Below, one piece after another: positions 1 through 64,000 of a DNA stretch of 64,000 bases. The stretch lies in NCBI RefSeq assembly GCF_004116335.1, contig NZ_PDKN01000007.1:1-64000 (forward strand), read 5' to 3'. The notes below the pieces were generated by a model. The model made no database searches. It was not told where the DNA came from and was given only the letters and a program-made list of their open reading frames with translations. The position numbers and the translations under genes are program-made. Within the stretch, counting starts at the first letter, position 1; each line of letters opens with the position of its first letter. Source of the stretch: Candidatus Marinarcus aquaticus (GTDB lineage Bacteria > Campylobacterota > Campylobacteria > Campylobacterales > Arcobacteraceae).

Positions 1-645
1 GGTAACTCTGCGATTGCTTTATTACAAATTGCAGATAAATCAATGGCGGAACAATCAAACATTCTTGATACCGTTAAAGCCAAATTAATCCAAGCCAATA
101 CGGCTACTACGTCTAGTGCGGGTAGAAATGCTATTGCTGCGGATATTGCTAAATTATTAACACAACTTGATAATATTGCTAAATCAACCAATTATAATGG
201 TACGCAATTGATTTCAAATGCAGCTGGTAATGCTGCAGCTACTGCAATGACATTCCAAGTGGGTGAAGATTCAACCAATAATGCAATTAGTACAAGTACC
301 ATTAATGCAAATACAACGGGTTTAAGTTTAAATGCATATACCAGTATTACTACTATTGGTGCAGGTTCAGCTGCAACAGCACAAACAACAGTTGATACGG
401 CCATTACAGACCTGAATAAATACCGAAGTGCAGTGGGTTCTGTACAAAACCAAGTAGAGTCAGCAGTACGAAACTTAATGACTCAAGCAACAAATGTAAA
501 AGCGGCTGAAGCAATTATTCGAGACGTTGATTACGCGGAAGAATCTGCTAACTTCAACAAACAAAACATTATCTCGCAAGCGGGTGCTTATGCAATTGCA
601 CAATCTAACGCTGCGCAACAAAACGTATTGAGACTTTTACAATAA
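1..645 (+). CDS. Flagellin, C-terminal part (5' end outside window)
   Basis: The frame is open from base 1, so the gene starts upstream of the window. The visible 214 residues end in the classic flagellin C-terminal D0/D1 region: a long helix with [15 protein letters not shown], then [13 protein letters not shown], and a tail ending in [12 protein letters not shown]. The middle is rich in Thr, Ser, Ala and Asn, typical of the variable surface domain that carries O-linked nonulosonic acids in Campylobacterota. Flagellin polymerises into the filament after export by the flagellar type III system. The next gene is a Maf glycosyltransferase, which fits a glycosylated flagellin. The promoter is not in the window. 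Which flagellin copy this is cannot be told. Confidence 0.97.
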
Positions 646-654
646 GTCGTTAAA

Positions 655-727
655 GCAGTAGCATCGCTACTGCGATATACGTTTCTGTGAAAACGTTCTT
701 AGATTACTTCGAATAACAAAGTAATCT
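655..727. repeat. Two perfect inverted repeats after the flagellin gene
   Basis: GCAGTAGC (655-662) pairs with GCTACTGC (666-673) around a 3-base loop, 9 bases after the flagellin stop. AGATTACTT (701-709) pairs with AAGTAATCT (719-727) around a 9-base loop. Neither is followed by a T run, so they are probably mRNA 3' structures rather than terminators. A proper terminator follows at 755. Confidence 0.6.
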
Positions 728-754
728 AGTTCAAGCACTTTATTTTCTTTTATG

Positions 755-785
755 AAGCCCAAGGGTTATCCACCTTGGGCTTTTA
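755..785 (+). terminator. Rho-independent terminator of the flagellin gene
   Basis: A perfect 10-bp stem, AAGCCCAAGG (755-764) with CCTTGGGCTT (773-782), encloses an 8-base loop. The stem runs into TTTTATT. It lies about 110 bases after the flagellin stop and ahead of the Maf promoter. Confidence 0.85.
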
Positions 786-806
786 TTCCCCTTTTCACAG
801 GGATTT

Positions 807-812
807 TATAAT
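807..812 (+). promoter_or_regulatory. Candidate -10 box for the maf/legionaminic operon
   Basis: A perfect TATAAT lies 33 bases before the maf ATG and just after the flagellin terminator. No convincing -35 is seen, as is usual for sigma-70 promoters in Campylobacterota. No clear Shine-Dalgarno sequence precedes the ATG at 846. Confidence 0.5.
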
Positions 813-845
813 CTTTATTTAATGGATTTATGACTATACTATTAC

Positions 846-2720
846 ATGAATAAACAACAAGAATTTGAACAACTGCAACAAACTTTGCAACAAATATTTA
901 TTAAAAATTTCAACTTCTTTAAAACAACTTATCCCCATTTATATCAACAAATTATTGAGTTTGAAAATTTACATATTGAAAACCACTCTATTGAGTTTAT
1001 TAATGACTCTTTTCAACTTATCAATGTAAATAACAAGCAAACTTATTACAGTATGGATCCCTTTGTAGAAGCAAAACAGCGACTCAATGCTTTTAGTTTT
1101 TCAAATGCCTTTGCCATGATTAAATTAGATGCAATAAAAAAAGAGCGTCATTATGAAAATGAAATCAATGCCTATGAATACCTCAATGAATATATCGAAC
1201 ACATAAATGAAAACAACATCAACCATGCCATCCAAAAGTTTGTATTTATTGGAACGTTATTGGGTGTTCATCTGAATGATTTTCATGCACAATTTCAAGC
1301 CAAATCATATTTAATCATCGAACCTGATATTGAGATATTCAGACTCTCAATGTTTATGACCGACTACACAGAATTAGCCAAAGATGCTTCACTACACTTT
1401 TGCATCGCTCAAAGCTCATTGGAGTTTAATACAACGATACAAAAGTTTTTACAAGACAAACAAGAGTTCAACCATCTTATTCACTATGAACTTTCCCACA
1501 AAACATATGAACACTATCTTGAAACGCTCTCTTTACAGCTTACACAATTCAGTGAAATGAGATACCCGTTTAGTGAATACCTCATCAGTTTAAAACGAGG
1601 ATACGAATACTTTTTAAAAGAGCATAAACCCATTTTAAATCTTTCAACCAATTACTCATTTTTCAACGACAAACCCGTAATTTTATTGGGAGCTGGTCCC
1701 TCTTTAGGTGAAAACATTCAATGGTTACAAGAGCATAAAGATACGTTTATCATCGTTGCAGCCTCTGCCACACTTAAACAACTTGAACTTCATAACATAA
1801 ATCCTGATATTGTTATATTAATTGAAGGCAAACATGAAGTCATCACGCAATTTCCTGAGACAAACCAGATATTTGAAAAGAGTATTATTCTTTCATCCAT
1901 AAAAATTGATGCAGCTGTATATGCCCGATTGAAAAACAATCCCATATTTTTTATGCAAAATACCTTAGAACTCTTTTTCGAAAATGGATTTTTTTCAGGT
2001 ATTACCGTTGGAGATGTAGGTATAGATGTGCTGCTTAAGTTAGGAAGCAATGAGCTTTATTTATTAGGAATTGATGCAGCTATCAGTAAAACAGGAGCAA
2101 CTTATGTCAATACTCACCCCTCTTCAAGCAGTGTGGATTTAACACAAACAAAAGATTCGCCATCTGTAGATTTTGAAAAAGACATTCACTATGTTAAAGG
2201 GAATTTTGAAGATGAAGTGCCTACATTTACAGAGTATTTTGAGATGATAGAGCACCTCAAAGAGCGCTTAGCACATTTAAACAGCGATACTCGTATCTAT
2301 AACTTATCGGATGGTGCCTATTTTTATAATACCACTCCACGGCATCCAAATGATATAGTATTTTCAGAAGACTCTTTTGATAAGCAGAGCCTACATAAAG
2401 AGTTGAAAATATTTTTAGAGTCTCACAGTAAACACCAGATGAATGAAAAAGACATCAAAGCGATTCAAAAAGAGAAAAAAGTGCTTAAAAAACTGATATC
2501 ACTTAAAACAGATACAAATATTTATAAAAACTTTCTACAACTTAAAAGAAAATTTGAATACTCTATAGTGATGAGCATTGTGAATAAATACTTTAATTTA
2601 ACAAACCCTTACTACAATTTTTTTGAAGACAAAAGTGTAGTAGAGCCTATCAGACAAAAACAAATAGAGACTCTGTTTCAAAAAATAGACAGCATCTATT
2701 CAGATATAAAAGAGAGATAG
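846..2720 (+). CDS. maf: Maf-family flagellin glycosyltransferase
   Basis: The 624-residue protein belongs to the motility-associated factor family (DUF115/MptE-like core). The core lies at roughly residues 275-450 and opens with the nucleotide-binding motif LLGAGPSLGENI, followed by IIVAASATLKQL and DIVILIEGKHE. Maf enzymes transfer pseudaminic or legionaminic acid from the CMP-sugar onto Ser/Thr of flagellin in the cytoplasm before export. The size matches Campylobacter Maf proteins. It sits directly after a flagellin gene and ahead of a legionaminic acid operon, so CMP-legionaminic acid or a derivative is the likely donor; that is inference. The radical SAM gene starts 2 bases after its stop. 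Confidence 0.92.
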   Translation: MNKQQEFEQLQQTLQQIFIKNFNFFKTTYPHLYQQIIEFENLHIENHSIEFINDSFQLINVNNKQTYYSMDPFVEAKQRLNAFSFSNAFAMIKLDAIKKERHYENEINAYEYLNEYIEHINENNINHAIQKFVFIGTLLGVHLNDFHAQFQAKSYLIIEPDIEIFRLSMFMTDYTELAKDASLHFCIAQSSLEFNTTIQKFLQDKQEFNHLIHYELSHKTYEHYLETLSLQLTQFSEMRYPFSEYLISLKRGYEYFLKEHKPILNLSTNYSFFNDKPVILLGAGPSLGENIQWLQEHKDTFIIVAASATLKQLELHNINPDIVILIEGKHEVITQFPETNQIFEKSIILSSIKIDAAVYARLKNNPIFFMQNTLELFFENGFFSGITVGDVGIDVLLKLGSNELYLLGIDAAISKTGATYVNTHPSSSSVDLTQTKDSPSVDFEKDIHYVKGNFEDEVPTFTEYFEMIEHLKERLAHLNSDTRIYNLSDGAYFYNTTPRHPNDIVFSEDSFDKQSLHKELKIFLESHSKHQMNEKDIKAIQKEKKVLKKLISLKTDTNIYKNFLQLKRKFEYSIVMSIVNKYFNLTNPYYNFFEDKSVVEPIRQKQIETLFQKIDSIYSDIKER

Positions 2721-2722
2721 AG

Positions 2723-4111
2723 ATGAAAGTTCTTCTGATTACTTATGACAATGAATCACTCGTTCAGTGGTTTCCTCAGGGCATGGCATATATTGCAGGA
2801 ACACTTCTTAAACACAACTATGAAGTCGAAATCTATGAACAAGACATTCATCACTATCCAGAATCTCACCTTACTGAGAAACTTAACAACGAATATTATG
2901 ATGTTGTAGGTTTAAGCTTTATTGGTGGCTATTATGAGTATAAAAAAGCTTTAAAGATTTCAGATGCCATTAACCAATCAACACAAAGACCTCTTTATAT
3001 TATTGGAGGATTTGGTCCAAGTCCTGCACCCCACTACTTTCTAGAAAAAACAGGTGCTGATGTGATTATACGTGGTGAGGGTGAAAACACCATCATAGAT
3101 CTACTTGAACACTATAAACAAAAAAAATCTTTCAGTAGTGTTCTTGGCATTGCCTATGAAGAAGATGGAAAAATGTATGTGAATGCAGATCGCCCTTTAA
3201 TTGAAGATGTAGACAGCATACCTATGCCAGCATATCATCTTTTTAATATTGAGCACTATAGACTGCTTCGTATGCCAAACTGTACTTCCACTGATTTTAT
3301 TATGCCTGTTCTTAGTGGCAGAGGATGTACTTTTACCTGTAATTTTTGCTATCGTATGGATAAGGGTTTTCGAGCACGAAGCAATGAAGCCATTATTGAG
3401 GAGATTAAATATCTTCAAAAAAACTATGGCATTACTTATATTGCATTTTCAGATGAACTGCTCATGTCTTCTATTGGTCGAACCATGAGTTTGTGTGAAG
3501 ATATCATTAAATCTGGTATTAAAATTAAATGGGATTGTAATGGTCGGCTTAACTATGCCAAGCCGAAAGTTCTAAAACTGATGAAAGAAGCAGGCTGTGT
3601 TTTTATCAACTATGGGATTGAAGCATTTGATGATACCATATTAAAAAATATGGACAAAGTACTTACAACCAAACAGATAGAATCAGGAATTCAAGCAACT
3701 CTGGATGAAGGAATTAGCCCTGGGTTTAATATTATCTTTGGGAACATTGATGAAACCAAAGAGACCTTAATGCAAGGGGTAGACTTCCTTTTAAAGTATG
3801 ATGATGGTGCGCAACTTAGAACCATACGTCCAGTCACTCCGTACCCGGGGTCTCCTTTATATTATCATGCCATTAAAGAGGGGCTTCTTAAAGATGTTGC
3901 AGATTTTTATGAGAACAAACACACCAACTCAGATTTAATGACCTGTAACTTTACAAAACTCAGTGACGAAGAGTTTTATGATGCTTTACACGAAGCCAAC
4001 TCGATATTGTTGCAAAACTATCAAAAACGATTAGTTGAAAAAACCACCCAACAACTTGATAACTTGTATAAAAATAAAGATGCCTCTTTTCGAGGTTTCA
4101 GACAGACATAA
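2723..4111 (+). CDS. Radical SAM enzyme with N-terminal B12-binding-like domain
   Basis: The 462-residue protein has a Rossmann-like N-terminus resembling cobalamin-binding domains (about residues 1-140, with IIGGFGPSPAP and IIRGEGE). The radical SAM core follows, with the 4Fe-4S motif CxxxCxxC at Cys202, Cys206 and Cys209. The canonical B12 motif DxHxxG is not obvious, so cobalamin use is uncertain. Family members include methyltransferases and other C-H activating enzymes. It lies between maf and the legionaminic acid genes with tight spacing, so a tailoring role on the flagellar sugar is plausible but unproven. The substrate is unknown. Confidence 0.85.
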   Translation: MKVLLITYDNESLVQWFPQGMAYIAGTLLKHNYEVEIYEQDIHHYPESHLTEKLNNEYYDVVGLSFIGGYYEYKKALKISDAINQSTQRPLYIIGGFGPSPAPHYFLEKTGADVIIRGEGENTIIDLLEHYKQKKSFSSVLGIAYEEDGKMYVNADRPLIEDVDSIPMPAYHLFNIEHYRLLRMPNCTSTDFIMPVLSGRGCTFTCNFCYRMDKGFRARSNEAIIEEIKYLQKNYGITYIAFSDELLMSSIGRTMSLCEDIIKSGIKIKWDCNGRLNYAKPKVLKLMKEAGCVFINYGIEAFDDTILKNMDKVLTTKQIESGIQATLDEGISPGFNIIFGNIDETKETLMQGVDFLLKYDDGAQLRTIRPVTPYPGSPLYYHAIKEGLLKDVADFYENKHTNSDLMTCNFTKLSDEEFYDALHEANSILLQNYQKRLVEKTTQQLDNLYKNKDASFRGFRQT

Positions 4112-4124
4112 ATAGGAGCCATGG

Positions 4125-5315
4125 ATGAACAATACACTGCATCTTTTAGGAAGAACAGAAGCTTTATTCACTGAAGACTTAAAACAATTGCATGAACAAT
4201 TAGCACAACATGTTCAAGACGCTTCATTTTTAGTTTTAGGTGGGGCTGGCAGTATTGGTCAAGCTGTAACGAAAGAGATTTTTAAACGTCATCCTAAAAA
4301 ACTGCATGTGGTTGATATCTCTGAAAACAATCTTGTCGAACTCGTACGAGACATACGAAGCAGTATGGGATATATCAAAGGTGAGTTTGCTACATATGCT
4401 TTGGATATTGGAAGTAGCGAATATGATGCATTTATTAAACAAGATGGGAAGTATGACTATGTTCTGAATCTTTCTGCACTCAAACATGTACGAAGTGAGA
4501 AAGACCCATATACCCTTATGCGCATGATTGATACCAATATTTTCAATACCGACAAAACCATGCAACAAGCCATTGATAAAGGGACTAAAAAATACTTTTG
4601 TGTCAGTACGGATAAAGCAGCCAATCCTGTGAATATGATGGGTGCAAGTAAACGTATCATGGAGATGTTTGTAATGAGAAAATCCAAACAAATTGATGTT
4701 TCTATGGCACGTTTTGCCAATGTGGCATTCAGTGATGGAAGTTTATTGCATGGGTTTAATCAAAGAATTCAAAAAGAGCAGCCACTTGTGGCACCCAATG
4801 ATATCAAACGCTATTTTGTAACCCCTCAAGAGTCTGGTGAACTTTGTTTGATGTCATGCATTTTTGGAGAGAATCGAGATATCTTTTTCCCTAAATTAAG
4901 TGAACACTTGCATCTGATTACTTTTGCTGAAATTACAACGAGATACTTAAAGAACTTAGGCTATGACGCCTTTATTTGTAACGATGAAAATCAAGCCAGA
5001 GAGTTATCGAAAAAACTCCCTGCTGAAGGGAAATGGCCTTGTTTATTTACAACAAGTGATACCACAGGTGAAAAAGACTTTGAAGAGTTTTTTACTGAAA
5101 ATGAACAGTTAGATATGCATCGTTTTAAGAGTTTGGGCGTTATAAAAAATGATGCCTTGTATGATGAAGAAAACTTGAACCATTTCACACAGATAATAAA
5201 ACATCTTAAAAGTGAACTTTCATGGTCCAAAGAGGATATACTTAAAGAGTTTTTGAAACTCATTCCTGACTTTGAACACAAAGAGACAGGGAAGTACCTT
5301 GATGGAAAGATGTAA
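4125..5315 (+). CDS. Nucleotide-sugar (GlcNAc) 4,6-dehydratase, PglF/WbpM type; first step of legionaminic acid synthesis
   Basis: This is a 396-residue extended short-chain dehydrogenase of the polysaccharide biosynthesis family (PF02719-like). The NAD-binding motif GGAGSIG is at residues 39-45 and STDKAANP at 161-168. The usual catalytic Tyr of YxxxK is Met172, with Lys176 kept (MMGASK). That Ser-Met-Lys arrangement is known from WbpM and PglF, which convert UDP-GlcNAc to the 4-keto-6-deoxy sugar. As it is followed by LegC, it fills the LegB step. Whether it uses UDP- or GDP-GlcNAc is unclear: the fold resembles UDP enzymes, but a PtmE homologue downstream suggests the GDP route. An ATG 45 bases before the next gene's chosen start overlaps its 3' end. 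Confidence 0.85.
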   Translation: MNNTLHLLGRTEALFTEDLKQLHEQLAQHVQDASFLVLGGAGSIGQAVTKEIFKRHPKKLHVVDISENNLVELVRDIRSSMGYIKGEFATYALDIGSSEYDAFIKQDGKYDYVLNLSALKHVRSEKDPYTLMRMIDTNIFNTDKTMQQAIDKGTKKYFCVSTDKAANPVNMMGASKRIMEMFVMRKSKQIDVSMARFANVAFSDGSLLHGFNQRIQKEQPLVAPNDIKRYFVTPQESGELCLMSCIFGENRDIFFPKLSEHLHLITFAEITTRYLKNLGYDAFICNDENQARELSKKLPAEGKWPCLFTTSDTTGEKDFEEFFTENEQLDMHRFKSLGVIKNDALYDEENLNHFTQIIKHLKSELSWSKEDILKEFLKLIPDFEHKETGKYLDGKM

Positions 5316-5316
5316 T

Positions 5317-6456
5317 ATGAAAGATATAGTCAGCTTTATTCAACAAACATTTCATACAAAAGAGTTTATACCTCTGCATGAGCCACGATTTTTAGGTAAT
5401 GAAAAAAACTACTTAAATGAATGCATTGATTCAACTTATGTCTCTAGCGTTGGGAAATATGTAGATACCTTTGAAAAAGAGTTTGCACAAAAAGTTGGCA
5501 GTAAATATGCCATTGCCACAGTTAATGGTACTGCCGCTCTTCATATTGCACTGCTTGTTGCAGGTGTAACAAAAGAGGATGAAGTCATCACACAACCCCT
5601 CTCTTTTATTGCCACGTGTAATGCCATTGCGTATACTCAAGCGCAACCTATTTTTCTTGATGTGGACAAAAATACTTTAGGTTTGTCTGCTCAGGCTTTG
5701 GAAAAATTTCTTCACACCCATTGTGAATGCATCAATGAGCAATGTATTAATAAAACAACGAACAAAAGAATCAAAGCGTGCGTTCCCATGCACACCTTTG
5801 GTCACCCATGTGAAATTGACACCATCAAGCAACTCTGTGACGCGTGGCATATCACGCTCATAGAAGATGCCGCAGAATCTTTAGGCAGCTATTATAAAAA
5901 GCAACACACTGGTACTTTTGGTACATTAGGTGCTTTTAGTTTTAATGGCAATAAAATTATTACTTCAGGTGGTGGAGGTGTCATTGTAACCAATGATGAA
6001 GTTTTAGCACAAAAAGCAAAACATCTTACAACCACAGCAAAGATAGCTCACGCCTATGAATATGTCCATGATGAAATAGGGTATAACTATCGCCTTCCCA
6101 ATATCAATGCGGCACTTTTAGTTGCACAACTTGAACAACTGGAAGCATTTTTAAAATCTAAACGTGAACTCTCACGTATTTATGACAATTTTTTTGCTGC
6201 TTATGCTAAGATAGAGTTTATAAAAGAACCTACTCATGCACAATCCAACTACTGGTTGCAAGCCATACAATTTGAAACCAAAGAGCAAAGAGATGCATTT
6301 TTAGAGTTCAGCAATACAAACCAAGTGATGACGCGACCTATTTGGAGGTTGTTAAATGAGTTAGAGATGTTTAGACATTGTCAAAAAGATGATTTGACCA
6401 ATGCACAATATCTTGAACAAAGAGTTGTAAATATCCCCAGTTCGGTGAGAGTATGA
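5317..6456 (+). CDS. legC: LegC family PLP-dependent aminotransferase
   Basis: This is a DegT/DnrJ/EryC1 aminotransferase that adds the C4 amino group to the 4-keto-6-deoxy intermediate. The N-terminus IPLHEPRFLGNEKNYL and the stretch STYVSSVGKYVDTFE are typical of LegC. The PLP lysine is about Lys213 in FSFNGNKIITSGGGG. I chose the ATG at 5317 (379 residues, beginning MKDIVSF) over an ATG at 5272, because family members start here, GGAAAG lies 7 bases upstream, and the longer form would overlap the dehydratase by 44 bases. It overlaps the next gene by 4 bases (ATGA). Confidence 0.93.
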   Translation: MKDIVSFIQQTFHTKEFIPLHEPRFLGNEKNYLNECIDSTYVSSVGKYVDTFEKEFAQKVGSKYAIATVNGTAALHIALLVAGVTKEDEVITQPLSFIATCNAIAYTQAQPIFLDVDKNTLGLSAQALEKFLHTHCECINEQCINKTTNKRIKACVPMHTFGHPCEIDTIKQLCDAWHITLIEDAAESLGSYYKKQHTGTFGTLGAFSFNGNKIITSGGGGVIVTNDEVLAQKAKHLTTTAKIAHAYEYVHDEIGYNYRLPNINAALLVAQLEQLEAFLKSKRELSRIYDNFFAAYAKIEFIKEPTHAQSNYWLQAIQFETKEQRDAFLEFSNTNQVMTRPIWRLLNELEMFRHCQKDDLTNAQYLEQRVVNIPSSVRV

Positions 6457-7031
6457 AAAAAGAGCCTATTATTTTAATTGGTGGTGGTGGACATTGCCAC
6501 AGTGTCATTGATGTGATTGAACAAGAAGACAAATACACTATTATTGGTATTGTAGACGTTAAAGAGAGTGTAGGGAAAACTGTGTTGGGTTATGAGGTTA
6601 TTGGCTGTGATGAGGACTTGGAAACACTCTTTTTACAATGCCCAAATGCGCTCATTACAATAGGTCACATTCAAAGCAACCAAATAAGAGTTGACTTATT
6701 TAATAAACTCAAAAAGATTGGATTTCATCTGCCCATCATCATCTCCCCTTTGTCGTATGTTTCACAACATGCAAACATTGAAGAGGGAACAGTGGTGATG
6801 CACCAAGCCTTAATCAATGCCAACGTCAACATTGGTAAAAATTGTATTATCAACACCAAAGCCTTAATTGAACATGATGCCATAGTTGAAGACCACTGTC
6901 ATATCTCTACGGGGTGTATCATTAATGGAAATGTCAAAATTGAAGCACACACCTTTGTAGGAAGTAATGCCACGACTAAAGAGGGAGTAACCATTAATCA
7001 ATTCGTAAAAGCAGGCAGTGTGATACGATGA
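6453..7031 (+). CDS. NeuD/PglD-type sugar O/N-acetyltransferase
   Basis: The 192-residue protein has an N-terminal nucleotide-sugar-binding Rossmann part (IILIGGGGHCHSVIDVI) and a C-terminal left-handed beta-helix of hexapeptide repeats (NANVNIGKNCIINTKALIEHD and after). PglD-type enzymes have a catalytic His; the candidate is His in IEHDAIVEDHCHIS. In legionaminic acid synthesis this would be LegH, acetylating the new 4-amino group. It overlaps both neighbours by 4 bases. A formyltransferase in the same operon could compete for the same amine. Confidence 0.88.
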   Translation: MKKEPIILIGGGGHCHSVIDVIEQEDKYTIIGIVDVKESVGKTVLGYEVIGCDEDLETLFLQCPNALITIGHIQSNQIRVDLFNKLKKIGFHLPIIISPLSYVSQHANIEEGTVVMHQALINANVNIGKNCIINTKALIEHDAIVEDHCHISTGCIINGNVKIEAHTFVGSNATTKEGVTINQFVKAGSVIR

Positions 7032-8026
7032 AGGTTTTTATCATTGCTGAAGCGGGTGTGAACCACAATGGCTCTCTTGAATTGGCTAAAAAGCTCATTG
7101 ATGCTGCTGTTGAAGCAAAAGCCGATGCCGTAAAATTTCAGACATTTAAAACGGAAAATTTGGTGTGTAAAGATACTCAAAAAGCCGATTACCAAAAAGA
7201 GACCACCAACGCAAAAGAGTCTCAGTTTGAGATGATTAAAAAGCTGGAGTTGGACATAGAGGCTCACCATACGTTGCTTGACTATTGTAAAGAGAAAAAG
7301 ATTCTTTTTTTATCCACCCCCTTTGACCATGACAGCATTGAACTTCTAAACGAGTTAGGTCTGGATATTTTTAAAATTCCCAGTGGAGAAATCACCAATC
7401 TTCCTTATTTACAACACATTGGAAGTCTGAATAAAAAAGTTATTCTCTCAACAGGGATGTCCAATATGGATGAGATTCAATTGGCCTTAGGTGTGTTAAT
7501 TCAAGCAGGCACACAAAAAGAGAACATCACCGTACTGCATGCCAATACGCAATACCCTACACCCATGTGTGATGTGAATTTAAAAGCGATGCAAACCATT
7601 GGTAAAACCTTTGATATAAAATATGGGTACAGTGACCATACCTTAGGCATTGAAGTGGATATTGCAGCCGTTGCATTAGGCGCATGTTGTATTGAAAAAC
7701 ATTTTACTTTGGATAAAGACATGGAAGGGCCTGACCATAAAGCAAGTCTAGAACCAGAGGAGTTAAAAGCGATGGTTCAGACCATTCGAAATATTGAACA
7801 AGCTTTGGGCAATGGAGTGAAACAACCCTCACCCAGTGAAATAAAAAACATGAGCGTGGTTCGTAAATCAATTGTGGCAAAACAAGCCATAAAAAAAGGA
7901 GAGATTTTTACAGCTGAAAACCTCACAATTAAACGACCCGGAACAGGAATCAACCCAATGAATTGGGAGGTTGTGTTAGGACAAATTGCTCAACGTGACT
8001 ACCAAGAAGATGAACTCATAGACTAA
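7028..8026 (+). CDS. legI: Legionaminic acid synthase (NeuB family)
   Basis: The 332-residue enzyme condenses 2,4-diacetamido-2,4,6-trideoxymannose with PEP. It has the NeuB TIM-barrel start (FIIAEAGVNHNGSLELAKK), the motifs STPFDHDSIELL and KIPSGEI, and a C-terminal SAF (antifreeze-like) domain from about residue 275 (KKGEIFTAENLTIKRPG). It resembles C. jejuni NeuB2/LegI (Cj1327) more than the sialic acid synthase encoded at 38828-39868. The metal-binding His residues in HANTQYPTP and SDHTLG are present. Confidence 0.93.
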   Translation: MKVFIIAEAGVNHNGSLELAKKLIDAAVEAKADAVKFQTFKTENLVCKDTQKADYQKETTNAKESQFEMIKKLELDIEAHHTLLDYCKEKKILFLSTPFDHDSIELLNELGLDIFKIPSGEITNLPYLQHIGSLNKKVILSTGMSNMDEIQLALGVLIQAGTQKENITVLHANTQYPTPMCDVNLKAMQTIGKTFDIKYGYSDHTLGIEVDIAAVALGACCIEKHFTLDKDMEGPDHKASLEPEELKAMVQTIRNIEQALGNGVKQPSPSEIKNMSVVRKSIVAKQAIKKGEIFTAENLTIKRPGTGINPMNWEVVLGQIAQRDYQEDELID

Positions 8027-8036
8027 AGGAAAACGC

Positions 8037-8708
8037 ATGAAACTTTTTGAATACGAAACTGAACAAAGTTTTGATTATGAAAATGGATTTTACCTCACCA
8101 GTGATATTTCACGTGTAGGAAAACTGCTATCTCACTATGAGTTGTATAAAATGATTCATGAATTACCGGGGGATGTAGTAGAAACGGGTGTATTCAAAGG
8201 AGCCTCTTTTCTTCGATGGTTGAGTTTTAGAAACCTGCTTGAAAATCAAAAATCTCGTAAAGTCATTGGTTTTGACAGTTTTTCGCAATTTCCTGAAACC
8301 TCTTTTGAAAAAGACAAACCCTATGTTAAAAAATTTACAGAAGAATCAGGTGAACACTCTATTTCTAAAGAGGAGTTAGAACATATTTGCAGCTTTAAAC
8401 AGTTTGAGAATTTCGAATTGGTTAAAGGAGATATCGTACACACTTTACCTGAATACTTTAATCACAACCCTCACACTAAAATTGCTCTTTTACATATTGA
8501 TACAGATGTATATGAACCTGCAAAAGTAGCGCTTGAAACCTTATGGCCAAGAATTGTTAAAGGGGGAATTGTTATTTTTGATGATTATGGTACCTTCCCT
8601 GGTGAGACTCAAGCAGTAGATGAATTCTTTAAAGATAAAGATGTAGAGTTTAAAAAACTCAATATCAGTCACAAGATTCCTGTCTATATCAAAAAAGAGC
8701 ACATATGA
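8037..8708 (+). CDS. TylF/macrocin-O-methyltransferase-like SAM methyltransferase
   Basis: This 223-residue class I methyltransferase resembles the TylF/MycF family of sugar O-methyltransferases. The SAM-binding start is LPGDVVETGVFKGAS. Asp-rich metal/catalytic motifs follow: LLHIDTDVYEPAKVALE and GGIVIFDDYG. Asp residues in such motifs bind Mg2+ in MycF. It lies inside the legionaminic acid operon between legI and legG, so O-methylation of the sugar, its nucleotide precursor or a downstream residue is the best guess. The exact acceptor is unknown. The next gene overlaps its end by 4 bases. Confidence 0.85.
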   Translation: MKLFEYETEQSFDYENGFYLTSDISRVGKLLSHYELYKMIHELPGDVVETGVFKGASFLRWLSFRNLLENQKSRKVIGFDSFSQFPETSFEKDKPYVKKFTEESGEHSISKEELEHICSFKQFENFELVKGDIVHTLPEYFNHNPHTKIALLHIDTDVYEPAKVALETLWPRIVKGGIVIFDDYGTFPGETQAVDEFFKDKDVEFKKLNISHKIPVYIKKEHI

Positions 8709-9871
8709 CTCAAAAAAGAAAAATATGTGTCATCACCGGTACACGTGCAGAGTACGGTTTACTCTACTGGTTGCTCAAAGAGATTGAAAAAAGTTCAACT
8801 TTACAACTGCAACTACTTGTTACGGGTATGCATCTCTCTTCTGAATTTGGCTTGACGTATCAAGTCATTGAAGAGGAGTTTCATATTGATAAAAAAATAG
8901 AGATGCCACTTCTAGGTGATTCTGCAGTGGAGATTAATCGCTCTATGGGAATTGCACAAGTGGGTTTTGCACAAGCCTATGAAGAACTTAAGCCCGACAT
9001 GATTGTTCTCTTAGGTGATCGTTATGAGATATTCACAGCCGCAAATGCTGCGATGATTTCACGTATTCCGATTGCACATATTCATGGAGGAGAGTTAACA
9101 GAAGGACTCATTGATGAAGCGATTCGCCACAGTATTACTAAGATGAGTCACCTTCACTTTACATCAACCCAAACCTACCAAAAACGCGTCATTCAATTAG
9201 GAGAACAACCCGACCATGTTTTTAATGTAGGTGCTTTGGGTATTGAGAGTATTAAAAAGCTTCAACTGCTTGACAAAGAGGCGTTTGAAGAATCCATTAA
9301 TTTTAAATTGAATGACAAAAATCTTCTGGTGACCTTTCATCCTGTTACTTTAGAAAATGCTACAGCACAAGAGCAGTTTCAAGCTTTGCTGAATACTCTT
9401 GATACACTTAACCATACCAATATCATCTTTACCAAAGCCAACAGTGATACCAATGGACGCATTATCAATACCATGATTGATGCCTATGTAAACAAGAACT
9501 ATCAACACTCTATCGCCTTTGAATCACTGGGACAACTAAGATACTTAAGCGCTTTACAGTTTGTGGATGGAGTTGTGGGAAACAGCTCAAGTGGTTTACT
9601 TGAAGCTCCCAGCTTTCAAATAGGTACGATCAATATTGGTGACCGTCAAAAAGGGCGAATAAAAGCAGACTCTGTTATTGATTGTCTTCCTGAAACAAAA
9701 AGTATTTTATCTGCTTTACATAAATTGTACAGCGATGCCTTTATAAAACAACTGCCAAGCGTTACAAACCCTTATGACAATGGTAACAGCAGTCAGAAAA
9801 TTGTAAATGTTTTAGAGAGTGTCTCATTAGAAAATATTTTAAAAAAGTCCTTTTATGATTTAGAGGTGTAA
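8705..9871 (+). CDS. legG: Hydrolysing NDP-sugar 2-epimerase (LegG/NeuC family)
   Basis: The 388-residue enzyme removes the nucleotide and inverts C2, giving the trideoxymannose substrate of LegI. Family motifs are CVITGTRAEYGLL at the N-terminus, MIVLLGDRYEIF, HIHGGELTEGLIDEAIRHS, and NSSSGLLEAPSF near residue 300. It is a distant paralogue of the NeuC encoded at 37705-38835. The difference, together with the operon's dehydratase and aminotransferase, argues for a diacetamido-trideoxy substrate rather than UDP-GlcNAc. Confidence 0.92.
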   Translation: MTQKRKICVITGTRAEYGLLYWLLKEIEKSSTLQLQLLVTGMHLSSEFGLTYQVIEEEFHIDKKIEMPLLGDSAVEINRSMGIAQVGFAQAYEELKPDMIVLLGDRYEIFTAANAAMISRIPIAHIHGGELTEGLIDEAIRHSITKMSHLHFTSTQTYQKRVIQLGEQPDHVFNVGALGIESIKKLQLLDKEAFEESINFKLNDKNLLVTFHPVTLENATAQEQFQALLNTLDTLNHTNIIFTKANSDTNGRIINTMIDAYVNKNYQHSIAFESLGQLRYLSALQFVDGVVGNSSSGLLEAPSFQIGTINIGDRQKGRIKADSVIDCLPETKSILSALHKLYSDAFIKQLPSVTNPYDNGNSSQKIVNVLESVSLENILKKSFYDLEV

Positions 9872-9872
9872 T

Positions 9873-10754
9873 ATGAAAATAGTTTTTATAGGTACCGTTG
9901 ATTTTTCACTTCAAACATTGGAAAAACTGATAGATTTAAATGCCAATATCGTTGGTGTTTGTACCAAAGAATCTTCTTCTTTTAACAGTGACTTTGCCAA
10001 CTTACAACCCTTGTGTCAGAAGCACCATATCCCTTGTCACTGCACAGAAGATGTTAATACACCTCAAAGTATTGCATGGATTAAATCACTCCAGCCCGAC
10101 ATTGTTTTTTGTTTTGGTTGGTCAAACCTGATTAAAAAAGAGCTGTTAGAACTCCCTGCTTTAGGCGTATTAGGATTTCATCCTACAAAACTGCCTTTAA
10201 ACAGAGGACGCCACCCAATTATTTGGAGTTTGGCTCTTGGTCTAAAACAATCTGCAACCACCTTCTTTTTTATGGATGAAGGTGCTGATAGTGGAGATAT
10301 TCTCTCTCAAAAAGAGTTTGACATCAGTGACCACGATGATGCATACTCTTTGTATAAAAAAATAACGCTTACAGCCCTTTCTCAGATTGAAGAGTTTCTA
10401 CCCCAACTGGAACAAAACAGCTATGTAAAAACAGCACAAGACCATAGCAAAGCAAACTATTGGCGAAAAAGAGGAAAAAACGATGGGAAAATTGATTTTA
10501 GGATGAACAGTCTAAGTATCTATAACCTTGTAAGAGCCCTTTCTAAGCCTTATGTTGGGGCTCACCTTGTCTATAACAATACTGATATTCCTGTTTGGAA
10601 AGTGGAAATCTTAGATTATAAAGAACCACGCCTTGAACCAGGTAAAGTGTTATCAGTAGAAAACAATTGTATAATAGTTAAAACCAATGATGGTGCGGTC
10701 AAAATTCTTGAACATGAATTCACGACTCTGCCAAAAATAGGAGAGTATCTATGA
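9873..10754 (+). CDS. Formyltransferase family protein (sugar N-formyltransferase candidate)
   Basis: The 293-residue protein has the formyltransferase fold. The N-10-formyl-THF site loop is GFHPTKLPLNRGRHP, with catalytic His103; Asp139 lies in DEGADSGDIL. The catalytic Asn of the usual N-x-H triad is replaced by Gly101, a visible deviation that may be normal for this subfamily. A C-terminal domain follows from about residue 200, as in methionyl-tRNA formyltransferase and sugar formyltransferases. Its place among legionaminic acid genes and next to a deacetylase argues for N-formylation of an amino sugar rather than of Met-tRNA. It overlaps the deacetylase by 4 bases. Confidence 0.85.
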   Translation: MKIVFIGTVDFSLQTLEKLIDLNANIVGVCTKESSSFNSDFANLQPLCQKHHIPCHCTEDVNTPQSIAWIKSLQPDIVFCFGWSNLIKKELLELPALGVLGFHPTKLPLNRGRHPIIWSLALGLKQSATTFFFMDEGADSGDILSQKEFDISDHDDAYSLYKKITLTALSQIEEFLPQLEQNSYVKTAQDHSKANYWRKRGKNDGKIDFRMNSLSIYNLVRALSKPYVGAHLVYNNTDIPVWKVEILDYKEPRLEPGKVLSVENNCIIVKTNDGAVKILEHEFTTLPKIGEYL

Positions 10755-11407
10755 GCAATAAAGTTTTAGTCATTGCCCCTCATCCTGATGATGAAACTTT
10801 AGGTTGTGGAGGGACACTGTTAAAACATCAAGCCCAAGGTGATGAGATAAACTGGCTTATTTGCACCACCATGGATGAATCACACCCCTATTTTACAACG
10901 CGAGAACAAGAGCTTAAAGAGGTTGCTTCACTTTATAAATTTACATCTGTGCACCATCTCAAACTTAAAACAGCTCAAGCAGATGAGTACACCATGAGCG
11001 AACTTATATCATCGATTTCCAAGATTATAAACACGGTTAAACCCAATATTTTATATCTGCCTTTTTGCCATGATGTTCACAGTGATCACAGAAAACTTTT
11101 TGAGGCAGCTTACAGTTGCACCAAAACATTTCGTTACCCATTTATTCAAAAAATTTATATGATGGAAATTTTAAGTGAAACAGAGTTCTTTCCTGTATCA
11201 TCTTCCCCTTTTACACCTAATGTCTTTGTTGATATCACACACTATATGCAGCAAAAAATTGAGATTATGAATCTGTATAAAAGTGAAATCCAAGCACACC
11301 CCTTTCCAAGAAGCATTGAAAATATTCAAGCTTTAGCAACCTTACGTGGTGCTACTGCAGGATGCCAATATGCGGAGAGTTTTATGTTGCTTAAGGAGAT
11401 TCAATGA
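10751..11407 (+). CDS. PIG-L family N-deacetylase
   Basis: The 218-residue zinc-dependent deacetylase has the signature HPDDE at residues 11-15 (VIAPHPDDETLGCGG) and a second metal motif, HSDH, with His110 and His113. Relatives remove N-acetyl groups from GlcNAc-type sugars (GlcNAc-PI, bacillithiol and mycothiol precursors). Coupled to the formyltransferase by a 4-base overlap, it could expose an amine that is then formylated. The substrate is inferred from context only. Confidence 0.88.
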   Translation: MSNKVLVIAPHPDDETLGCGGTLLKHQAQGDEINWLICTTMDESHPYFTTREQELKEVASLYKFTSVHHLKLKTAQADEYTMSELISSISKIINTVKPNILYLPFCHDVHSDHRKLFEAAYSCTKTFRYPFIQKIYMMEILSETEFFPVSSSPFTPNVFVDITHYMQQKIEIMNLYKSEIQAHPFPRSIENIQALATLRGATAGCQYAESFMLLKEIQ

Positions 11408-12456
11408 AAGAGATTCAAGACATTACCGTTTCACCTCTTTCAACGATTAAAGAGGCACTTTCTATTATAGACAGTGGTGCCATGAAAATTGCCATTGTCA
11501 TTGATAAAAATAAAAAAGTCATTGGAACCATCACAGATGGAGATATTAGGCGTGGTCTTTTAAATGGATTGAACTTGGACTCAGCTATTGAGAGCATCTA
11601 TTTTAAAAACCCTACGTTGGCCAATATAAACGAATCTAAAGAGGCCATCATACAAAAAGCCATCCATAAAAAACTCTATCAAATCCCCATTGTAAACGAC
11701 CAAGGGCATTTGGTGGATATTGAAGATTTAGCCACACTTTTAAAAATAACCACGAGAAAAAACCGAGTTGTTCTCATGGCAGGAGGATTAGGTACAAGAC
11801 TGCATCCTTTAACTCAAAAAATGCCTAAACCACTTTTAAAAGTGGGAAATAAACCTATTTTAGAGACCATCATTGAAAACTTTTCCAAATATGGGTTTGT
11901 GAATATCACCATCAGTGTGAACTATAAAGCAGAGATGATCAAAGAGTATTTTGGTGATGGTTCTAAATTTGGTGTCTGCATTGATTATATTGAAGAGAGC
12001 CAACGATTAGGAACGGCTGGTGCACTGAGTCTACTTCCATTTCAACCCAAAGAGCCTTTTTTTGTGATGAATGCCGATTTGCTGACCAATGTCAACTTCA
12101 CACATCTTTTAGATTTTCATATACATGAACATGCCACTGCAACAATGTGTGTAAGAGAGTATGATTATCAAATCCCTTATGGGGTGATACAAACACAAAA
12201 CAGCAGTATCACTTCAATTAAAGAAAAGCCTATTGAGACTTTTTTTGTCAATGCGGGTATCTATGTCTTATCTCCAGAGGTGTTGCACTATATTCCTAAA
12301 AACAGTTTTTATGACATGCCAACTTTGTTTGAACAGCTCATTTCAAAAGAGCATAAAGCCATCTCTTTTCCTCTGCATGAATATTGGCTCGATATTGGTC
12401 GAATGAGTGATTTTGAAGAGGCTCAAAATGAGTACTTTAAGGTCTTTGATGAATAA
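11404..12456 (+). CDS. ptmE: PtmE-like nucleotidyltransferase with CBS domains
   Basis: The 350-residue protein has two CBS motifs at about residues 1-115 (VIGTITDGDIRRGLL) and a sugar-phosphate nucleotidyltransferase domain from about 121, with GGLGTR at 127-132 and KMPKPLL after it. The same architecture is found in C. jejuni PtmE (Cj1329), which makes GDP-glucosamine to supply GDP-GlcNAc for the GDP-based legionaminic acid route. By analogy this gene feeds the dehydratase. It overlaps the deacetylase by 4 bases, and the legF start lies inside its 3' end. Confidence 0.88.
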   Translation: MKEIQDITVSPLSTIKEALSIIDSGAMKIAIVIDKNKKVIGTITDGDIRRGLLNGLNLDSAIESIYFKNPTLANINESKEAIIQKAIHKKLYQIPIVNDQGHLVDIEDLATLLKITTRKNRVVLMAGGLGTRLHPLTQKMPKPLLKVGNKPILETIIENFSKYGFVNITISVNYKAEMIKEYFGDGSKFGVCIDYIEESQRLGTAGALSLLPFQPKEPFFVMNADLLTNVNFTHLLDFHIHEHATATMCVREYDYQIPYGVIQTQNSSITSIKEKPIETFFVNAGIYVLSPEVLHYIPKNSFYDMPTLFEQLISKEHKAISFPLHEYWLDIGRMSDFEEAQNEYFKVFDE

Positions 12457-13135
12457 ATCAAACTCATTTCTAGCCATTATCCCTGCACGAGCTGGAAGTA
12501 AACGTTTACCTAATAAAAATCGTTTATCTTTGTGTGGGAAACCTTTGATTACGTGGAGTATTGAAGCAGCAAAACAAAGTCAGTATCTTAGCCATATTGT
12601 GGTTTCAAGTGACGATGAAGCCATACTTACTCTTGCAAGTCAATTAGAAGTAGAAGCTTTACAACGTCCGAGTGAGTTTGCCCAAGACAGCTCTTCAACA
12701 GTTGATGTGATTAAACATGTATTACAATATCATGCTAACTATGAGTATATCGTTCTTTTACAACCCACCAGTCCACTTCGAACTTCACAACACATAGACC
12801 AAGCCATTGAACTTTTACATGAAAAAAATGCGGATGCTATTATCAGTGTAAGTCCCACTGCGCACTCTCCACTTTGGTGCAATACGCTGCCAAAAGACAA
12901 CAGTATGAGCCATTTTTTAAGCGATGAGTTAAAAACAAAAAGAAGCCAAGACCTCCCAACATACTACCAACTCAATGGAGCAATTTATATCTGTAAAACA
13001 AGCGCATTACTCAAAGAGAACTCTCTGTTTTTAAAAGAGAATATTTTTGCTTTTATCATGGATAAACAAAGTTCAGTTGATATTGATGATGAGTTGGATT
13101 TTCTGTTTGCACAAACTATTCTAGAGAAGAAATAA
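12449..13135 (+). CDS. legF: CMP-legionaminic acid synthetase
   Basis: The 228-residue acylneuraminate cytidylyltransferase activates legionaminic acid with CTP for use by Maf. The N-terminal motif AIIPARAGSKRLPNKN and LLQPTSPLRT are characteristic. I chose ATG 12449 (MNKSNSFLAII): AAGG lies 6 bases upstream and the family starts just before AIIPAR; a longer frame from 12407 overlaps ptmE by 50 bases. It is the last gene of the + operon. Only 11 bases separate its stop from that of the convergent DUF354 gene. Confidence 0.92.
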   Translation: MNKSNSFLAIIPARAGSKRLPNKNRLSLCGKPLITWSIEAAKQSQYLSHIVVSSDDEAILTLASQLEVEALQRPSEFAQDSSSTVDVIKHVLQYHANYEYIVLLQPTSPLRTSQHIDQAIELLHEKNADAIISVSPTAHSPLWCNTLPKDNSMSHFLSDELKTKRSQDLPTYYQLNGAIYICKTSALLKENSLFLKENIFAFIMDKQSSVDIDDELDFLFAQTILEKK

Positions 13136-13146
13136 GCTGTTTTATT

Positions 13147-14208
13147 TTAACTTAAAATCTCATCAACTAACTTATTTAAATGTAATTGCATTGTATTTAA
13201 ACAATTATTATGTTGTTGCTTTTGACTATTTAACAATGCATACACACTCTTTAACAAATCCTCTTTTGAATTAACCCATACCATTAATCCATTGTCAATT
13301 TGAAATTTATCATAATGACATATAAAACTTCTTGTAGAGATTGTTGGTGTATTAAAAAAACATGCTTCGGTATTTAAAGTTCCTCCACCACCAATAAATA
13401 AGTCTGCATACGCTAAAAGGTGTTGAATGACTATTTTTTCTTCTAATACCGTTGCAAAAGGGAACTCCTCTTTTAAATATGCACTTTCATACCTTGGAAT
13501 AATAATAATATTGGCATTTGTTGTATTATAAATCTCTTCTAATGCTTCATATAAAATAGGGTATTTTTTATCTACGTAAGAGGATTTATACTCCTCTTCT
13601 CTGATAATAATCATCTTTTTTGATAAATCAAGATTATAGGATTTCAGAACCTTTTTAACATATTCAAAATCTGGCTCAAAATGTTTCAGCCATATGACAG
13701 GGTCAATGAAATCATAATCAAAGATTTGTTCTTCATCCAATGAAAATCTTAAAAAAATTTCATCAGGTACTACAAAAGGTTTAAAAACTTTACTTGATAA
13801 AGGCAGTGTTAATCTTGCTTGAGGAAGTGCTTTTTTAAAGTTGGTATTGTAATCAGATAAAGGAATATCATAGAAATTAACAACAGGTATACCCAAACCA
13901 AAAGCCACACGATTGGCATCAACGGAACATAAACACACAAGTCTGTCAATATCATAAAGAGTTACAAACTCCATCAAAGCTTTTTGCCTCTCAATTGATG
14001 CATGCAGTTTATCTTTTAAGCAAGCTCCACCAAACTCTCCTCTATTTATAAATTCCATATTATAAAGTCTTAACAGTTCCACGACTTCAGAGTAATCTTT
14101 TCCTTCTCTTGCGGTGATTAAAACTTTTCTTCCTCTTTTTTCAATCTCTTTAATCATAGGAATAAAAAATAAAACAGATTTTGGAGTTACTAAATCAAAC
14201 CAAATCAT
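13147..14208 (-). CDS. DUF354-type GT-B fold protein
   Basis: The 353-residue protein begins MIWFDLVTPKSVLFF and contains VLITAREGKDY, a central IIIPRYESAYL and LFIGGGGTLNTEACFFNTP. These fit the DUF354 family, which resembles LpxB/MurG-like GT-B glycosyltransferases. The activity is unknown. It is the last gene of the long leftward run and follows the nucleotidyltransferase of the predicted MeOPN cassette by 2 bases, so a role in using or transferring that group is possible. AAGG upstream supports the ATG start. Confidence 0.75.
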   Translation of the reverse strand: MIWFDLVTPKSVLFFIPMIKEIEKRGRKVLITAREGKDYSEVVELLRLYNMEFINRGEFGGACLKDKLHASIERQKALMEFVTLYDIDRLVCLCSVDANRVAFGLGIPVVNFYDIPLSDYNTNFKKALPQARLTLPLSSKVFKPFVVPDEIFLRFSLDEEQIFDYDFIDPVIWLKHFEPDFEYVKKVLKSYNLDLSKKMIIIREEEYKSSYVDKKYPILYEALEEIYNTTNANIIIIPRYESAYLKEEFPFATVLEEKIVIQHLLAYADLFIGGGGTLNTEACFFNTPTISTRSFICHYDKFQIDNGLMVWVNSKEDLLKSVYALLNSQKQQHNNCLNTMQLHLNKLVDEILS

Positions 14209-14210
14209 TA

Positions 14211-14954
14211 TTAAACCTTATTTATCATTTTAATCTCTAAATCGCTTACGCAATCTACTTCAAGCCACTTCCCATCAATCCAAACAGGATTAACTTCATG
14301 TAAGTTATCAATAATTTCTTGTATAAAAGTTGTCATATACATATTATCAAACTCATTTTGTGATAATTTTTTTCGTAAAACTTCATCATAAAAGTGAATT
14401 ATCTTGGGCAAAACTTTCTTTGAAATTTTAATTAAACCAATATATTGACCATCAATCTCACTATAATCTCTTGGCTTTTTACCCAGTTCAATAATTTTAT
14501 TATCTTCAACTTTTAAAGTTTCAGCATCAAGAAGAGGGTTATCCATTCGCTGGAGCCACAATTGTTTCCAACTTTTATCAACAACAACACTGATATCAGA
14601 AGGTGCATCCATCAATTTTTTTAATACTTGTTTATCATAGATAATATCTGAATAAGAAATTATAAGATCATCATTCATCCACTCTTTTGCACAAAAAAGG
14701 GAATAGGTCATATTGGTTGAATCATACTTGATATTTTCAAAATAAGTGATTTGCTCTTTGTTAAGGTACTCTTTCAGAACATTGGATTTATACCCTGTTA
14801 CAATCGATGTTTTATCTATGCCACACTCTTTGATACAATTTAAAATTGTTCTTATTATCGGTACAGAATTATATGCAACCATACACTTTGGTTGATTATT
14901 GGTAAGAGGTCGTAAACGAGTTCCTTGACCTGCCGCTAAAATTATTACTTTCAT
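14211..14954 (-). CDS. CTP:phosphoglutamine cytidylyltransferase-like nucleotidyltransferase (Cj1416-like)
   Basis: The 247-residue NTP-transferase fold protein has the signature MKVIILAAGQGTRLRPLT at its N-terminus and PKCMVAYNSVPII after it. Isolated members are often called LicC-like phosphocholine cytidylyltransferases. Here it sits beside a PEP-synthase-like kinase, a class I amidotransferase and a CysC-like kinase. This is the gene set in which C. jejuni Cj1416 couples CTP to L-glutamine phosphate to form CDP-L-glutamine. The substrate is inferred from that context. I chose ATG 14954 over a TTG at 14966. Confidence 0.82.
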   Translation of the reverse strand: MKVIILAAGQGTRLRPLTNNQPKCMVAYNSVPIIRTILNCIKECGIDKTSIVTGYKSNVLKEYLNKEQITYFENIKYDSTNMTYSLFCAKEWMNDDLIISYSDIIYDKQVLKKLMDAPSDISVVVDKSWKQLWLQRMDNPLLDAETLKVEDNKIIELGKKPRDYSEIDGQYIGLIKISKKVLPKIIHFYDEVLRKKLSQNEFDNMYMTTFIQEIIDNLHEVNPVWIDGKWLEVDCVSDLEIKMINKV

Positions 14955-14958
14955 ATTT

Positions 14959-15585
14959 TTATCCAAAAAAATTTTTTATTACATTGAGTTGTATTTGATT
15001 AAATGGCTTTTCTCGTTCAGGATGCCACATCTGAGCAAATATTTTATACTGCCGATGTTCAATAGCTTTGATTATGCCATCTTTAGTAGATGCACTACAT
15101 AATAAAGACGATACTAACTCTTTTATACCATAGTTATGATAAGAATTGACATTATCTAGCTTTATTAAATCTCCATAATACTGTGATTTTGGATTAACAG
15201 ATAATTGATGTTGGGTACCAATTTGGTTTTCGACGTCCATAAAACTACTATTAAAATAGTGAGCAATAATTTGAAGCCCACGACATATCCCGAACACAGG
15301 AATACTATGTTCAATACAATAACTAATAAGCTGTTTTTCAAATTCATCTCTTTTATTAGAGAGTTCATTGGGATTACATACGTTAAGATCATTACCTCCA
15401 GTTAATAACACACCCTCAATATTTAACTCCTTAAAATAGCTTTTAAAGTTCACTTCATACGGTAGTGCTATTGGTAAAAAACCACATTCATACATAAATT
15501 TACAATAGTTAATATCCAAAGCTTCTCGAACTTCATCATCTCCTGTATGGTCTATTAATCGTTGAGTTATTGCTATTTTTTTCAT
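14959..15585 (-). CDS. Gamma-glutamyl-CDP-amidate hydrolase-like class I amidotransferase (Cj1417-like)
   Basis: The 208-residue peptidase C26/class I glutamine amidotransferase fold shows an apparent triad of Cys101 (FGICRGLQ), His188 and Glu190 (MWHPERE). In isolation it would be named gamma-glutamyl-GABA hydrolase. In C. jejuni the homologue Cj1417 cleaves CDP-L-glutamine to cytidine diphosphoramidate and glutamate. The match of all four neighbours to that pathway makes this the better call. It overlaps the glutamine kinase gene by 4 bases. Confidence 0.84.
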   Translation of the reverse strand: MKKIAITQRLIDHTGDDEVREALDINYCKFMYECGFLPIALPYEVNFKSYFKELNIEGVLLTGGNDLNVCNPNELSNKRDEFEKQLISYCIEHSIPVFGICRGLQIIAHYFNSSFMDVENQIGTQHQLSVNPKSQYYGDLIKLDNVNSYHNYGIKELVSSLLCSASTKDGIIKAIEHRQYKIFAQMWHPEREKPFNQIQLNVIKNFFG

Positions 15586-17903
15586 GATATAATCTTAACT
15601 TGTTTATTTGCAGCATCGATGGTTATCATATTTGCTTTTTTATACTTTAAAAACATATTTTCACCACAGCCAATTACAGCAGGAATTTTCAATTCTGCAC
15701 ACCTTATTGCCATATGAGAGTTCGCCCCACCATAACACGTAATCAAACCTGAGATATTTTTAGAAAAAAGATAATCATACCCTGGATCAGCAGACTTTAT
15801 ACAAACTATTTTTCCTTCTACATTAATCTCATTAATGTTCTCTATGTCAGCTATATTTGAAGTAACCCTTTCGAGTGTTACAAAATTTGCTTCTTCAACT
15901 CCTACAGAAAAACTATAGATATCATCTTCATGAGTAATTAAACTAGGCAGCTTAATAGCTTGTGTATATTTATAAAACTCTTTATTTTTCTCAATATCTT
16001 TTTTAAGAATATCTTTAACATCACGATGATCTAATGTTGCATAAAGATTTTTAAATTTTTGAATATCTAAATATGCAAGGTCATCTCTGCTCACATTTAC
16101 TTTACAGCCAAACTCTTCTATATAGATCAATATTTTACTCAAATGTTTTGTAAATATAAACTTTGCATACTCTCGACCCTGAATCGATTCTTTAATAAAT
16201 GTTATTAATCCATCATAATTACATTTAAGTCCATTTTCAATGATAAGTTGCTCTATTTTTTCTTTTTGAGCTTTTGAAAATTCAAAAGCTTCTTGCTTAC
16301 TTTCACATCCAAAACCTGAAAAGTATTCATCATATGCTTCATCATATCTTTTTGAACAGATATCATATGTACCTGGCCTTAAGTGCCCATAATCCTCTAA
16401 AAACTTTTTTTTCGATAAATATTTTTTATCTTCAGATATTTTTTTTGATATGGTTTCGATACTGTTTAAAAATTGATATTGTTCTTGAGATGTTATAATC
16501 TTCTCTTCTACAAATGAGTTTAAGAATTGTACAGCAATAAACGCTGCTCTTGCAACTCCAGCAAATGGGAGTGTTCCATATCGTTTACAATCCTCAATAA
16601 GCCAATATATCTTCTCTATTATAGGTAAATTTGATTCTACTATATCCTTATACTTCTCTTTTAAAAGTTCAATTTTATTTAAATCTTTTTTATACAAACC
16701 ATTTTTTATATCTATAATATTATTAGTAAGCTCTAAAAGTTCAAACTCAATTCTTTTTATTTCATTATCACTGAAACCGTGTTGTTGTAGTTTTTTTAAT
16801 TTCTTATCAATTCCAAGATAATAACAAGAAAATACAATTTTAAATTCAACTTTATCATGATTATTTGAATTTTTAGAGAGTTCTTCAAGATAAAATTCAA
16901 CTAATTTAGCTGCTATACTGTTATGCAAGTTTTCTGGAATAAAAGAGTTAAAAGAGACCCTTACATCTATGAAAGGTACTCCTAAAAAAGAGACCAATAA
17001 AGGAAAAGATCTCAAGTTCCTATAACCATAATTATCTCTTTGATATGCCCATATTTCATCTGTAACTATCTCTTTATATAATGAGAGGGCTAACCTTTTG
17101 GGCTTTATACCTATAATCTCAGCAGGATTCCAATCAGGCATAACACCAAATATACTTCGACTTCCTAGTAACTTTGGATGTTGTGCATTTAATTTCTTTA
17201 TTTTTTTATATAGTTTTTCTAAACTCTTTTCTAAAGCTATCTCACTTAAATCAAGCTTATTATTTGTAACAATCGTTCTTACTTGTAAAATATAAATTAC
17301 TTCATCTACTATAGCAAACTCAATATCTAAAAATTGATTCTCAAAAACTTCTTCACACTCTTTTGAAGCTTTAATAAGTTGATTTATTTTGTGATTTTTG
17401 TCTTGTTTTGAATTTTTAAAGACAATTCTTGTTTTTAAATTCTCACCTTCACCACCTGTCACACTATTTGTACTTCCGCTCTCATCATAATTAATAATAT
17501 AATAAGGAGCCAATGTATCTATGTCTGCAGTAAAAATTACTCCACTCATAGATACATTTTTAAGCATGGGTTGAACAAACACTTCATCTTTATTCTTCAC
17601 AACATCACCATATGATTGTATAACCATGTCAATAGCTTTTTCTAACTCATTTTTCCTAAGTTGTACATTTTGTATACTTTCAAAACCACCTGCATGAGAT
17701 GTGATACCATTATCTTCATTTGAAGATGAAGAACGAACGATGATTTCAGCATCAAAAGACTCTAAGCATTTATTTAAAATGCTTTGCTTGTTCTTTAAAT
17801 AATCCTTTACATAAAACCTACTCAAAGGCAATATTTTAGCTGATAGAATTTTGTTCGATAAATATTCTAATGTTTTTGCTTTTGATAACGATGATAGTTT
17901 CAT
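15582..17903 (-). CDS. L-glutamine kinase-like PEP-synthase family enzyme (Cj1418-like)
   Basis: The 773-residue protein has a PPDK/PEP-synthase N-terminal ATP-grasp-like part (IIVRSSSSNEDN, then SHAGGFESI) and a C-terminal phosphohistidine swivelling domain (YGGANSHMAIRCAELKIPA, His about 730). The PEP/pyruvate-binding TIM barrel of true PEP synthase is missing. This is the layout of C. jejuni Cj1418, which phosphorylates the amide nitrogen of L-glutamine as the first step of MeOPN synthesis. I chose ATG 17903, forming an ATGA overlap with the upstream methyltransferase stop, over an upstream start at 17921. Confidence 0.86.
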   Translation of the reverse strand: MKLSSLSKAKTLEYLSNKILSAKILPLSRFYVKDYLKNKQSILNKCLESFDAEIIVRSSSSNEDNGITSHAGGFESIQNVQLRKNELEKAIDMVIQSYGDVVKNKDEVFVQPMLKNVSMSGVIFTADIDTLAPYYIINYDESGSTNSVTGGEGENLKTRIVFKNSKQDKNHKINQLIKASKECEEVFENQFLDIEFAIVDEVIYILQVRTIVTNNKLDLSEIALEKSLEKLYKKIKKLNAQHPKLLGSRSIFGVMPDWNPAEIIGIKPKRLALSLYKEIVTDEIWAYQRDNYGYRNLRSFPLLVSFLGVPFIDVRVSFNSFIPENLHNSIAAKLVEFYLEELSKNSNNHDKVEFKIVFSCYYLGIDKKLKKLQQHGFSDNEIKRIEFELLELTNNIIDIKNGLYKKDLNKIELLKEKYKDIVESNLPIIEKIYWLIEDCKRYGTLPFAGVARAAFIAVQFLNSFVEEKIITSQEQYQFLNSIETISKKISEDKKYLSKKKFLEDYGHLRPGTYDICSKRYDEAYDEYFSGFGCESKQEAFEFSKAQKEKIEQLIIENGLKCNYDGLITFIKESIQGREYAKFIFTKHLSKILIYIEEFGCKVNVSRDDLAYLDIQKFKNLYATLDHRDVKDILKKDIEKNKEFYKYTQAIKLPSLITHEDDIYSFSVGVEEANFVTLERVTSNIADIENINEINVEGKIVCIKSADPGYDYLFSKNISGLITCYGGANSHMAIRCAELKIPAVIGCGENMFLKYKKANMITIDAANKQVKIIS

Positions 17904-18667
17904 ACTTTTTTTGCAGTCCATGCTCTGATTTTATAAGGTACTTCAATGATCTCTAAATCTTTTATTTCTTTTTCAATCATGGCAATGATTTCATTCCACC
18001 TTTGAACACCTGCTTGAACTTGTATATCATTTACTGAATGCCATGCACCCATATATCTCTCTTTACTCATCAATTCCATATGATCGGTTTCCATAAAAAA
18101 ACAGTTCTTAAAATCTCCTGTAGAAACTAATACGTACTCCCACTCTTGTGTACTTTGAATTCCAGATGAGACTCGTTTTAATTCTGGAACAATTTTTTTA
18201 ATATTTTCTTCAATATTTGTATGGAACTCAGATATTTTAATATTTCTAGGATTCCACATTGCTGTAAAATACCCTTCACTTTTAAGAATACGTGCAAACT
18301 CTGGTAATGATTTTTGTGGATCAGTCCAATGAAAAGAAGAAGCCATAATAACCCAATCAGCAATATTATCTTTTATTCCTGTCTCTTCACCACTTCCTTT
18401 TAACCACTGCACATTTTCAAATTTATTTGTATATTTAATCCCTTCTTCTCGCATGGCATCATTAGGTTCAACTGCTATTACAGATAACCCCATTTCAAGT
18501 AACATTTTTGTTAACTTACCTGTTCCTGCTCCAACCTCAACGATTTGAAAAGTTTCATTTTTTGTCTTATACTCCATTATCTTTAACAAGTTTTCTAAAA
18601 GTAATTGACTGTATGCTGGTCGATTAATATACTGCTTGGCTAATTTTGTAAAATCTCCTTGCTTCAT
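17900..18667 (-). CDS. SAM-dependent methyltransferase of the MeOPN cassette (Cj1419/Cj1420-like)
   Basis: The 255-residue class I methyltransferase has SAM-binding motif I VEVGAGTGKLTK, motif II VIAVEPNDAMRE and FHWTDPQKSLPEFARILK. It lies between the CysC-like kinase and the glutamine kinase, as Cj1419/Cj1420 lie beside Cj1418 in C. jejuni, where they are thought to O-methylate the phosphoramidate. C. jejuni has two such genes and only one is adjacent here. The start is ATG 18667 (TGATG overlap with the upstream stop) or the GTG just before it at 18670. Confidence 0.82.
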   Translation of the reverse strand: MKQGDFTKLAKQYINRPAYSQLLLENLLKIMEYKTKNETFQIVEVGAGTGKLTKMLLEMGLSVIAVEPNDAMREEGIKYTNKFENVQWLKGSGEETGIKDNIADWVIMASSFHWTDPQKSLPEFARILKSEGYFTAMWNPRNIKISEFHTNIEENIKKIVPELKRVSSGIQSTQEWEYVLVSTGDFKNCFFMETDHMELMSKERYMGAWHSVNDIQVQAGVQRWNEIIAMIEKEIKDLEIIEVPYKIRAWTAKKV

Positions 18668-19191
18668 CACTTCTCTCCAATTAAATTTAAAATTTGTTCT
18701 ACTTTTTCATTAAGGTGATTGTTTTCACTGTTTTCAATGATTAATTCACAATTATGAGGTCTGTCATACGGTAAATTTACACCTACAACATCATCCCTTT
18801 GACCTTTTAAAGCTTTTGAATATAACCCTTTTTGATCTCTTTTTATCAACTCTTCAATCGTACACTCAATAAAAATCTCAAAATATTCTTCAATCTCTTT
18901 TCTATTAAGGTCATGTATCTCTTTATATAAAGACATCGTGGCACACACGACATTGATATCTTGAGAGATTAAGAATTTACACATTTTATGAATTCTTTTT
19001 GCATTTTCCAATCTATCTTTTGGAGTATGTCCCAAATCATTCCCTAACACTTCGCGAAAAATGTCTCCATCTAAAAAAACTGTATTGTCATACTTTTTCT
19101 TTAATTTCTCATATACTGCTTTTCCAATAGTTGTTTTTCCACTTCCACTTAGACCGGTTACCCAAATGAGTTTTCCTTTTTGTTGCATCAT
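18667..19191 (-). CDS. Cytidine diphosphoramidate kinase-like CysC homologue (Cj1415-like)
   Basis: The 174-residue P-loop kinase of the adenylylsulfate kinase family has Walker A GLSGSGKTT at residues 13-21 and LDGDIFREVL after it. There are no sulfate assimilation genes (cysD, cysN, cysH) nearby. In C. jejuni the CysC homologue Cj1415 phosphorylates the ribose of cytidine diphosphoramidate, and all its partners are adjacent here, so that role is preferred. I chose ATG 19191, giving an ATGA overlap with the upstream stop; a TTG at 19203 is possible. Confidence 0.84.
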   Translation of the reverse strand: MMQQKGKLIWVTGLSGSGKTTIGKAVYEKLKKKYDNTVFLDGDIFREVLGNDLGHTPKDRLENAKRIHKMCKFLISQDINVVCATMSLYKEIHDLNRKEIEEYFEIFIECTIEELIKRDQKGLYSKALKGQRDDVVGVNLPYDRPHNCELIIENSENNHLNEKVEQILNLIGEK

Positions 19192-20318
19192 GTGTAAACC
19201 CAATTTGGATGCTTCTTATGCGTTAAAATATACTCTAGATTTTCTAAAAGGTACTCTTCACTGCATCCTATATTAAAAATAGCTTCTTTTTTATATTTTT
19301 CAATTTTATTGGCATATGCTTCTTGGTTTGTTTTGATTGTATCAATTACTTTTAAAATATCACTTGTTTTTTTAGCATGAAACCCTAACTTCTCAACAGG
19401 TCTTCTTTGGGGATCAAATACTTTGACTCCTGGCGCAAAAAATATTGATGGCTTCAATGTGGTTAATGAGTAAGTAAATGCTGTAGTTGAAATGTCAGTT
19501 ATCATACATAACGATCGGGCATAATCTTCTAAAAGAGATTTATTTGAAAACTCAACTCTTTGATTGTCTTGAAATTTTGTTTTTAAAACATCATAAGAGG
19601 GGTGAGTTAAGCTTGTAGGGTGCGCTCGATAAATAATACTATAAGAAGTTTGTTCCAATAAAAACTCAATCAAATGTTGATCAAAGCCAACGTTATAGGC
19701 CAAACTCTCTTCAGTTGCAGTTTGAGGAGACTTTACAGTGGGTGCAATTAAAATACTCTTTGTTTCTTTATAATTGTTTTTAACAGATTCATACGATTTA
19801 ATCGTTGCATCCAGTTTTAAATACCCCCCTTTAATAAAACATCGATTCGTACAATCATAATTGTTTTTTTCATTGACCATAGATGAAATTGCACTCTGCG
19901 TTGCAAAAAAAAGATATTTATATCCACTCTCTGGGACAACACCTGTAAATGCATCATGAGACAAATAGAGACCTACAGCATTTTGAGAGATCAAATTCTT
20001 ACTTGTAATATTAGTGGAAATAATTAAATCTATGCCCTTTAAGTTTAAAGAATCTAAAAAATATTCATTTTGAAAAAATGGAATTTCTAAAGTAATTGCT
20101 TTTTTATCAAGCATTGCATCTTTACAATGAGGAGACTTAAGGTTAATCACACACCAACCGAGTTCTTTGAACTTTTCATGTAAATTTCCAAAAAGTGATG
20201 TGTAAGTTGCAAACATAGAAAACATTACCACACATTTTTTATTTTTTTCTACTTTAGAATAAAAAAGTTGTTTCCATTTTTCTACTTGACGCTTATATAT
20301 GTCTATCTCAGGCTGCAT
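19188..20318 (-). CDS. CDP-glycerol glycerophosphotransferase (TagB/TagF)-like transferase
   Basis: The 376-residue protein has a weak match by eye to the C-terminal GT-B domain of TagB/TagF polymerases: YRAHPTSLTHP around residue 225 and MITDISTTAFTYSLT around 265 resemble their conserved His-Pro and Asp-Ser-Ser segments. Those enzymes use CDP-activated phospho-donors. It lies directly upstream of, and overlaps, the CysC-like kinase gene of the MeOPN cassette, whose product is also CDP-linked, so it is a candidate MeOPN transferase. That is inference. It overlaps the upstream gene by 11 bases. Confidence 0.65.
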   Translation of the reverse strand: MQPEIDIYKRQVEKWKQLFYSKVEKNKKCVVMFSMFATYTSLFGNLHEKFKELGWCVINLKSPHCKDAMLDKKAITLEIPFFQNEYFLDSLNLKGIDLIISTNITSKNLISQNAVGLYLSHDAFTGVVPESGYKYLFFATQSAISSMVNEKNNYDCTNRCFIKGGYLKLDATIKSYESVKNNYKETKSILIAPTVKSPQTATEESLAYNVGFDQHLIEFLLEQTSYSIIYRAHPTSLTHPSYDVLKTKFQDNQRVEFSNKSLLEDYARSLCMITDISTTAFTYSLTTLKPSIFFAPGVKVFDPQRRPVEKLGFHAKKTSDILKVIDTIKTNQEAYANKIEKYKKEAIFNIGCSEEYLLENLEYILTHKKHPNWVYT

Positions 20319-20700
20319 TCAAAACCCTATTTAAATCAAATAAACTATTAACAATATGCAGGTTCTTCTCTTCATGGTTTTGATAACAAGGGTGATACAA
20401 AATTGTTAAATACTGCTCACTGGTTTGAGCAATATTTTTATCATTAACAATAAAAATATCAATCTTATTTAATAAAGGAATTACCTCCTCATCTGTTATA
20501 AACTCAATTTTAGAATCAGCAACGGTTTTAACTACTGCTAAAATATCTTTATTAAAAGAGTGAAAAGTAATCTGAATATCACTATTATTAATTGTTTCTA
20601 ATAATTGAATAGAAAATCCTACTGCTGAATTAAACATTGAATTTTCATACTCTATATCTTTTAATTCTTCAAAATTAATACAAAAAAACAATCTCTTCAT
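20308..20700 (-). CDS. Hypothetical protein, 130 residues
   Basis: No family is recognised. The protein begins MKRLFFCINFEELKDIEYENS and has beta/alpha alternation (DIQITFHSF, IDIFIVNDK), suggesting a small Rossmann-like or half-GT domain. I chose ATG 20700 because a strong GGGGAGGGG lies just upstream; an ATG at 20727 would add nine residues. It overlaps the TagF-like gene by 11 bases and is the first gene after a 100-base gap in an otherwise tight run. Confidence 0.6.
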   Translation of the reverse strand: MKRLFFCINFEELKDIEYENSMFNSAVGFSIQLLETINNSDIQITFHSFNKDILAVVKTVADSKIEFITDEEVIPLLNKIDIFIVNDKNIAQTSEQYLTILYHPCYQNHEEKNLHIVNSLFDLNRVLNAA

Positions 20701-20723
20701 TTCCCCTCCCCTTATGTACTGTA

Positions 20724-20825
20724 TCATTTATTTACTATATCATTTATTTTTTTATAATCCTCTTCACCCATGGGGTAAGCAATGACTTCATCTAACTCAC
20801 TCACATAAAGACTTTTTGATACCAT
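20724..20825 (-). CDS. Possible 33-residue small ORF overlapping the asnB end
   Basis: A short frame reads MVSKSLYVSELDEVIAYPMG, then EEDYKKINDIVNK and stop. It starts inside the last 25 bases of asnB in another frame and fills the gap before the hypothetical gene at 20700. Its composition is protein-like. No clear ribosome binding site is seen. It may be a real small protein, a remnant of a lost gene, or chance. Confidence 0.25.
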   Translation of the reverse strand: MVSKSLYVSELDEVIAYPMGEEDYKKINDIVNK

Positions 20826-22591
20826 CTGCAAAATAAATATAAAGACCAAATGTGCTGTTTAAATCGTCCTTCTTTCCCTTCTAAATATAAATATTTTATA
20901 AATTCACTATGAAATAACCCACTCTCATTGGCTACTTTTAACATTAATGTTAAGATTTCTTTATCATATTCTGCGTATAACCATTCAATAAAAGGAGAGC
21001 TAAAGCCTTTTTTTCTTCTATTTACAATAGAAGTAGGTATATATTTTGAAGCAATTTTCTTTAAAAGATATTTATTGGTATCTCCTGCCCGAAGGTGCCC
21101 AGGTAAAGACAACATATAATCCACTAACCTATAATCTAAAAAAGGAGCTCTTAATTCTAAAGAGTTTGCCATGGACATTCGATCAATTTTACTCATTAAT
21201 ACTTCAGCAATCCAGATTTTAAGATCAACTTTTGACATCCATAAATAAGGATCATTTTCATATGGATGTTTTTCTCTTACATCAAAGCAACTTTCAGTTT
21301 GTAATTTATCCAATTGCATTTTTGTAAAAGTCTCCCCTCCACTATAAAAGATTTGTTCATTGTTACACACTCGATTTAAATATTCCCAACTTCTAGAAAG
21401 ATTTTGGTTATTGTCTAAATAGTTTTTCAGAAGAGATTTACTGTTGCTTGATAGCTCATTATTCATAGAATAAAATTGTGCCATATGAAAATAATTATCA
21501 TACCCTAAAAATATCTCATCACTCCCTTCTCCACTTAATGACGTTTTAATGCCTTTCTCATGAATCATTTTACTGATTAAATACGTAGGAAATGATGCGG
21601 AGTCTCCCATTGGTTCATCAAAATGTGTTAAAACAGTTTCCATGATATTAATATAATCTTTTCTACCTATTCTCAATTCATGATGGATAGAACCAATATG
21701 TTGTGATGCTTCTTTAGCCTCATTCAGTTCATCATAATGTAAATATTCATCATAACCAATTGAAAAGGTATTGATTTTTTTTCCTGAAACTTTTGCATAA
21801 ATCGCACTTACCAATGAAGAGTCTATACCTCCTGATAATAATGAAGCCACTTCTTCATCTCCAACAAGCCGCTTCTGCACTGAATCAAATAATAACTCTT
21901 CAATATTTAATAGTGCTTCTTTTTCACTGATATTCAGAAGTTCTTTTTCTCCTGCTTTATAATATCTTTTAATGGTCAGATTATTGTTTTTATAAATTCC
22001 ATATGTTCCAGCTTCTAATTTGTAAATACCTTCAAAAAAGGTATATGGAGGGAGGGATGATTGAAAAGAAAAAAATTGTTGCATTGCAATTTTATTAAGA
22101 GAAGGTGTGGTTTGTAACAATGCAAGAATGGCTTTGATTTCACTTGATACCATAAATCCTTTAAGTGAAGAGTAGTAAAGGGGTTTTTTCCCAAAACGAT
22201 CTCTTGCTATAAAAAACTCTTCTTTGTTAGAGTCGTATATACAAAAAGCAAACATTCCGTTAAGATGATCCAACATTTTATGTCCAAACTTTTTATACAA
22301 GTGAAGCAACACCTCTGTATCACTTTTCGTTTGACAGTTAAAAGAGAATTTTTTCTTTAGATCTTTAAAGTTATAAATTTCTCCATTAAATACAATTGTA
22401 TACTCTTCAAATTTCATTGGTTGATTAGAGCGCTCTTCAAGATCAATAATTGCCAGTCTTTTGTGCCCCATTTTTACACTGTTATTTATCCATACATCGG
22501 TTGCATCTGGACCTCTGTGATGTAATGTATCTAGAGCTTTTCTAAAGTTTTTTTCACTGCTCTTTCCTACTTCTAAAAGTATTCCACACAT
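20801..22591 (-). CDS. asnB: Asparagine synthase (glutamine-hydrolysing) family amidotransferase
   Basis: The 596-residue protein starts MCGILLEVG, giving Cys2 as the class II glutaminase nucleophile, with HRGPDATDVW and FNGEIYNF in the N-terminal domain. The synthetase domain has the ATP-binding loop LLSGGIDSSLVSAIYA. It can make asparagine from aspartate, but AsnB paralogues in surface polysaccharide loci commonly amidate sugar carboxylates such as uronic acids. Its place among glycosyltransferases and methyltransferases makes the second role plausible. Which it does cannot be told from sequence. Confidence 0.9.
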   Translation of the reverse strand: MCGILLEVGKSSEKNFRKALDTLHHRGPDATDVWINNSVKMGHKRLAIIDLEERSNQPMKFEEYTIVFNGEIYNFKDLKKKFSFNCQTKSDTEVLLHLYKKFGHKMLDHLNGMFAFCIYDSNKEEFFIARDRFGKKPLYYSSLKGFMVSSEIKAILALLQTTPSLNKIAMQQFFSFQSSLPPYTFFEGIYKLEAGTYGIYKNNNLTIKRYYKAGEKELLNISEKEALLNIEELLFDSVQKRLVGDEEVASLLSGGIDSSLVSAIYAKVSGKKINTFSIGYDEYLHYDELNEAKEASQHIGSIHHELRIGRKDYINIMETVLTHFDEPMGDSASFPTYLISKMIHEKGIKTSLSGEGSDEIFLGYDNYFHMAQFYSMNNELSSNSKSLLKNYLDNNQNLSRSWEYLNRVCNNEQIFYSGGETFTKMQLDKLQTESCFDVREKHPYENDPYLWMSKVDLKIWIAEVLMSKIDRMSMANSLELRAPFLDYRLVDYMLSLPGHLRAGDTNKYLLKKIASKYIPTSIVNRRKKGFSSPFIEWLYAEYDKEILTLMLKVANESGLFHSEFIKYLYLEGKEGRFKQHIWSLYLFCRWYQKVFM

Positions 22592-22604
22592 GTTTTATTC
22601 ACCT

Positions 22605-23705
22605 TCAATTTAAAATAATATTTTCCCATTTTCTGAACGTTTGAGAAAGAGAAAACTCATTTATACAACGTTGATTTAACTCTTTAACTTTCTTATTTGG
22701 TTGATTCAATACATCCACTATTTTTTGAGCCAATACTTCAATATCGTTATCAATAAATTCTACATTTTCATAACCAGCAAACTCTCTCCACGATGGTATA
22801 AACTTAAAAGAGATTATTTTACAGTTTAAACTTAATGCTTCTAAGAAAGTATTGGGTAGTCCTTCATACACTGAAGGAAAAAGAAATGCTTCACAATTGG
22901 CCATATAACAATAAGGATTTTGTTCATAACCTTTAAAAATCACTCTTTGCTCTAATTTCAAACGCTCTGCCTCTTGCTGAATATGTAGTTTATCTTTCCC
23001 ATCTCCAATAAAAACTAATTTGGTTTTCATTTTTGAGGCAATAAGACTATACGCATACAACGCCTCTTTTTGTCCTTTTTGTCGAGTGTCAAACCTTCCG
23101 ACATGCAACAAAAAAGGTTCTTTAATATCACACTCGACCAGTGAAAGCTCTTTGATTTTATCTATATCTATTCCATTGGGAATCACTTTTGAGATAATAT
23201 TATATTCTTTTAACTCTTCTGCAACACCTTGACTCACAGATATTACTTTTATGTTCTTATATAATTTTTTAATATTGGACACATAAAAACTGTAAGGCAT
23301 CAAATGTATCATTTGATTTTTATACATATTTCCAATACTCACACGTGAAGAAACAATCACATTTGAATTCTCTTGTAAAGCAGTTAATGTGCAAATATTA
23401 TTATAATCTTCAAAAGAGATAATCTTATCAAATAATGTACTTTTAAAAAAAGTTTTTATTCCTTTAACTCTAAATTTAAAAAGTTTTTCTCCAGTTTGTT
23501 CTGCTGACAGTTCTTTTTTAGAAAAATATATTTGCGGCAGATAAAAAAGTTCTATATTTTTATCCAAAGTATACATCACTTCTTTTGTTTCAAATAAAAG
23601 AATAGACACTCTACATTTTTGCACAAAATAATTGGCTAATAATGCTATATTTTTTTGTACTCCACCTAAAGTAAGATTATGAGTTATAAAAAGAATAGAT
23701 TTCAA
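22605..23705 (-). CDS. Glycosyltransferase family 4 protein
   Basis: The 366-residue GT-B protein has an N-terminal acceptor domain starting SILFITHNLTLGGVQKNI, and donor-domain motifs LLHVGRFDTRQKG and FLFPSVYEGLPNTFLEALS with the retaining-GT E-x7-E pattern. The start is TTG at 23705, overlapping the upstream stop (TTGA), with AGGA 7 bases before it. It probably transfers a hexose or amino sugar onto a lipid-linked or protein-linked glycan in the cytoplasm. Donor and acceptor are unknown. Confidence 0.88.
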   Translation of the reverse strand: MKSILFITHNLTLGGVQKNIALLANYFVQKCRVSILLFETKEVMYTLDKNIELFYLPQIYFSKKELSAEQTGEKLFKFRVKGIKTFFKSTLFDKIISFEDYNNICTLTALQENSNVIVSSRVSIGNMYKNQMIHLMPYSFYVSNIKKLYKNIKVISVSQGVAEELKEYNIISKVIPNGIDIDKIKELSLVECDIKEPFLLHVGRFDTRQKGQKEALYAYSLIASKMKTKLVFIGDGKDKLHIQQEAERLKLEQRVIFKGYEQNPYCYMANCEAFLFPSVYEGLPNTFLEALSLNCKIISFKFIPSWREFAGYENVEFIDNDIEVLAQKIVDVLNQPNKKVKELNQRCINEFSLSQTFRKWENIILN

Positions 23706-24466
23706 TCTCTATTCCTGCAAATAACAAAAAAATTAGGAGAAAAAGATTGAGCTTTGAAGGTATCTAAAAATAGTCCAATGATATTATTGAATACAAAAAT
23801 AGGTAAAATGATTGGCAAACAGACAATATTACGAAAACACCTAAATTTACTCGTTCTATCCCAAATATAGCCATTTATAATTGATATTAATGTTGTTCCT
23901 AAATATCCTTGATAATGAAACTCTATAACTTCAAATCCATTCTTTTCTAATAAAGTTTTTAACCCAAATTCACTAAACCGAAAAAAATCATAAGGTTGTG
24001 CATGTGCTTGATATATAAAAGGAACAGAAAGAAGTAATATGCCCTCTTTTTTGAGAACTCTTTTGGCCTCTATTATAACATCTTGATAATCAAAAACATG
24101 CTCCAATACTTGAGTTAATATGACGGTATCCATTGTTTCAGAAGCAAAAGGCAAAGAAGTTGCTTCTGCATTAACAAATTGAACATCTGATGCTTTAAAC
24201 ATCTCTTTATGGGTTAAACTTGAATCACTTATAATATACTCTGTGCATTTTTCTTCTAAATATTTTTTATATGGTGCTTGTCCTGCGCCTATATCCAAAC
24301 ATTTTCCCTTTACATAATGACTCGCTTTTAAAATCGATTTTTTCATTTGACGCCAATTTAAAAAAAATCCATCGGTCACATATACATCTGGTTGATGTAT
24401 ACTTCCTGTTAAAATTGGAATAAGTTTATAAGAAAAATAATGACACAATCGTTCCATCATCTGCAT
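23702..24466 (-). CDS. Class I SAM-dependent methyltransferase
   Basis: The 254-residue protein has SAM-binding motif I CLDIGAGQAPYKKYL, then TVILTQVLEHVFDY and RVLKKEGILLLSVPF, the type 11 methyltransferase pattern. A hydrophobic stretch near the C-terminus (IVCLPIILPIFVFNNIIGLF) may associate with the membrane. AGAGG upstream suits the ATG at 24460 slightly better than the one at 24466. Substrate unknown; one of several methyltransferases in this run. Confidence 0.82.
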   Translation of the reverse strand: MQMMERLCHYFSYKLIPILTGSIHQPDVYVTDGFFLNWRQMKKSILKASHYVKGKCLDIGAGQAPYKKYLEEKCTEYIISDSSLTHKEMFKASDVQFVNAEATSLPFASETMDTVILTQVLEHVFDYQDVIIEAKRVLKKEGILLLSVPFIYQAHAQPYDFFRFSEFGLKTLLEKNGFEVIEFHYQGYLGTTLISIINGYIWDRTSKFRCFRNIVCLPIILPIFVFNNIIGLFLDTFKAQSFSPNFFVICRNRD

Positions 24467-25405
24467 TTACCTCTTTATTCCTTTCATTCCTAAGAGGTAT
24501 CGACAAGGTTCTATCTTTTTAAAACCGTTGTCAATAAACCACGTATACACATCATCAATATAGTGACGATTGATATACGAAGGACTGTACATATCGTATG
24601 TATTTAAAGCTCTTACCTCTTTGTCTTTATCCATTGCAATTGGAAATGTTTCCCTGAATGCATTACCCAAGAAAGGTATCTTATAAAGATAATATAACCA
24701 AGAGGCCACTTTAGAAAAACGGTACAAAACTTTCATGGACATCTTTGAAGTAATGTATTTTCTTATACGATCTTGATTTGCACTTTTTCGTAACCAATAT
24801 GCACCATATAACCATATACTGCATAAACCACTGGATTTTACAAATTTACTGATTGAAGCAAAAGCTTTTTGGGTATCTGGGGTATGATGAAGCACGCCTA
24901 ATGAATACACAACATCAAATCTCTCTTTTTTAAAAGGCAAATAAAACAAATCTGCTTGTATGATTGTTACGTTTTCTAAGTGGCCTATATTTTCATAAGC
25001 AGCATCAACTGCTCGACTTAAATCAACACCCACTATATGTTTAGCTTTAAAAGATGAAGCGCTGATTTCTAAATAAGGACCTGCTCCACAACCAATTTCT
25101 AATACCTCTTTTTCTTTTATATCTTCTTCTTTTAATGACAAATATTGTTGCATTTCATTTTTTGACATCTCTTCTCGATCATTCTTGACTCTTTTAAAAA
25201 GATGCCATTCATTACCAAAAGATTCTACATATTCTTCACTCTTTACAAAACGAGGAATGAAATCTTTTATTTCAAACTCTTTACTGCATTTTTTACAATG
25301 TAATACTCCCTCTTTAATGCGTTCATTTTTTGAAGTAATCACTGTTAATGTAAATTCGCTTTCACACTCAGGACAAACTAAATATTTTAAAGCAGTTTCT
25401 TTCAC
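24467..25405 (-). CDS. Methyltransferase with N-terminal Trm112-like zinc domain
   Basis: The 312-residue protein begins with a small zinc-ribbon-like domain (LVCPECESEF and LHCKKCSKEF, four Cys). A class I methyltransferase domain follows (LEIGCGAGPYLEI, VVYSLGVLHHTPDTQKAF). The start is GTG at 25405, overlapping the aminotransferase stop by 4 bases and preceded by AAGGAAAAG. Proteins of this design are common in O-antigen and flagellar glycan loci. Acceptor unknown. Confidence 0.82.
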   Translation of the reverse strand: MKETALKYLVCPECESEFTLTVITSKNERIKEGVLHCKKCSKEFEIKDFIPRFVKSEEYVESFGNEWHLFKRVKNDREEMSKNEMQQYLSLKEEDIKEKEVLEIGCGAGPYLEISASSFKAKHIVGVDLSRAVDAAYENIGHLENVTIIQADLFYLPFKKERFDVVYSLGVLHHTPDTQKAFASISKFVKSSGLCSIWLYGAYWLRKSANQDRIRKYITSKMSMKVLYRFSKVASWLYYLYKIPFLGNAFRETFPIAMDKDKEVRALNTYDMYSPSYINRHYIDDVYTWFIDNGFKKIEPCRYLLGMKGIKR

Positions 25406-26529
25406 TTCTTTTCCTTTACTATATCAATTAAACAGTCTGCTACATAATTGACTTTTTCATGCTCTAATGTTGGATAAAGAGGTAAAGAGATACAACCTTC
25501 TCCCCAATTTTCTGTAACGAGAAAAGTCCCTCTTTCATAGTTGAATTGTGTTCTATAAAAAGAGGTTAAATGTATGGGATTGTAATTAACAGCAACACTA
25601 ATTCCTTTCTGATTTAACTTATGAATCACCTCATCTCTATTTTTAACATGAATCACATATAGATGATAACTTTGTTTAACGGTATTAAGATACTTCACTC
25701 TTTTAATTTCAAGATTTTTTTTAAGTTTTTCTTCATAGATATCAACAATTTTTTTTCTTTTACTTAATAAATCCTCAATTCTTTCTAATTGTCCAATTAA
25801 AAGAGCCGATTGTATATCACTGATATTATACTTCCATCCTAATATTTCCATATCCCAATAAGAAAACTTTCCATAATAACGACTTGATGCATCTTTACTC
25901 ATGCCATGCAATCTTAATTTTCTTAAATACTCTGCTTTGCTTTCATCTTGACAAATGATCGCTCCACCTTCACCTGAAGTGATATTTTTAGTGGCATAAA
26001 AAGAGAAACATGCTGCATGGGAAAGTTCTCCTACTTTAATCCCATCTCTTTCTCCTTCAATACAATGTGCAGCATCTTCAATAACTATGAGGTTGTGTCT
26101 CTTTGCAATTTTGTTTATCTCTTTCATATCGCACATCTGTCCATACAAATGCACAGGAAGAATTGCTTTTGTGTTTGGGGTAATGGCGTCTTCAATTTTA
26201 CTGCAATCTATTAAATATGTTTCGGGTTCAACATCTACAAAAACAGGTTTTGCTCCTGAGTGTAAAATAGCATTTGCAGTTGCAATAAAACTCATGGATG
26301 TTGTAATAACCTCATCTCCTTCTTTTATCCCCCATGCCAATAAAGATAAATGTAATGCTGCGGTACAAGAATTTACAGCAACACATTCTTTACTCTTCAT
26401 ATAGTGTGAAAAACGCTTTTCAAAATCAGATGTAACATTAGCATTGGTTAAAAAAACTGATCTTAAAACAGCATTGACTCTATCAATGTCTGTTTCATCA
26501 ATATTATGTTTAAAAAAATCCACTTTCAT
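25402..26529 (-). CDS. DegT/DnrJ/EryC1 family sugar aminotransferase
   Basis: The 375-residue PLP enzyme has AVNSCTAALHLSLL, the cofactor motif VIEDAAHCIEG, and the PLP lysine in FSFYATKNITSGEGG (about Lys186). It converts a 4-keto (or 3-keto) nucleotide sugar to an amino sugar. The dehydratase encoded two genes upstream probably supplies the keto sugar, and the formyltransferase at 31232-31828 could acylate the product. It is clearly different from LegC at 5317-6456. The exact nucleotide sugar is unknown. Confidence 0.88.
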   Translation of the reverse strand: MKVDFFKHNIDETDIDRVNAVLRSVFLTNANVTSDFEKRFSHYMKSKECVAVNSCTAALHLSLLAWGIKEGDEVITTSMSFIATANAILHSGAKPVFVDVEPETYLIDCSKIEDAITPNTKAILPVHLYGQMCDMKEINKIAKRHNLIVIEDAAHCIEGERDGIKVGELSHAACFSFYATKNITSGEGGAIICQDESKAEYLRKLRLHGMSKDASSRYYGKFSYWDMEILGWKYNISDIQSALLIGQLERIEDLLSKRKKIVDIYEEKLKKNLEIKRVKYLNTVKQSYHLYVIHVKNRDEVIHKLNQKGISVAVNYNPIHLTSFYRTQFNYERGTFLVTENWGEGCISLPLYPTLEHEKVNYVADCLIDIVKEKK

Positions 26530-26531
26530 AT

Positions 26532-27464
26532 TTACTTCTTATAATAGATTAAATTTAAGGACTCAGCAAAGCCTAACATAATAAATACCCTTACAAAAAA
26601 AGAGATCAATGGTTTGCTCAAAGTTTTACCAAGTCTATTTTGTACAAATATATTTAATGCTACTTTATTAGGTATATTCTCAAAATTCAACTGCTGATAA
26701 TAGTATAATACTGAAAAAAAACTAATATACTTGTTTTTAAAATGTGGCATGATATAAAAATGCTTTTTCTTAAAAATTTGTTTAGCGGTATTGTATAAAT
26801 TCCCATATGTAATAAAATTAAGTTCATCAACAAAACTTTTATCTTTTCCTCTTAAAGCAAGATATTGTTTGGCAATTTTTTTATTAAGAAATATATAGGG
26901 TAACCAAAAGAGCTGATAATGGCCTTCATAATAATAGTTATAATGAGGAACCGACATAAAAATCATTCCACCTTTTCTAAGAACTCTTTGCGACTCTTTT
27001 AATACTTGTTGTACATTTTTTACATGCTCAAGTACTTGATTGGAATAGACAACGTCAAACTCTTCATCAACAAACATACTCATATTTTCAGCAAAACCAT
27101 CAAAAATAATCTCATTTGGATTAATTCCAAAGTGAGACAATAATTTAAGAGTAAAGTTAAATCTGCCTTCAAATCCACAATTTTTACCCGGTTCTAAACC
27201 TTTTATATTAAACCCTTCTCGTAGTCCTTCTACTAAAGATATTCCTAAACCACTTCCAACTTCTAAATACTTTAATGATTTTGGAGACTCAGAGATTTTT
27301 GATAATAATCTAGAAAGAACGGTTGAGGGCATAGATTTATTTGCCAAAAAAACAGTATTTATTGTTGCTTCTAAGTTAAATTTATCTCCTCTTAATTTTT
27401 TTCCAAAAGAGAGATCTTGTTTTAAATATTCAAATAAAGACTCTGACAATTCTTCTTTATCCAT
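26532..27464 (-). CDS. Class I SAM-dependent methyltransferase, paralogue A
   Basis: This 310-residue methyltransferase has LKYLEVGSGLGISLVEGL (motif I), VVYSNQVLEHVKNVQQVL and RVLRKGGMIFMSVPHYNYYYEGHY. It is clearly paralogous to the 306-residue protein encoded at 28502-29422: both share EGHY, WLPY, a LxLRG segment and the same length. The two flank the dehydratase gene. GAGGG lies ahead of the ATG. Substrate unknown. Confidence 0.82.
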   Translation of the reverse strand: MDKEELSESLFEYLKQDLSFGKKLRGDKFNLEATINTVFLANKSMPSTVLSRLLSKISESPKSLKYLEVGSGLGISLVEGLREGFNIKGLEPGKNCGFEGRFNFTLKLLSHFGINPNEIIFDGFAENMSMFVDEEFDVVYSNQVLEHVKNVQQVLKESQRVLRKGGMIFMSVPHYNYYYEGHYQLFWLPYIFLNKKIAKQYLALRGKDKSFVDELNFITYGNLYNTAKQIFKKKHFYIMPHFKNKYISFFSVLYYYQQLNFENIPNKVALNIFVQNRLGKTLSKPLISFFVRVFIMLGFAESLNLIYYKK

Positions 27465-27471
27465 GTAACCC

Positions 27472-28500
27472 TCAATGTACTATTTTTTGACCATTTGGAA
27501 GCGTAATAGGTATATCCTTTAACCACATCTGTTTTTCCCATAAAGTCTGATTTTCTTTAAACCACGACACAGTTTTAATTAATCCCTGTTCAAAATCAAT
27601 TTCAGGTTCCCATCCAAGTAACTCTCTGATTTTTTTATAATCACCAGTATGCCGATGAACTTGTCCTGGTCTATCTGTATCAAATTTTTTATTTAATTTT
27701 TCAGGTTTCATTATTGTTAATAACTCATCTGCAATTTCTAAAATAGAGTAACTTTTTCCCGTGGCAATATTGAAAACCTCCCCTTGAACATCTTCTAAAG
27801 GAGCCGTTAAAATCATATCTATGGCTCGACAAGTATCTTCAACATAGACCCAATCCCTGCTTGCCTCACCATTGCCATGAATGCAAAGGGGATCTGCAAT
27901 TAATATATTTGAAATAAATCGAGGAATTAACTTTTCCAAATGTTGTCTTGGTCCATAATTATTAAAAGGCCGGACAATCACTGCAGGAATGTTATAGGTT
28001 ATAAAATATGAATACACCAATCTGTCTGCACCTGCTTTAGCCGCAGCGTATGGAGAGGTTGGATTCAATGGATGATTTTCATCCATTGTGGCTTCTTGTG
28101 CATTTCCATAAACTTCAGAGGTTGATACATGAATAAATTTTTTAACTTTTGTCATATATTTTAAAACGGCATTGGATATAACTTGTGTACCAAGCACATC
28201 GGTCTCAAAGAAATTTTTATTATCTGAGATGGAACGAGTCACATGCGTCTCTGCAGCAAAATGGATTACATAATCAGATTGAGAGACTAAAGACTCAACT
28301 AAACTTGTATTTTTGATATCTCCATACCAAAATTCAAAACGATCACAATTTTGTTTTTCGGGTAAATACTCAATATTCCCTGCATAGGTTAATAAATCCA
28401 AAACAATTATTTTTGAATCGGGATATTTATTATAAATGTAATCAACAAAATTTGAACCTATAAATCCTGCACCACCCGTTATTAAATAGACTTGAGACAT
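27472..28500 (-). CDS. NDP-sugar 4,6-dehydratase (RmlB/LegB-like)
   Basis: The 342-residue extended SDR has the NAD motif YLITGGAGFIGSNFVDYI at the N-terminus, VSTSEVYGNAQE, and the catalytic Tyr-x3-Lys in SPYAAAKAGADRL; RPFNNYGPRQH follows. The family includes dTDP-glucose 4,6-dehydratase and the GDP-GlcNAc dehydratase LegB (Cj1319). No glucose-1-phosphate thymidylyltransferase is in the window, so the nucleotide is undecided. I chose ATG 28500: it has AAGGAGGA just upstream, whereas a longer frame from 28569 overlaps the preceding gene. Confidence 0.88.
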   Translation of the reverse strand: MSQVYLITGGAGFIGSNFVDYIYNKYPDSKIIVLDLLTYAGNIEYLPEKQNCDRFEFWYGDIKNTSLVESLVSQSDYVIHFAAETHVTRSISDNKNFFETDVLGTQVISNAVLKYMTKVKKFIHVSTSEVYGNAQEATMDENHPLNPTSPYAAAKAGADRLVYSYFITYNIPAVIVRPFNNYGPRQHLEKLIPRFISNILIADPLCIHGNGEASRDWVYVEDTCRAIDMILTAPLEDVQGEVFNIATGKSYSILEIADELLTIMKPEKLNKKFDTDRPGQVHRHTGDYKKIRELLGWEPEIDFEQGLIKTVSWFKENQTLWEKQMWLKDIPITLPNGQKIVH

Positions 28501-28501
28501 A

Positions 28502-29422
28502 TTATTCCTCCTTAAAATATATAAAATTAAAAGTTTTTGCAAACCCACAAAACATGAATGTTTTGACAACCACCATAGAAATAAAATAGCTTGCTTTATA
28601 GAGTAAAGGTTGTCTTGATAACTTTTGTGTTACATGAAATTCATTTGATGTTTTTGTTTTAAAAGCAAAGTAAATCAAACCAAAAACAGATAAAAATCCT
28701 GTGATATGGGGATAACAATCATATGTACCATTAGGCATCTCATTTTTAGCAATTTTCATTATCATGTCAGGTCGAGTGAAATTTAACTCTTTTAAATAGG
28801 AAGGATCACGACCTCTAAGTTTTAAATACAATCTTGCCATCTTTTTATTTCGAAGCAGATAAGGAAGCCATAAAATATCGTAATGCCCTTCATAAAACGA
28901 GTCATAATTTGGTATATTCATATACATAACCCCACCTCTTTTTAATACGCGATAAGACTCTTTCAATGCTTCTCTTACACTCTTTACATGTTCTAAAACT
29001 GCAATACTAAAAACAAAATCATAACTTTCATCTGAGAAAGGCAAATTTTCAACAACTGAATCAATCAACTTATCTTCAGGATCTTTTATTCCATTGGCTA
29101 TCATAAGATTCAAACATGCTTGATATCTGCCTTTGATTTCATCATCACATGAAGGTTCAATACCATTTATATCATAGCCTGCTTTGAGAGAATTAATTAA
29201 ATTTCCTCCCAATCCTACACCTATCTCCAAATATTTAATTTCTTTATATACAGAAGGGTTGAATTTTTTAAATCGATGAGTCTCAAAAACATATTTAATC
29301 CCATTTAAAATATTTTCAACATTATTAAGTTTACTATTAATGCTATATTTTTTTCTAAATGACTTTAATCCTTTTTCAATTTCACTTTTTATAGAGTCAG
29401 GTATTATAAACTCAGATTCCAT
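28502..29422 (-). CDS. Class I SAM-dependent methyltransferase, paralogue B
   Basis: The 306-residue protein has motif I LEIGVGLGGNLINSL, then FSIAVLEHVKSVREAL and RVLKRGGVMYMNIPNYDSF. It is a paralogue of the protein encoded at 26532-27464, apparently from a duplication now separated by the dehydratase gene. It overlaps the upstream WbqC gene by 11 bases. Substrate unknown. Confidence 0.82.
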   Translation of the reverse strand: MESEFIIPDSIKSEIEKGLKSFRKKYSINSKLNNVENILNGIKYVFETHRFKKFNPSVYKEIKYLEIGVGLGGNLINSLKAGYDINGIEPSCDDEIKGRYQACLNLMIANGIKDPEDKLIDSVVENLPFSDESYDFVFSIAVLEHVKSVREALKESYRVLKRGGVMYMNIPNYDSFYEGHYDILWLPYLLRNKKMARLYLKLRGRDPSYLKELNFTRPDMIMKIAKNEMPNGTYDCYPHITGFLSVFGLIYFAFKTKTSNEFHVTQKLSRQPLLYKASYFISMVVVKTFMFCGFAKTFNFIYFKEE

Positions 29423-30095
29423 ACACGCCCTTTTGTATTATATTACGACTCTCTTTCCCGCAATGAAATAATAAATCAAGAACAGATAGATATGGAATAA
29501 ACTCACCATAAAACTGCTCATATGGTACGCAATTAAAATTCTGAAATTTAACCTCTATCCCCTTTTCTTGAAATTTTTTTACATTAATATAACTATTTGC
29601 TGATTGTCCACTATAATACAACTGCGCATTTAATTCTTGACAAATATTAATTAAACGCTCATTCTTATCTCCACTAATATTCATTTCAGAAGAACGATAA
29701 AACTTTGTTTTGAACTCTAAATAAGAAGAGATGGTTTTAATTATATCTATACAAATTTCAGAAAGAAATTTTTTCTCATTGAGTATTACTTTTTCAAAAA
29801 GTGGAAATATCTCATCAAAATATTTAGCCTTATGATAATAGTTAATAATGGTTTTCAAATGTTTTTTTTGCCAACCTGGTATCGCAGTTACCTCATTGAT
29901 AAGCTCTTTATATTTGTATGAGACAGGGATGGTCAACCATAAAGCTCCTTGTGGCGTTTTGATTCTGTTTCTATTTCTCCAATCATTTTTTGTATATTGA
30001 ACATCATCATAAAATACAAACTTTTCTACATTTGCTATTTGTTCAAAATAACCAATCCAAGGAATATAAGATGGCTGTAAAATGGCTACATTCAT
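29412..30095 (-). CDS. WbqC-like family protein
   Basis: The 227-residue protein opens with NVAILQPSYIPWIGYFEQI and has FYDDVQYTKNDWRNRNRIKTP, hallmarks of the WbqC family found in O-antigen and glycopeptide gene clusters. The biochemical role is not firmly established. It overlaps the upstream methyltransferase by 4 bases (ATGA), suggesting they act on the same sugar. Confidence 0.85.
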   Translation of the reverse strand: MNVAILQPSYIPWIGYFEQIANVEKFVFYDDVQYTKNDWRNRNRIKTPQGALWLTIPVSYKYKELINEVTAIPGWQKKHLKTIINYYHKAKYFDEIFPLFEKVILNEKKFLSEICIDIIKTISSYLEFKTKFYRSSEMNISGDKNERLINICQELNAQLYYSGQSANSYINVKKFQEKGIEVKFQNFNCVPYEQFYGEFIPYLSVLDLLFHCGKESRNIIQKGVYGI

Positions 30096-31231
30096 ATGCC
30101 ATACCCAATAACGGAATCTAAATTAACTTTTTCTTTCATTCTTAAAATACCATCAGGACCTGCACATAATAAAACTCTGTCAACTGTTTTTGCCTTAGCA
30201 ATATCAAAACTTTCAATTTTTGAATCTAAAAAAGTTTCTCCTATTTTATATGCATTATCATCAAAGATTATTTTTAAAAGTTTAAGATCATACCCGCTTT
30301 GTGAAATTAACATGGCAGCAGTTGTACCAGCACCATAAATGGCTAATGTCATTCCAGCATCACTGCATTCAGACAATTCAGAAATTATCTGTTTCCATTG
30401 TGTAATAATGGTTCTATTTTTCAGAAATATTCTTTGGGTATCAATCGTAAACTCACTTGACTGATCTCTTTTTTCAAATAAAACGCGAGTTAAATTTCCA
30501 TTATTATCCATTTTAATTGGGAATAGGCCATTTTTTGCTGCAATGAAACACAGATGCTCATAATCATAAAGGTATGGATGATCTGCAAAGTAGAACTGAA
30601 AAGGTGTTTGTTCAAAAATAGCTATTTGTACACTTAAAACACCTCCTATATTTAACAGTTTTCCTGCATCTTGAATTAAAATTGCAGGAGAAACTCGATT
30701 TAGAATTGTATGCATTGCAATTAGATCATATTTTTCTGTTTTAAAAAGATCATAATTATATTTATCAAGAATAAATTGTGCGGAAGGTGCACTTTGTTGA
30801 GCTATTTCTATAGATTTTTCACTGGGGTCAACACCAATGGCTTTCCAATTTGGATATTTTTCTAAGAACGCTTTTTCAAATTTTCCTTTACCGCACCCTA
30901 TATCCAGAAGAGTACCGGTTGTTTTAAAGTCATGTGCCAAAACAAAATCATTTAAAACCTCTACAAAATTCTTATTAAAAGCAAAATTAACAAAATCATA
31001 ATTTGAATCTTTTAATTTTGCGGAATAAGTAGATTTATAATAATTGTCGCCTAACATATCTAAAGGAGATGTTATGGTTTTTATAAATCCACAATGTTGA
31101 CACTCTTCTCTTCTTAAAGGAATGCTGTTTTGAACAATCTCTCCGCCAGAGCATACTGATGGTAATTGATTATCTAAAATTAATTTAAAACTTTTATTCC
31201 CACAAATATCACACACTTGTTTTTGATTCAT
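30092..31231 (-). CDS. C-methyltransferase-like protein with N-terminal zinc domain
   Basis: The 379-residue protein has three parts. A zinc-binding N-terminus carries CDICGNKSF and CQHCGF. A SAM domain has LLDIGCGKGKFEKAF at about residue 107. A C-terminal Rossmann-like part has LAIYGAGTTAAMLIS. This resembles the sugar C-methyltransferase family (TylCIII/NovU type), which methylates 4-keto nucleotide sugars. The usual C-terminal domain is shorter here, so an O-methyltransferase cannot be excluded. AAGGAAAG precedes the ATG. Confidence 0.8.
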   Translation of the reverse strand: MNQKQVCDICGNKSFKLILDNQLPSVCSGGEIVQNSIPLRREECQHCGFIKTITSPLDMLGDNYYKSTYSAKLKDSNYDFVNFAFNKNFVEVLNDFVLAHDFKTTGTLLDIGCGKGKFEKAFLEKYPNWKAIGVDPSEKSIEIAQQSAPSAQFILDKYNYDLFKTEKYDLIAMHTILNRVSPAILIQDAGKLLNIGGVLSVQIAIFEQTPFQFYFADHPYLYDYEHLCFIAAKNGLFPIKMDNNGNLTRVLFEKRDQSSEFTIDTQRIFLKNRTIITQWKQIISELSECSDAGMTLAIYGAGTTAAMLISQSGYDLKLLKIIFDDNAYKIGETFLDSKIESFDIAKAKTVDRVLLCAGPDGILRMKEKVNLDSVIGYGI

Positions 31232-31828
31232 TTACTTTCCTTTTTTTGTATCAAATGGTCCATAATAAGACTCCAAATAGGGACTATCAATTATATTCCA
31301 TTTTGAAAAATTTTTTAAAATATATGTTACACATTCTTCAATTTTTATAGCTAAAAATTTTCTTAACTCCGCATCAGTATTTGAAGTTAAAGCATACGCT
31401 TTTTGATAGATAATATCTCCTTCATCAACTACTTCTGTCATATGATGTGCTGTAATTCCACACTCTTTTTCTTTATTAAAAAGCATCCATCGCGTGGGGG
31501 TAGGCCCCTTATAAGAAGGGAGTAAAGAGGGGTGAATATTAATATTATAGTGTGCACTTTGTAAATGCTCTTTTTTAAATAATCTATGATAAGAGACAAT
31601 AAGATTAACATCTGCCCTGTTTTTAATACTCCAAGAACAATTTTTATCTATATACTGCACATCAATACAATTTCTTTTTGCTAATTCATCAATTTGTTCT
31701 AACTCATAATAGGGATAGGGGTTTGGTTCTTTACGAGTATATAAGCACTGAATTTTTATGCCCTTTTGTAATAATATCTCTAAAGCATTGTTCCCATAAC
31801 CAGTAAGAGCAAAAAGATTAACTATCAT
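31232..31828 (-). CDS. Sugar N-formyltransferase candidate
   Basis: The 198-residue protein consists of little more than the catalytic formyltransferase domain. The full triad is visible: Asn97 and His99 in NINIHPSLLPSYKG, and Asp135 in EVVDEGDII. It lacks the longer C-terminal domain of methionyl-tRNA formyltransferase, so an amino sugar or amino acid conjugate is a likelier acceptor. I chose ATG 31828 (MIVNLFALTG) with GGTGG upstream, not the longer frame from 31957 that overlaps the radical SAM gene. It overlaps that gene by 11 bases. Confidence 0.85.
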   Translation of the reverse strand: MIVNLFALTGYGNNALEILLQKGIKIQCLYTRKEPNPYPYYELEQIDELAKRNCIDVQYIDKNCSWSIKNRADVNLIVSYHRLFKKEHLQSAHYNINIHPSLLPSYKGPTPTRWMLFNKEKECGITAHHMTEVVDEGDIIYQKAYALTSNTDAELRKFLAIKIEECVTYILKNFSKWNIIDSPYLESYYGPFDTKKGK

Positions 31829-32807
31829 TTTTCCACCAAAAAGGTCTGGCTTCTTTTTTTTCTTCAATATTTTTATTTTTATGATACGTTGCCCCAACCA
31901 CTTGCCAATCTGGACAAGTTTTACAAATATCAGGTATATCATTCCATCTGTTTTCAATATGTGGTTTTCTTACAATTTCATTATGTCGAGCCCATAATTC
32001 TACTAAAGAAAACTCTTGCACATTTCCAACAACACATCGCCCTGAATAATCCACTGCACAAGTGACCACATTCCCATCTTGATGAATTGCCATTGTATTA
32101 TTTGCCCAAGGACAGGCTATTCTAAACTCATTACTATAATCTAAATTTTGGGCAACTACTTCACCCGAATTGGTCCAAGAGAACATTGCACGTGTTTTGA
32201 CTTCAGCCCCTCTTTCTTCCCAATAAGATTGAAACATTTCAACTTCATGTTCATTCTCTTCCATCACAGAGTATTGACATTGTATGACAGGAAATTCTAA
32301 ATTTAACTCCTCTTTTCGAAGTAAAAGTTTTTCAACTGCGGCATAAATCTTATCTCGGTCTCCTCCTACTCTGATTTTTTCAAATGTCTCTTTTGTAAAT
32401 CCATCTAAAGAGAGGATAAATCGTTTTAATCCTGATGTTAATATTTCATCAATCCAATTATCTCTCTCTAAAAGTCGACCATTTGAATTAAGAACCAAAT
32501 TACTTAATCCTTTATCTCTGGCATAACGTAAACGTTCAAATAACTTCTCTCTTAAAGTAAAAGCCTCCCCATAAAAAGTAGGCCAAACTTCTGTATTTGG
32601 AGCTATTTCTGAGAGTTCATCTATGATTTTTTTATACACTTCATCTTTCATATGGACTTTAGGTCTTTCCATAATACGATGGTTACAATGAATACACTTT
32701 TGATTACATACAGATGTGGTTTCAATAATTAATTGAGGAGGAAATTCCCAATTTTTAAGATTTCTTTCAATTTTTAATAATTTATCTTTTTGATCTTTCG
32801 TCAACAT
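31818..32807 (-). CDS. Radical SAM/SPASM domain protein
   Basis: The 329-residue protein has CxxxCxxC in TTSVCNQKCIHCNHR near its N-terminus, and a C-terminal SPASM region with Cys in RIACPWANN, VVTCAVDYSGRC and DICKTCPDWQ that would bind auxiliary Fe-S clusters. SPASM enzymes include carbohydrate oxidoreductases and peptide modifiers. In glycan loci they often act on sugars or on attached groups. ATG 32807 with AAGGA upstream is preferred to a frame extended to 32888. Confidence 0.87.
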   Translation of the reverse strand: MLTKDQKDKLLKIERNLKNWEFPPQLIIETTSVCNQKCIHCNHRIMERPKVHMKDEVYKKIIDELSEIAPNTEVWPTFYGEAFTLREKLFERLRYARDKGLSNLVLNSNGRLLERDNWIDEILTSGLKRFILSLDGFTKETFEKIRVGGDRDKIYAAVEKLLLRKEELNLEFPVIQCQYSVMEENEHEVEMFQSYWEERGAEVKTRAMFSWTNSGEVVAQNLDYSNEFRIACPWANNTMAIHQDGNVVTCAVDYSGRCVVGNVQEFSLVELWARHNEIVRKPHIENRWNDIPDICKTCPDWQVVGATYHKNKNIEEKKEARPFWWKNDS

Positions 32808-32808
32808 T

Positions 32809-34080
32809 TTAATCCTTATTAATAACTTTATTAATAATTGCACGATATGCTTCAATATTATCATTAATACGACGATAAGCATATTCATGAGTCGCTTTTA
32901 AAGTCTCTTCTAATGTTTGTTTATTGTTGATTACTTTTAAAATATCTTCTTTCAAGTTATTCATATTGGTATTTATAACGTATGGTTGTTGAAAAAAATC
33001 TTCATAATACTCTGGAATCAAGAATTGATAAAGACTCATTAAACTTTCATCAATCATTGTCAAAACAACGTTACCTTTAGCTAAAGCTTCAAACGTGGTA
33101 AAACTAGGAAAACCATTACTTACTTGTTCTATTACAATATGACTTGTATTCATTTTTTCCAGTACTTCGTCTCTTGAAACATTATAAATCATTTCATATT
33201 CAATAAGATCGGTTTCTTCACAAACAGTTTTAAGTGCTTTTTCTATAATATGAGACCCTTTTCTTATGCCATGATTTGCAAAATGTACAATTTTAATTTT
33301 CTCATTGATTTTTTTATTCACAAGTTGTTCATAGGGCAAAATATGCATATTAAAAGTCAGCACATCAAGTTTCGGAAGGTATATCAGATAATCAGTATTT
33401 CCAATAACATAATTCGCATACTTACTCCACCAATAATTTCTCTTAATTTTTATAAAATCATTTGCAAAATAAGTTTTATTGAATCCCATTAAACCAACTT
33501 TATGAAAAAGATTGTGAGTTCTTATAAAATCGGTTCTGTCTTCTCCAAAAGAATACATAATCAGCTTTTTTTTAAATATTTGATAAATAATAGGCTCAAA
33601 TCGCCAAAATATAGTTCTATTTAAAAAACCTCCATCAAAATAGAGGTGCAGTATATCAAAATTACGTATTGCCCATAAAAAAGCAAAATATCGTCCTAAT
33701 AATAAAGGAAATCTGCGACTTATAAATGAAGGTGCAATATTTTCAATTGTTTTTACATCAAGATCTGGTACAACATGCCCATTGTCTTTAAATGTAAAAT
33801 AGGTTACATCGTGAGTAGATTCAAGTTCTTTTGCAAAAAGTTTCAGCGTAATAATAAAATGTGTACCAAATAACATTCGACACTTTTTTGAGAATCTGAG
33901 TTTTGTTTCAAAAAATAAATAGAGTAAACAAAGCAAGACGATAGGAAAAGCAAGAAGAGAAACAAAAATTCCAATCAATTTATATTTTAATTCATTTAAC
34001 CAATAAAACGGTGGTTCAAAATCATCAAATAAAACAAACCATCCTCTTTGATTCATATATGTTTTAAATTTATTATCCAT
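32809..34080 (-). CDS. Putative GT-B glycosyltransferase with N-terminal membrane segment
   Basis: The 423-residue protein has one clear hydrophobic helix at about residues 34-57 (IGIFVSLLAFPIVLLCLLYLFF). The C-terminal half resembles a GT-B donor domain: KIVHFANHGIRKGSHII, then VIEQVSNGFPSFTTFEALAKG. A conserved-looking FDILHLYFDGG lies in the middle. The family is not recognised with certainty. It is sandwiched between a GT4 gene and the radical SAM gene with overlaps or 1-base gaps. Confidence 0.6.
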   Translation of the reverse strand: MDNKFKTYMNQRGWFVLFDDFEPPFYWLNELKYKLIGIFVSLLAFPIVLLCLLYLFFETKLRFSKKCRMLFGTHFIITLKLFAKELESTHDVTYFTFKDNGHVVPDLDVKTIENIAPSFISRRFPLLLGRYFAFLWAIRNFDILHLYFDGGFLNRTIFWRFEPIIYQIFKKKLIMYSFGEDRTDFIRTHNLFHKVGLMGFNKTYFANDFIKIKRNYWWSKYANYVIGNTDYLIYLPKLDVLTFNMHILPYEQLVNKKINEKIKIVHFANHGIRKGSHIIEKALKTVCEETDLIEYEMIYNVSRDEVLEKMNTSHIVIEQVSNGFPSFTTFEALAKGNVVLTMIDESLMSLYQFLIPEYYEDFFQQPYVINTNMNNLKEDILKVINNKQTLEETLKATHEYAYRRINDNIEAYRAIINKVINKD

Positions 34081-35197
34081 TATATACCTTATTAATAACC
34101 CTTAAAAACTCTTCACCTATTTTTGAAATCTGAAACCTTTGAACACTTATTTTCCCATTATTTGATAAAATTTGAGCATAACTTTTATCTTCAAGTATTT
34201 TTTTAATCGCTTGAATAAAAGTTTCAGGTTGCGCCAATTCACACAGTAATCCATTTTTTTTATTCTCTATCAACTCTTTAATGACCTCTAAATTTGAAGC
34301 TACAATAGGAACACCTACAGATAATGCTTCTAAAATTGAATTCCCTAACCCTTCATATAACGAAGGAAATAAAAATAATTCAGATTTTTCTAAATACGGA
34401 TAAATATTTTCCACATTACCTGGCAATAAAACTCTATTCTCAAGAGATAATTTGTTAATTTTTTTAAGCAAACTTTCTCTTAATGGACCATCTCCTAAGA
34501 TGCACAAATTTACATCTTCGTATTCATCTGCTATATGTGAAAAAAGTTCTAAAACAAACAAATGATTTTTTTGTTCCGTCATTCTTCCAATAGACAATAT
34601 CACTCTTCGATTAAAAAAAGTTTCATGTTTACAATCTTTTTGAGAGAGTTGTTCAACTCTTTTAAAATTCACAGGATTATATACTTGAAAAATTTTTTTT
34701 GTATCAATTGCATACTTTTCAATTAAATCTTTTTTCACATTTTTAGACAATGCAATTACCCCATCTGCTTGATTATAAAAATACGTAATCATTTCATGAT
34801 TTACTGAAGGATAATCGATTTTTTGAAGATGATCAGACAATACAACTCTGCTTGAAACCAACGTTGTTTTATTATGCATTTTACCCGACATAACCGCCAA
34901 GTAGTTGGTAAATAAATCTATAAATCCAATGATTACATCAAAATGTGGTACCACTTCTTTTAATTTTTCTAAAACTACAAAAATGTTAGTAGCAATGCTC
35001 TGCTGTTCATTAATGGCTCCATAAATTAAAAACTCTTCAAACCAATTATGATACATATTCTTTTTAATCGAAAAAAGAGCTACTTCATACCCTTGTTTTT
35101 TAATATATTTCATTTGTTCAAACAATACTTTTTGTGCTCCACCAAAAGCAAGCGTATCTACAATAAATAATATTTTAGGCTTCACTGAATATCCCAT
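34073..35197 (-). CDS. Glycosyltransferase family 4 protein
   Basis: The 374-residue GT-B protein has ILFIVDTLAFGGAQKVL at the N-terminus, RVILSIGRMTEQKNH at the start of the donor domain, and LFLFPSLYEGLGNSILEALS, the E-x7-E motif of retaining GT4 enzymes. The ATG at 35197 gives the coordinates used. A GTG at 35185 would give a GTGA overlap with the upstream stop and has GGGA 7 bases ahead, so it may be the true start. Donor sugar unknown. Confidence 0.88.
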   Translation of the reverse strand: MGYSVKPKILFIVDTLAFGGAQKVLFEQMKYIKKQGYEVALFSIKKNMYHNWFEEFLIYGAINEQQSIATNIFVVLEKLKEVVPHFDVIIGFIDLFTNYLAVMSGKMHNKTTLVSSRVVLSDHLQKIDYPSVNHEMITYFYNQADGVIALSKNVKKDLIEKYAIDTKKIFQVYNPVNFKRVEQLSQKDCKHETFFNRRVILSIGRMTEQKNHLFVLELFSHIADEYEDVNLCILGDGPLRESLLKKINKLSLENRVLLPGNVENIYPYLEKSELFLFPSLYEGLGNSILEALSVGVPIVASNLEVIKELIENKKNGLLCELAQPETFIQAIKKILEDKSYAQILSNNGKISVQRFQISKIGEEFLRVINKVYNG

Positions 35198-37041
35198 TTC
35201 ATTATTTTATTTAAAGTATTGATAAAAGAGCCCTTACTGTATGTATAAGAGACGGTATTAAAATGTCGAACAACCTCTTCTGCTACAGATTGTCTTAAAC
35301 GATTATCATTGATCATTACGTTTGCTAAATTTATATAATCTTCTACACTTTTTGCATGAATTCTTTTATCCCCTCTGTTTTCTGTTAAAAAAGAGAGTGA
35401 TTCATGATTTTTTGGAAGTAAAATAATGGGTACTCTTTCTTTTGCCATATACTCATTAAGTGATTCTCCTGAAGTTAAAGGGAAAGCATCAAGATATAAA
35501 TCAATTACATGTCCATAAAGATGAGGGTCAATGTGTCCCGTAAAATAAAACCTTTCGCCAATACCTAGTTTATCCACTTTTTGTCTAATAGAGTCGTCTT
35601 CACCGCTTCCACAAGCTAAAAATATTGTGTTTTTATTCTGTTTCATAATTGTAGCAATGGTTTCTAAGTATTGGTCATTTTCAATTTTTATCAATCGACC
35701 AATATAACCTAAAATAAAAGCATCTTTAGGATACTGTTGTCTTATTTCTTCAACTGTTTTGTTATCTACAGGAGGGTTATACTTATTCATATCTATAGGA
35801 AGTAAAAAAGTCTCAAACTCTTTTTGGCGTGTTTTTTGAGAAAAATGAGAGATTTTTTTATCAATTCCTTCGATATCATATTCACTATCACCATGACTCC
35901 AATATATTTGTAAAGGAGCACTTCTTGTTGTAAATAAAAAATTATATTCAACTTGGGAGTGCAATCCAATCAATACATCAATATTTTGTTCAATAATATA
36001 CTCTCTTAATTTCAAACACTTTTGCACGGGAGAATAAAAGGGTGTCATTTCGCCAATAAATTTTTCTTGAGCATCAATTAATGGAAGTCTTAACTGTTTC
36101 ATCTCTTCAATGGTAAAATAATTTGAACCATTCATTTGAGGAAAATTTAAATCTATCACTGTGATTTCTATTTGAACATCATTGATTTTTTTGAGTTCTT
36201 GTAAAAGTTGATAAAATACATTATGTATTGAATAATTCATCAATCTCTCTTGCACAAATGCAATTTTCAAAGGTTTTTTGCTGCTTACGTTTTGTTTATC
36301 TACGGCTTCTAATTTAAATCGTGGTATTAACTCTGCTTTCACATACTCTTCAACTCTTTTTTCAACTTTTTCATTAAACTCTTTGAACTCTTCTTGACTT
36401 TTAGAGACTCCACAACAAGAGAATTGCAAAGGAACATATAAATATAAAACCAATTCATCCAGTTTAAGTTTAATCGCTTCATCAAATATTTTGTACAAGT
36501 AGTTGAATAACTCATAAAATGGCTCTTTACTTCTTTCATAAATAAACAGCGTGATATAAAAAAGTTTAAAAATCATTTTTTCTTGTTCAATATAATCTCT
36601 TTGCATAAACTTTTTATCTCGTTTAAATGCTTTATAAAGATGCTTTAAATACTCACTGAGTTTCTCTTGTGGAAAGAGTAAATGAATCAACTCCTTATTC
36701 TCAATGATATTTTCATAATTCTCAAAAATAATATAAATTGAAAAAAACTCTTCTAAACGCTTTTTCTCATGTTTGATATTTTGAATACTTGCAAGAAAAA
36801 AATGTGTAATTAAATATCGTATATCTGTTGATAAATAATTGACCATACTTCGATCGGTTTTGAATGAAAAAACAAGTTTATCAATCATCATTTTATTTTT
36901 TGATGAGAGAGAAAAGCCTTGTTTCATGTACTCTGTAATATAGTAAAGACCTACAATACTCTCTTGCTGAATGATTTTTTTTTCAATATCTTCAATACAG
37001 TTATGTAAAATATTTTCAACCAATTCATCAAATTCATTCAT
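35182..37041 (-). CDS. Large putative GT-B glycosyltransferase following neuA
   Basis: The 619-residue protein has an all-helical, poorly conserved N-terminal half (about 1-250) and a GT-B-like C-terminal half: IAFVQERLMNYSIHNV, IDVLIGLHSQVEYNF, YWSHGDSEYDIEG, AFILGYIGRLIKIEN and FYFTGHIDPHLYGHV. The donor-domain pattern recalls GT4/GT41-type proteins. It overlaps neuA by 8 bases, so a role in a glycan carrying sialic acid is suggested, but it does not resemble known sialyltransferase families by eye. Confidence 0.7.
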   Translation of the reverse strand: MNEFDELVENILHNCIEDIEKKIIQQESIVGLYYITEYMKQGFSLSSKNKMMIDKLVFSFKTDRSMVNYLSTDIRYLITHFFLASIQNIKHEKKRLEEFFSIYIIFENYENIIENKELIHLLFPQEKLSEYLKHLYKAFKRDKKFMQRDYIEQEKMIFKLFYITLFIYERSKEPFYELFNYLYKIFDEAIKLKLDELVLYLYVPLQFSCCGVSKSQEEFKEFNEKVEKRVEEYVKAELIPRFKLEAVDKQNVSSKKPLKIAFVQERLMNYSIHNVFYQLLQELKKINDVQIEITVIDLNFPQMNGSNYFTIEEMKQLRLPLIDAQEKFIGEMTPFYSPVQKCLKLREYIIEQNIDVLIGLHSQVEYNFLFTTRSAPLQIYWSHGDSEYDIEGIDKKISHFSQKTRQKEFETFLLPIDMNKYNPPVDNKTVEEIRQQYPKDAFILGYIGRLIKIENDQYLETIATIMKQNKNTIFLACGSGEDDSIRQKVDKLGIGERFYFTGHIDPHLYGHVIDLYLDAFPLTSGESLNEYMAKERVPIILLPKNHESLSFLTENRGDKRIHAKSVEDYINLANVMINDNRLRQSVAEEVVRHFNTVSYTYSKGSFINTLNKIMKWDIQ

Positions 37042-37708
37042 TCAATAATCCTTCAACTACTTCCAAATCTTTCTGTGTATCAATATCTAAACTCATACGT
37101 TCATCCATCAAATAAAAGGCTGTTTTCTCTTTTATAAACAAGCTTCTGTTTTTCATAAACTCTTTTGTATTGATGATGTAAATAGCTCCATTAGGATAGT
37201 ATGTTTTGGGTAAAAGTTGTCTTGGAGAAAAAGGGTACTCATCGTTGACAATGCCCTTTAAACAACTGTTCTCATCCACCATAAAAGCTTTGAGAGCAGA
37301 ATGACTTGGTTCATACACACTGATAAGCGCCTCCGCTTTTTGCTCTAACATTTGATTCATTGCTTCATCGATATCTTGTGCGGTTCTTAGTGGAGAAGTC
37401 GCTTGCAGTAAAATCATATAATCAAACGATTCATCCAATTTTTCAAGAACATCCAATAAAACAGGTTCTGTTTTCACATCATCTTGAGCTAATGCTTCAT
37501 CTCTTGTAAGCGTTTGTGCTCCAAAAAATTCTGCTACGTCTAAAATTTCATCATCTTCAGAAGAGACCACTGTTTTTGTGATGTATTTTGAGTTCAGTGC
37601 GGCTTCTATACTGTAAGCAATCAAAGGTTTACCTGCAAGGTTTACAATATTTTTTCTGGGTAACCCTTTTGAACCACCCCGAGCAGGAATAATGGCTAAA
37701 ATTTTCAA
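37034..37708 (-). CDS. neuA: CMP-N-acetylneuraminic acid synthetase (acylneuraminate cytidylyltransferase)
   Basis: The 224-residue enzyme has the signature AIIPARGGSKGLPRKNI, then VVSSEDDEIL and LLQATSPLRT. It activates a nonulosonic acid with CTP. Since the upstream partners look like true sialic acid genes, Neu5Ac is the likely substrate, though the family does not discriminate by eye. The start is TTG at 37708, overlapping the neuC stop (TTGA), with AGGA 6 bases upstream. It is a paralogue of legF at 12449. Confidence 0.88.
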   Translation of the reverse strand: MKILAIIPARGGSKGLPRKNIVNLAGKPLIAYSIEAALNSKYITKTVVSSEDDEILDVAEFFGAQTLTRDEALAQDDVKTEPVLLDVLEKLDESFDYMILLQATSPLRTAQDIDEAMNQMLEQKAEALISVYEPSHSALKAFMVDENSCLKGIVNDEYPFSPRQLLPKTYYPNGAIYIINTKEFMKNRSLFIKEKTAFYLMDERMSLDIDTQKDLEVVEGLLNE

Positions 37709-38835
37709 TCTCGATCCTTAAACTGCTTTTGATTCGAGATATTCCATACAGATTCACCCGTTAAAAGCTTTAAGAAGTTTTGATCACTTTTCCCATCCCC
37801 AAAATCGACATCTTGTTCAAATTTCTCTTGGTGCAAAGCAGTTTGAATCGCTTCTAAAATATCCTCTTTGTTATAATCAATGTTGATGATACTTTTAGAG
37901 TGCACTCGATTATTTTGACGATTGCCAATGTTAATTGCAGGTATTTTATAATAAGGCGCTTCTCTCACACCCGCACTGGAGTTTCCTATCATAAACTTGG
38001 CATGTTTAAGTAACACTAAAAAATACTCAAATCGAATCGAAGGGTACATCTGAATATTAGGATTATCATTAAAGCGTTCGTACTCATCGAGTATGAGATT
38101 AGACCCCAAATCATTATTGGGATAAATCACAATATAGTTTTGTTGACTCTCCAGCAAAGCATCCACAAAAATTTTCACCTGTTTTTTTATTGCTTTAAGT
38201 TCTGTGGTCACTGGATGCAACATCACAATGGCATAGTTATCATACTTGATTTGATAATACTCTTTTACAAACTCTATAGAGGGCAACTCTTTTGAGTTCA
38301 TGATATCCAAATCAGGAGAACCAATAGTGAAAACAGCCGCTTCATCTTCACCCATTTGCACCAATCTTCTCTTGGCTTCTTGGTTTGATACCAAATGAAT
38401 ATGTGAAAGTTTTGAAATAGAGTGACGTATGAGTTCATCAATCGTTCCTGATATTTCACCCCCTTCAATGTGTGCCACTAAGATATTGTTCAGACTTCCC
38501 ACAATAGCTCCTGCCATCGCCTCAATTCGATCTCCGTGCACCAATATCAAATCGGGTTGCAACTCTGCAATGTAGTGCGAAAAGCCATTGATGGTCGTAG
38601 CAAGGTTTCTGTCCATATGTACTATTTCATCATGATTTATAAAAGGGTAGATATTTTTAAAGCCCGATTTTTCAACCTCAATGATGGTTTTACCATACTG
38701 GGCAATCATGTGCATGCCCGTTACAAAAATATGCACATCAAAAAGCGGTGATTCTTGGGTGATTTTAATCAACGACTTCATCTTTCCAAAATCTGCACGT
38801 GTTCCAGTTAGAAACACTATTCTTTTTTTATTCAT
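37705..38835 (-). CDS. neuC: UDP-GlcNAc 2-epimerase, hydrolysing (NeuC)
   Basis: The 376-residue protein matches neisserial NeuC/SiaA closely by eye: [63 protein letters not shown] and [15 protein letters not shown]. NeuC converts UDP-GlcNAc to ManNAc, the substrate of NeuB. I chose ATG 38835 ([11 protein letters not shown]), which overlaps the neuB end by 8 bases and gives the family's usual length, over an upstream start at 38871. Confidence 0.92.
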
Positions 38836-39868
38836 CAATATCACTCCAAGAGAGGTGTTCATCACACTCAATATCTTTATTGACGCATTTCCCTAATAGG
38901 TCATTGTAGTGTTCTGCTTTGATTTCTCCTGTTCCTGGCCGTTTTACCCAAATATTCTCTTTGGTAAGCACTTCCCCTTTTTTCAAAGGTTTTATGGTAA
39001 CAACGGTTGCAAACGCAAAGTCGATGGTGATTTGCTCCTCTTTGGCAGCCTCTTTTACTCCGCCTCGCATTTGTGCAATCTCTGCGCTAGCTGCAATAAG
39101 CTCTTTAAGGGCAATAGGGTCCATAGAATTAATAATATCAGGCCCTTTTCGTTGCATTAAATCAGTAAAGTGTCTCTCTAAAATGCAAGCACCCAATGCC
39201 GTAGCCGCTAAGCAGGCATTGTTATTTACAGTATGATCTGAAAGTCCAATAATGGCATTGGGAAAAGCTTCTTGCAAAGCTTGCATGGCCCCTAATCGAA
39301 CCAAATGAGCAGGCGTAGGATAAAGATTGGTGGTGTGTAAAAGGGCATAAGGCACTTCATATCGTTCAAGAATTTCAACGGTTTTTCGAACCTGTTCAAT
39401 ATTGTTCATTCCCGTACTTACAATCATTGGCTTTTTAAACGCAGCAATGTGTTCAATTAAAGGATAATTATTGCACTCTCCTGAGCCAATTTTATACGCA
39501 CTCACACCCATTTTCTCTAATCTATTGGCTGCTGCCCTTGAAAAGGGTGTGCTTAAAAATATCATGCCTTTGGATTCAACATACTCTTTGAGCTTGATTT
39601 CATCATCTTCACTTAAAGCACATGAAGCCATAATATCATATATAGAGATATCGGCATTGCCAGGAATGACCTCTTTAGCTGCTTTACTCATCTCATCTTC
39701 AACCACATGAGTTTGATGTTTGATGACTTCAGCGCCCGCTTTATGCGCTGCATCAACCATTTCAAAAGCCGTTTTCAAACTTCCATTGTGATTGATACCT
39801 ATTTCTGCAATAACTAAAGGGGGATGTTGTAAACCAATTTTTCTATTTTGTATTTGCAACTCATGCAT
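38828..39868 (-). CDS. neuB: N-acetylneuraminic acid synthase (NeuB)
   Basis: The 346-residue enzyme makes sialic acid from ManNAc and PEP. The sequence follows neisserial NeuB very closely: [86 protein letters not shown], and a C-terminal SAF domain ([19 protein letters not shown]). It is quite distinct from LegI at 7028-8026. It is the first gene of the long leftward run. The ATG lies 32 bases after a candidate -10 box, with no strong ribosome site. Confidence 0.93.
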
Positions 39869-39894
39869 CGTGTATCTTTTTTAATAAATATTTG

Positions 39895-39906
39895 TTATCA
39901 TAATAC
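39895..39906. promoter_or_regulatory. Candidate divergent promoter between neuB and the recA-upstream gene
   Basis: The 67-base gap 39869-39935 separates two divergent starts. A -10-like TATTAT on the - strand (39905-39900) points at neuB, and CATAAT on the + strand (39899-39904) points at the small gene at 39936. The two boxes overlap almost completely, and each lies about 32 bases from its start codon. No -35 is visible. Confidence 0.4.
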
Positions 39907-39935
39907 ATAAAGAAAACTAAAATATAGGTTTAAAT

Positions 39936-40142
39936 ATGGCAAACAGCGCAATACCTGATGATATCCTAAAAATTCAAAAAAAGTTAGCTACCTTTGAAGT
40001 GGGTTCAAGAAATTATAAAAAGTACACCAAAATCTTAGCCAAACACATCAAAACACATACCATGAAAAAGCGGGTCAACTCTCACATTAAAACCATTGAA
40101 ACCATAGAAGAGATCAAGAAAAAATCTGAAGAAGAGCAATAA
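39936..40142 (+). CDS. Small conserved-looking basic protein, 68 residues
   Basis: No functional family is recognised. The protein is highly charged and helical (FEVGSRNYKKYTKILAKHIK, then TMKKRVNSHIKTIETIEEI) and ends in an acidic KKKSEEEQ tail. There is no signal peptide or membrane segment. It lies upstream of recA on the same strand, with 82 bases between them. The frame is protein-like and a short AGG precedes the ATG. Confidence 0.7.
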   Translation: MANSAIPDDILKIQKKLATFEVGSRNYKKYTKILAKHIKTHTMKKRVNSHIKTIETIEEIKKKSEEEQ

Positions 40143-40187
40143 ATCTTACAATTTGCAATAATTTTCTACAACTCATAAAAAGTTTGA

Positions 40188-40193
40188 TACAAT
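40188..40193 (+). promoter_or_regulatory. Candidate -10 box for recA
   Basis: TACAAT in TTTGATACAATTCG lies 31 bases upstream of the recA ATG in the 82-base gap. No clear -35 and no LexA-type operator palindrome are seen. Confidence 0.4.
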
Positions 40194-40224
40194 TCGAACA
40201 TAAAAAAAGCATTAGGACTGAAAA

Positions 40225-41256
40225 ATGGATGATAATCAAAAAAAATCTTTAGAATTAGCAATCAAACAAATCGACAAGGCGTTCGGTAAAGGAACCTTAA
40301 TCCGACTGGGAGACAAAGAGGTTGTTCCAGTTGAGTCAATCAGCACAGGCTCATTGGGACTAGATGTTGCTCTTGGTGTGGGTGGACTTCCAAAAGGAAG
40401 AGTTATTGAAATTTATGGACCTGAGAGTTCAGGGAAAACCACACTGACACTGCATGCCATTGCTGAGTGCCAAAAAGCAGGTGGCGTATGTGCGTTTATT
40501 GATGCGGAGCACGCATTGGATACCATTTATGCACGAAACCTAGGGGTTGATATTGATAACTTACTTGTTTCACAACCTGATTATGGTGAGCAAGCACTTG
40601 AAATTTTAGAGACCGTTATTCGAAGTGGTGCGGTGGATTTAATCGTAGTGGACTCAGTAGCAGCCTTAACGCCAAAAGTAGAGATTGATGGAGACATGGA
40701 TGACCAACAAGTGGGTGTTCAAGCACGACTTATGTCAAAAGCTTTACGAAAAATCACCGGTCTTTTAAACAAAATGCAATGTACGGTTATCTTTATTAAC
40801 CAAATTCGTATGAAAATTGGTATGACAGGATATGGAAGTCCAGAAACCACAACCGGTGGAAATGCATTGAAATTCTACTCATCTGTACGACTGGATATCA
40901 GAAGAATAGCCACACTCAAACAGGGTGAGAACTCTATTGGGAACCGAACAAAAGTAAAAGTGGTTAAAAACAAAGTAGCTCCACCATTTAAACAAGCGGA
41001 GTTTGACATTATGTTTGGAGAGGGTATCTCTAAAACTGGTGAAATCATCGATTATGGTGTTAAACTGGATATCATTGATAAAGCCGGAGCATGGTTTAGT
41101 TATAACGACCAAAAAGTAGGTCAAGGTCGAGAAAACTCTAAAGTATTCTTAAAAGACAACCCCGAAATTGCTTTAGAGATTGAAAATAAAATCTTAGAAG
41201 CGTTGGGTATGAATGATGCCATTATTCAAGGTGAACCTGAAACAGAAGAGGAATAA
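40225..41256 (+). CDS. recA: Recombinase RecA
   Basis: The 343-residue protein has the usual RecA length. The Walker A motif GPESSGKTT is at residues 65-73, and [10 protein letters not shown] is the Walker B region. Loop 2 has [23 protein letters not shown]. RecA pairs homologous DNA and drives recombinational repair. The acidic C-terminal tail (GEPETEEE) is normal. It appears to be transcribed separately from eno, with a hairpin at its stop codon. Confidence 0.98.
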
Positions 41257-41278
41257 TCCTCTTCTTACTCCTCTTTTT
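41245..41278 (+). terminator. Candidate terminator overlapping the recA stop codon
   Basis: GAAGAGGA (41245-41252) pairs perfectly with TCCTCTTC (41257-41264). The four-base loop includes the recA TAA. A T-rich stretch with CTCTTTTTCC follows. The T run is interrupted, so efficiency is uncertain. Confidence 0.5.
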
Positions 41279-41342
41279 CCTCTTTTTGAATCTCAATTTT
41301 TAATATTTTTTCTATCAAAGCAATTACGAATAAAAATTTCAG

Positions 41343-41348
41343 TATAAT
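41343..41348 (+). promoter_or_regulatory. Candidate -10 box for eno
   Basis: A perfect TATAAT lies 58 bases upstream of the eno GTG start, in the 149-base gap after recA. No -35 is evident; an AT-rich stretch precedes it. Confidence 0.5.
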
Positions 41349-41387
41349 TGGCTAAAAATATAGTAAATTACTCACAATTACTATTAA

Positions 41388-42679
<1,292 letters not shown>

Positions 42680-42680
<1 letters not shown>

Positions 42681-42907
42681 TGAGCAGAAAAAAATTTATA
42701 GTAACAGTCGTCCTAAGCGTCGTAGTTACTATATTTCTTGGTTTGCATGTCGCGAATTTACTCTTTGGAACGAATTCATACGAAGTTTATGATTCTTTAA
42801 AGAATAAAAAAGCATACTTAAAAAACGAAATTACTCGATTGCAGTTCGAAAATGCACGACTGCAAAAAGAGTATTTTGAACTCAAAAACTTGGAGCCTGA
42901 AGAATGA
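42680..42907 (+). CDS. FtsB/DivIC-like septum formation protein
   Basis: The 75-residue protein has a short basic cytoplasmic tail (MSRKKF), one membrane helix at about residues 7-29, and a coiled coil (LKNEITRLQFENARLQKEY) outside, the layout of FtsB/DivIC cell-division proteins. In many bacteria ftsB follows eno, which supports the call. It overlaps the eno stop by one base and the next gene by 4 bases. Confidence 0.8.
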
Positions 42908-43548
42908 AACTTTTTTCTTTAATCGTAACACTACTTATTGTAGGTACAAATAATCTCACAGCACGAGAAAATCCTTTTGAACCAACGAACATGTATCAAG
43001 AAGAGGTTGCTCGAATGATGGAGATTGAAGAGGACTATCCTGCTGAATTTCAAAAGAATGACGATCCTTCTCAATATGAGCAGATGTCTGAACCTAAAGA
43101 AGAGGTTGCTAAAAAAGAGGAAGTAAAAAAAGAGGCTCCAAAACCTGAGGTTAAAAAAGAGGTTAAAAAAGTAGACACAGATAAAGTGGTGTATGTTCCT
43201 AAACGAGACAAAACCTTCACAAAACAAGCGTTGATCTCGCTTCTTCCTGGGGTAGAAGTGGAGTTTGAGGGACGAACACTTCAAATCAAATCTAAATATG
43301 AAGTGTTCCAAAAGTTTGATTTAAACAATGAAAATAAAATCATCTTAGATTTCAGAGCAAATACCTCTTTTTATACCATCCGAAAAGATTTAAACTCTCA
43401 ATTTTTTAACAAACTAATCATTGGAAACCACAAAGAAGAGAGCTTCTTCAGAGTGGTACTTGAAGTGCCTGCAAGTCCAAAAGACTACAGAGTCACTTAC
43501 GACAAAGACTTAGTTACGGTTGTTTTTGAAGAATCGGGGTTGAAGTAG
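42904..43548 (+). CDS. AMIN-domain periplasmic protein
   Basis: The 214-residue protein has an N-terminal signal peptide (about 1-20, ending LTA). A Lys/Glu-rich low-complexity linker follows (about residues 65-100, repeats of KKEE/EVKKE). The C-terminal domain (about 110-214) resembles AMIN domains that bind peptidoglycan or secretin complexes: VEVEFEGRTLQIKSK, KIILDFRAN and FFRVVLEVP. It may work with the FtsB-like protein at the envelope. Its last 39 bases overlap the convergent antiporter gene. Confidence 0.75.
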   Translation: MKLFSLIVTLLIVGTNNLTARENPFEPTNMYQEEVARMMEIEEDYPAEFQKNDDPSQYEQMSEPKEEVAKKEEVKKEAPKPEVKKEVKKVDTDKVVYVPKRDKTFTKQALISLLPGVEVEFEGRTLQIKSKYEVFQKFDLNNENKIILDFRANTSFYTIRKDLNSQFFNKLIIGNHKEESFFRVVLEVPASPKDYRVTYDKDLVTVVFEESGLK

Positions 43549-44667
43549 TCGTATTACGACCATTGAGAACAACACCTCTAGAATCGAAGCCAAGATAAAC
43601 GCGTAGTAATAAAACTGCGTGATTGATTGGTTTTGATACGCTAAGGTTGCAACCGCAATCAAAAGTGTGAGTGGCATGGAGTGAGAAAGTGCCAACATCA
43701 CCATATTCTCTTTTCCCACTTTACTTAAAAATACCGTTGAAGCAATCAATCGAATCAATAACATGGTCAATGTTATCAATAATGCTTTAACAAGCAACCC
43801 ATCATGAAAAATAGAGTCAATATCAAACGATGACCCCACATAAATAAAAAACAGTGGCACCAACCATCCAAAACCAAAATGCTCTAACTTTGTGGGTAAA
43901 GCTTTGTTATGCTCAAAATAGGTCACAATAAAACTTCCTGCAATAAACGCCCCAAAAGCCACTTCCAGTTTCAAGAAAATCATAATAGCAATCATTAAAA
44001 AGAAGATCGCCATTGAAAGACGGATATCTTGCTCTTGGTTATCATCTTTTGGCATAAGCACGGTTTTAATCTCTGGATACCACCATACAAGATTATGAAA
44101 CACTTTATAGACAATAAGAAGTCCTAACATAAAGAAGGTGAATAAAAACAGCGTCTTAAAGAAATCCCATCCAAAACCAAACTGCAAACCTGCACTCACG
44201 GTGGTTAAAGCAATAATCGAAATAATCTCACCAATAAGCCCTACGGTGATACCTAAGTTAACCCACTCTTGGTCTCCATACTCTTTTTTGAGTGTTGCTA
44301 AAAGACCAATGGAGATAAGCGGTAAAATTACAATAAAAATTTTTCCTAAACCAAAATAGAGTGTCCCTATAAGAGATAAGAAATACATGATTGCCACATA
44401 GGCCAAACTTCGTCGAAGTATGGTCGGTGAAATGTTGATAAGCTTCTTTAAATCCACCTCTAAGCCTGCAAGAAACATCAAATATAAGAATCCCAGTTCA
44501 GCAACAAGTTCAAAGATGTGATTCTTTGGAATCAGAAGGAAATAGGCACAAATTGCCCCCAATACGATCTCTATACACACCGTTGGCACACGAAGTTTTT
44601 GAGAAATTAAAGGAGAAGCAAAAATAATCAGCGAGATACTGATAATAAGTGTGATTTCACTTCCCAT
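43510..44667 (-). CDS. Cation:proton antiporter (CPA2/KefB-type membrane domain)
   Basis: The 385-residue protein is nearly all membrane helices, starting ITLIISISLIIFASPLISQ. LGFLYLMFLAGLEVDLKKL and VAFGAFIAGSFIVTYFEH match the conserved Asp-containing antiporter helices. No TrkA-N regulatory domain is attached, so only the transport module is present. The exact cation is unknown. It is the last gene of the topA-phosphodiesterase-bioB run and ends inside the convergent AMIN gene. Confidence 0.88.
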   Translation of the reverse strand: MGSEITLIISISLIIFASPLISQKLRVPTVCIEIVLGAICAYFLLIPKNHIFELVAELGFLYLMFLAGLEVDLKKLINISPTILRRSLAYVAIMYFLSLIGTLYFGLGKIFIVILPLISIGLLATLKKEYGDQEWVNLGITVGLIGEIISIIALTTVSAGLQFGFGWDFFKTLFLFTFFMLGLLIVYKVFHNLVWWYPEIKTVLMPKDDNQEQDIRLSMAIFFLMIAIMIFLKLEVAFGAFIAGSFIVTYFEHNKALPTKLEHFGFGWLVPLFFIYVGSSFDIDSIFHDGLLVKALLITLTMLLIRLIASTVFLSKVGKENMVMLALSHSMPLTLLIAVATLAYQNQSITQFYYYAFILASILEVLFSMVVIRLLQPRFFKNNRN

Positions 44668-44680
44668 GATATTCCTTTAA

Positions 44681-45538
44681 CTATTTTTTATCGCACTCAG
44701 ATGCAATCTCATACCCTGCATCTATCACAGCTTGAATTTCATCTTCAGGCGTTTTACCTGCTGTTGTGAGATAATCTCCAATGACAATTGAGTTAGCACC
44801 ATGCTTAAAGACATCATACTGCTCTTCCCCAAACATCACTTCTCTTCCACCTGCAATCATAATTTTGTGTGCATTGGGAAGCATCTGCTTAGCCAATTCA
44901 ATCAACTTAAATGCCTCTTCTTTAGATACAGAGTTTTTTACAATTGGCAGTGCCTCATTGGGGTGAAAAAAGTTCAAAGGTACGGTCATGGGGTCAAGTG
45001 AAGCAATGGCTTCAAGCATTGAAACACGGTCTTCTTGTGTTTCACCCAAACCAAAGATACCGCCACAAACAAGCTTCAACCCAGCCTCTTTTGCGTTTAA
45101 TAATGTTTGGTATCGCTCATCCCACTCATGTGTGGTACAAATGTTTTTATAAAAGTTGCGTGAAGTCTCTAAATTGTGGTTATAATTATCCACGCCAGCA
45201 GCTTTAAGCTCCTTGAGTTGCTCCAAAGTTGCTGTTCCATTACAAGCAATCAGTTTTAAACCTAGGTTCTCTTTTTTAACTGCTCGTGCCGCTTCACACA
45301 CAAACGCCAATCGTTTGTCATCTAAGCCTTTACCTGCTGTGACCAAACAAAAACCAACGGCTTTATTCTTTTTAGCACGTTTCGCTTCTTGAACAATTTG
45401 CTCAATCTCTTTTCGTTTGTATCGTTGAATGTCCGCTTTGTATCGTACACTTTGTGTACAAAACTTACAATCTTCATTACATGTACCGCTCTCAATATTA
45501 CAGATGGCACAAAAATATATTTTCTTATTTTCGCTCAT
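44681..45538 (-). CDS. bioB: Biotin synthase
   Basis: The 285-residue radical SAM enzyme inserts sulfur into dethiobiotin. CxxxCxxC is seen in GTCNEDCKFCTQS, and CNGTATLEQL, YNHNLETSRNFY and IVIGDYLTTAGKTPE match BioB. It is of the short campylobacterial type, without the N-terminal extension of E. coli BioB. I chose ATG 45538 (MSENKKIYFCA), supported by GAGAT upstream and the family N-terminus. It overlaps the phosphodiesterase 3' end by 14 bases. Confidence 0.93.
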   Translation of the reverse strand: MSENKKIYFCAICNIESGTCNEDCKFCTQSVRYKADIQRYKRKEIEQIVQEAKRAKKNKAVGFCLVTAGKGLDDKRLAFVCEAARAVKKENLGLKLIACNGTATLEQLKELKAAGVDNYNHNLETSRNFYKNICTTHEWDERYQTLLNAKEAGLKLVCGGIFGLGETQEDRVSMLEAIASLDPMTVPLNFFHPNEALPIVKNSVSKEEAFKLIELAKQMLPNAHKIMIAGGREVMFGEEQYDVFKHGANSIVIGDYLTTAGKTPEDEIQAVIDAGYEIASECDKK

Positions 45539-46043
45539 ATAAAATCTCTTTTTTTTCAAAATGGGTTGTATTTATATCTTTATAATAGTAATTAATTATA
45601 TACTCATTTTCATTAATTTCCAGCAACACACACTCACTTAACGGTTTCTCTCGTGCACAAATCTCACCTGGATTTAAAAAGAGCGTCTCGTTTTTATAGT
45701 CGTGTTCAAAGATATGGGTGTGACCAAAAATAACCACATCCGGGTCATCTCCAGCCATGTAAAAAGGCAAGTGCATCAACTTGAATTTGACTTCCTTTAT
45801 TTTAAATAAGTAAGGCTCTTTATAAATATTAAACTCATGTCCATACTCTATCAAAGAAGCATCATTGTTACCATACACACTCACATAGGGCAAGTTCGCT
45901 TCTTTGAGTATTTCTAAATTCTCTTTGGTGCATAAATCACCTGCATGTATGAGGTATTGTGCGCCTTGTGCTTTGAGGTGCTGTAAAGCTTCTCTCATCA
46001 AGCCACTTTTTAAGTGGCTATCTGACATGACGGCTATTTTCAT
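45525..46043 (-). CDS. YfcE/MJ0936-type metallophosphoesterase
   Basis: The 172-residue calcineurin-like phosphoesterase has the metal motifs MSDSHLKSG, IHAGDLCTKEN, VYGNNDAS and FGHTHIFEHD. Related enzymes hydrolyse phosphodiesters with Mn2+ or Ni2+; the natural substrate is unknown. It begins 2 bases after the topA stop and overlaps bioB, so it is part of the topA operon. Confidence 0.88.
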   Translation of the reverse strand: MKIAVMSDSHLKSGLMREALQHLKAQGAQYLIHAGDLCTKENLEILKEANLPYVSVYGNNDASLIEYGHEFNIYKEPYLFKIKEVKFKLMHLPFYMAGDDPDVVIFGHTHIFEHDYKNETLFLNPGEICAREKPLSECVLLEINENEYIINYYYKDINTTHFEKKEILYERK

Positions 46044-46045
46044 GA

Positions 46046-48403
46046 TTATTTCTTTGCAGAGCTGCTTTTTTTGGTAGTTTTTGCGGTGCTCTTTTTTGTG
46101 GTCGCTGTTTTCTTAGTTGTTTTAGTTGTCTTTTTAGCACCCTTACTCTTAGGGTCTTTTTCAATGATGTCTAAACACTGCTCTAAAGTTAACTCTTCGG
46201 CTTCTAACCCTTTAGGAATCTTATAGTTTTTTCTTCCTTGTTTGATGTAAGGACCATACTGTCCAATAAGCACTTGAATTTTCTCTTTTTCAAACACTTT
46301 AATGGTGGATTTGGCTTTGGCTTCATCGAGCTCTTTAATCAACTCCAACGCACGTGGTAACTCAATGGTATACGGGTCATCTGTTTTAAGTGAATAGAAT
46401 TTTGTTTTGATTTGTAAATAGGGACCAAATCGTCCAATATTGGCAACAATATCTTCACCCTCTTCATTTTGTCCCACCACTCGTGGAAGCGTAAAGAGAT
46501 ACAACGCTTCATCCAATGTAATGGTGTCCATGTTCAGATGGTCTGGAATGGCCACAAATTTTGGTTTCTCTTCATCATCTTTGGTACCAATTTGTACAAA
46601 TGGACCAAATCGACCTACTCTGGCACTGACAGGTTTTCCTGATTTTGGGTCAATCCCAATCTCTCTGATTTGAGCATAATCATTTCTGTCAATGCTCTCC
46701 TCTTTCTCATCAATACTCTTTTTAAATCCACCATAAAAGGCTTGCATCACTTGTTCCCAAGCAATTTTTCCTTCAGCAATGTCGTCAAACTCTTCTTCCA
46801 CTTTCGCAGTAAATCCCAAATCCACAATTTCAGGGAAATGATCCATTAAAAAGCTGTTGACAATCTCACCTGTGGGTGTGGGTGCGAGTTTTTTATCTTC
46901 TGTTTTTACTACATATTCACGTTGTTGAATCGTTGAAATGGTTGGTGCATACGTTGATGGTCGCCCTATTCCTTCAGATTCGAGCTTTTTAACCAAACTG
47001 GCTTCTGTGTATCGTGAAGGAGGCTTGGTGAAGTTTTGCTCACACTCTAAGTTTTCTAACTCTAAAGTCGTACCTTGTTTAATGGTTGGCAAGATTTTCT
47101 CACTGCTGTCCAATGCACTTTCAGGATTGTCGCTTCCCTCTGTATAGGCTTTCATGAACCCAGCAAATACAATTCGTTGCCCTTTTGCTTGAAACTCCAA
47201 CTCTTTGTCTTTTCCTGCAACAATTTTATAGGTAGTATTGGCAATCTTTGCTGTGGCCATTTGTGTGGCAATGGTTCGTTTCCAAATCAGTGAATAGAGT
47301 CGAAATTGTGCGTTATCCACATACGCTTTAATCTCTGATGGTTTTAAAGCCATGTTAACGGGACGAATCGCTTCGTGCGCTTCTTGTGCCCCTTTGGCTT
47401 TGCTTTTATAGACTCTTGGTTTGCTTAAGCTGTACTCTTTTCCATACTGCGTTTCAATCACCTCTTTAGCAGCACTGGTTGCCACTGTAGAGAGGTTCAA
47501 TGAGTCGGTTCTCATATACGTAATCAAACCACCCGTGTGATTTGGAATATTCCCCACATTTCCTTCATAAAGCTGTTGCGCAATAATCATGGTTTGTTTT
47601 ACTGAATACCCAAGTTTTCGACTTGCTTCTTGTTGTAAAGTTGACGTGGTAAAGGGTGCCGCAGGGTTTCGTGTGCTCTCTTTTTCTTCAATGTTATCTA
47701 AAACAAATGAACCTTGATGAACTGAGGCTTCAATGGCACGTGCTTCTTGTTCATTAGAAACTTTTACAGTTTTTCCATCCACTTTTGCAAGTTCGGCTTT
47801 AAAATCTGGGTTTTTAAAATCACTTTTGATTTTCCAAAACTCTTCAGGAACAAAGGCTCTGATTTCATTCTCTCGATCAACTATGATTCGTACAGCCACA
47901 CTTTGAACTCGTCCAGCACTCAAACCGTATCTCACCTTTTTCCATAAAAGTGGTGAGAGTTCATACCCCACTGCTCGATCTAAAATACGTCGTGCTTGTT
48001 GTGCGTCAACGAGATTTTGGTTGACTTCTCTTGGGTGTTTCAACGCATCTAAAATGGCATCTTTTGTAATTTCGTGAAACACAATTCGTTTAAGAGGATT
48101 TTTTTCAATTTTAAGTGCAGGGATCAAGTGCCAGGCGATGGCCTCTCCCTCTCTGTCCTCATCGGCTGCGAGGTAGATGGTTGTATCTTTAGATATTTGT
48201 TTTTTAAGGTCGGCAATGACTTTTCGTTTATCTGTAGAAATAAGGTATTGAGGTTTAAAATTGTCTGCAGGATCAAATCCCAGCTTTGATTTTGGAAGAT
48301 CACGAACGTGTCCCATGGACGCCATTACAACGAAATCTTTACCTAAAAATTTTGAAATAGTTTTTGCTTTTGCGGGTGACTCTACGATGACTAAATTCTT
48401 CAA
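46046..48403 (-). CDS. topA: DNA topoisomerase I
   Basis: The 785-residue type IA topoisomerase relaxes negative supercoils. The Toprim domain starts LVIVESPAKAKTISKFLG and has DEDREGEAIAWH. The active-site Tyr is Tyr296 in GLITYMRTDS. The C-terminus has several GRFGP/GQYGPYI repeats instead of the zinc ribbons of E. coli TopA. It ends in a long Lys/Thr/Ser-rich tail (about residues 755-785) that probably binds DNA. The start codon is TTG at 48403, with TAGAGG upstream. Confidence 0.96.
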   Translation of the reverse strand: MKNLVIVESPAKAKTISKFLGKDFVVMASMGHVRDLPKSKLGFDPADNFKPQYLISTDKRKVIADLKKQISKDTTIYLAADEDREGEAIAWHLIPALKIEKNPLKRIVFHEITKDAILDALKHPREVNQNLVDAQQARRILDRAVGYELSPLLWKKVRYGLSAGRVQSVAVRIIVDRENEIRAFVPEEFWKIKSDFKNPDFKAELAKVDGKTVKVSNEQEARAIEASVHQGSFVLDNIEEKESTRNPAAPFTTSTLQQEASRKLGYSVKQTMIIAQQLYEGNVGNIPNHTGGLITYMRTDSLNLSTVATSAAKEVIETQYGKEYSLSKPRVYKSKAKGAQEAHEAIRPVNMALKPSEIKAYVDNAQFRLYSLIWKRTIATQMATAKIANTTYKIVAGKDKELEFQAKGQRIVFAGFMKAYTEGSDNPESALDSSEKILPTIKQGTTLELENLECEQNFTKPPSRYTEASLVKKLESEGIGRPSTYAPTISTIQQREYVVKTEDKKLAPTPTGEIVNSFLMDHFPEIVDLGFTAKVEEEFDDIAEGKIAWEQVMQAFYGGFKKSIDEKEESIDRNDYAQIREIGIDPKSGKPVSARVGRFGPFVQIGTKDDEEKPKFVAIPDHLNMDTITLDEALYLFTLPRVVGQNEEGEDIVANIGRFGPYLQIKTKFYSLKTDDPYTIELPRALELIKELDEAKAKSTIKVFEKEKIQVLIGQYGPYIKQGRKNYKIPKGLEAEELTLEQCLDIIEKDPKSKGAKKTTKTTKKTATTKKSTAKTTKKSSSAKK

Positions 48404-48435
48404 ATTACCTAACCTCTAAAAAAATTCGAGTTTGC

Positions 48436-48441
48436 ATTCTA
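48436..48441 (-). promoter_or_regulatory. Candidate -10 box for topA
   Basis: TAGAAT on the - strand, in TATGATAGAATGC, lies 32 bases before the TTG start of topA, in the 103-base gap after murB. It is a weak match without a -35. Confidence 0.3.
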
Positions 48442-48506
48442 TCATAATTTAATTAAAAGCACTTAAGGGTATCTTTTAAAACAATCAACTTATGAATGTT
48501 TAAATT

Positions 48507-49286
48507 TTAAAAAATGGTAATCTCGGTTTCAAGTTCAATATCAAACTGCTCTTTGACTCTTTGTTGTGCCAATTGGATTAAAAACAGAGCCTCTTCAAAA
48601 GTTCCTTTGCCATTGTTGACTAAAAAGTTTGCATGTTGATTTGAAAAACTCATATCCCCTTTTTCAAACCCTTTTAAACCCACAGCTTCAATGAGTCGTC
48701 CAGCGAAATCGCCTTGCGGGTTTTTAAAACAGCTTCCTGCACTTGGGGTATGTGGTTGATTATCTCTCATTTTAATAAACTCATCAAGCCGTTGTTTGCT
48801 GAAGCCTTTTTCAATATTAAAGACCACTTCATATACGATGGACTCTATTTTAGTGTGTCTGTAGGAGTACTCAATATCCTCTTTTTTTATATACCCCTCT
48901 TTGGTTTTAATACTATGAATGTAGTTAAAAACTTCAAAACTTTTAAGTCCTGCATTCATTTTTACTAAACCACCTAAATTGCCTGGCAATTTGGCTAAAA
49001 ACTCTAAATGCGCGATGTCATGCTTTTTAGTATAAGTCAAAAGTTTTCCACTGCTTGTGGCGCATCCTACATAGAGTTTGTCGTTCTCTTGCTTGATATA
49101 ATCAAACGCATCACCTAAAACTGCAAAGTTATGGGGTTTTGAGGAAATCAGAAGATTATTGGCTCGTCCGATGATTTGGTGTTGACTGTAATCCCCAATT
49201 TCATTGATAACCAACACCTCTTGCGTTGGTCCAATGTGTATGGAGCTGTATCGAGAGAAGTCAATCGTTTTAGTGAAGTTTTCCAC
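48507..49286 (-). CDS. murB: UDP-N-acetylmuramate dehydrogenase (MurB)
   Basis: The 259-residue flavoenzyme reduces UDP-GlcNAc-enolpyruvate in peptidoglycan synthesis. Motifs are FSRYSSIHIGPTQEVL, LAKLPGNLGGLVKMNAG (FAD binding), EYSYRHTKI, SAGSCFKNP and SNQHANFLVNNGKGT. It is a short form, as in Campylobacter. The start is GTG at 49286, overlapping the TAG stop of mqnD by one base, so the two genes are translated together. Confidence 0.93.
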   Translation of the reverse strand: MENFTKTIDFSRYSSIHIGPTQEVLVINEIGDYSQHQIIGRANNLLISSKPHNFAVLGDAFDYIKQENDKLYVGCATSSGKLLTYTKKHDIAHLEFLAKLPGNLGGLVKMNAGLKSFEVFNYIHSIKTKEGYIKKEDIEYSYRHTKIESIVYEVVFNIEKGFSKQRLDEFIKMRDNQPHTPSAGSCFKNPQGDFAGRLIEAVGLKGFEKGDMSFSNQHANFLVNNGKGTFEEALFLIQLAQQRVKEQFDIELETEITIF

Positions 49287-50149
49287 TATTGTGCTCGAAA
49301 CTCTTCATACTGTGTAGGGATTAAAAAATCCCGCGATTTGATCAAAGTTTCATAAAAACCATGTTTATATCCCAACTCATAGAGTTTATCAAGTGCATCG
49401 TATTGCAGTTCACTTAACTCAATCGAGTCATCATTGGCATACAAATCAAGGTATTTATCCAGCGTAGGTGCATCCACACGAATCAACCCTTGATCAATGA
49501 GCATTTTTGAAAGCAGATGTTTATTGCTGTTGGCAACTTTCACGGCTTTGATCAAAGTTTGTTCATAATCAATGGCTGCATGCAGTGGTAATGAACGTCG
49601 CAGACACATCCCACCCAATGGCAGTGGTAACTCTGTTCCAGCAAGCTCTTGCCAAATATCCCAAATCTCTTTTTCCACTTCCAATGCTTCATTATACGTC
49701 AGAATCGATTCATGAATCAGTACACCTGCATCAACATCCCCATTTAAAACCGCATCTTCAATCTCTAAGAAGTTCATGTATGTAATTCGTGCATCAGGAT
49801 AGGCTATTTTAAACAACAGTGCGTTGGTGGTAAACTCTCCACTTAATGCCACTTTGAAGTTTCGTTTGAGTTTGCTTCCCTTTTTCTTAATCAATTTAGG
49901 TCCATACCCATTTCCAAAACTCACAGCTGTTTTTAAAAGGGCATAATCCTCTTTTACAAAAGGATACAGAGCAAAAGAGATGGCACAAATGTCATACTCC
50001 CCTTTAAGTGTTGCTTGATTGAGGGTTTCAATATCGTCTGCAATATTTTGAAATACCGCATCTTTTGGAGTAACCCAGCCAAATTTAATGGCATAATACA
50101 TAAAAATGTCATCGGCATCGGGTGAGTGTGCTACACTGATTGTCTTCAA
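49286..50149 (-). CDS. mqnD: MqnD-like menaquinone (futalosine pathway) enzyme
   Basis: The 287-residue protein has a periplasmic-binding-protein fold typical of MqnA/MqnD, beginning ISVAHSPDADDIFMYYAI and with GEYDICAISFALYPF, NGYGPKLI and DAGVLIHESILTY. The last two fit MqnD (1,4-dihydroxy-6-naphthoate synthase) better than MqnA. Campylobacterota make menaquinone by this route. It supplies the quinone used by the complex I encoded nearby. The start is TTG at 50149, with AGGAAAG upstream. Confidence 0.82.
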   Translation of the reverse strand: MKTISVAHSPDADDIFMYYAIKFGWVTPKDAVFQNIADDIETLNQATLKGEYDICAISFALYPFVKEDYALLKTAVSFGNGYGPKLIKKKGSKLKRNFKVALSGEFTTNALLFKIAYPDARITYMNFLEIEDAVLNGDVDAGVLIHESILTYNEALEVEKEIWDIWQELAGTELPLPLGGMCLRRSLPLHAAIDYEQTLIKAVKVANSNKHLLSKMLIDQGLIRVDAPTLDKYLDLYANDDSIELSELQYDALDKLYELGYKHGFYETLIKSRDFLIPTQYEEFRAQ

Positions 50150-50175
50150 ATTCTTTCCTTCTGTTTTATAACTCG

Positions 50176-50181
50176 ATTGTA
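50176..50181 (-). promoter_or_regulatory. Candidate -10 box for mqnD-murB
   Basis: TACAAT on the - strand lies 26 bases before the mqnD start, in the short gap after the Bax-like gene. No -35 is evident. Confidence 0.35.
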
Positions 50182-50185
50182 TCGT

Positions 50186-51085
50186 TTATATCTCTTTGTT
50201 TACTTCATTGGTATCTTCAACAGGAATATTTTGCAATTTCTCTTGTTCATGTACTTTTTTATCTAAATCTGCTTCTTGTTCTTTTTTAACCACTACGGCT
50301 TTTTTAATCTTTTTAGGTCGGTCATAATGGACTTCATCAAAGTGTACAAACTTATTGTAATTGATCATCGAAGCCAACTCTTTTCCATACAACTCTTTTT
50401 TCTCAGAGTAACGGTGCAGTTTCTCTACAAGCAAATAAGGGTTTTGGAACTCTGTTTGATAGTTTAATTCTCGAAACTCTTTAAACGCCCAACTTCGAGA
50501 TATCATTAAATAGTAATCTTTAATCGCATCTTTGATGGTGTCATACTTTTTAAGCCAAATGGTTTTCTCCCCACGTTGCTCTCCTGCTGCAATCCGTGGT
50601 TCATCTTTATTAAATGACCACACGCCAAAAAGGTTATTGGCCTCTTTAAAAAAGCGCGATTGTCCCCATGCACTCTCCATAGCAGCTTGTGCGAGTGTAA
50701 CAGAACGTGGGTGCGGTTTCAATGCCATTAGAAGCTCGTCATTATCTTGAGCATTGTACTGTTCTTGAAGGGATAAAAGCTCTTCATCATCTGGATTTTT
50801 TTTGATCAACTCTTGAGTAGAATAAAACAAATGCCACTCTTCCTCATAGACCTCTTGAAGTGGAGGCACCACTTGTTCTAAGAAACGCTGTTTTTTTTGT
50901 GAGACGGTTAAATTTTTTATCTCAACAGGTTTGACTTTTACTTTTTTAACCTCTTTGGGTTTTGATGAGACTTCATACTGTTTATTAATAACGATAAACA
51001 TGCCCGCAATCAGTATAAAACCAACAACGTAAGCCATATAGCTTTTTTTAATGTTCGAACTGAATAGTGATTCTTGATTTTTCAT
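50186..51085 (-). CDS. Bax-like glucosaminidase domain protein
   Basis: The 299-residue protein has an N-terminal membrane anchor (YMAYVVGFILIAGMFIVIN, about residues 16-34), a Lys/Val-rich linker, and a glucosaminidase/lysozyme-like domain (about 130-245). The catalytic Glu lies in LAQAAMESAWGQSRFFKEANNLFGVW. The C-terminus is Lys/Glu-rich. Such proteins cleave peptidoglycan glycan chains in the periplasm. Some Campylobacterota relatives act in flagellar assembly, but nothing here proves that. Confidence 0.87.
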   Translation of the reverse strand: MKNQESLFSSNIKKSYMAYVVGFILIAGMFIVINKQYEVSSKPKEVKKVKVKPVEIKNLTVSQKKQRFLEQVVPPLQEVYEEEWHLFYSTQELIKKNPDDEELLSLQEQYNAQDNDELLMALKPHPRSVTLAQAAMESAWGQSRFFKEANNLFGVWSFNKDEPRIAAGEQRGEKTIWLKKYDTIKDAIKDYYLMISRSWAFKEFRELNYQTEFQNPYLLVEKLHRYSEKKELYGKELASMINYNKFVHFDEVHYDRPKKIKKAVVVKKEQEADLDKKVHEQEKLQNIPVEDTNEVNKEI

Positions 51086-51145
51086 AACGAGTATTGTACC
51101 GAAAAAAATTATATTTTAAATGAAATAATATTTTAAGATACCTTT

Positions 51146-51165
51146 ACCACCTCTACTGAGGTGGT
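51146..51165 (-). terminator. Candidate terminator hairpin after nuoN
   Basis: ACCACCTC (51146-51153) pairs with GAGGTGGT (51158-51165) around a 4-base loop, starting 2 bases after the nuoN stop. On the - strand the downstream sequence is AT-rich but lacks a solid T run, so termination strength is uncertain. Confidence 0.5.
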
Positions 51166-51167
51166 TG

Positions 51168-52649
51168 TTAGTATCCTGAGATTTGCACGTAGTAAGAAAT
51201 AATTTCTAACAGTGGTTCAACCATCATAGTCGAGATAATCGTTACAACCGCACAAATTCCCACAATGGTTTTCAAAGGGGTACTGGCATTGCTTAAGTAC
51301 TGCACTTCGCTGTTTTCTACAGGCTCTTTTAAGAACATATACACAATTGGTTTTAAGTAGTAGTACGCTGCAATGGCAGAGTTTAACACCATGATCAAGG
51401 CTAAGACAATAAACCCTGCACTAACCGCACTTCCAATTAAATACATTTTTCCCCAGAAAAGTGCAAAGGGAGGTATTCCTGCGAGTGAAAGCATAAAAAG
51501 TCCCATCATCGTTGCAGCAATAGGAGAGGTTTTAATCATCCCTGCATATTTTGCCAAGTGATGATCACTGCAGAAGTTTTTAGACTTATCTTCATTAAGC
51601 CACAGCATCGCAAACCCACCCAAGTTCGTCACTAAGAAAAGTGACCAATATAAGAATATAGCATTGGTTGATTGTGTGGTACCTAAAATAATGGCGGCCA
51701 TCACAAACCCTGCATGAGAGATTGAAGAGAAGGCCAACATTCTTTTGATATCTGTTTGTAACAGTGCAATGATATTTGGAATGGTCATGGTTAATACCAC
51801 GATGGCATATAAAATCCCTTCCACCACTTTATCATCTGCGGCAATAAATATTTCAAAGAATCTCAACGCCACAATAAACGCTGCAATTTTTGGAACGACG
51901 GAGATAAACCCAGCCAGTGAAGCACTTGAGCCTTCATAGACATCTGCAACCCACGTGTGAAATGGCACAAGAGAGAGTTTAAACCCAATAGCACCCAGCA
52001 TAAAAGCCACACCTAAAAGCACCACGGGGTAGTTATCAAAGTTTGACTCCACCAATACTTGTGAAATCACACCCAACTCCACGCTGCCTGTGAGTGCATA
52101 GAAAATCATCGCACCAAAGGCAAAAAATGCCGTTGCTAAAGCACCCATTGTGAAGTACTTAATTGCTGCTTCTAAAGCTCGATCTTTGTTGTGCATTGCA
52201 ATCATCGTATAAAGAGCCATAGAAGCGGTTTCAAGCCCTACGAAAATCAAAATCAATGAATCAGAGCTGACCATGAATTGAAACCCTGCCACCATAAACA
52301 AATACAACGCATAATACTCAGCATAGTTGTTTTCATGGAATCGAAGTTTGTTCAATGAGAGCAACATAAACATTGCCGTACCAATAAGGATGATGAATTG
52401 TGCTAACACAGAAATTCCATCAACGAGCATCAAATCAAAGAAACCACGAACGGCTCCGTTGTATCCATACAATGAACCTAAGTCCACCACTAAAAACAGA
52501 ACAGCTAAAATAATATAAAAGGATTTATCCAAATTTTTAGCAAACAAATCAATACACAAAATAGTCAATGCCCCAACAATAGCAATGAGCATTGGAACAA
52601 TCGTTACAAAGTTCAGACTTACGAAGTCTATATCAATTGGCGGTATCAT
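51168..52649 (-). CDS. nuoN: NADH-quinone oxidoreductase subunit N
   Basis: The 493-residue antiporter-like proton-pumping subunit of complex I has about 14 membrane helices. Typical segments are FVGLETASMALYTMIAM (with the key Glu), KLSLVPFHTWVADVYEGSSA and DIKRMLAFSSISHAGFV. It is the last gene of the nuo operon. Its ATG overlaps the nuoM stop by one base, and a hairpin follows its own stop. Confidence 0.95.
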   Translation of the reverse strand: MIPPIDIDFVSLNFVTIVPMLIAIVGALTILCIDLFAKNLDKSFYIILAVLFLVVDLGSLYGYNGAVRGFFDLMLVDGISVLAQFIILIGTAMFMLLSLNKLRFHENNYAEYYALYLFMVAGFQFMVSSDSLILIFVGLETASMALYTMIAMHNKDRALEAAIKYFTMGALATAFFAFGAMIFYALTGSVELGVISQVLVESNFDNYPVVLLGVAFMLGAIGFKLSLVPFHTWVADVYEGSSASLAGFISVVPKIAAFIVALRFFEIFIAADDKVVEGILYAIVVLTMTIPNIIALLQTDIKRMLAFSSISHAGFVMAAIILGTTQSTNAIFLYWSLFLVTNLGGFAMLWLNEDKSKNFCSDHHLAKYAGMIKTSPIAATMMGLFMLSLAGIPPFALFWGKMYLIGSAVSAGFIVLALIMVLNSAIAAYYYLKPIVYMFLKEPVENSEVQYLSNASTPLKTIVGICAVVTIISTMMVEPLLEIISYYVQISGY

Positions 52650-54175
52650 TATTTCACCTCCCCAATGCTGTTCGCTGAAATCAGTTTCGTTTTTGTTACG
52701 GGTTTAATCGCTTTTATTTTCATCACTTCCACCAGTTGTGTGACCGACTTATTCACTGGGTCTAAAATTGGTTTTGGGTAAATCCCTAGAATAATAACCA
52801 AGGCGACTAATGGTACTAAAGCCACCAACTCTCGCCCTTTGGCATCTGTGAGTTTTTTGTTCTCTTCATTGGTAATTGGTCCAAAGAAACTTCGTTTATA
52901 CAATACAAGCATATAAACGGCTCCTAAGATAATTGTTAATCCTGCAATCAAAGTAATGATAGGTGAAACTTTAAAGAACCCCAGTAGTGATAAGAATTCC
53001 CCTACAAAGCCTATGGTTAAAGGCAATCCCACTGAAGCCATCAGCATGATTCCAAAAATCGTGGCGTATCGTGGCATCACAGAAGCCAAACCACCAAACT
53101 CAGCTATCATCTTGGTGTGTCGTCTGTCATATATAACACCCACCAGCATAAACAGCGCTCCTGATACAATCCCGTGAGAAATCATAAGGAAAATAGCGCC
53201 GCCTATTCCTTCCACATTCAGAGCAAAAATCCCTAAGATAATCACTCCCATGTGTGAAACAGAAGAGTATGCAATCACTTGTTTCATGTCCTCTTGCGCA
53301 TACGCCACCATTGCAGTGTAGACTATAGCAATCAGTGCTAAAATCGCAATTGGAATGGTGAAGAAAGCACTTGCATCTGGGAACAATGGCAGTGAAAATC
53401 GTACAAATCCGTACGTACCCATTTTAAGTAAGACTGCGGCTAAGATAACCGAACCAATGGTTGGTGCTTGACCGTGTGCATACGGCAACCAGGTATGAAA
53501 TGGAACCATTGGCACTTTGATGGCAAACCCTAAGAAAAATGCCACAAAGAGCCACATCTGCATATCAAATGGTAACAGAAGCATGTTCCAATCTAAGATA
53601 CTGAAACTCCAGTTTCCTGTGGTTTGATAGTAGACAAAGCCTAAATACAACATCCCCACAAGCATCACCAATGACCCTGTGAAAGTATATAAGAAGAACT
53701 TAATCGAAGCATAGATTCGAAGTTTTCCACCCCATGCTCCGATGATATATAACATTGGTACCAGTGATAATTCCCAGAACAAATAGAAAACAATCGCATC
53801 TAAACACAAAAACACTGCCACCATTGTCATCTCTAAAAACAGAACTGAAATCACTAAATTTTTCAGGTCTCTTTTTTCTGTTAATCCAATGAGTGAAATC
53901 ATTGTCATAAAGGTGGTTAAAATAACTAAGAACAGAGATATTCCGTCAACTGCAACTAAGTAGTTGATTCCATACGATGGAATAAGTTCAATCATCTGCA
54001 TAAACTGCATTCCTGCATTTTGCGCATCAAACATATACCATAAAATCATACTGAGCATAAACTCTATGGCAGTAACAGCAATGGCATAAGCACGAATAGA
54101 CTCTTTAGAGACCATAAATCCTATGAGTGCTGCAACGGCTGGAAAAAATATTAAAATTGATAAAATGTGTTCCAT
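52649..54175 (-). CDS. nuoM: NADH-quinone oxidoreductase subunit M
   Basis: The 508-residue membrane subunit resembles Mrp antiporters. LFWELSLVPMLYIIGAWGG carries the conserved Glu, and VPMVPFHTWLPYAHGQAPT and DMKQVIAYSSVSHMGVI hold the channel Lys/His residues. It pumps protons in the complex I membrane arm. It starts 12 bases after nuoL. Confidence 0.95.
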   Translation of the reverse strand: MEHILSILIFFPAVAALIGFMVSKESIRAYAIAVTAIEFMLSMILWYMFDAQNAGMQFMQMIELIPSYGINYLVAVDGISLFLVILTTFMTMISLIGLTEKRDLKNLVISVLFLEMTMVAVFLCLDAIVFYLFWELSLVPMLYIIGAWGGKLRIYASIKFFLYTFTGSLVMLVGMLYLGFVYYQTTGNWSFSILDWNMLLLPFDMQMWLFVAFFLGFAIKVPMVPFHTWLPYAHGQAPTIGSVILAAVLLKMGTYGFVRFSLPLFPDASAFFTIPIAILALIAIVYTAMVAYAQEDMKQVIAYSSVSHMGVIILGIFALNVEGIGGAIFLMISHGIVSGALFMLVGVIYDRRHTKMIAEFGGLASVMPRYATIFGIMLMASVGLPLTIGFVGEFLSLLGFFKVSPIITLIAGLTIILGAVYMLVLYKRSFFGPITNEENKKLTDAKGRELVALVPLVALVIILGIYPKPILDPVNKSVTQLVEVMKIKAIKPVTKTKLISANSIGEVK

Positions 54176-54187
54176 TAACTACTCCCC

Positions 54188-56119
54188 TTACTTCGCAAAA
54201 CCAAATATAACGGCAATAACAATCAGTGCCGTTGCACCCAATGCCATGTTCGTTAATGCTTTAGACAGGTTACCTGTTTGAATTGGTCTGCTTGCCTCTC
54301 CTGTTTTCTGTACCATTTTCGCAATCGCATCAACCATGGTATCGATGACTTTAAGGTCAATCTCTTTCCATGAGAATTTACTCATTGCTAAATAGGGTTT
54401 ATTAATCACGTTTTCTAAAAAGTGTGGGATGTAGTATTGGTTGGCCAACAGTTTATAACAAAATCTGTTCTTCATGGCTTCCCCATAATACCCGCCATCT
54501 TTTTTGAATTTAAACACCGCAAATAAAATACCACCCAATGCCATGACTGTCGTAACAGCAATAAGCGTATAAAGTGTCGTATCACTCACGTGAATCTCTA
54601 ACTCCGGCAGTTTTTTAGTCACCATCTCTACAAACGGCGCTTTAAACCACCCTGCAATGATGGCTAAGACGGCTAATGGTGTCATTGCTGCAATCACAAA
54701 TGGATAAGTCTCATGTGGGTGATACCCTTTATCATGATATTTCTCTTCTCCGTGGAATACATACATCACAAGTCTAAATGAATAGAACGCAGTTAATCCA
54801 GCCGTTATCCAAAGCACTGCCCACATGATATAAGCATGGTGTCCAAAGGCCACTTCTAGGATTAAATCTTTTGAGAAGAACCCCGACAATGGGAAGATAC
54901 CTGCCAATGCAACTGAAGCAATCGTCATAATAATCGAGGTTGCTTTCATGTGTTTGTGCAATCCACCCATGTTTTTAATGTTGATTTCATCGTTCATGGC
55001 ATGCATCACATTCCCTGCACCTAAGAAAAGTACTGATTTAAAGAAAGCGTGCGTTGCAAGGTGAAACAGTGCCACCCAATATGCACCCAAACCAGCAGCT
55101 ACAAACATGTATCCTAACTGTGAAAGGGTAGAGAAGGCAATGATTTTTTTAATATTGGTTGCAACCAAGGCTTGTGAAGCTGCAAAAATTGCTACAAATG
55201 CCCCCAATGCCGCAATAAAGTACCCAACTTCAGGAACAACGGTGAAAATCTCATTGGCACGAATGACCAAATAGACCCCAGCAGTTACCATCGTTGCTGC
55301 GTGTATAAGTGCTGAAACTGGAGTAGGTCCTTCCATCGCGTTGGCCAACCATTGATTAAACGGGAACTGTGCTGATTTCCCCATTGCTCCAATGAATAAA
55401 AACACAGCAATCGCAATAATAAGCCCATGAGAAAGCGTTCCAATTTGTTCAAAAACCACATCATATTGAAGAGAACCTATGTTCCAGTAAATAAAGAAAA
55501 TCCCCACCAACATTCCAAGGTCAGCGACTCTGTTCATGATAAAAGCTTCATTCGCTGCATACGAAGGAGAGACTGATGAATAAGGAGAAAGTGTTGAGTA
55601 TGGGGTATTATAGATATCTTTGCTTCGTGCAATATCGGCTTTGTGATACCAAAAACCAATCAATCCCCAAGAACAAAGACCAACACCTTCCCATCCAATA
55701 AACAATCCTGCAAAGTTATCGGACATAACAAGAATCATCATGGAAAAAACGAAGGCTGAAAGCCATGCAAAAAATCTATTAAAACTCTTATCGTGATCCA
55801 TGTATCCAATAGAGTGAATGTGTACCATGGTTGAAACAATTGTTACAACCACCATCATGGTAACACTGACTTGATCCACCACAAATCCAAAGGGGATATC
55901 AAGGTTTCCTATCACAATCCAATCGAGCATTCGCACATGAAGAATGGTTTCCGTGGTAAAAATATGGAAAAGCAAGTTTAATGAAGCAATCATTGACGCA
56001 CCCAACATCGCAGAAGCAAACACTCCTGTGAACAATGTTTTTGTTTGGTTTGCAAACAGTGCTGCAACTAAAGAACCCACAAGCGGAGCAAAAAGAGCTA
56101 TATATAAATATTTTTCCAT
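54188..56119 (-). CDS. nuoL: NADH-quinone oxidoreductase subunit L
   Basis: The 643-residue distal membrane subunit has FIGWEGVGLCSWGLIGFWY, FPFNQWLANAMEGPTPVSAL and NIKKIIAFSTLSQLGYM, the core antiporter motifs. The long C-terminal part (about 440-643) contains further helices and the lateral helix that runs along the membrane arm. The length is normal for NuoL. It begins 2 bases after nuoK. Confidence 0.95.
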   Translation of the reverse strand: MEKYLYIALFAPLVGSLVAALFANQTKTLFTGVFASAMLGASMIASLNLLFHIFTTETILHVRMLDWIVIGNLDIPFGFVVDQVSVTMMVVVTIVSTMVHIHSIGYMDHDKSFNRFFAWLSAFVFSMMILVMSDNFAGLFIGWEGVGLCSWGLIGFWYHKADIARSKDIYNTPYSTLSPYSSVSPSYAANEAFIMNRVADLGMLVGIFFIYWNIGSLQYDVVFEQIGTLSHGLIIAIAVFLFIGAMGKSAQFPFNQWLANAMEGPTPVSALIHAATMVTAGVYLVIRANEIFTVVPEVGYFIAALGAFVAIFAASQALVATNIKKIIAFSTLSQLGYMFVAAGLGAYWVALFHLATHAFFKSVLFLGAGNVMHAMNDEINIKNMGGLHKHMKATSIIMTIASVALAGIFPLSGFFSKDLILEVAFGHHAYIMWAVLWITAGLTAFYSFRLVMYVFHGEEKYHDKGYHPHETYPFVIAAMTPLAVLAIIAGWFKAPFVEMVTKKLPELEIHVSDTTLYTLIAVTTVMALGGILFAVFKFKKDGGYYGEAMKNRFCYKLLANQYYIPHFLENVINKPYLAMSKFSWKEIDLKVIDTMVDAIAKMVQKTGEASRPIQTGNLSKALTNMALGATALIVIAVIFGFAK

Positions 56120-56121
56120 TT

Positions 56122-56421
56122 TTACCCCTTCATGCTTTGCAGTGTATCAAGGTTGATATCACCTCGTCGTTTGTACCATAAAATAAGTAATCCCAACCCT
56201 ACAGCCACTTCACTCGCCGCAATGGCAATGATAAAAAATGCAAACATTTGCCCCGTTAAGTCTTGGTGAAACTTTGAAACAGCCACCAAACCAATATTCA
56301 CTGCATTAAGCATGATTTCTGTTGAGAAAAACAGCATCAACAGGTTTTTCCTTCGAATCACCCCTACCAAACCAATGGCAAAAATAATAGCCGAGAGTAT
56401 TAAATAATCATTGAGTGTCAT
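56122..56421 (-). CDS. nuoK: NADH-quinone oxidoreductase subunit K
   Basis: The 99-residue protein has three membrane helices. MLFFSTEIMLNAVNIGLVA carries the conserved Glu in the second helix, and IAIAASEVAVGLGLLIL the one in the third. It links proton transfer between the arms of complex I. It overlaps nuoJ by 4 bases. Confidence 0.95.
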   Translation of the reverse strand: MTLNDYLILSAIIFAIGLVGVIRRKNLLMLFFSTEIMLNAVNIGLVAVSKFHQDLTGQMFAFFIIAIAASEVAVGLGLLILWYKRRGDINLDTLQSMKG

Positions 56422-56996
56422 TTGCTCCCCTTTGCCGTATTCTCTTCTTGTAGTGCATCAATTTCCTCTTCACTTAATTCACTTAAATTTGTATCCATTT
56501 TTTTACTTGCTAAAATAATCCCACCAATCATTGAAACCAGTAACATCACTGCTGCAACTTCAAATGGTATGAGGTATTTTGTAAACAGAACCACCCCAAC
56601 ATCTTGCACATTTCCATACTCAGGATGCACAGGATAGAGACCTTTTTGTGCATCTGCACCAATAAGTGGTGCCACAAAAATAATCACCACCAACAGTGCA
56701 ATCATTCCTGATAAAACAAATTTCAATCGTGGATTGGCAATTTTCTCTTTCACTTCTGACATGGAGTCAAAAAACATCATACCAAATGCATACAGTGCCA
56801 TCACTGCTCCTGTATAAACAACAATTTGTACAACTCCTAAAAAATCCGCATCCAATAAAAAAAAGAATGCAGAGATAAAAATCATACCCGCTGCCAGTGA
56901 GCTCAATGCATAGAGTGCATTATTGGTAAATACGGTTATTCCAAGCATTCCTATGGTTAAAAATGCAAACAGATAAAACGCTACGATTTCAAACAT
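56418..56996 (-). CDS. nuoJ: NADH-quinone oxidoreductase subunit J
   Basis: The 192-residue membrane protein has about five helices, with LGVVQIVVYTGAVMALYAFGMMFF typical of NuoJ. The C-terminus is acidic (LSELSEEEIDALQEEN) and soluble. It overlaps nuoK by 4 bases and follows nuoI by 10 bases. Confidence 0.94.
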   Translation of the reverse strand: MFEIVAFYLFAFLTIGMLGITVFTNNALYALSSLAAGMIFISAFFFLLDADFLGVVQIVVYTGAVMALYAFGMMFFDSMSEVKEKIANPRLKFVLSGMIALLVVIIFVAPLIGADAQKGLYPVHPEYGNVQDVGVVLFTKYLIPFEVAAVMLLVSMIGGIILASKKMDTNLSELSEEEIDALQEENTAKGSK

Positions 56997-57006
56997 GCTT
57001 CTCCTT

Positions 57007-57630
57007 TTAGTATGCCAATGGTGTTTTTTTCATTCGCTCATCTGCGTTAGGCGAAATGGCACCAAATCCATCATATTCTTGTTGATTTTTTAACTCATCC
57101 AATGGCGTTAAGAAATCCTCTTTGAGTCCAAAGTGTGCTCGTTGTTCACTGGCATTCTCATACCGTCCTCCATGAACAATGGCTAACTCTGGACACACTT
57201 CTGCACAATATCCACAGAAGATACATCGTCCCAAGTTAATCGAGTACTCTAAGACCTCTTTTCGTGAGTTTTCATCAATGCGCGTGTCCATTCGAATACA
57301 TTTAGAAATACAAATTTTTTCACACAATCCACACCCAATGCATCGGTTTTCTCCTGACTCTAAGAGTGCAAGCAGTTTATGTACCGCTCTGTATCGTGGT
57401 GAAATAGGCAGTTTTTCTGTAGGGTATTGAACCGTATGCATGTTGTTGTTAAACAGTGCCTCTTTCATGATCTTAAGTGTGATTTTCAATCCGCCAAAGA
57501 GTTCCCCTTTGATTGATCGTTTCATCACTTGTTTAAACTCTTCCCATCCTGTTTTAGGATAATCATCCTCTTGCACAAGCATATACTCTTGTGTTCCGAC
57601 GTTTCTCTCTTTTAAATCTTGTAAACTCAT
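57007..57630 (-). CDS. nuoI: NADH-quinone oxidoreductase subunit I (two 4Fe-4S clusters)
   Basis: The 207-residue ferredoxin-like subunit binds clusters N6a and N6b. The motifs are CIGCGLCEKICISKC (with its fourth Cys close to a Lys-Cys pair) and CIFCGYCAEVCPE. A basic amphipathic N-terminal third anchors it to the membrane arm. It passes electrons towards the quinone site. Start by ATG at 57630, 9 bases after nuoH. Confidence 0.95.
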   Translation of the reverse strand: MSLQDLKERNVGTQEYMLVQEDDYPKTGWEEFKQVMKRSIKGELFGGLKITLKIMKEALFNNNMHTVQYPTEKLPISPRYRAVHKLLALLESGENRCIGCGLCEKICISKCIRMDTRIDENSRKEVLEYSINLGRCIFCGYCAEVCPELAIVHGGRYENASEQRAHFGLKEDFLTPLDELKNQQEYDGFGAISPNADERMKKTPLAY

Positions 57631-57639
57631 ACCACGCTC

Positions 57640-58632
57640 CTAAAACATCATCACAAAACCAGTAATTAAGATATTAATTACTGCCAGTGGCATTAATATT
57701 TTCCAACATAACCACATCAATTGATCGGGTCGGATATGTGGCCATGATGCTCTTGTCCATAAGAAAAAGAAGATTAAGAACATCACTTTTAAAACAATTG
57801 CCAATCCACCTGGAATAAAATAAAAGTCGTTAAATCCACCTAAGAACATCAGTGAAATTAAGAAACAAACCGTAAATAAGTTGGCATACTCACCAATAAA
57901 AAACATTCCCCATCGCATACCAGAATACTCTGTTGCATACCCTGCAACAATCTCAGCTTCATGCTCAAGCAAGTCAAACGGTGTTCGGTTGGTTTCTGCA
58001 AAGCCTGCCATTACAAACAGAACAAAAGCCAACGGTTGTGACCAGATTAACCAGTCTGAAATCCCGCCTGCTTGGTAGTTGTTAATATCAATCAACGACA
58101 AACTTCCCACCATCATCAGTGGGGCTAAAATTGAAAGTCCCGAAACCACCTCATACGAAAGCAGTTGTATGGCGGTACGTGCTCCACCTAGAAGCGACCA
58201 CTTATTGGCACTGCTCATACCTGCTAACAGTGGACCATAAAGCCCAATTCCTGCCACACCCATCACAAACAGAACCCCAACGTTCACATCAGCAATAATC
58301 GGTCGTACGGTGTAGCCAAACATCTCAAACTCGGGGAAAAATGGCACAGCTGTCATGGCAATAAATGCTGTTGCTGCAGTAATAATTGGTGCAATCTTAA
58401 AAATAGGTTTCACCGCATTTGCAGGGATAAAATCCTCTTTACAAAAAAGTTTTGTACCATCGGCAATGAGTTGTAAAACCCCATGAGGCCCTACGTTCAT
58501 AGGTCCAAGTCTTCGTTGCATGAATGCTAAGATTTTTCTTTCAATATAGGTTGTAAATCCTGCTAATGCAGAAAACACTGCTAAAACAATGATGGCTTTA
58601 ACAATGGTTTCTATGATAATACTTGTTTCCAT
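57640..58632 (-). CDS. nuoH: NADH-quinone oxidoreductase subunit H
   Basis: The 330-residue membrane protein forms much of the quinone chamber. Diagnostic segments are ERKILAFMQRRLGPMNVGPHGVLQ, AGFAETNRTPFDLLEHEAEIVAGY and LWTRASWPHIRPDQLM. Eight or so membrane helices are present. It starts 3 bases after nuoG. Confidence 0.95.
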   Translation of the reverse strand: METSIIIETIVKAIIVLAVFSALAGFTTYIERKILAFMQRRLGPMNVGPHGVLQLIADGTKLFCKEDFIPANAVKPIFKIAPIITAATAFIAMTAVPFFPEFEMFGYTVRPIIADVNVGVLFVMGVAGIGLYGPLLAGMSSANKWSLLGGARTAIQLLSYEVVSGLSILAPLMMVGSLSLIDINNYQAGGISDWLIWSQPLAFVLFVMAGFAETNRTPFDLLEHEAEIVAGYATEYSGMRWGMFFIGEYANLFTVCFLISLMFLGGFNDFYFIPGGLAIVLKVMFLIFFFLWTRASWPHIRPDQLMWLCWKILMPLAVINILITGFVMMF

Positions 58633-58635
58633 ATC

Positions 58636-61092
58636 TTACACCTTCTTTATGGTTGCGCTGTTGTAACGACTGTTGGTAAAGAGTTGTTCTGTCTCTGAAT
58701 TTTTCTCAAAATAAGAGACATACGCAACTTCACCTTCAATTTGATTATCCACCGTTACATCTGCAATCACTTCTACGTTATTTGCACTGATGCTTACTTT
58801 GTCTCCACTTGCTAAAGAGAGGGTTTCAGCTAAACTTTCAGAGAGATACAAACCATTTTTATCATCGAGTTGTTTTGCTTTTGCTGTAAAGGCATTGAAT
58901 TGATTGATTGGATTGGCTTTATAAATCACACTGCTTGTTATCATCTCAATTTTTTCTAAGAAACTAAATGATGTCTCACACTCTAAAGAAGCAGCATTAA
59001 GCTCATAGCCTCGGTTTTGTGTTCGGTCATTTTTATACTCATTGGACAATTCATCAAACTCAATGGCTTTAAACCCTTGAGCAGTTGGTAAACTTTGAGT
59101 GTACTCAATGGTATATTCCACATCCTCTTCAAGCAATACATTGGCCAAATCATTCAAGACATATCCACCATATGGCAGTGCCACATTGGTTGGTACCACA
59201 CGTTTATCTAATGAAGTGAATGTTCCTTCTTGCTGATTGAGTGCTGGCATATCTAAGTTGCCATCACCTAAAGCACTTAACTCATAGTTGGCTTTTTCAT
59301 TGTACCCAATGGTGAAACCTTCTGCTTCATCATCAAGTTGACAAATAAGACTCACACCTAAAGTATTGGTTTGTGTTGGTACAACCATCACGTTAAACGG
59401 TGTATATTTCTCAATCATTCCACAAAGACGTGCCATGTTTTCACTTTTTGGATGAAAAATCACATCTTCTCCTACAATAAGTGCAAAGCTGTCTTTTTTA
59501 TCCAACATGGCATTGATGGTATCCAGAAGTGTCTCATCACTTCCAATAGAGTCCAACAGTTTTGTATACTCATACTCCACTTGCGTCTCTACTTTTTTAG
59601 GCACCATCTTCTTTACCTCTTTTTCTTCACCCGTTTCTTCATCTTTAACAATTTCAACGACTGTTTCTTTGATGGTTTCAGTGATGGTTTTAACTCGTTT
59701 CTCTTTTAAACTTGTCAAATAATCTGCCACATCTTGCGGTAAATCTTTGCCAAAGAGGTCTAAGAGTAAAAACAAAATTGCCTCTTCATTCATTGGTCGG
59801 TGTGCAATGGTTTCAATGGTTTTGCCCTTTTTCCCAAACCCTTCAATATGTGGATCTGCAATGGGGTGAAAATATAACCCTGCCCCTTTATTAAGTGTGA
59901 TGGCATTATTAAATGCATACTTCACACTTGGTGCATCCGATTTTAAGAATGACCCAACAGAAACCACAAAGTTTGCATTGTGAATATCTTCAAGTGTGGC
60001 ACTATAAAGTGAACTGCCACTGGCTTTGGCATATGCACTCATGAAGTTTTGGTATCGTTTTGCATCCTCATTGATGAGTTTTACACCCAATTTCTCTCGA
60101 AGTTTTTCTAAGATAAGTGCTTCTTCATTAGTAATATATGAGTTAAACTTGATGCTTTGAGCCTTTTTAAATGCGGCAATCGCCTCTTCAAATTGTGCTT
60201 CATCTTTACTTGCAGTTGTATTGGCAAAATCATAACCAAATCGCGTTGCACCATTTAAACTCGCATAATGGTGTTCATTAGTCACTCGATAAATGGTGGG
60301 GTTTTTATCTTCAATCGAGGTGTGTTTGACTTCATAATACATCAGAGAACAATCACTGGCATGTGGATTTGATGCAGGGATTTTTGTCAGCTCCCAAGAG
60401 TTTGAACGGTATTGGAAATCCGTACTTACAAGTGCTCCAACGGGGCACACAGAGATACACTCCCCACAATCAATACATTTATCCTCTTCAAAACCAATGA
60501 GTGATTTATTAAGTTTGTTCCACATCGCATACGCATCTTTTGGCATGCTCTCTTTATAGCTTTTATCTAAAGCCTCTGCCCCTCTTTTAACTGTGCTTAA
60601 TGCATTGGATCCGATCATATCTTTACATACGGTCACACACTTTTCACACACAATACACAACCCTGGGTCGTAGGTCATCACACCCCAATGAGCCGTTGGT
60701 CGATGCACGTCTTGTACAGCATAACTTTGTGAGTCTACTTTCATATAAAGTGTATTGTTTTGAAGTTCACAATCTCCACTTTGGTCACACACGCCACACT
60801 GTAAAGGGTGATTCACATCGTACACTTCCATGATAGCTCGTCGCTCTTTGGCAATGCTTTCAGTGACGGTTTTAACCCTCATTCCCTCTTTTACTTTGGC
60901 ATTACAGGCATACACCTGTTTTTCATCGGCTTCAACCAAACACAAACGACACGCTAAAGTGGGAGAACATCGTGTTAAGTAGCAAATTGCTGGAATATAA
61001 ATCCCATTTGCTCGTGCCACATTTAAAAGGTATTCACCCTCTTTTGCCTGACAGGTCTTTCCATCAATTGTTAACGTAATCATATCACTCAT
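58636..61092 (-). CDS. nuoG: NADH-quinone oxidoreductase subunit G (molybdopterin-oxidoreductase-like)
   Basis: The 818-residue iron-sulfur subunit has a 2Fe-2S site (Cys37, Cys48, Cys51, Cys63), a His-ligated 4Fe-4S site (His95, Cys99, Cys102, Cys108), and two further 4Fe-4S sites (Cys146/149/152/156 and Cys206/209/212/216). The large C-terminal part is molybdopterin-oxidoreductase-like but poorly conserved. A highly charged insertion at about residues 463-505 is unusual. The ATG at 61092 overlaps the upstream gene's stop; an ATG at 61083 is an alternative. Confidence 0.94.
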   Translation of the reverse strand: MSDMITLTIDGKTCQAKEGEYLLNVARANGIYIPAICYLTRCSPTLACRLCLVEADEKQVYACNAKVKEGMRVKTVTESIAKERRAIMEVYDVNHPLQCGVCDQSGDCELQNNTLYMKVDSQSYAVQDVHRPTAHWGVMTYDPGLCIVCEKCVTVCKDMIGSNALSTVKRGAEALDKSYKESMPKDAYAMWNKLNKSLIGFEEDKCIDCGECISVCPVGALVSTDFQYRSNSWELTKIPASNPHASDCSLMYYEVKHTSIEDKNPTIYRVTNEHHYASLNGATRFGYDFANTTASKDEAQFEEAIAAFKKAQSIKFNSYITNEEALILEKLREKLGVKLINEDAKRYQNFMSAYAKASGSSLYSATLEDIHNANFVVSVGSFLKSDAPSVKYAFNNAITLNKGAGLYFHPIADPHIEGFGKKGKTIETIAHRPMNEEAILFLLLDLFGKDLPQDVADYLTSLKEKRVKTITETIKETVVEIVKDEETGEEKEVKKMVPKKVETQVEYEYTKLLDSIGSDETLLDTINAMLDKKDSFALIVGEDVIFHPKSENMARLCGMIEKYTPFNVMVVPTQTNTLGVSLICQLDDEAEGFTIGYNEKANYELSALGDGNLDMPALNQQEGTFTSLDKRVVPTNVALPYGGYVLNDLANVLLEEDVEYTIEYTQSLPTAQGFKAIEFDELSNEYKNDRTQNRGYELNAASLECETSFSFLEKIEMITSSVIYKANPINQFNAFTAKAKQLDDKNGLYLSESLAETLSLASGDKVSISANNVEVIADVTVDNQIEGEVAYVSYFEKNSETEQLFTNSRYNSATIKKV

Positions 61093-61901
61093 TATGCATC
61101 AACCTTTTCAATCTTTACTTGTTTATATCGGTAATCAAGTTCATTTACCCCTGCGTCATTACACAGTGCAACCATCCCTTGTAAATTTGTATCGAGTTTA
61201 AATTTTTTTTGTATCTTACTGGAACCAAATACGATACTCACTTGGTCATTGTCGTTCACTTTTGCAATACGCGCAAACGAGCTTCCCCCTACTAAATACT
61301 CTTTTGAGGAGTATGTATTGGCATAAATAGCCACACCATTAAACGAATCCAACTCCTCAACCTCTTCAAGAGTTTCATCGCTTTCATTGATTGTTTCAAT
61401 TAAACTTGGTGTGGCACCCAAGACAGTCACAGCAAACTGGCTGTATTGGTTTAAAGCGTTTAATAACTTCATGATATTTTGTGCCTTGCTGTGACCAAAT
61501 AGATCCGTACTTACAACCAAAGTTGGTGTTGAAGCTTGATTGTATGCAGTTTGCATCTGCTCAAACTCCTCTTCTCCCACACTTGATTCTGCACTTAAAT
61601 ACCCCACATCCAAGTCATCAATAAATGCTTGAACTTCGAAAGAGCACCCTTGTGCAAAAAACTCTAAAAGAAGTGCACAAATTCCCTCTTCACTTCCTAC
61701 TTCATACTTGCTGTATTGTGAAAATTTAATTGCATCACTTTTATAATCCATGGGATTCATATAAGCAATATAACCTTCACATTTTGCCAATGCCTCTTGA
61801 AGTGCCTTGTTTAAAAACAGAGGTTCTCCTAAAACAAGGACAAAATCACTTTGAGCAAGTGAGGACAAATCTGTTTGAATGATGTTACTCAATTTATTCA
61901 T
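61092..61901 (-). CDS. Campylobacterota-type complex I subunit in the nuoF position (Cj1574-like)
   Basis: The 269-residue protein takes the nuoF place but has no FMN- or NADH-binding motifs and no Cys cluster of NuoF. SDFVLVLGEPLFLNKAL resembles part of the NuoG-type C-terminal domain. This replacement is known in Campylobacter, where complex I takes electrons from a reduced flavodoxin or ferredoxin instead of NADH. I chose ATG 61901 (MNKLSNIIQTD), which overlaps the upstream stop by 8 bases, over a frame extended to 61970. Confidence 0.85.
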   Translation of the reverse strand: MNKLSNIIQTDLSSLAQSDFVLVLGEPLFLNKALQEALAKCEGYIAYMNPMDYKSDAIKFSQYSKYEVGSEEGICALLLEFFAQGCSFEVQAFIDDLDVGYLSAESSVGEEEFEQMQTAYNQASTPTLVVSTDLFGHSKAQNIMKLLNALNQYSQFAVTVLGATPSLIETINESDETLEEVEELDSFNGVAIYANTYSSKEYLVGGSSFARIAKVNDNDQVSIVFGSSKIQKKFKLDTNLQGMVALCNDAGVNELDYRYKQVKIEKVDA

Positions 61902-62199
61902 CCTCATCATCGTCAGCAACAACTGCTTTTGCAGGTGGCTCTTCTTCTGCTTTAACACGTGGCGTATCATCTTTTACTTTTTTAACCACAACCGTCCAGT
62001 CAACTTCGTTGAATTTCAGTGAGTTCATCAACGTATAGTCATTTTCATACACCACATCAGCCACTTTTTGGATGGGGCTAAAATCCCCAATTTCAAACAA
62101 AAATATTGCATTTTCATTGGGTGCAATCTCTTTGTCCATCAACTCAAGCAAACGGTCATAAAAATTATCTTTTAATGGTCTTAAATCAAATCGTTTCAT
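61894..62199 (-). CDS. Campylobacterota-type complex I subunit in the nuoE position (Cj1575-like)
   Basis: The 101-residue protein begins MKRFDLRPLKDNFYDRLLELM and ends in an acidic Glu/Asp/Ala tail. It has none of the four Cys that bind the 2Fe-2S cluster in NuoE. It lies between nuoD and the nuoF-position gene, as Cj1575 does in C. jejuni. It probably belongs to the modified electron-input module. Confidence 0.84.
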   Translation of the reverse strand: MKRFDLRPLKDNFYDRLLELMDKEIAPNENAIFLFEIGDFSPIQKVADVVYENDYTLMNSLKFNEVDWTVVVKKVKDDTPRVKAEEEPPAKAVVADDDEDE

Positions 62200-62211
62200 T
62201 TCTGTCTTTGC

Positions 62212-63441
62212 CTATCTGTCGATTTCACCAAAGACGATGTTCAAGTTACCAATGAGTGTAACAACATCCGCCAATTGATGTCCTGGTAGTAAATCTTCAA
62301 GTAACCCTGTGTGCCAAAATGATGGTGCACGAAGCTTCATTTTGTATGCGTATGGAGAACCATCACTGACAATCATAAAACCTAACTCCCCTTTTGGAGA
62401 CTCGGTTGCCACATAAACTTCCCCTTTAGGTGGTCGCATCCCTTGAGTTACAAGTACAAAGTGTTGCATTAAAGAGTAGTTTTGCGTCATGATGTCCTCT
62501 TTAGGAGCGGAGATATACTCAGGTGCGTGTGCCATCAGTTGTGGTTCACTTGTCTTATACATAGAAATAAGCTGTCGTAAAATTTTTGATGACTCTCTCA
62601 TCTCTTGCATGTAGCACTTATATCGTCCATATGCGTCACAGGTATTTGCGTATGGAATCTCAAAATCAAGCTCGGGATAGATTCCGTATGGCATCTCTTT
62701 TCGTAAATCCCATTTGAAACCACTTCCTCGTAATGCCACGCCTGAACATCCCCACGATTTTGCCAACTCAGGCGTGATGATTCCTACATTTTCTAAACGC
62801 ATTCGCCAAATTCTGTTCTCTGTTAAGAGACCTTCATACTTGTCAACCTCTTCAGATAAGATTTTTAAAAATTTCTCTAAGTCTTCACACCATGAAGCAG
62901 GAAGATCTAAAGGCACGCCTCCAATTCTTACTGCACTGTGTGTGAGTCGCGCTCCACAATAGTCTTCCATTAAGTCCATGGCAAATTCACGCTCTCTAAA
63001 AGCATAAAGGAAAATCGACATTGCTCCCACATCCAATGCGTGTGTTGCCAACCAGAAAAGGTGAGAGATGATACGATTGAGCTCTAAAAGCATGGTTCGA
63101 ATGATTTCTGCTCGTCGTGGTGCTTCAATACCAAGCAGTTTTTCAACGGCCAATGCAAACCCGTAGTTGTTTGAAGTAGACGCAATATAGTCCATACGGT
63201 CTGTTGTAGGTAAGAACTCGTTGTACATCATATTCTCACCCATTTTCTCCATACCACGGTGCAGATAGCCTACCGAAGGTACGGCTTTTACAATCTCTTC
63301 ACCTTGAAGTTCAAGTATGAGTCGTAATTGACCGTGTGCGGATGGGTGTTGTGGTCCAAAGTTGACCACCATCGTGTTGTCTTCACGCTCGAAGTTTAAG
63401 TTCTCAAAAAATGGTTTTAATCTGTTAACTTTTTGTTGCAT
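62212..63441 (-). CDS. nuoD: NADH-quinone oxidoreductase subunit D
   Basis: The 409-residue 49-kDa-type subunit helps form the quinone-reduction site. [18 protein letters not shown] carries the quinone-site His, and [41 protein letters not shown] and FGEIDR at the C-terminus are all typical. It follows nuoC by 1 base. Confidence 0.96.
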
Positions 63442-63442
63442 A

Positions 63443-64000
63443 CTATCTTCTCTCTTTTAATTGAACCGATTTTTTTTCATCCAGCTCTTTGACAATGCGT
63501 GCACCAAAGAGTTTCACACCACCCTCTTCTTGGTACGCTAACGGCGTATGTTCTGGCTCTTTCCCATTGGTAATATCGACACCAAATGGTACTTCATGCC
63601 CCAATCGTGCAAATCGTTCTGTGTCGTATCGGTCAATGGCTGCACCATCTCGCTCTTCAGGTCCAATGATATCTCGGGCTTCTTTACCAAAAATTTTATC
63701 CACTTCGTACCATTGTGCGGCTTCATCCCCTTGAAGTGGGTATGTTTTTCTCAATGGGTGGTCGTACCAATCATCGGGCATTAAGATTCGTTTGAGTTTA
63801 TGGTGGTTAATCACTTTCACCCCATACATATCATACATCTCTCGTTCACTCCAGTTGGCCATTTTAAAAACACCCTCAACACTTTGAAGCTCTTGTTTCT
63901 CTTGGATAAATGTTTTCACTCGAAGTCGCTTATGTTTGCTCATTGAAAGCATTTCATAGAAGATTTCAAAGCCACCTTTTTGGGCGATAAAATCAATGGC
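63443..64000 (-). CDS. nuoC: NADH-quinone oxidoreductase subunit C, C-terminal part (5' end outside window)
   Basis: The frame stays open to the window edge; upstream of an internal Met it continues [16 protein letters not shown], so the gene starts beyond base 64000. Visible motifs are [18 protein letters not shown] and [18 protein letters not shown], the 30-kDa complex I signature. The 186 residues seen form most of the peripheral-arm subunit. Confidence 0.95.

Follow-up and report, generated by a model that had tools for sequence, protein, structure and literature searches.

In Campylobacter jejuni, four enzymes make CDP-phosphoramidate 3′-phosphate from Gln, ATP and CTP, and no role has been demonstrated for the methyltransferases Cj1419 and Cj1420, the single knockouts of which were without change (PMC11800397). 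A review from 2022 termed the glutamine kinase C. jejuni-specific (PMC9561416). Here, we analyzed a stretch of 64,000 nucleotides of contig NZ_PDKN01000007.1 from Candidatus Marinarcus aquaticus (hereafter the window). The host is a free-living Campylobacter relative, and the decoration concerned is a rare phosphorus–nitrogen sugar modification known from the C. jejuni capsule.

Predicted donor enzymes of the cassette

All five cassette ORFs were confirmed on the minus strand (14211–19203), with neighbours overlapping by 4–22 bases. These genes very probably form a cassette for the phosphoramidate donor, like Cj1415–1418 of C. jejuni, with one methyltransferase added. We assign this reading a probability of roughly 0.85, which covers the donor cassette only. 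Using C. jejuni GP013 (L028) as the reference, the kinase, hydrolase, cytidylyltransferase and CDP-amidate kinase show 46–52% identity to their counterparts. The Pfam matches (PPDK_N with the PEP-utilizers mobile domain, Peptidase_C26/GATase, NTP_transferase, APS_kinase and Methyltransf_11) agree with the families originally predicted for the five proteins. Furthermore, for the kinase, the amidotransferase and the CysC-like kinase, the best NCBIfam model coincides with that of the C. jejuni protein.

The CysC-like protein at 18667–19203, a predicted cytidine diphosphoramidate 3′-kinase of the Cj1415 type, begins with a TTG at 19203 (ATG alternative at 19191), is 52% identical to its C. jejuni counterpart and scores 218 bits against NF004041 (cut-off 127; C. 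jejuni protein 291 bits). The predicted L-glutamine kinase of the Cj1418 type (15582–17903) combines a PPDK_N ATP-binding part with a phosphohistidine domain, the phospho-His being residue 730 as numbered from the 17903 start. Its ORF could extend to 17921; the homologues begin at the 17903 ATG, the start given in the original prediction. It matches NF004508 over the full length with 1000 bits (cut-off 501), while the C. jejuni protein, to which it is 49.6% identical across 762 residues, reaches 1173 bits. The original prediction depended on this kinase not having true PEP synthases as its closest homologues, and indeed PEP-synthase models give at most 65 bits against cut-offs of several hundred. 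No PEP-barrel family was found among the Pfam matches of the kinase, and a reading as PEP synthase or pyruvate phosphate dikinase was rejected for want of a PEP/pyruvate barrel match and on the low model scores and the synteny.

The class I amidotransferase (14959–15585), a predicted gamma-glutamyl-CDP-amidate hydrolase of the Cj1417 type with 46% identity to C. jejuni, carries the Cys101/His188/Glu190 triad at the residues named beforehand. Its best model, NF045546, yields 193 bits (E 4e-57; C. jejuni protein 331 bits), which lies under the equivalog cut-off of 250 and counts against the donor reading. The predicted CTP:phosphoglutamine cytidylyltransferase of the Cj1416 type (14211–14966; TTG start at 14966, ATG alternative at 14954) matches NTP_transf_3/NTP_transferase, has no specific NCBIfam model and is 50% identical to the homologue in L028. 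Readings as sulfate assimilation, LicC or GABA-peptide hydrolase were ruled out by model scores and synteny. Combined, the identities to the four C. jejuni enzymes, the family models and the synteny support the MeOPN-type donor pathway that had been proposed.

In this pathway, the kinase would convert Gln and ATP to N-phospho-Gln, which the cytidylyltransferase would join with CTP to give CDP-glutamine. Hydrolysis by the amidotransferase would then release glutamate and CDP-phosphoramidate, the cytidine of which would be 3′-phosphorylated by the CysC-like kinase. The methyltransferase may carry out an O-methylation at a stage that we leave unspecified, and a transferase would attach the (methyl) phosphoramidate to a hydroxyl group of a surface glycan, with release of cytidine 3′,5′-bisphosphate. 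The reading of the cassette is based on homology, synteny and predicted folds; methylation, transferase identity and acceptor are what we infer, the O-methyl part because Cj1419 and Cj1420 lack a demonstrated role (PMC11800397).

Distribution of the cassette and its methyltransferases

The kinase has at least 564 encoded relatives, of which 80, from about 17 phylum-level groups, were fetched; this breadth stands against its description as C. jejuni-specific (PMC9561416). Synteny was surveyed for the 59 relatives whose kinase gene is flanked by 3 kb or more on both sides. Nearby genes for the CysC-like kinase (CK), methyltransferase (MT), amidotransferase (GAT) and nucleotidyltransferase (NT) were found in 46, 47, 54 and 56 of these loci, respectively. 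All five genes, counting the glutamine kinase (GK), are present in 39 loci, and the exact order CK-MT-GK-GAT-NT recurs in 14 loci from many phyla. This suggests that the glutamine-kinase route occurs across many bacterial phyla. The generic Pfam names would also fit ordinary metabolic genes (sulfate activation, PEP synthase, GABA-peptide hydrolase and sugar nucleotidyltransferase) that lie together by chance and share no pathway. However, the family models, the lack of a PEP-barrel match and the synteny kept across phyla make such a coincidence extremely improbable. Public models call the kinase a “hypothetical protein” and annotate the CysC-like protein as “adenylyl-sulfate kinase”, so that the phosphoramidate trait probably goes unrecognized in many genomes.

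The five genes had been matched to Cj1415–Cj1419. This correspondence holds for the four donor enzymes, but not for the methyltransferase (17900–18670; Methyltransf_11), a probable phosphoramidate O-methyltransferase that is 65% identical to the Cj1420-like protein (type A) and only 34% to the Cj1419-like protein (type B). The closest kinase relative, in L010 (Helicobacteraceae bacterium GLR69; 71% identity, sister in the tree with support 99), lies in a cassette with the same gene order but a type B methyltransferase. In two sister pairs of cassettes, the window with L010 and L004 with L003, types A and B take each other's place in the same slot. Outside Campylobacter and Helicobacter, 17 of 41 loci contain type B, 14 type A, 2 both and 8 neither, and the two types are mutually exclusive there with a Fisher p of 5.6e-4 when kinship is ignored. 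The Cj1419- and Cj1420-type methyltransferases thus look redundant in these comparisons, since they replace each other, and this would explain the silent single knockouts of Cj1419 and Cj1420.

The same silent knockouts (PMC11800397) would also be consistent with a cassette that makes unmethylated phosphoramidate and a methyltransferase that acts on a sugar. In favor of this are the eight loci without either type, as well as the unmethylated phosphoramidate reported in the LPS of Xanthomonas and Shewanella (PMC3907429). Nevertheless, one type or the other accompanies the cassette in distant phyla with different sugars, and together with the mutual exclusivity of the two types this makes a sugar methyltransferase unlikely.

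Candidate transferases and acceptor

The MeOPN-transferase family of C. jejuni (Cj1421/1422 type, DUF2972) is predicted to adopt a sulfotransferase fold. For the predicted structure of a 410-residue fragment of such a protein, cut at a contig end, PAPS sulfotransferases account for all 50 top Foldseek matches and all 50 VIA matches shown, with VIA Z values of up to 12.2 (rmsd 4.2 over 216 residues). A sulfotransferase-fold gene lies within 7.5 kb in 39 of 58 loci, compared with 10 matches in 60 relative genomes to PF13469, a profile that overlooks some divergent sulfotransferase-like members (e.g., one in G022). In the genome of the window, four separate searches detected no sulfotransferase; one of these, with profile A2, found no DUF2972 transferase, as present in C. 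jejuni, at E 1. A divergent gene could escape such searches.

Directly upstream of CK, and sharing 16 bases with it, lies the gene for X376 (19188–20318, minus strand), a GT-B protein of the TagF/CDP-glycerophosphotransferase superfamily and a candidate phosphoramidate transferase. This position is the slot of the sulfotransferase-fold gene in L010. The AF2 model of X376 (pLDDT 81.7) finds TagF as its best Foldseek match (E 5.8e-13), while VIA gives Z 22 to sugar epimerases and 19.7 to TagF. Seven of ten X376 family members match PF04464 (Glyphos_transf; best E 8e-14), with the X376 of the window below the threshold, and a sequence search of the PDB with the X376 profile returned weak, unrelated matches only. 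X376 is tentatively regarded as the likeliest single substitute transferase, at somewhat less than even odds. Two features of X376 speak against this role: a TagF fold is not known to require the 3′-phosphate on the donor, which the retained CysC-like kinase is expected to supply, and the predicted fold is as close to sugar epimerases as to TagF. An overlapping 139-aa ORF (20308–20727, minus strand) has no family match, and it showed no likeness by eye to f47, the small-protein partner of X376 in Helicobacter.

Relatives of X376 are also present in genomes without the kinase (G014 and G030). This led us to reject X376 as a lineage-wide kinase partner, and it fits a reading, about evenly balanced in our view, in which the donor is the same but X376 is an ordinary glycosyl-/sialyltransferase or glycerophosphotransferase. 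The true transferase would then be the DUF354 glycosyltransferase-like protein (13147–14208; PF04007, 162 bits) or a divergent sulfotransferase-fold gene elsewhere, of the kind that PF13469 overlooks. The DUF354 gene directly follows NT as the last of the minus-strand run, and its product is 40% identical to proteins encoded close to the cassette in Helicobacter L034 and L038. Furthermore, the operon requires a transferase for its NeuA product. On the other side stand the L010 slot occupied by X376, the use of CDP-linked phospho donors in its superfamily and the empty sulfotransferase searches.

The cassette belongs to a 26-gene same-strand run headed by neuBCA (37034–39868). Upstream of the 139-aa ORF, the remainder of this run (20801–39868) encodes AsnB-like, glycosyltransferase, methyltransferase, DegT, formyltransferase, radical SAM, NeuA, NeuC and NeuB proteins. 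About 12 bases from the other end of the run, a convergent plus-strand operon terminates (43–13135; flagellin, cut at the contig start, Maf, LegB/C/H-like, NeuB, NeuC, PtmE-like and NeuA), a possible acceptor source. Both the tie to neuABC and the adjoining flagellin-glycosylation operon were thus seen as described in the original prediction, which had also suggested an acceptor other than capsule. The latter suggestion gains support without becoming firmer than plausible: no exporter or polytopic membrane protein was found in the 26-gene run, and the cassettes of L003, L008 and L010 have Maf within 10 kb, in L003 along with flagellins. With the legionaminate-type operon abutting the run, a flagellin glycan is therefore plausible. 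The most likely acceptor would be a glycan that contains a nonulosonate and could well be carried by flagellin, a proposal that we place slightly short of an even chance.

LOS/O-antigen or capsule instead of flagellin has a nearly even prospect as well, given that C. jejuni uses capsule and that a Wzx-like gene (C3) and a Wzy/ligase gene (C10) are located elsewhere in the genome. The neighbourhood features just described argue against it. If flagellin is the acceptor, this would to our knowledge be the first protein glycan with phosphoramidate.

Comparison with known systems

The C. jejuni cassette (Cj1415–Cj1422) shares the four donor enzymes and the Cj1420-type methyltransferase with the window. 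It differs in having two methyltransferases instead of one, in its order (MT-MT-GK-GAT-NT-CK) and in its location within a capsule locus, whereas the operon of the window adjoins flagellin and Maf genes.

With the CDP-glycerol glycerophosphotransferases TagF/TarF (PF04464), X376 shares the predicted fold and, through most of its relatives, the family, its own sequence falling below the PF04464 threshold. By established chemistry, these enzymes take a CDP-linked donor, attack its beta phosphorus and release CMP. In contrast to their systems, the operon of the window contains no recognized CDP-glycerol synthase, and its only expected non-sialic CDP donor is CDP-phosphoramidate.

Sulfation offers a further parallel. 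CysQ-related genes were found in 17 loci, and in L004 a CysQ assigned by the curated cut-off is located between the GAT and NT genes. The PF00459 gene of the window's own genome (C8) was rejected as a cassette CysQ, being only 32% identical over 97 residues to the L004 protein and hence no close relative of the cassette type. The CysC-like kinase and sulfotransferase-fold transferase, with CysQ in some cassettes, suggest a route modelled on that of sulfation. No earlier account of this parallel, of the methyltransferase slot-swapping or of a missing sulfotransferase with X376 in its slot was found in the literature searched. Two questions become directly testable, namely the fold and donor logic of the MeOPN transferase and the silence of the Cj1419 or Cj1420 knockouts. 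In its widest form, phosphoramidate tagging would be a widespread, mostly misannotated counterpart of sulfation, including CysQ clean-up, which in this lineage takes place on a flagellin glycan rather than a polysaccharide, with a TagF-like phosphotransferase replacing the sulfotransferase-fold one; as a whole, we consider this rather doubtful. Both systems would use a 3′-phosphorylated nucleotide donor from a CysC-family kinase, but sulfate is carried on AMP, whereas the cassette would carry phosphoramidate on CDP.

Composition and spread of the cassette

The five open reading frames of the original prediction are real, overlapping and located on the minus strand. Their products match the Pfam families NTP_transferase (14211–14966), Peptidase_C26/GATase (14959–15585), PPDK_N plus PEP-utilizers (15582–17903), Methyltransf_11 (17900–18670) and APS_kinase (18667–19203), and no PEP-barrel domain was detected by Pfam in any of them. 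The 15582–17903 protein matches the NCBIfam model NF004508 over its full length with 1000 bits (cut-off 501; the C. jejuni kinase scores 1173 bits), while PEP-synthase models reach at most 65 bits, which marks it as a glutamine-kinase homologue rather than a PEP synthase. The top NCBIfam model for the GATase is NF045546 (gamma-glutamyl-CDP-amidate hydrolase), with a score under the model cut-off. NCBIfam itself labels the glutamine kinase (NF004508) as "hypothetical protein" and the CDP-amidate kinase (NF004041) as "adenylyl-sulfate kinase". In pairwise comparison with the C. jejuni GP013 proteins, the kinase is 50% identical, the hydrolase 46%, the cytidylyltransferase 50% and the CysC-like kinase 52%. 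In C. jejuni, Cj1415-1418 convert glutamine, ATP and CTP to CDP-phosphoramidate 3'-phosphate (PMC11800397), and several Campylobacter species bear O-methyl phosphoramidate (PMC3907429).

A genome scan with the window kinase yielded at least 564 encoded relatives, 80 of which were fetched; synteny was counted in the 59 fetched loci with at least 3 kb on each side. Near the kinase, an NTase was present in 56/59 loci, a GATase in 54/59, a methyltransferase in 47/59 and a CysC-like gene in 46/59, and 14/59 share the exact window gene order. In the kinase tree, the window protein falls inside a clade of free-living Campylobacterota (loci L001-L004, L010 and L014; support 99), separate from the Campylobacter/Helicobacter clade and closest to L010 (Helicobacteraceae bacterium GLR69, 71% identity). 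RecA of the window genome is 84–87% identical to that of L001, L003, L004 and L014, and 76% to that of Sulfuricurvum; this places the host most probably in the Arcobacteraceae, although some of these relatives are recorded under other names.

Methyltransferase types

The methyltransferase, originally matched to Cj1419, is reassigned to the Cj1420 type, as it shares 65% identity with the Cj1420 homologue versus 34% with the Cj1419 homologue. No function has been assigned to Cj1419 or Cj1420, since their knockouts were silent (PMC11800397). Both types occur in 14 of the 19 Campylobacter/Helicobacter loci. Outside these genera, the Cj1419 type stands alone in 17 loci and the Cj1420 type in 14; two loci carry both and eight neither (Fisher p 5.6e-4 for exclusivity, relatedness ignored). 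Furthermore, in the sister-cassette pairs window/L010 and L004/L003, the slot that holds one type in one cassette holds the other type in its sister. Most simply, the two types would share one job, which would account for the silent single knockouts in C. jejuni. Genes of the Cj1420 type are frequently broken into two frames in Campylobacter and Helicobacter; a G9 tract has been reported in CJJ81176_1419, a putative CPS methyltransferase of strain 81-176 (PMC13317227).

Sulfotransferase-fold genes near the cassette

Deletion of Cj1421 and Cj1422 abolishes the C. jejuni modification (PMC11800397). The structure of a transferase of this type (L028:3-1235, DUF2972, a 410-residue fragment at a contig end) was modelled with a pLDDT of 83.8. 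Sulfotransferases occupied all 50 of the 50 best Foldseek matches and 50/50 VIA matches (best Z 12.2, rmsd 4.2, 216 residues), and heparan sulfate 3-O-sulfotransferases were the sole, weak matches of its profile to PDB sequences (E 0.56). No link between Cj1421/1422 and sulfotransferases was found in the literature searched, which mostly excluded subscription papers. Cassette genes from other phyla match sulfotransferase Pfam models outright (PF13469 in 13/19, PF00685 in 7/19) and PDB tyrosine sulfotransferases at 4e-19. A sulfotransferase-fold gene lies within 7.5 kb in 39 of the 58 loci with adequate flanks, and a more sensitive profile added at least two further loci (L058 and L009). As background, PF13469 matched only 10 places across 60 relative genomes, although this model overlooks divergent members, e.g., in genome G022. 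An inositol-monophosphatase-family gene is present in 17 loci; the one in L004, which separates GATase from NTase, scores above the curated CysQ cut-off (250 vs 229 bits).

Judged from folds and neighbourhoods, the cassette may represent a coherent sulfation-like scheme, whereby the CysC-type kinase would supply the donor 3'-phosphate recognised by the sulfotransferase fold and CysQ could remove the bisphosphate by-product. In Helicobacter L022, L023 and L024, Cj1421-like transferase genes form tandem, partly broken arrays upstream of the cassette. By eye, sulfatase/alkaline-phosphatase-like proteins adjoin the cassette in three loci (L001:1-699, L049:13139-14833 and L056:6963-8699), possibly a further transferase class.

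Candidate acceptor and transferase in the window

No polytopic membrane protein is encoded in the run of 26 same-strand genes that extends from NeuB to the glycosyltransferase-like DUF354 gene (39868–13147), suggesting that the glycan is exported by machinery elsewhere or assembled on a cytoplasmic protein. Elsewhere, the genome has one Wzx-like and one Wzy/ligase gene. Flagellin, Maf and a legionaminate-type pathway are encoded in the neighbouring operon, and a Maf gene is also found within 10 kb of the L003, L008 and L010 cassettes, in L003 together with three full-length flagellin genes. The flagellin glycan is therefore a reasonable candidate acceptor, at slightly less than even odds. The window flagellin gene (43–645) is truncated by the contig start, which leaves just the C-terminal portion of its Flagellin_N domain, and is directly followed by Maf. 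A B12-binding radical SAM protein (2723–4111) is encoded between Maf and the legionaminate-type genes, and a similar domain pair occurs near the L008 cassette (L008:5091-7460). Two distinct NeuB/NeuC/NeuA nonulosonate sets lie in convergent operons (7028–13135 and 37034–39868). DUF354 (13147–14208) has 40% identical homologues in Helicobacter (L034:2017-3108 and L038:2582-3670), which adjoin an AsnB-like gene near the cassette.

No sulfotransferase was detected in the window genome (99.98% complete) with two Pfam models and two profiles built for this analysis, an empty profile search being weak evidence. The model of X376, the protein encoded at 19188–20318 (pLDDT 81.7), has the CDP-glycerol phosphotransferase TagF as its best Foldseek match (E 5.8e-13); in VIA, sugar epimerases (Z 22) rank slightly above TagF (19.7), and 7/10 X376 relatives match PF04464. 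In established TagF chemistry, it is the beta phosphorus of the CDP-linked donor that the acceptor attacks, the very reaction needed in phosphoramidate transfer, which fits X376 as a candidate transferase. No other non-sialic CDP donor was recognised among the products of the window operon. The probability that X376 is the phosphoramidate transferase is put at roughly 40%. Against this assignment, X376 relatives are also found in genomes without the kinase, and the retention of the CysC-like kinase would be unexplained if the transferase ignores the 3'-phosphate. In the Helicobacter cassettes L030, L031, L038 and L065, an X376-like gene and a small upstream ORF are located between GATase and NTase. 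In the window, the position upstream of the CysC-like gene is taken by X376, whereas in the sister cassette L010 it is occupied by a sulfotransferase-fold gene.
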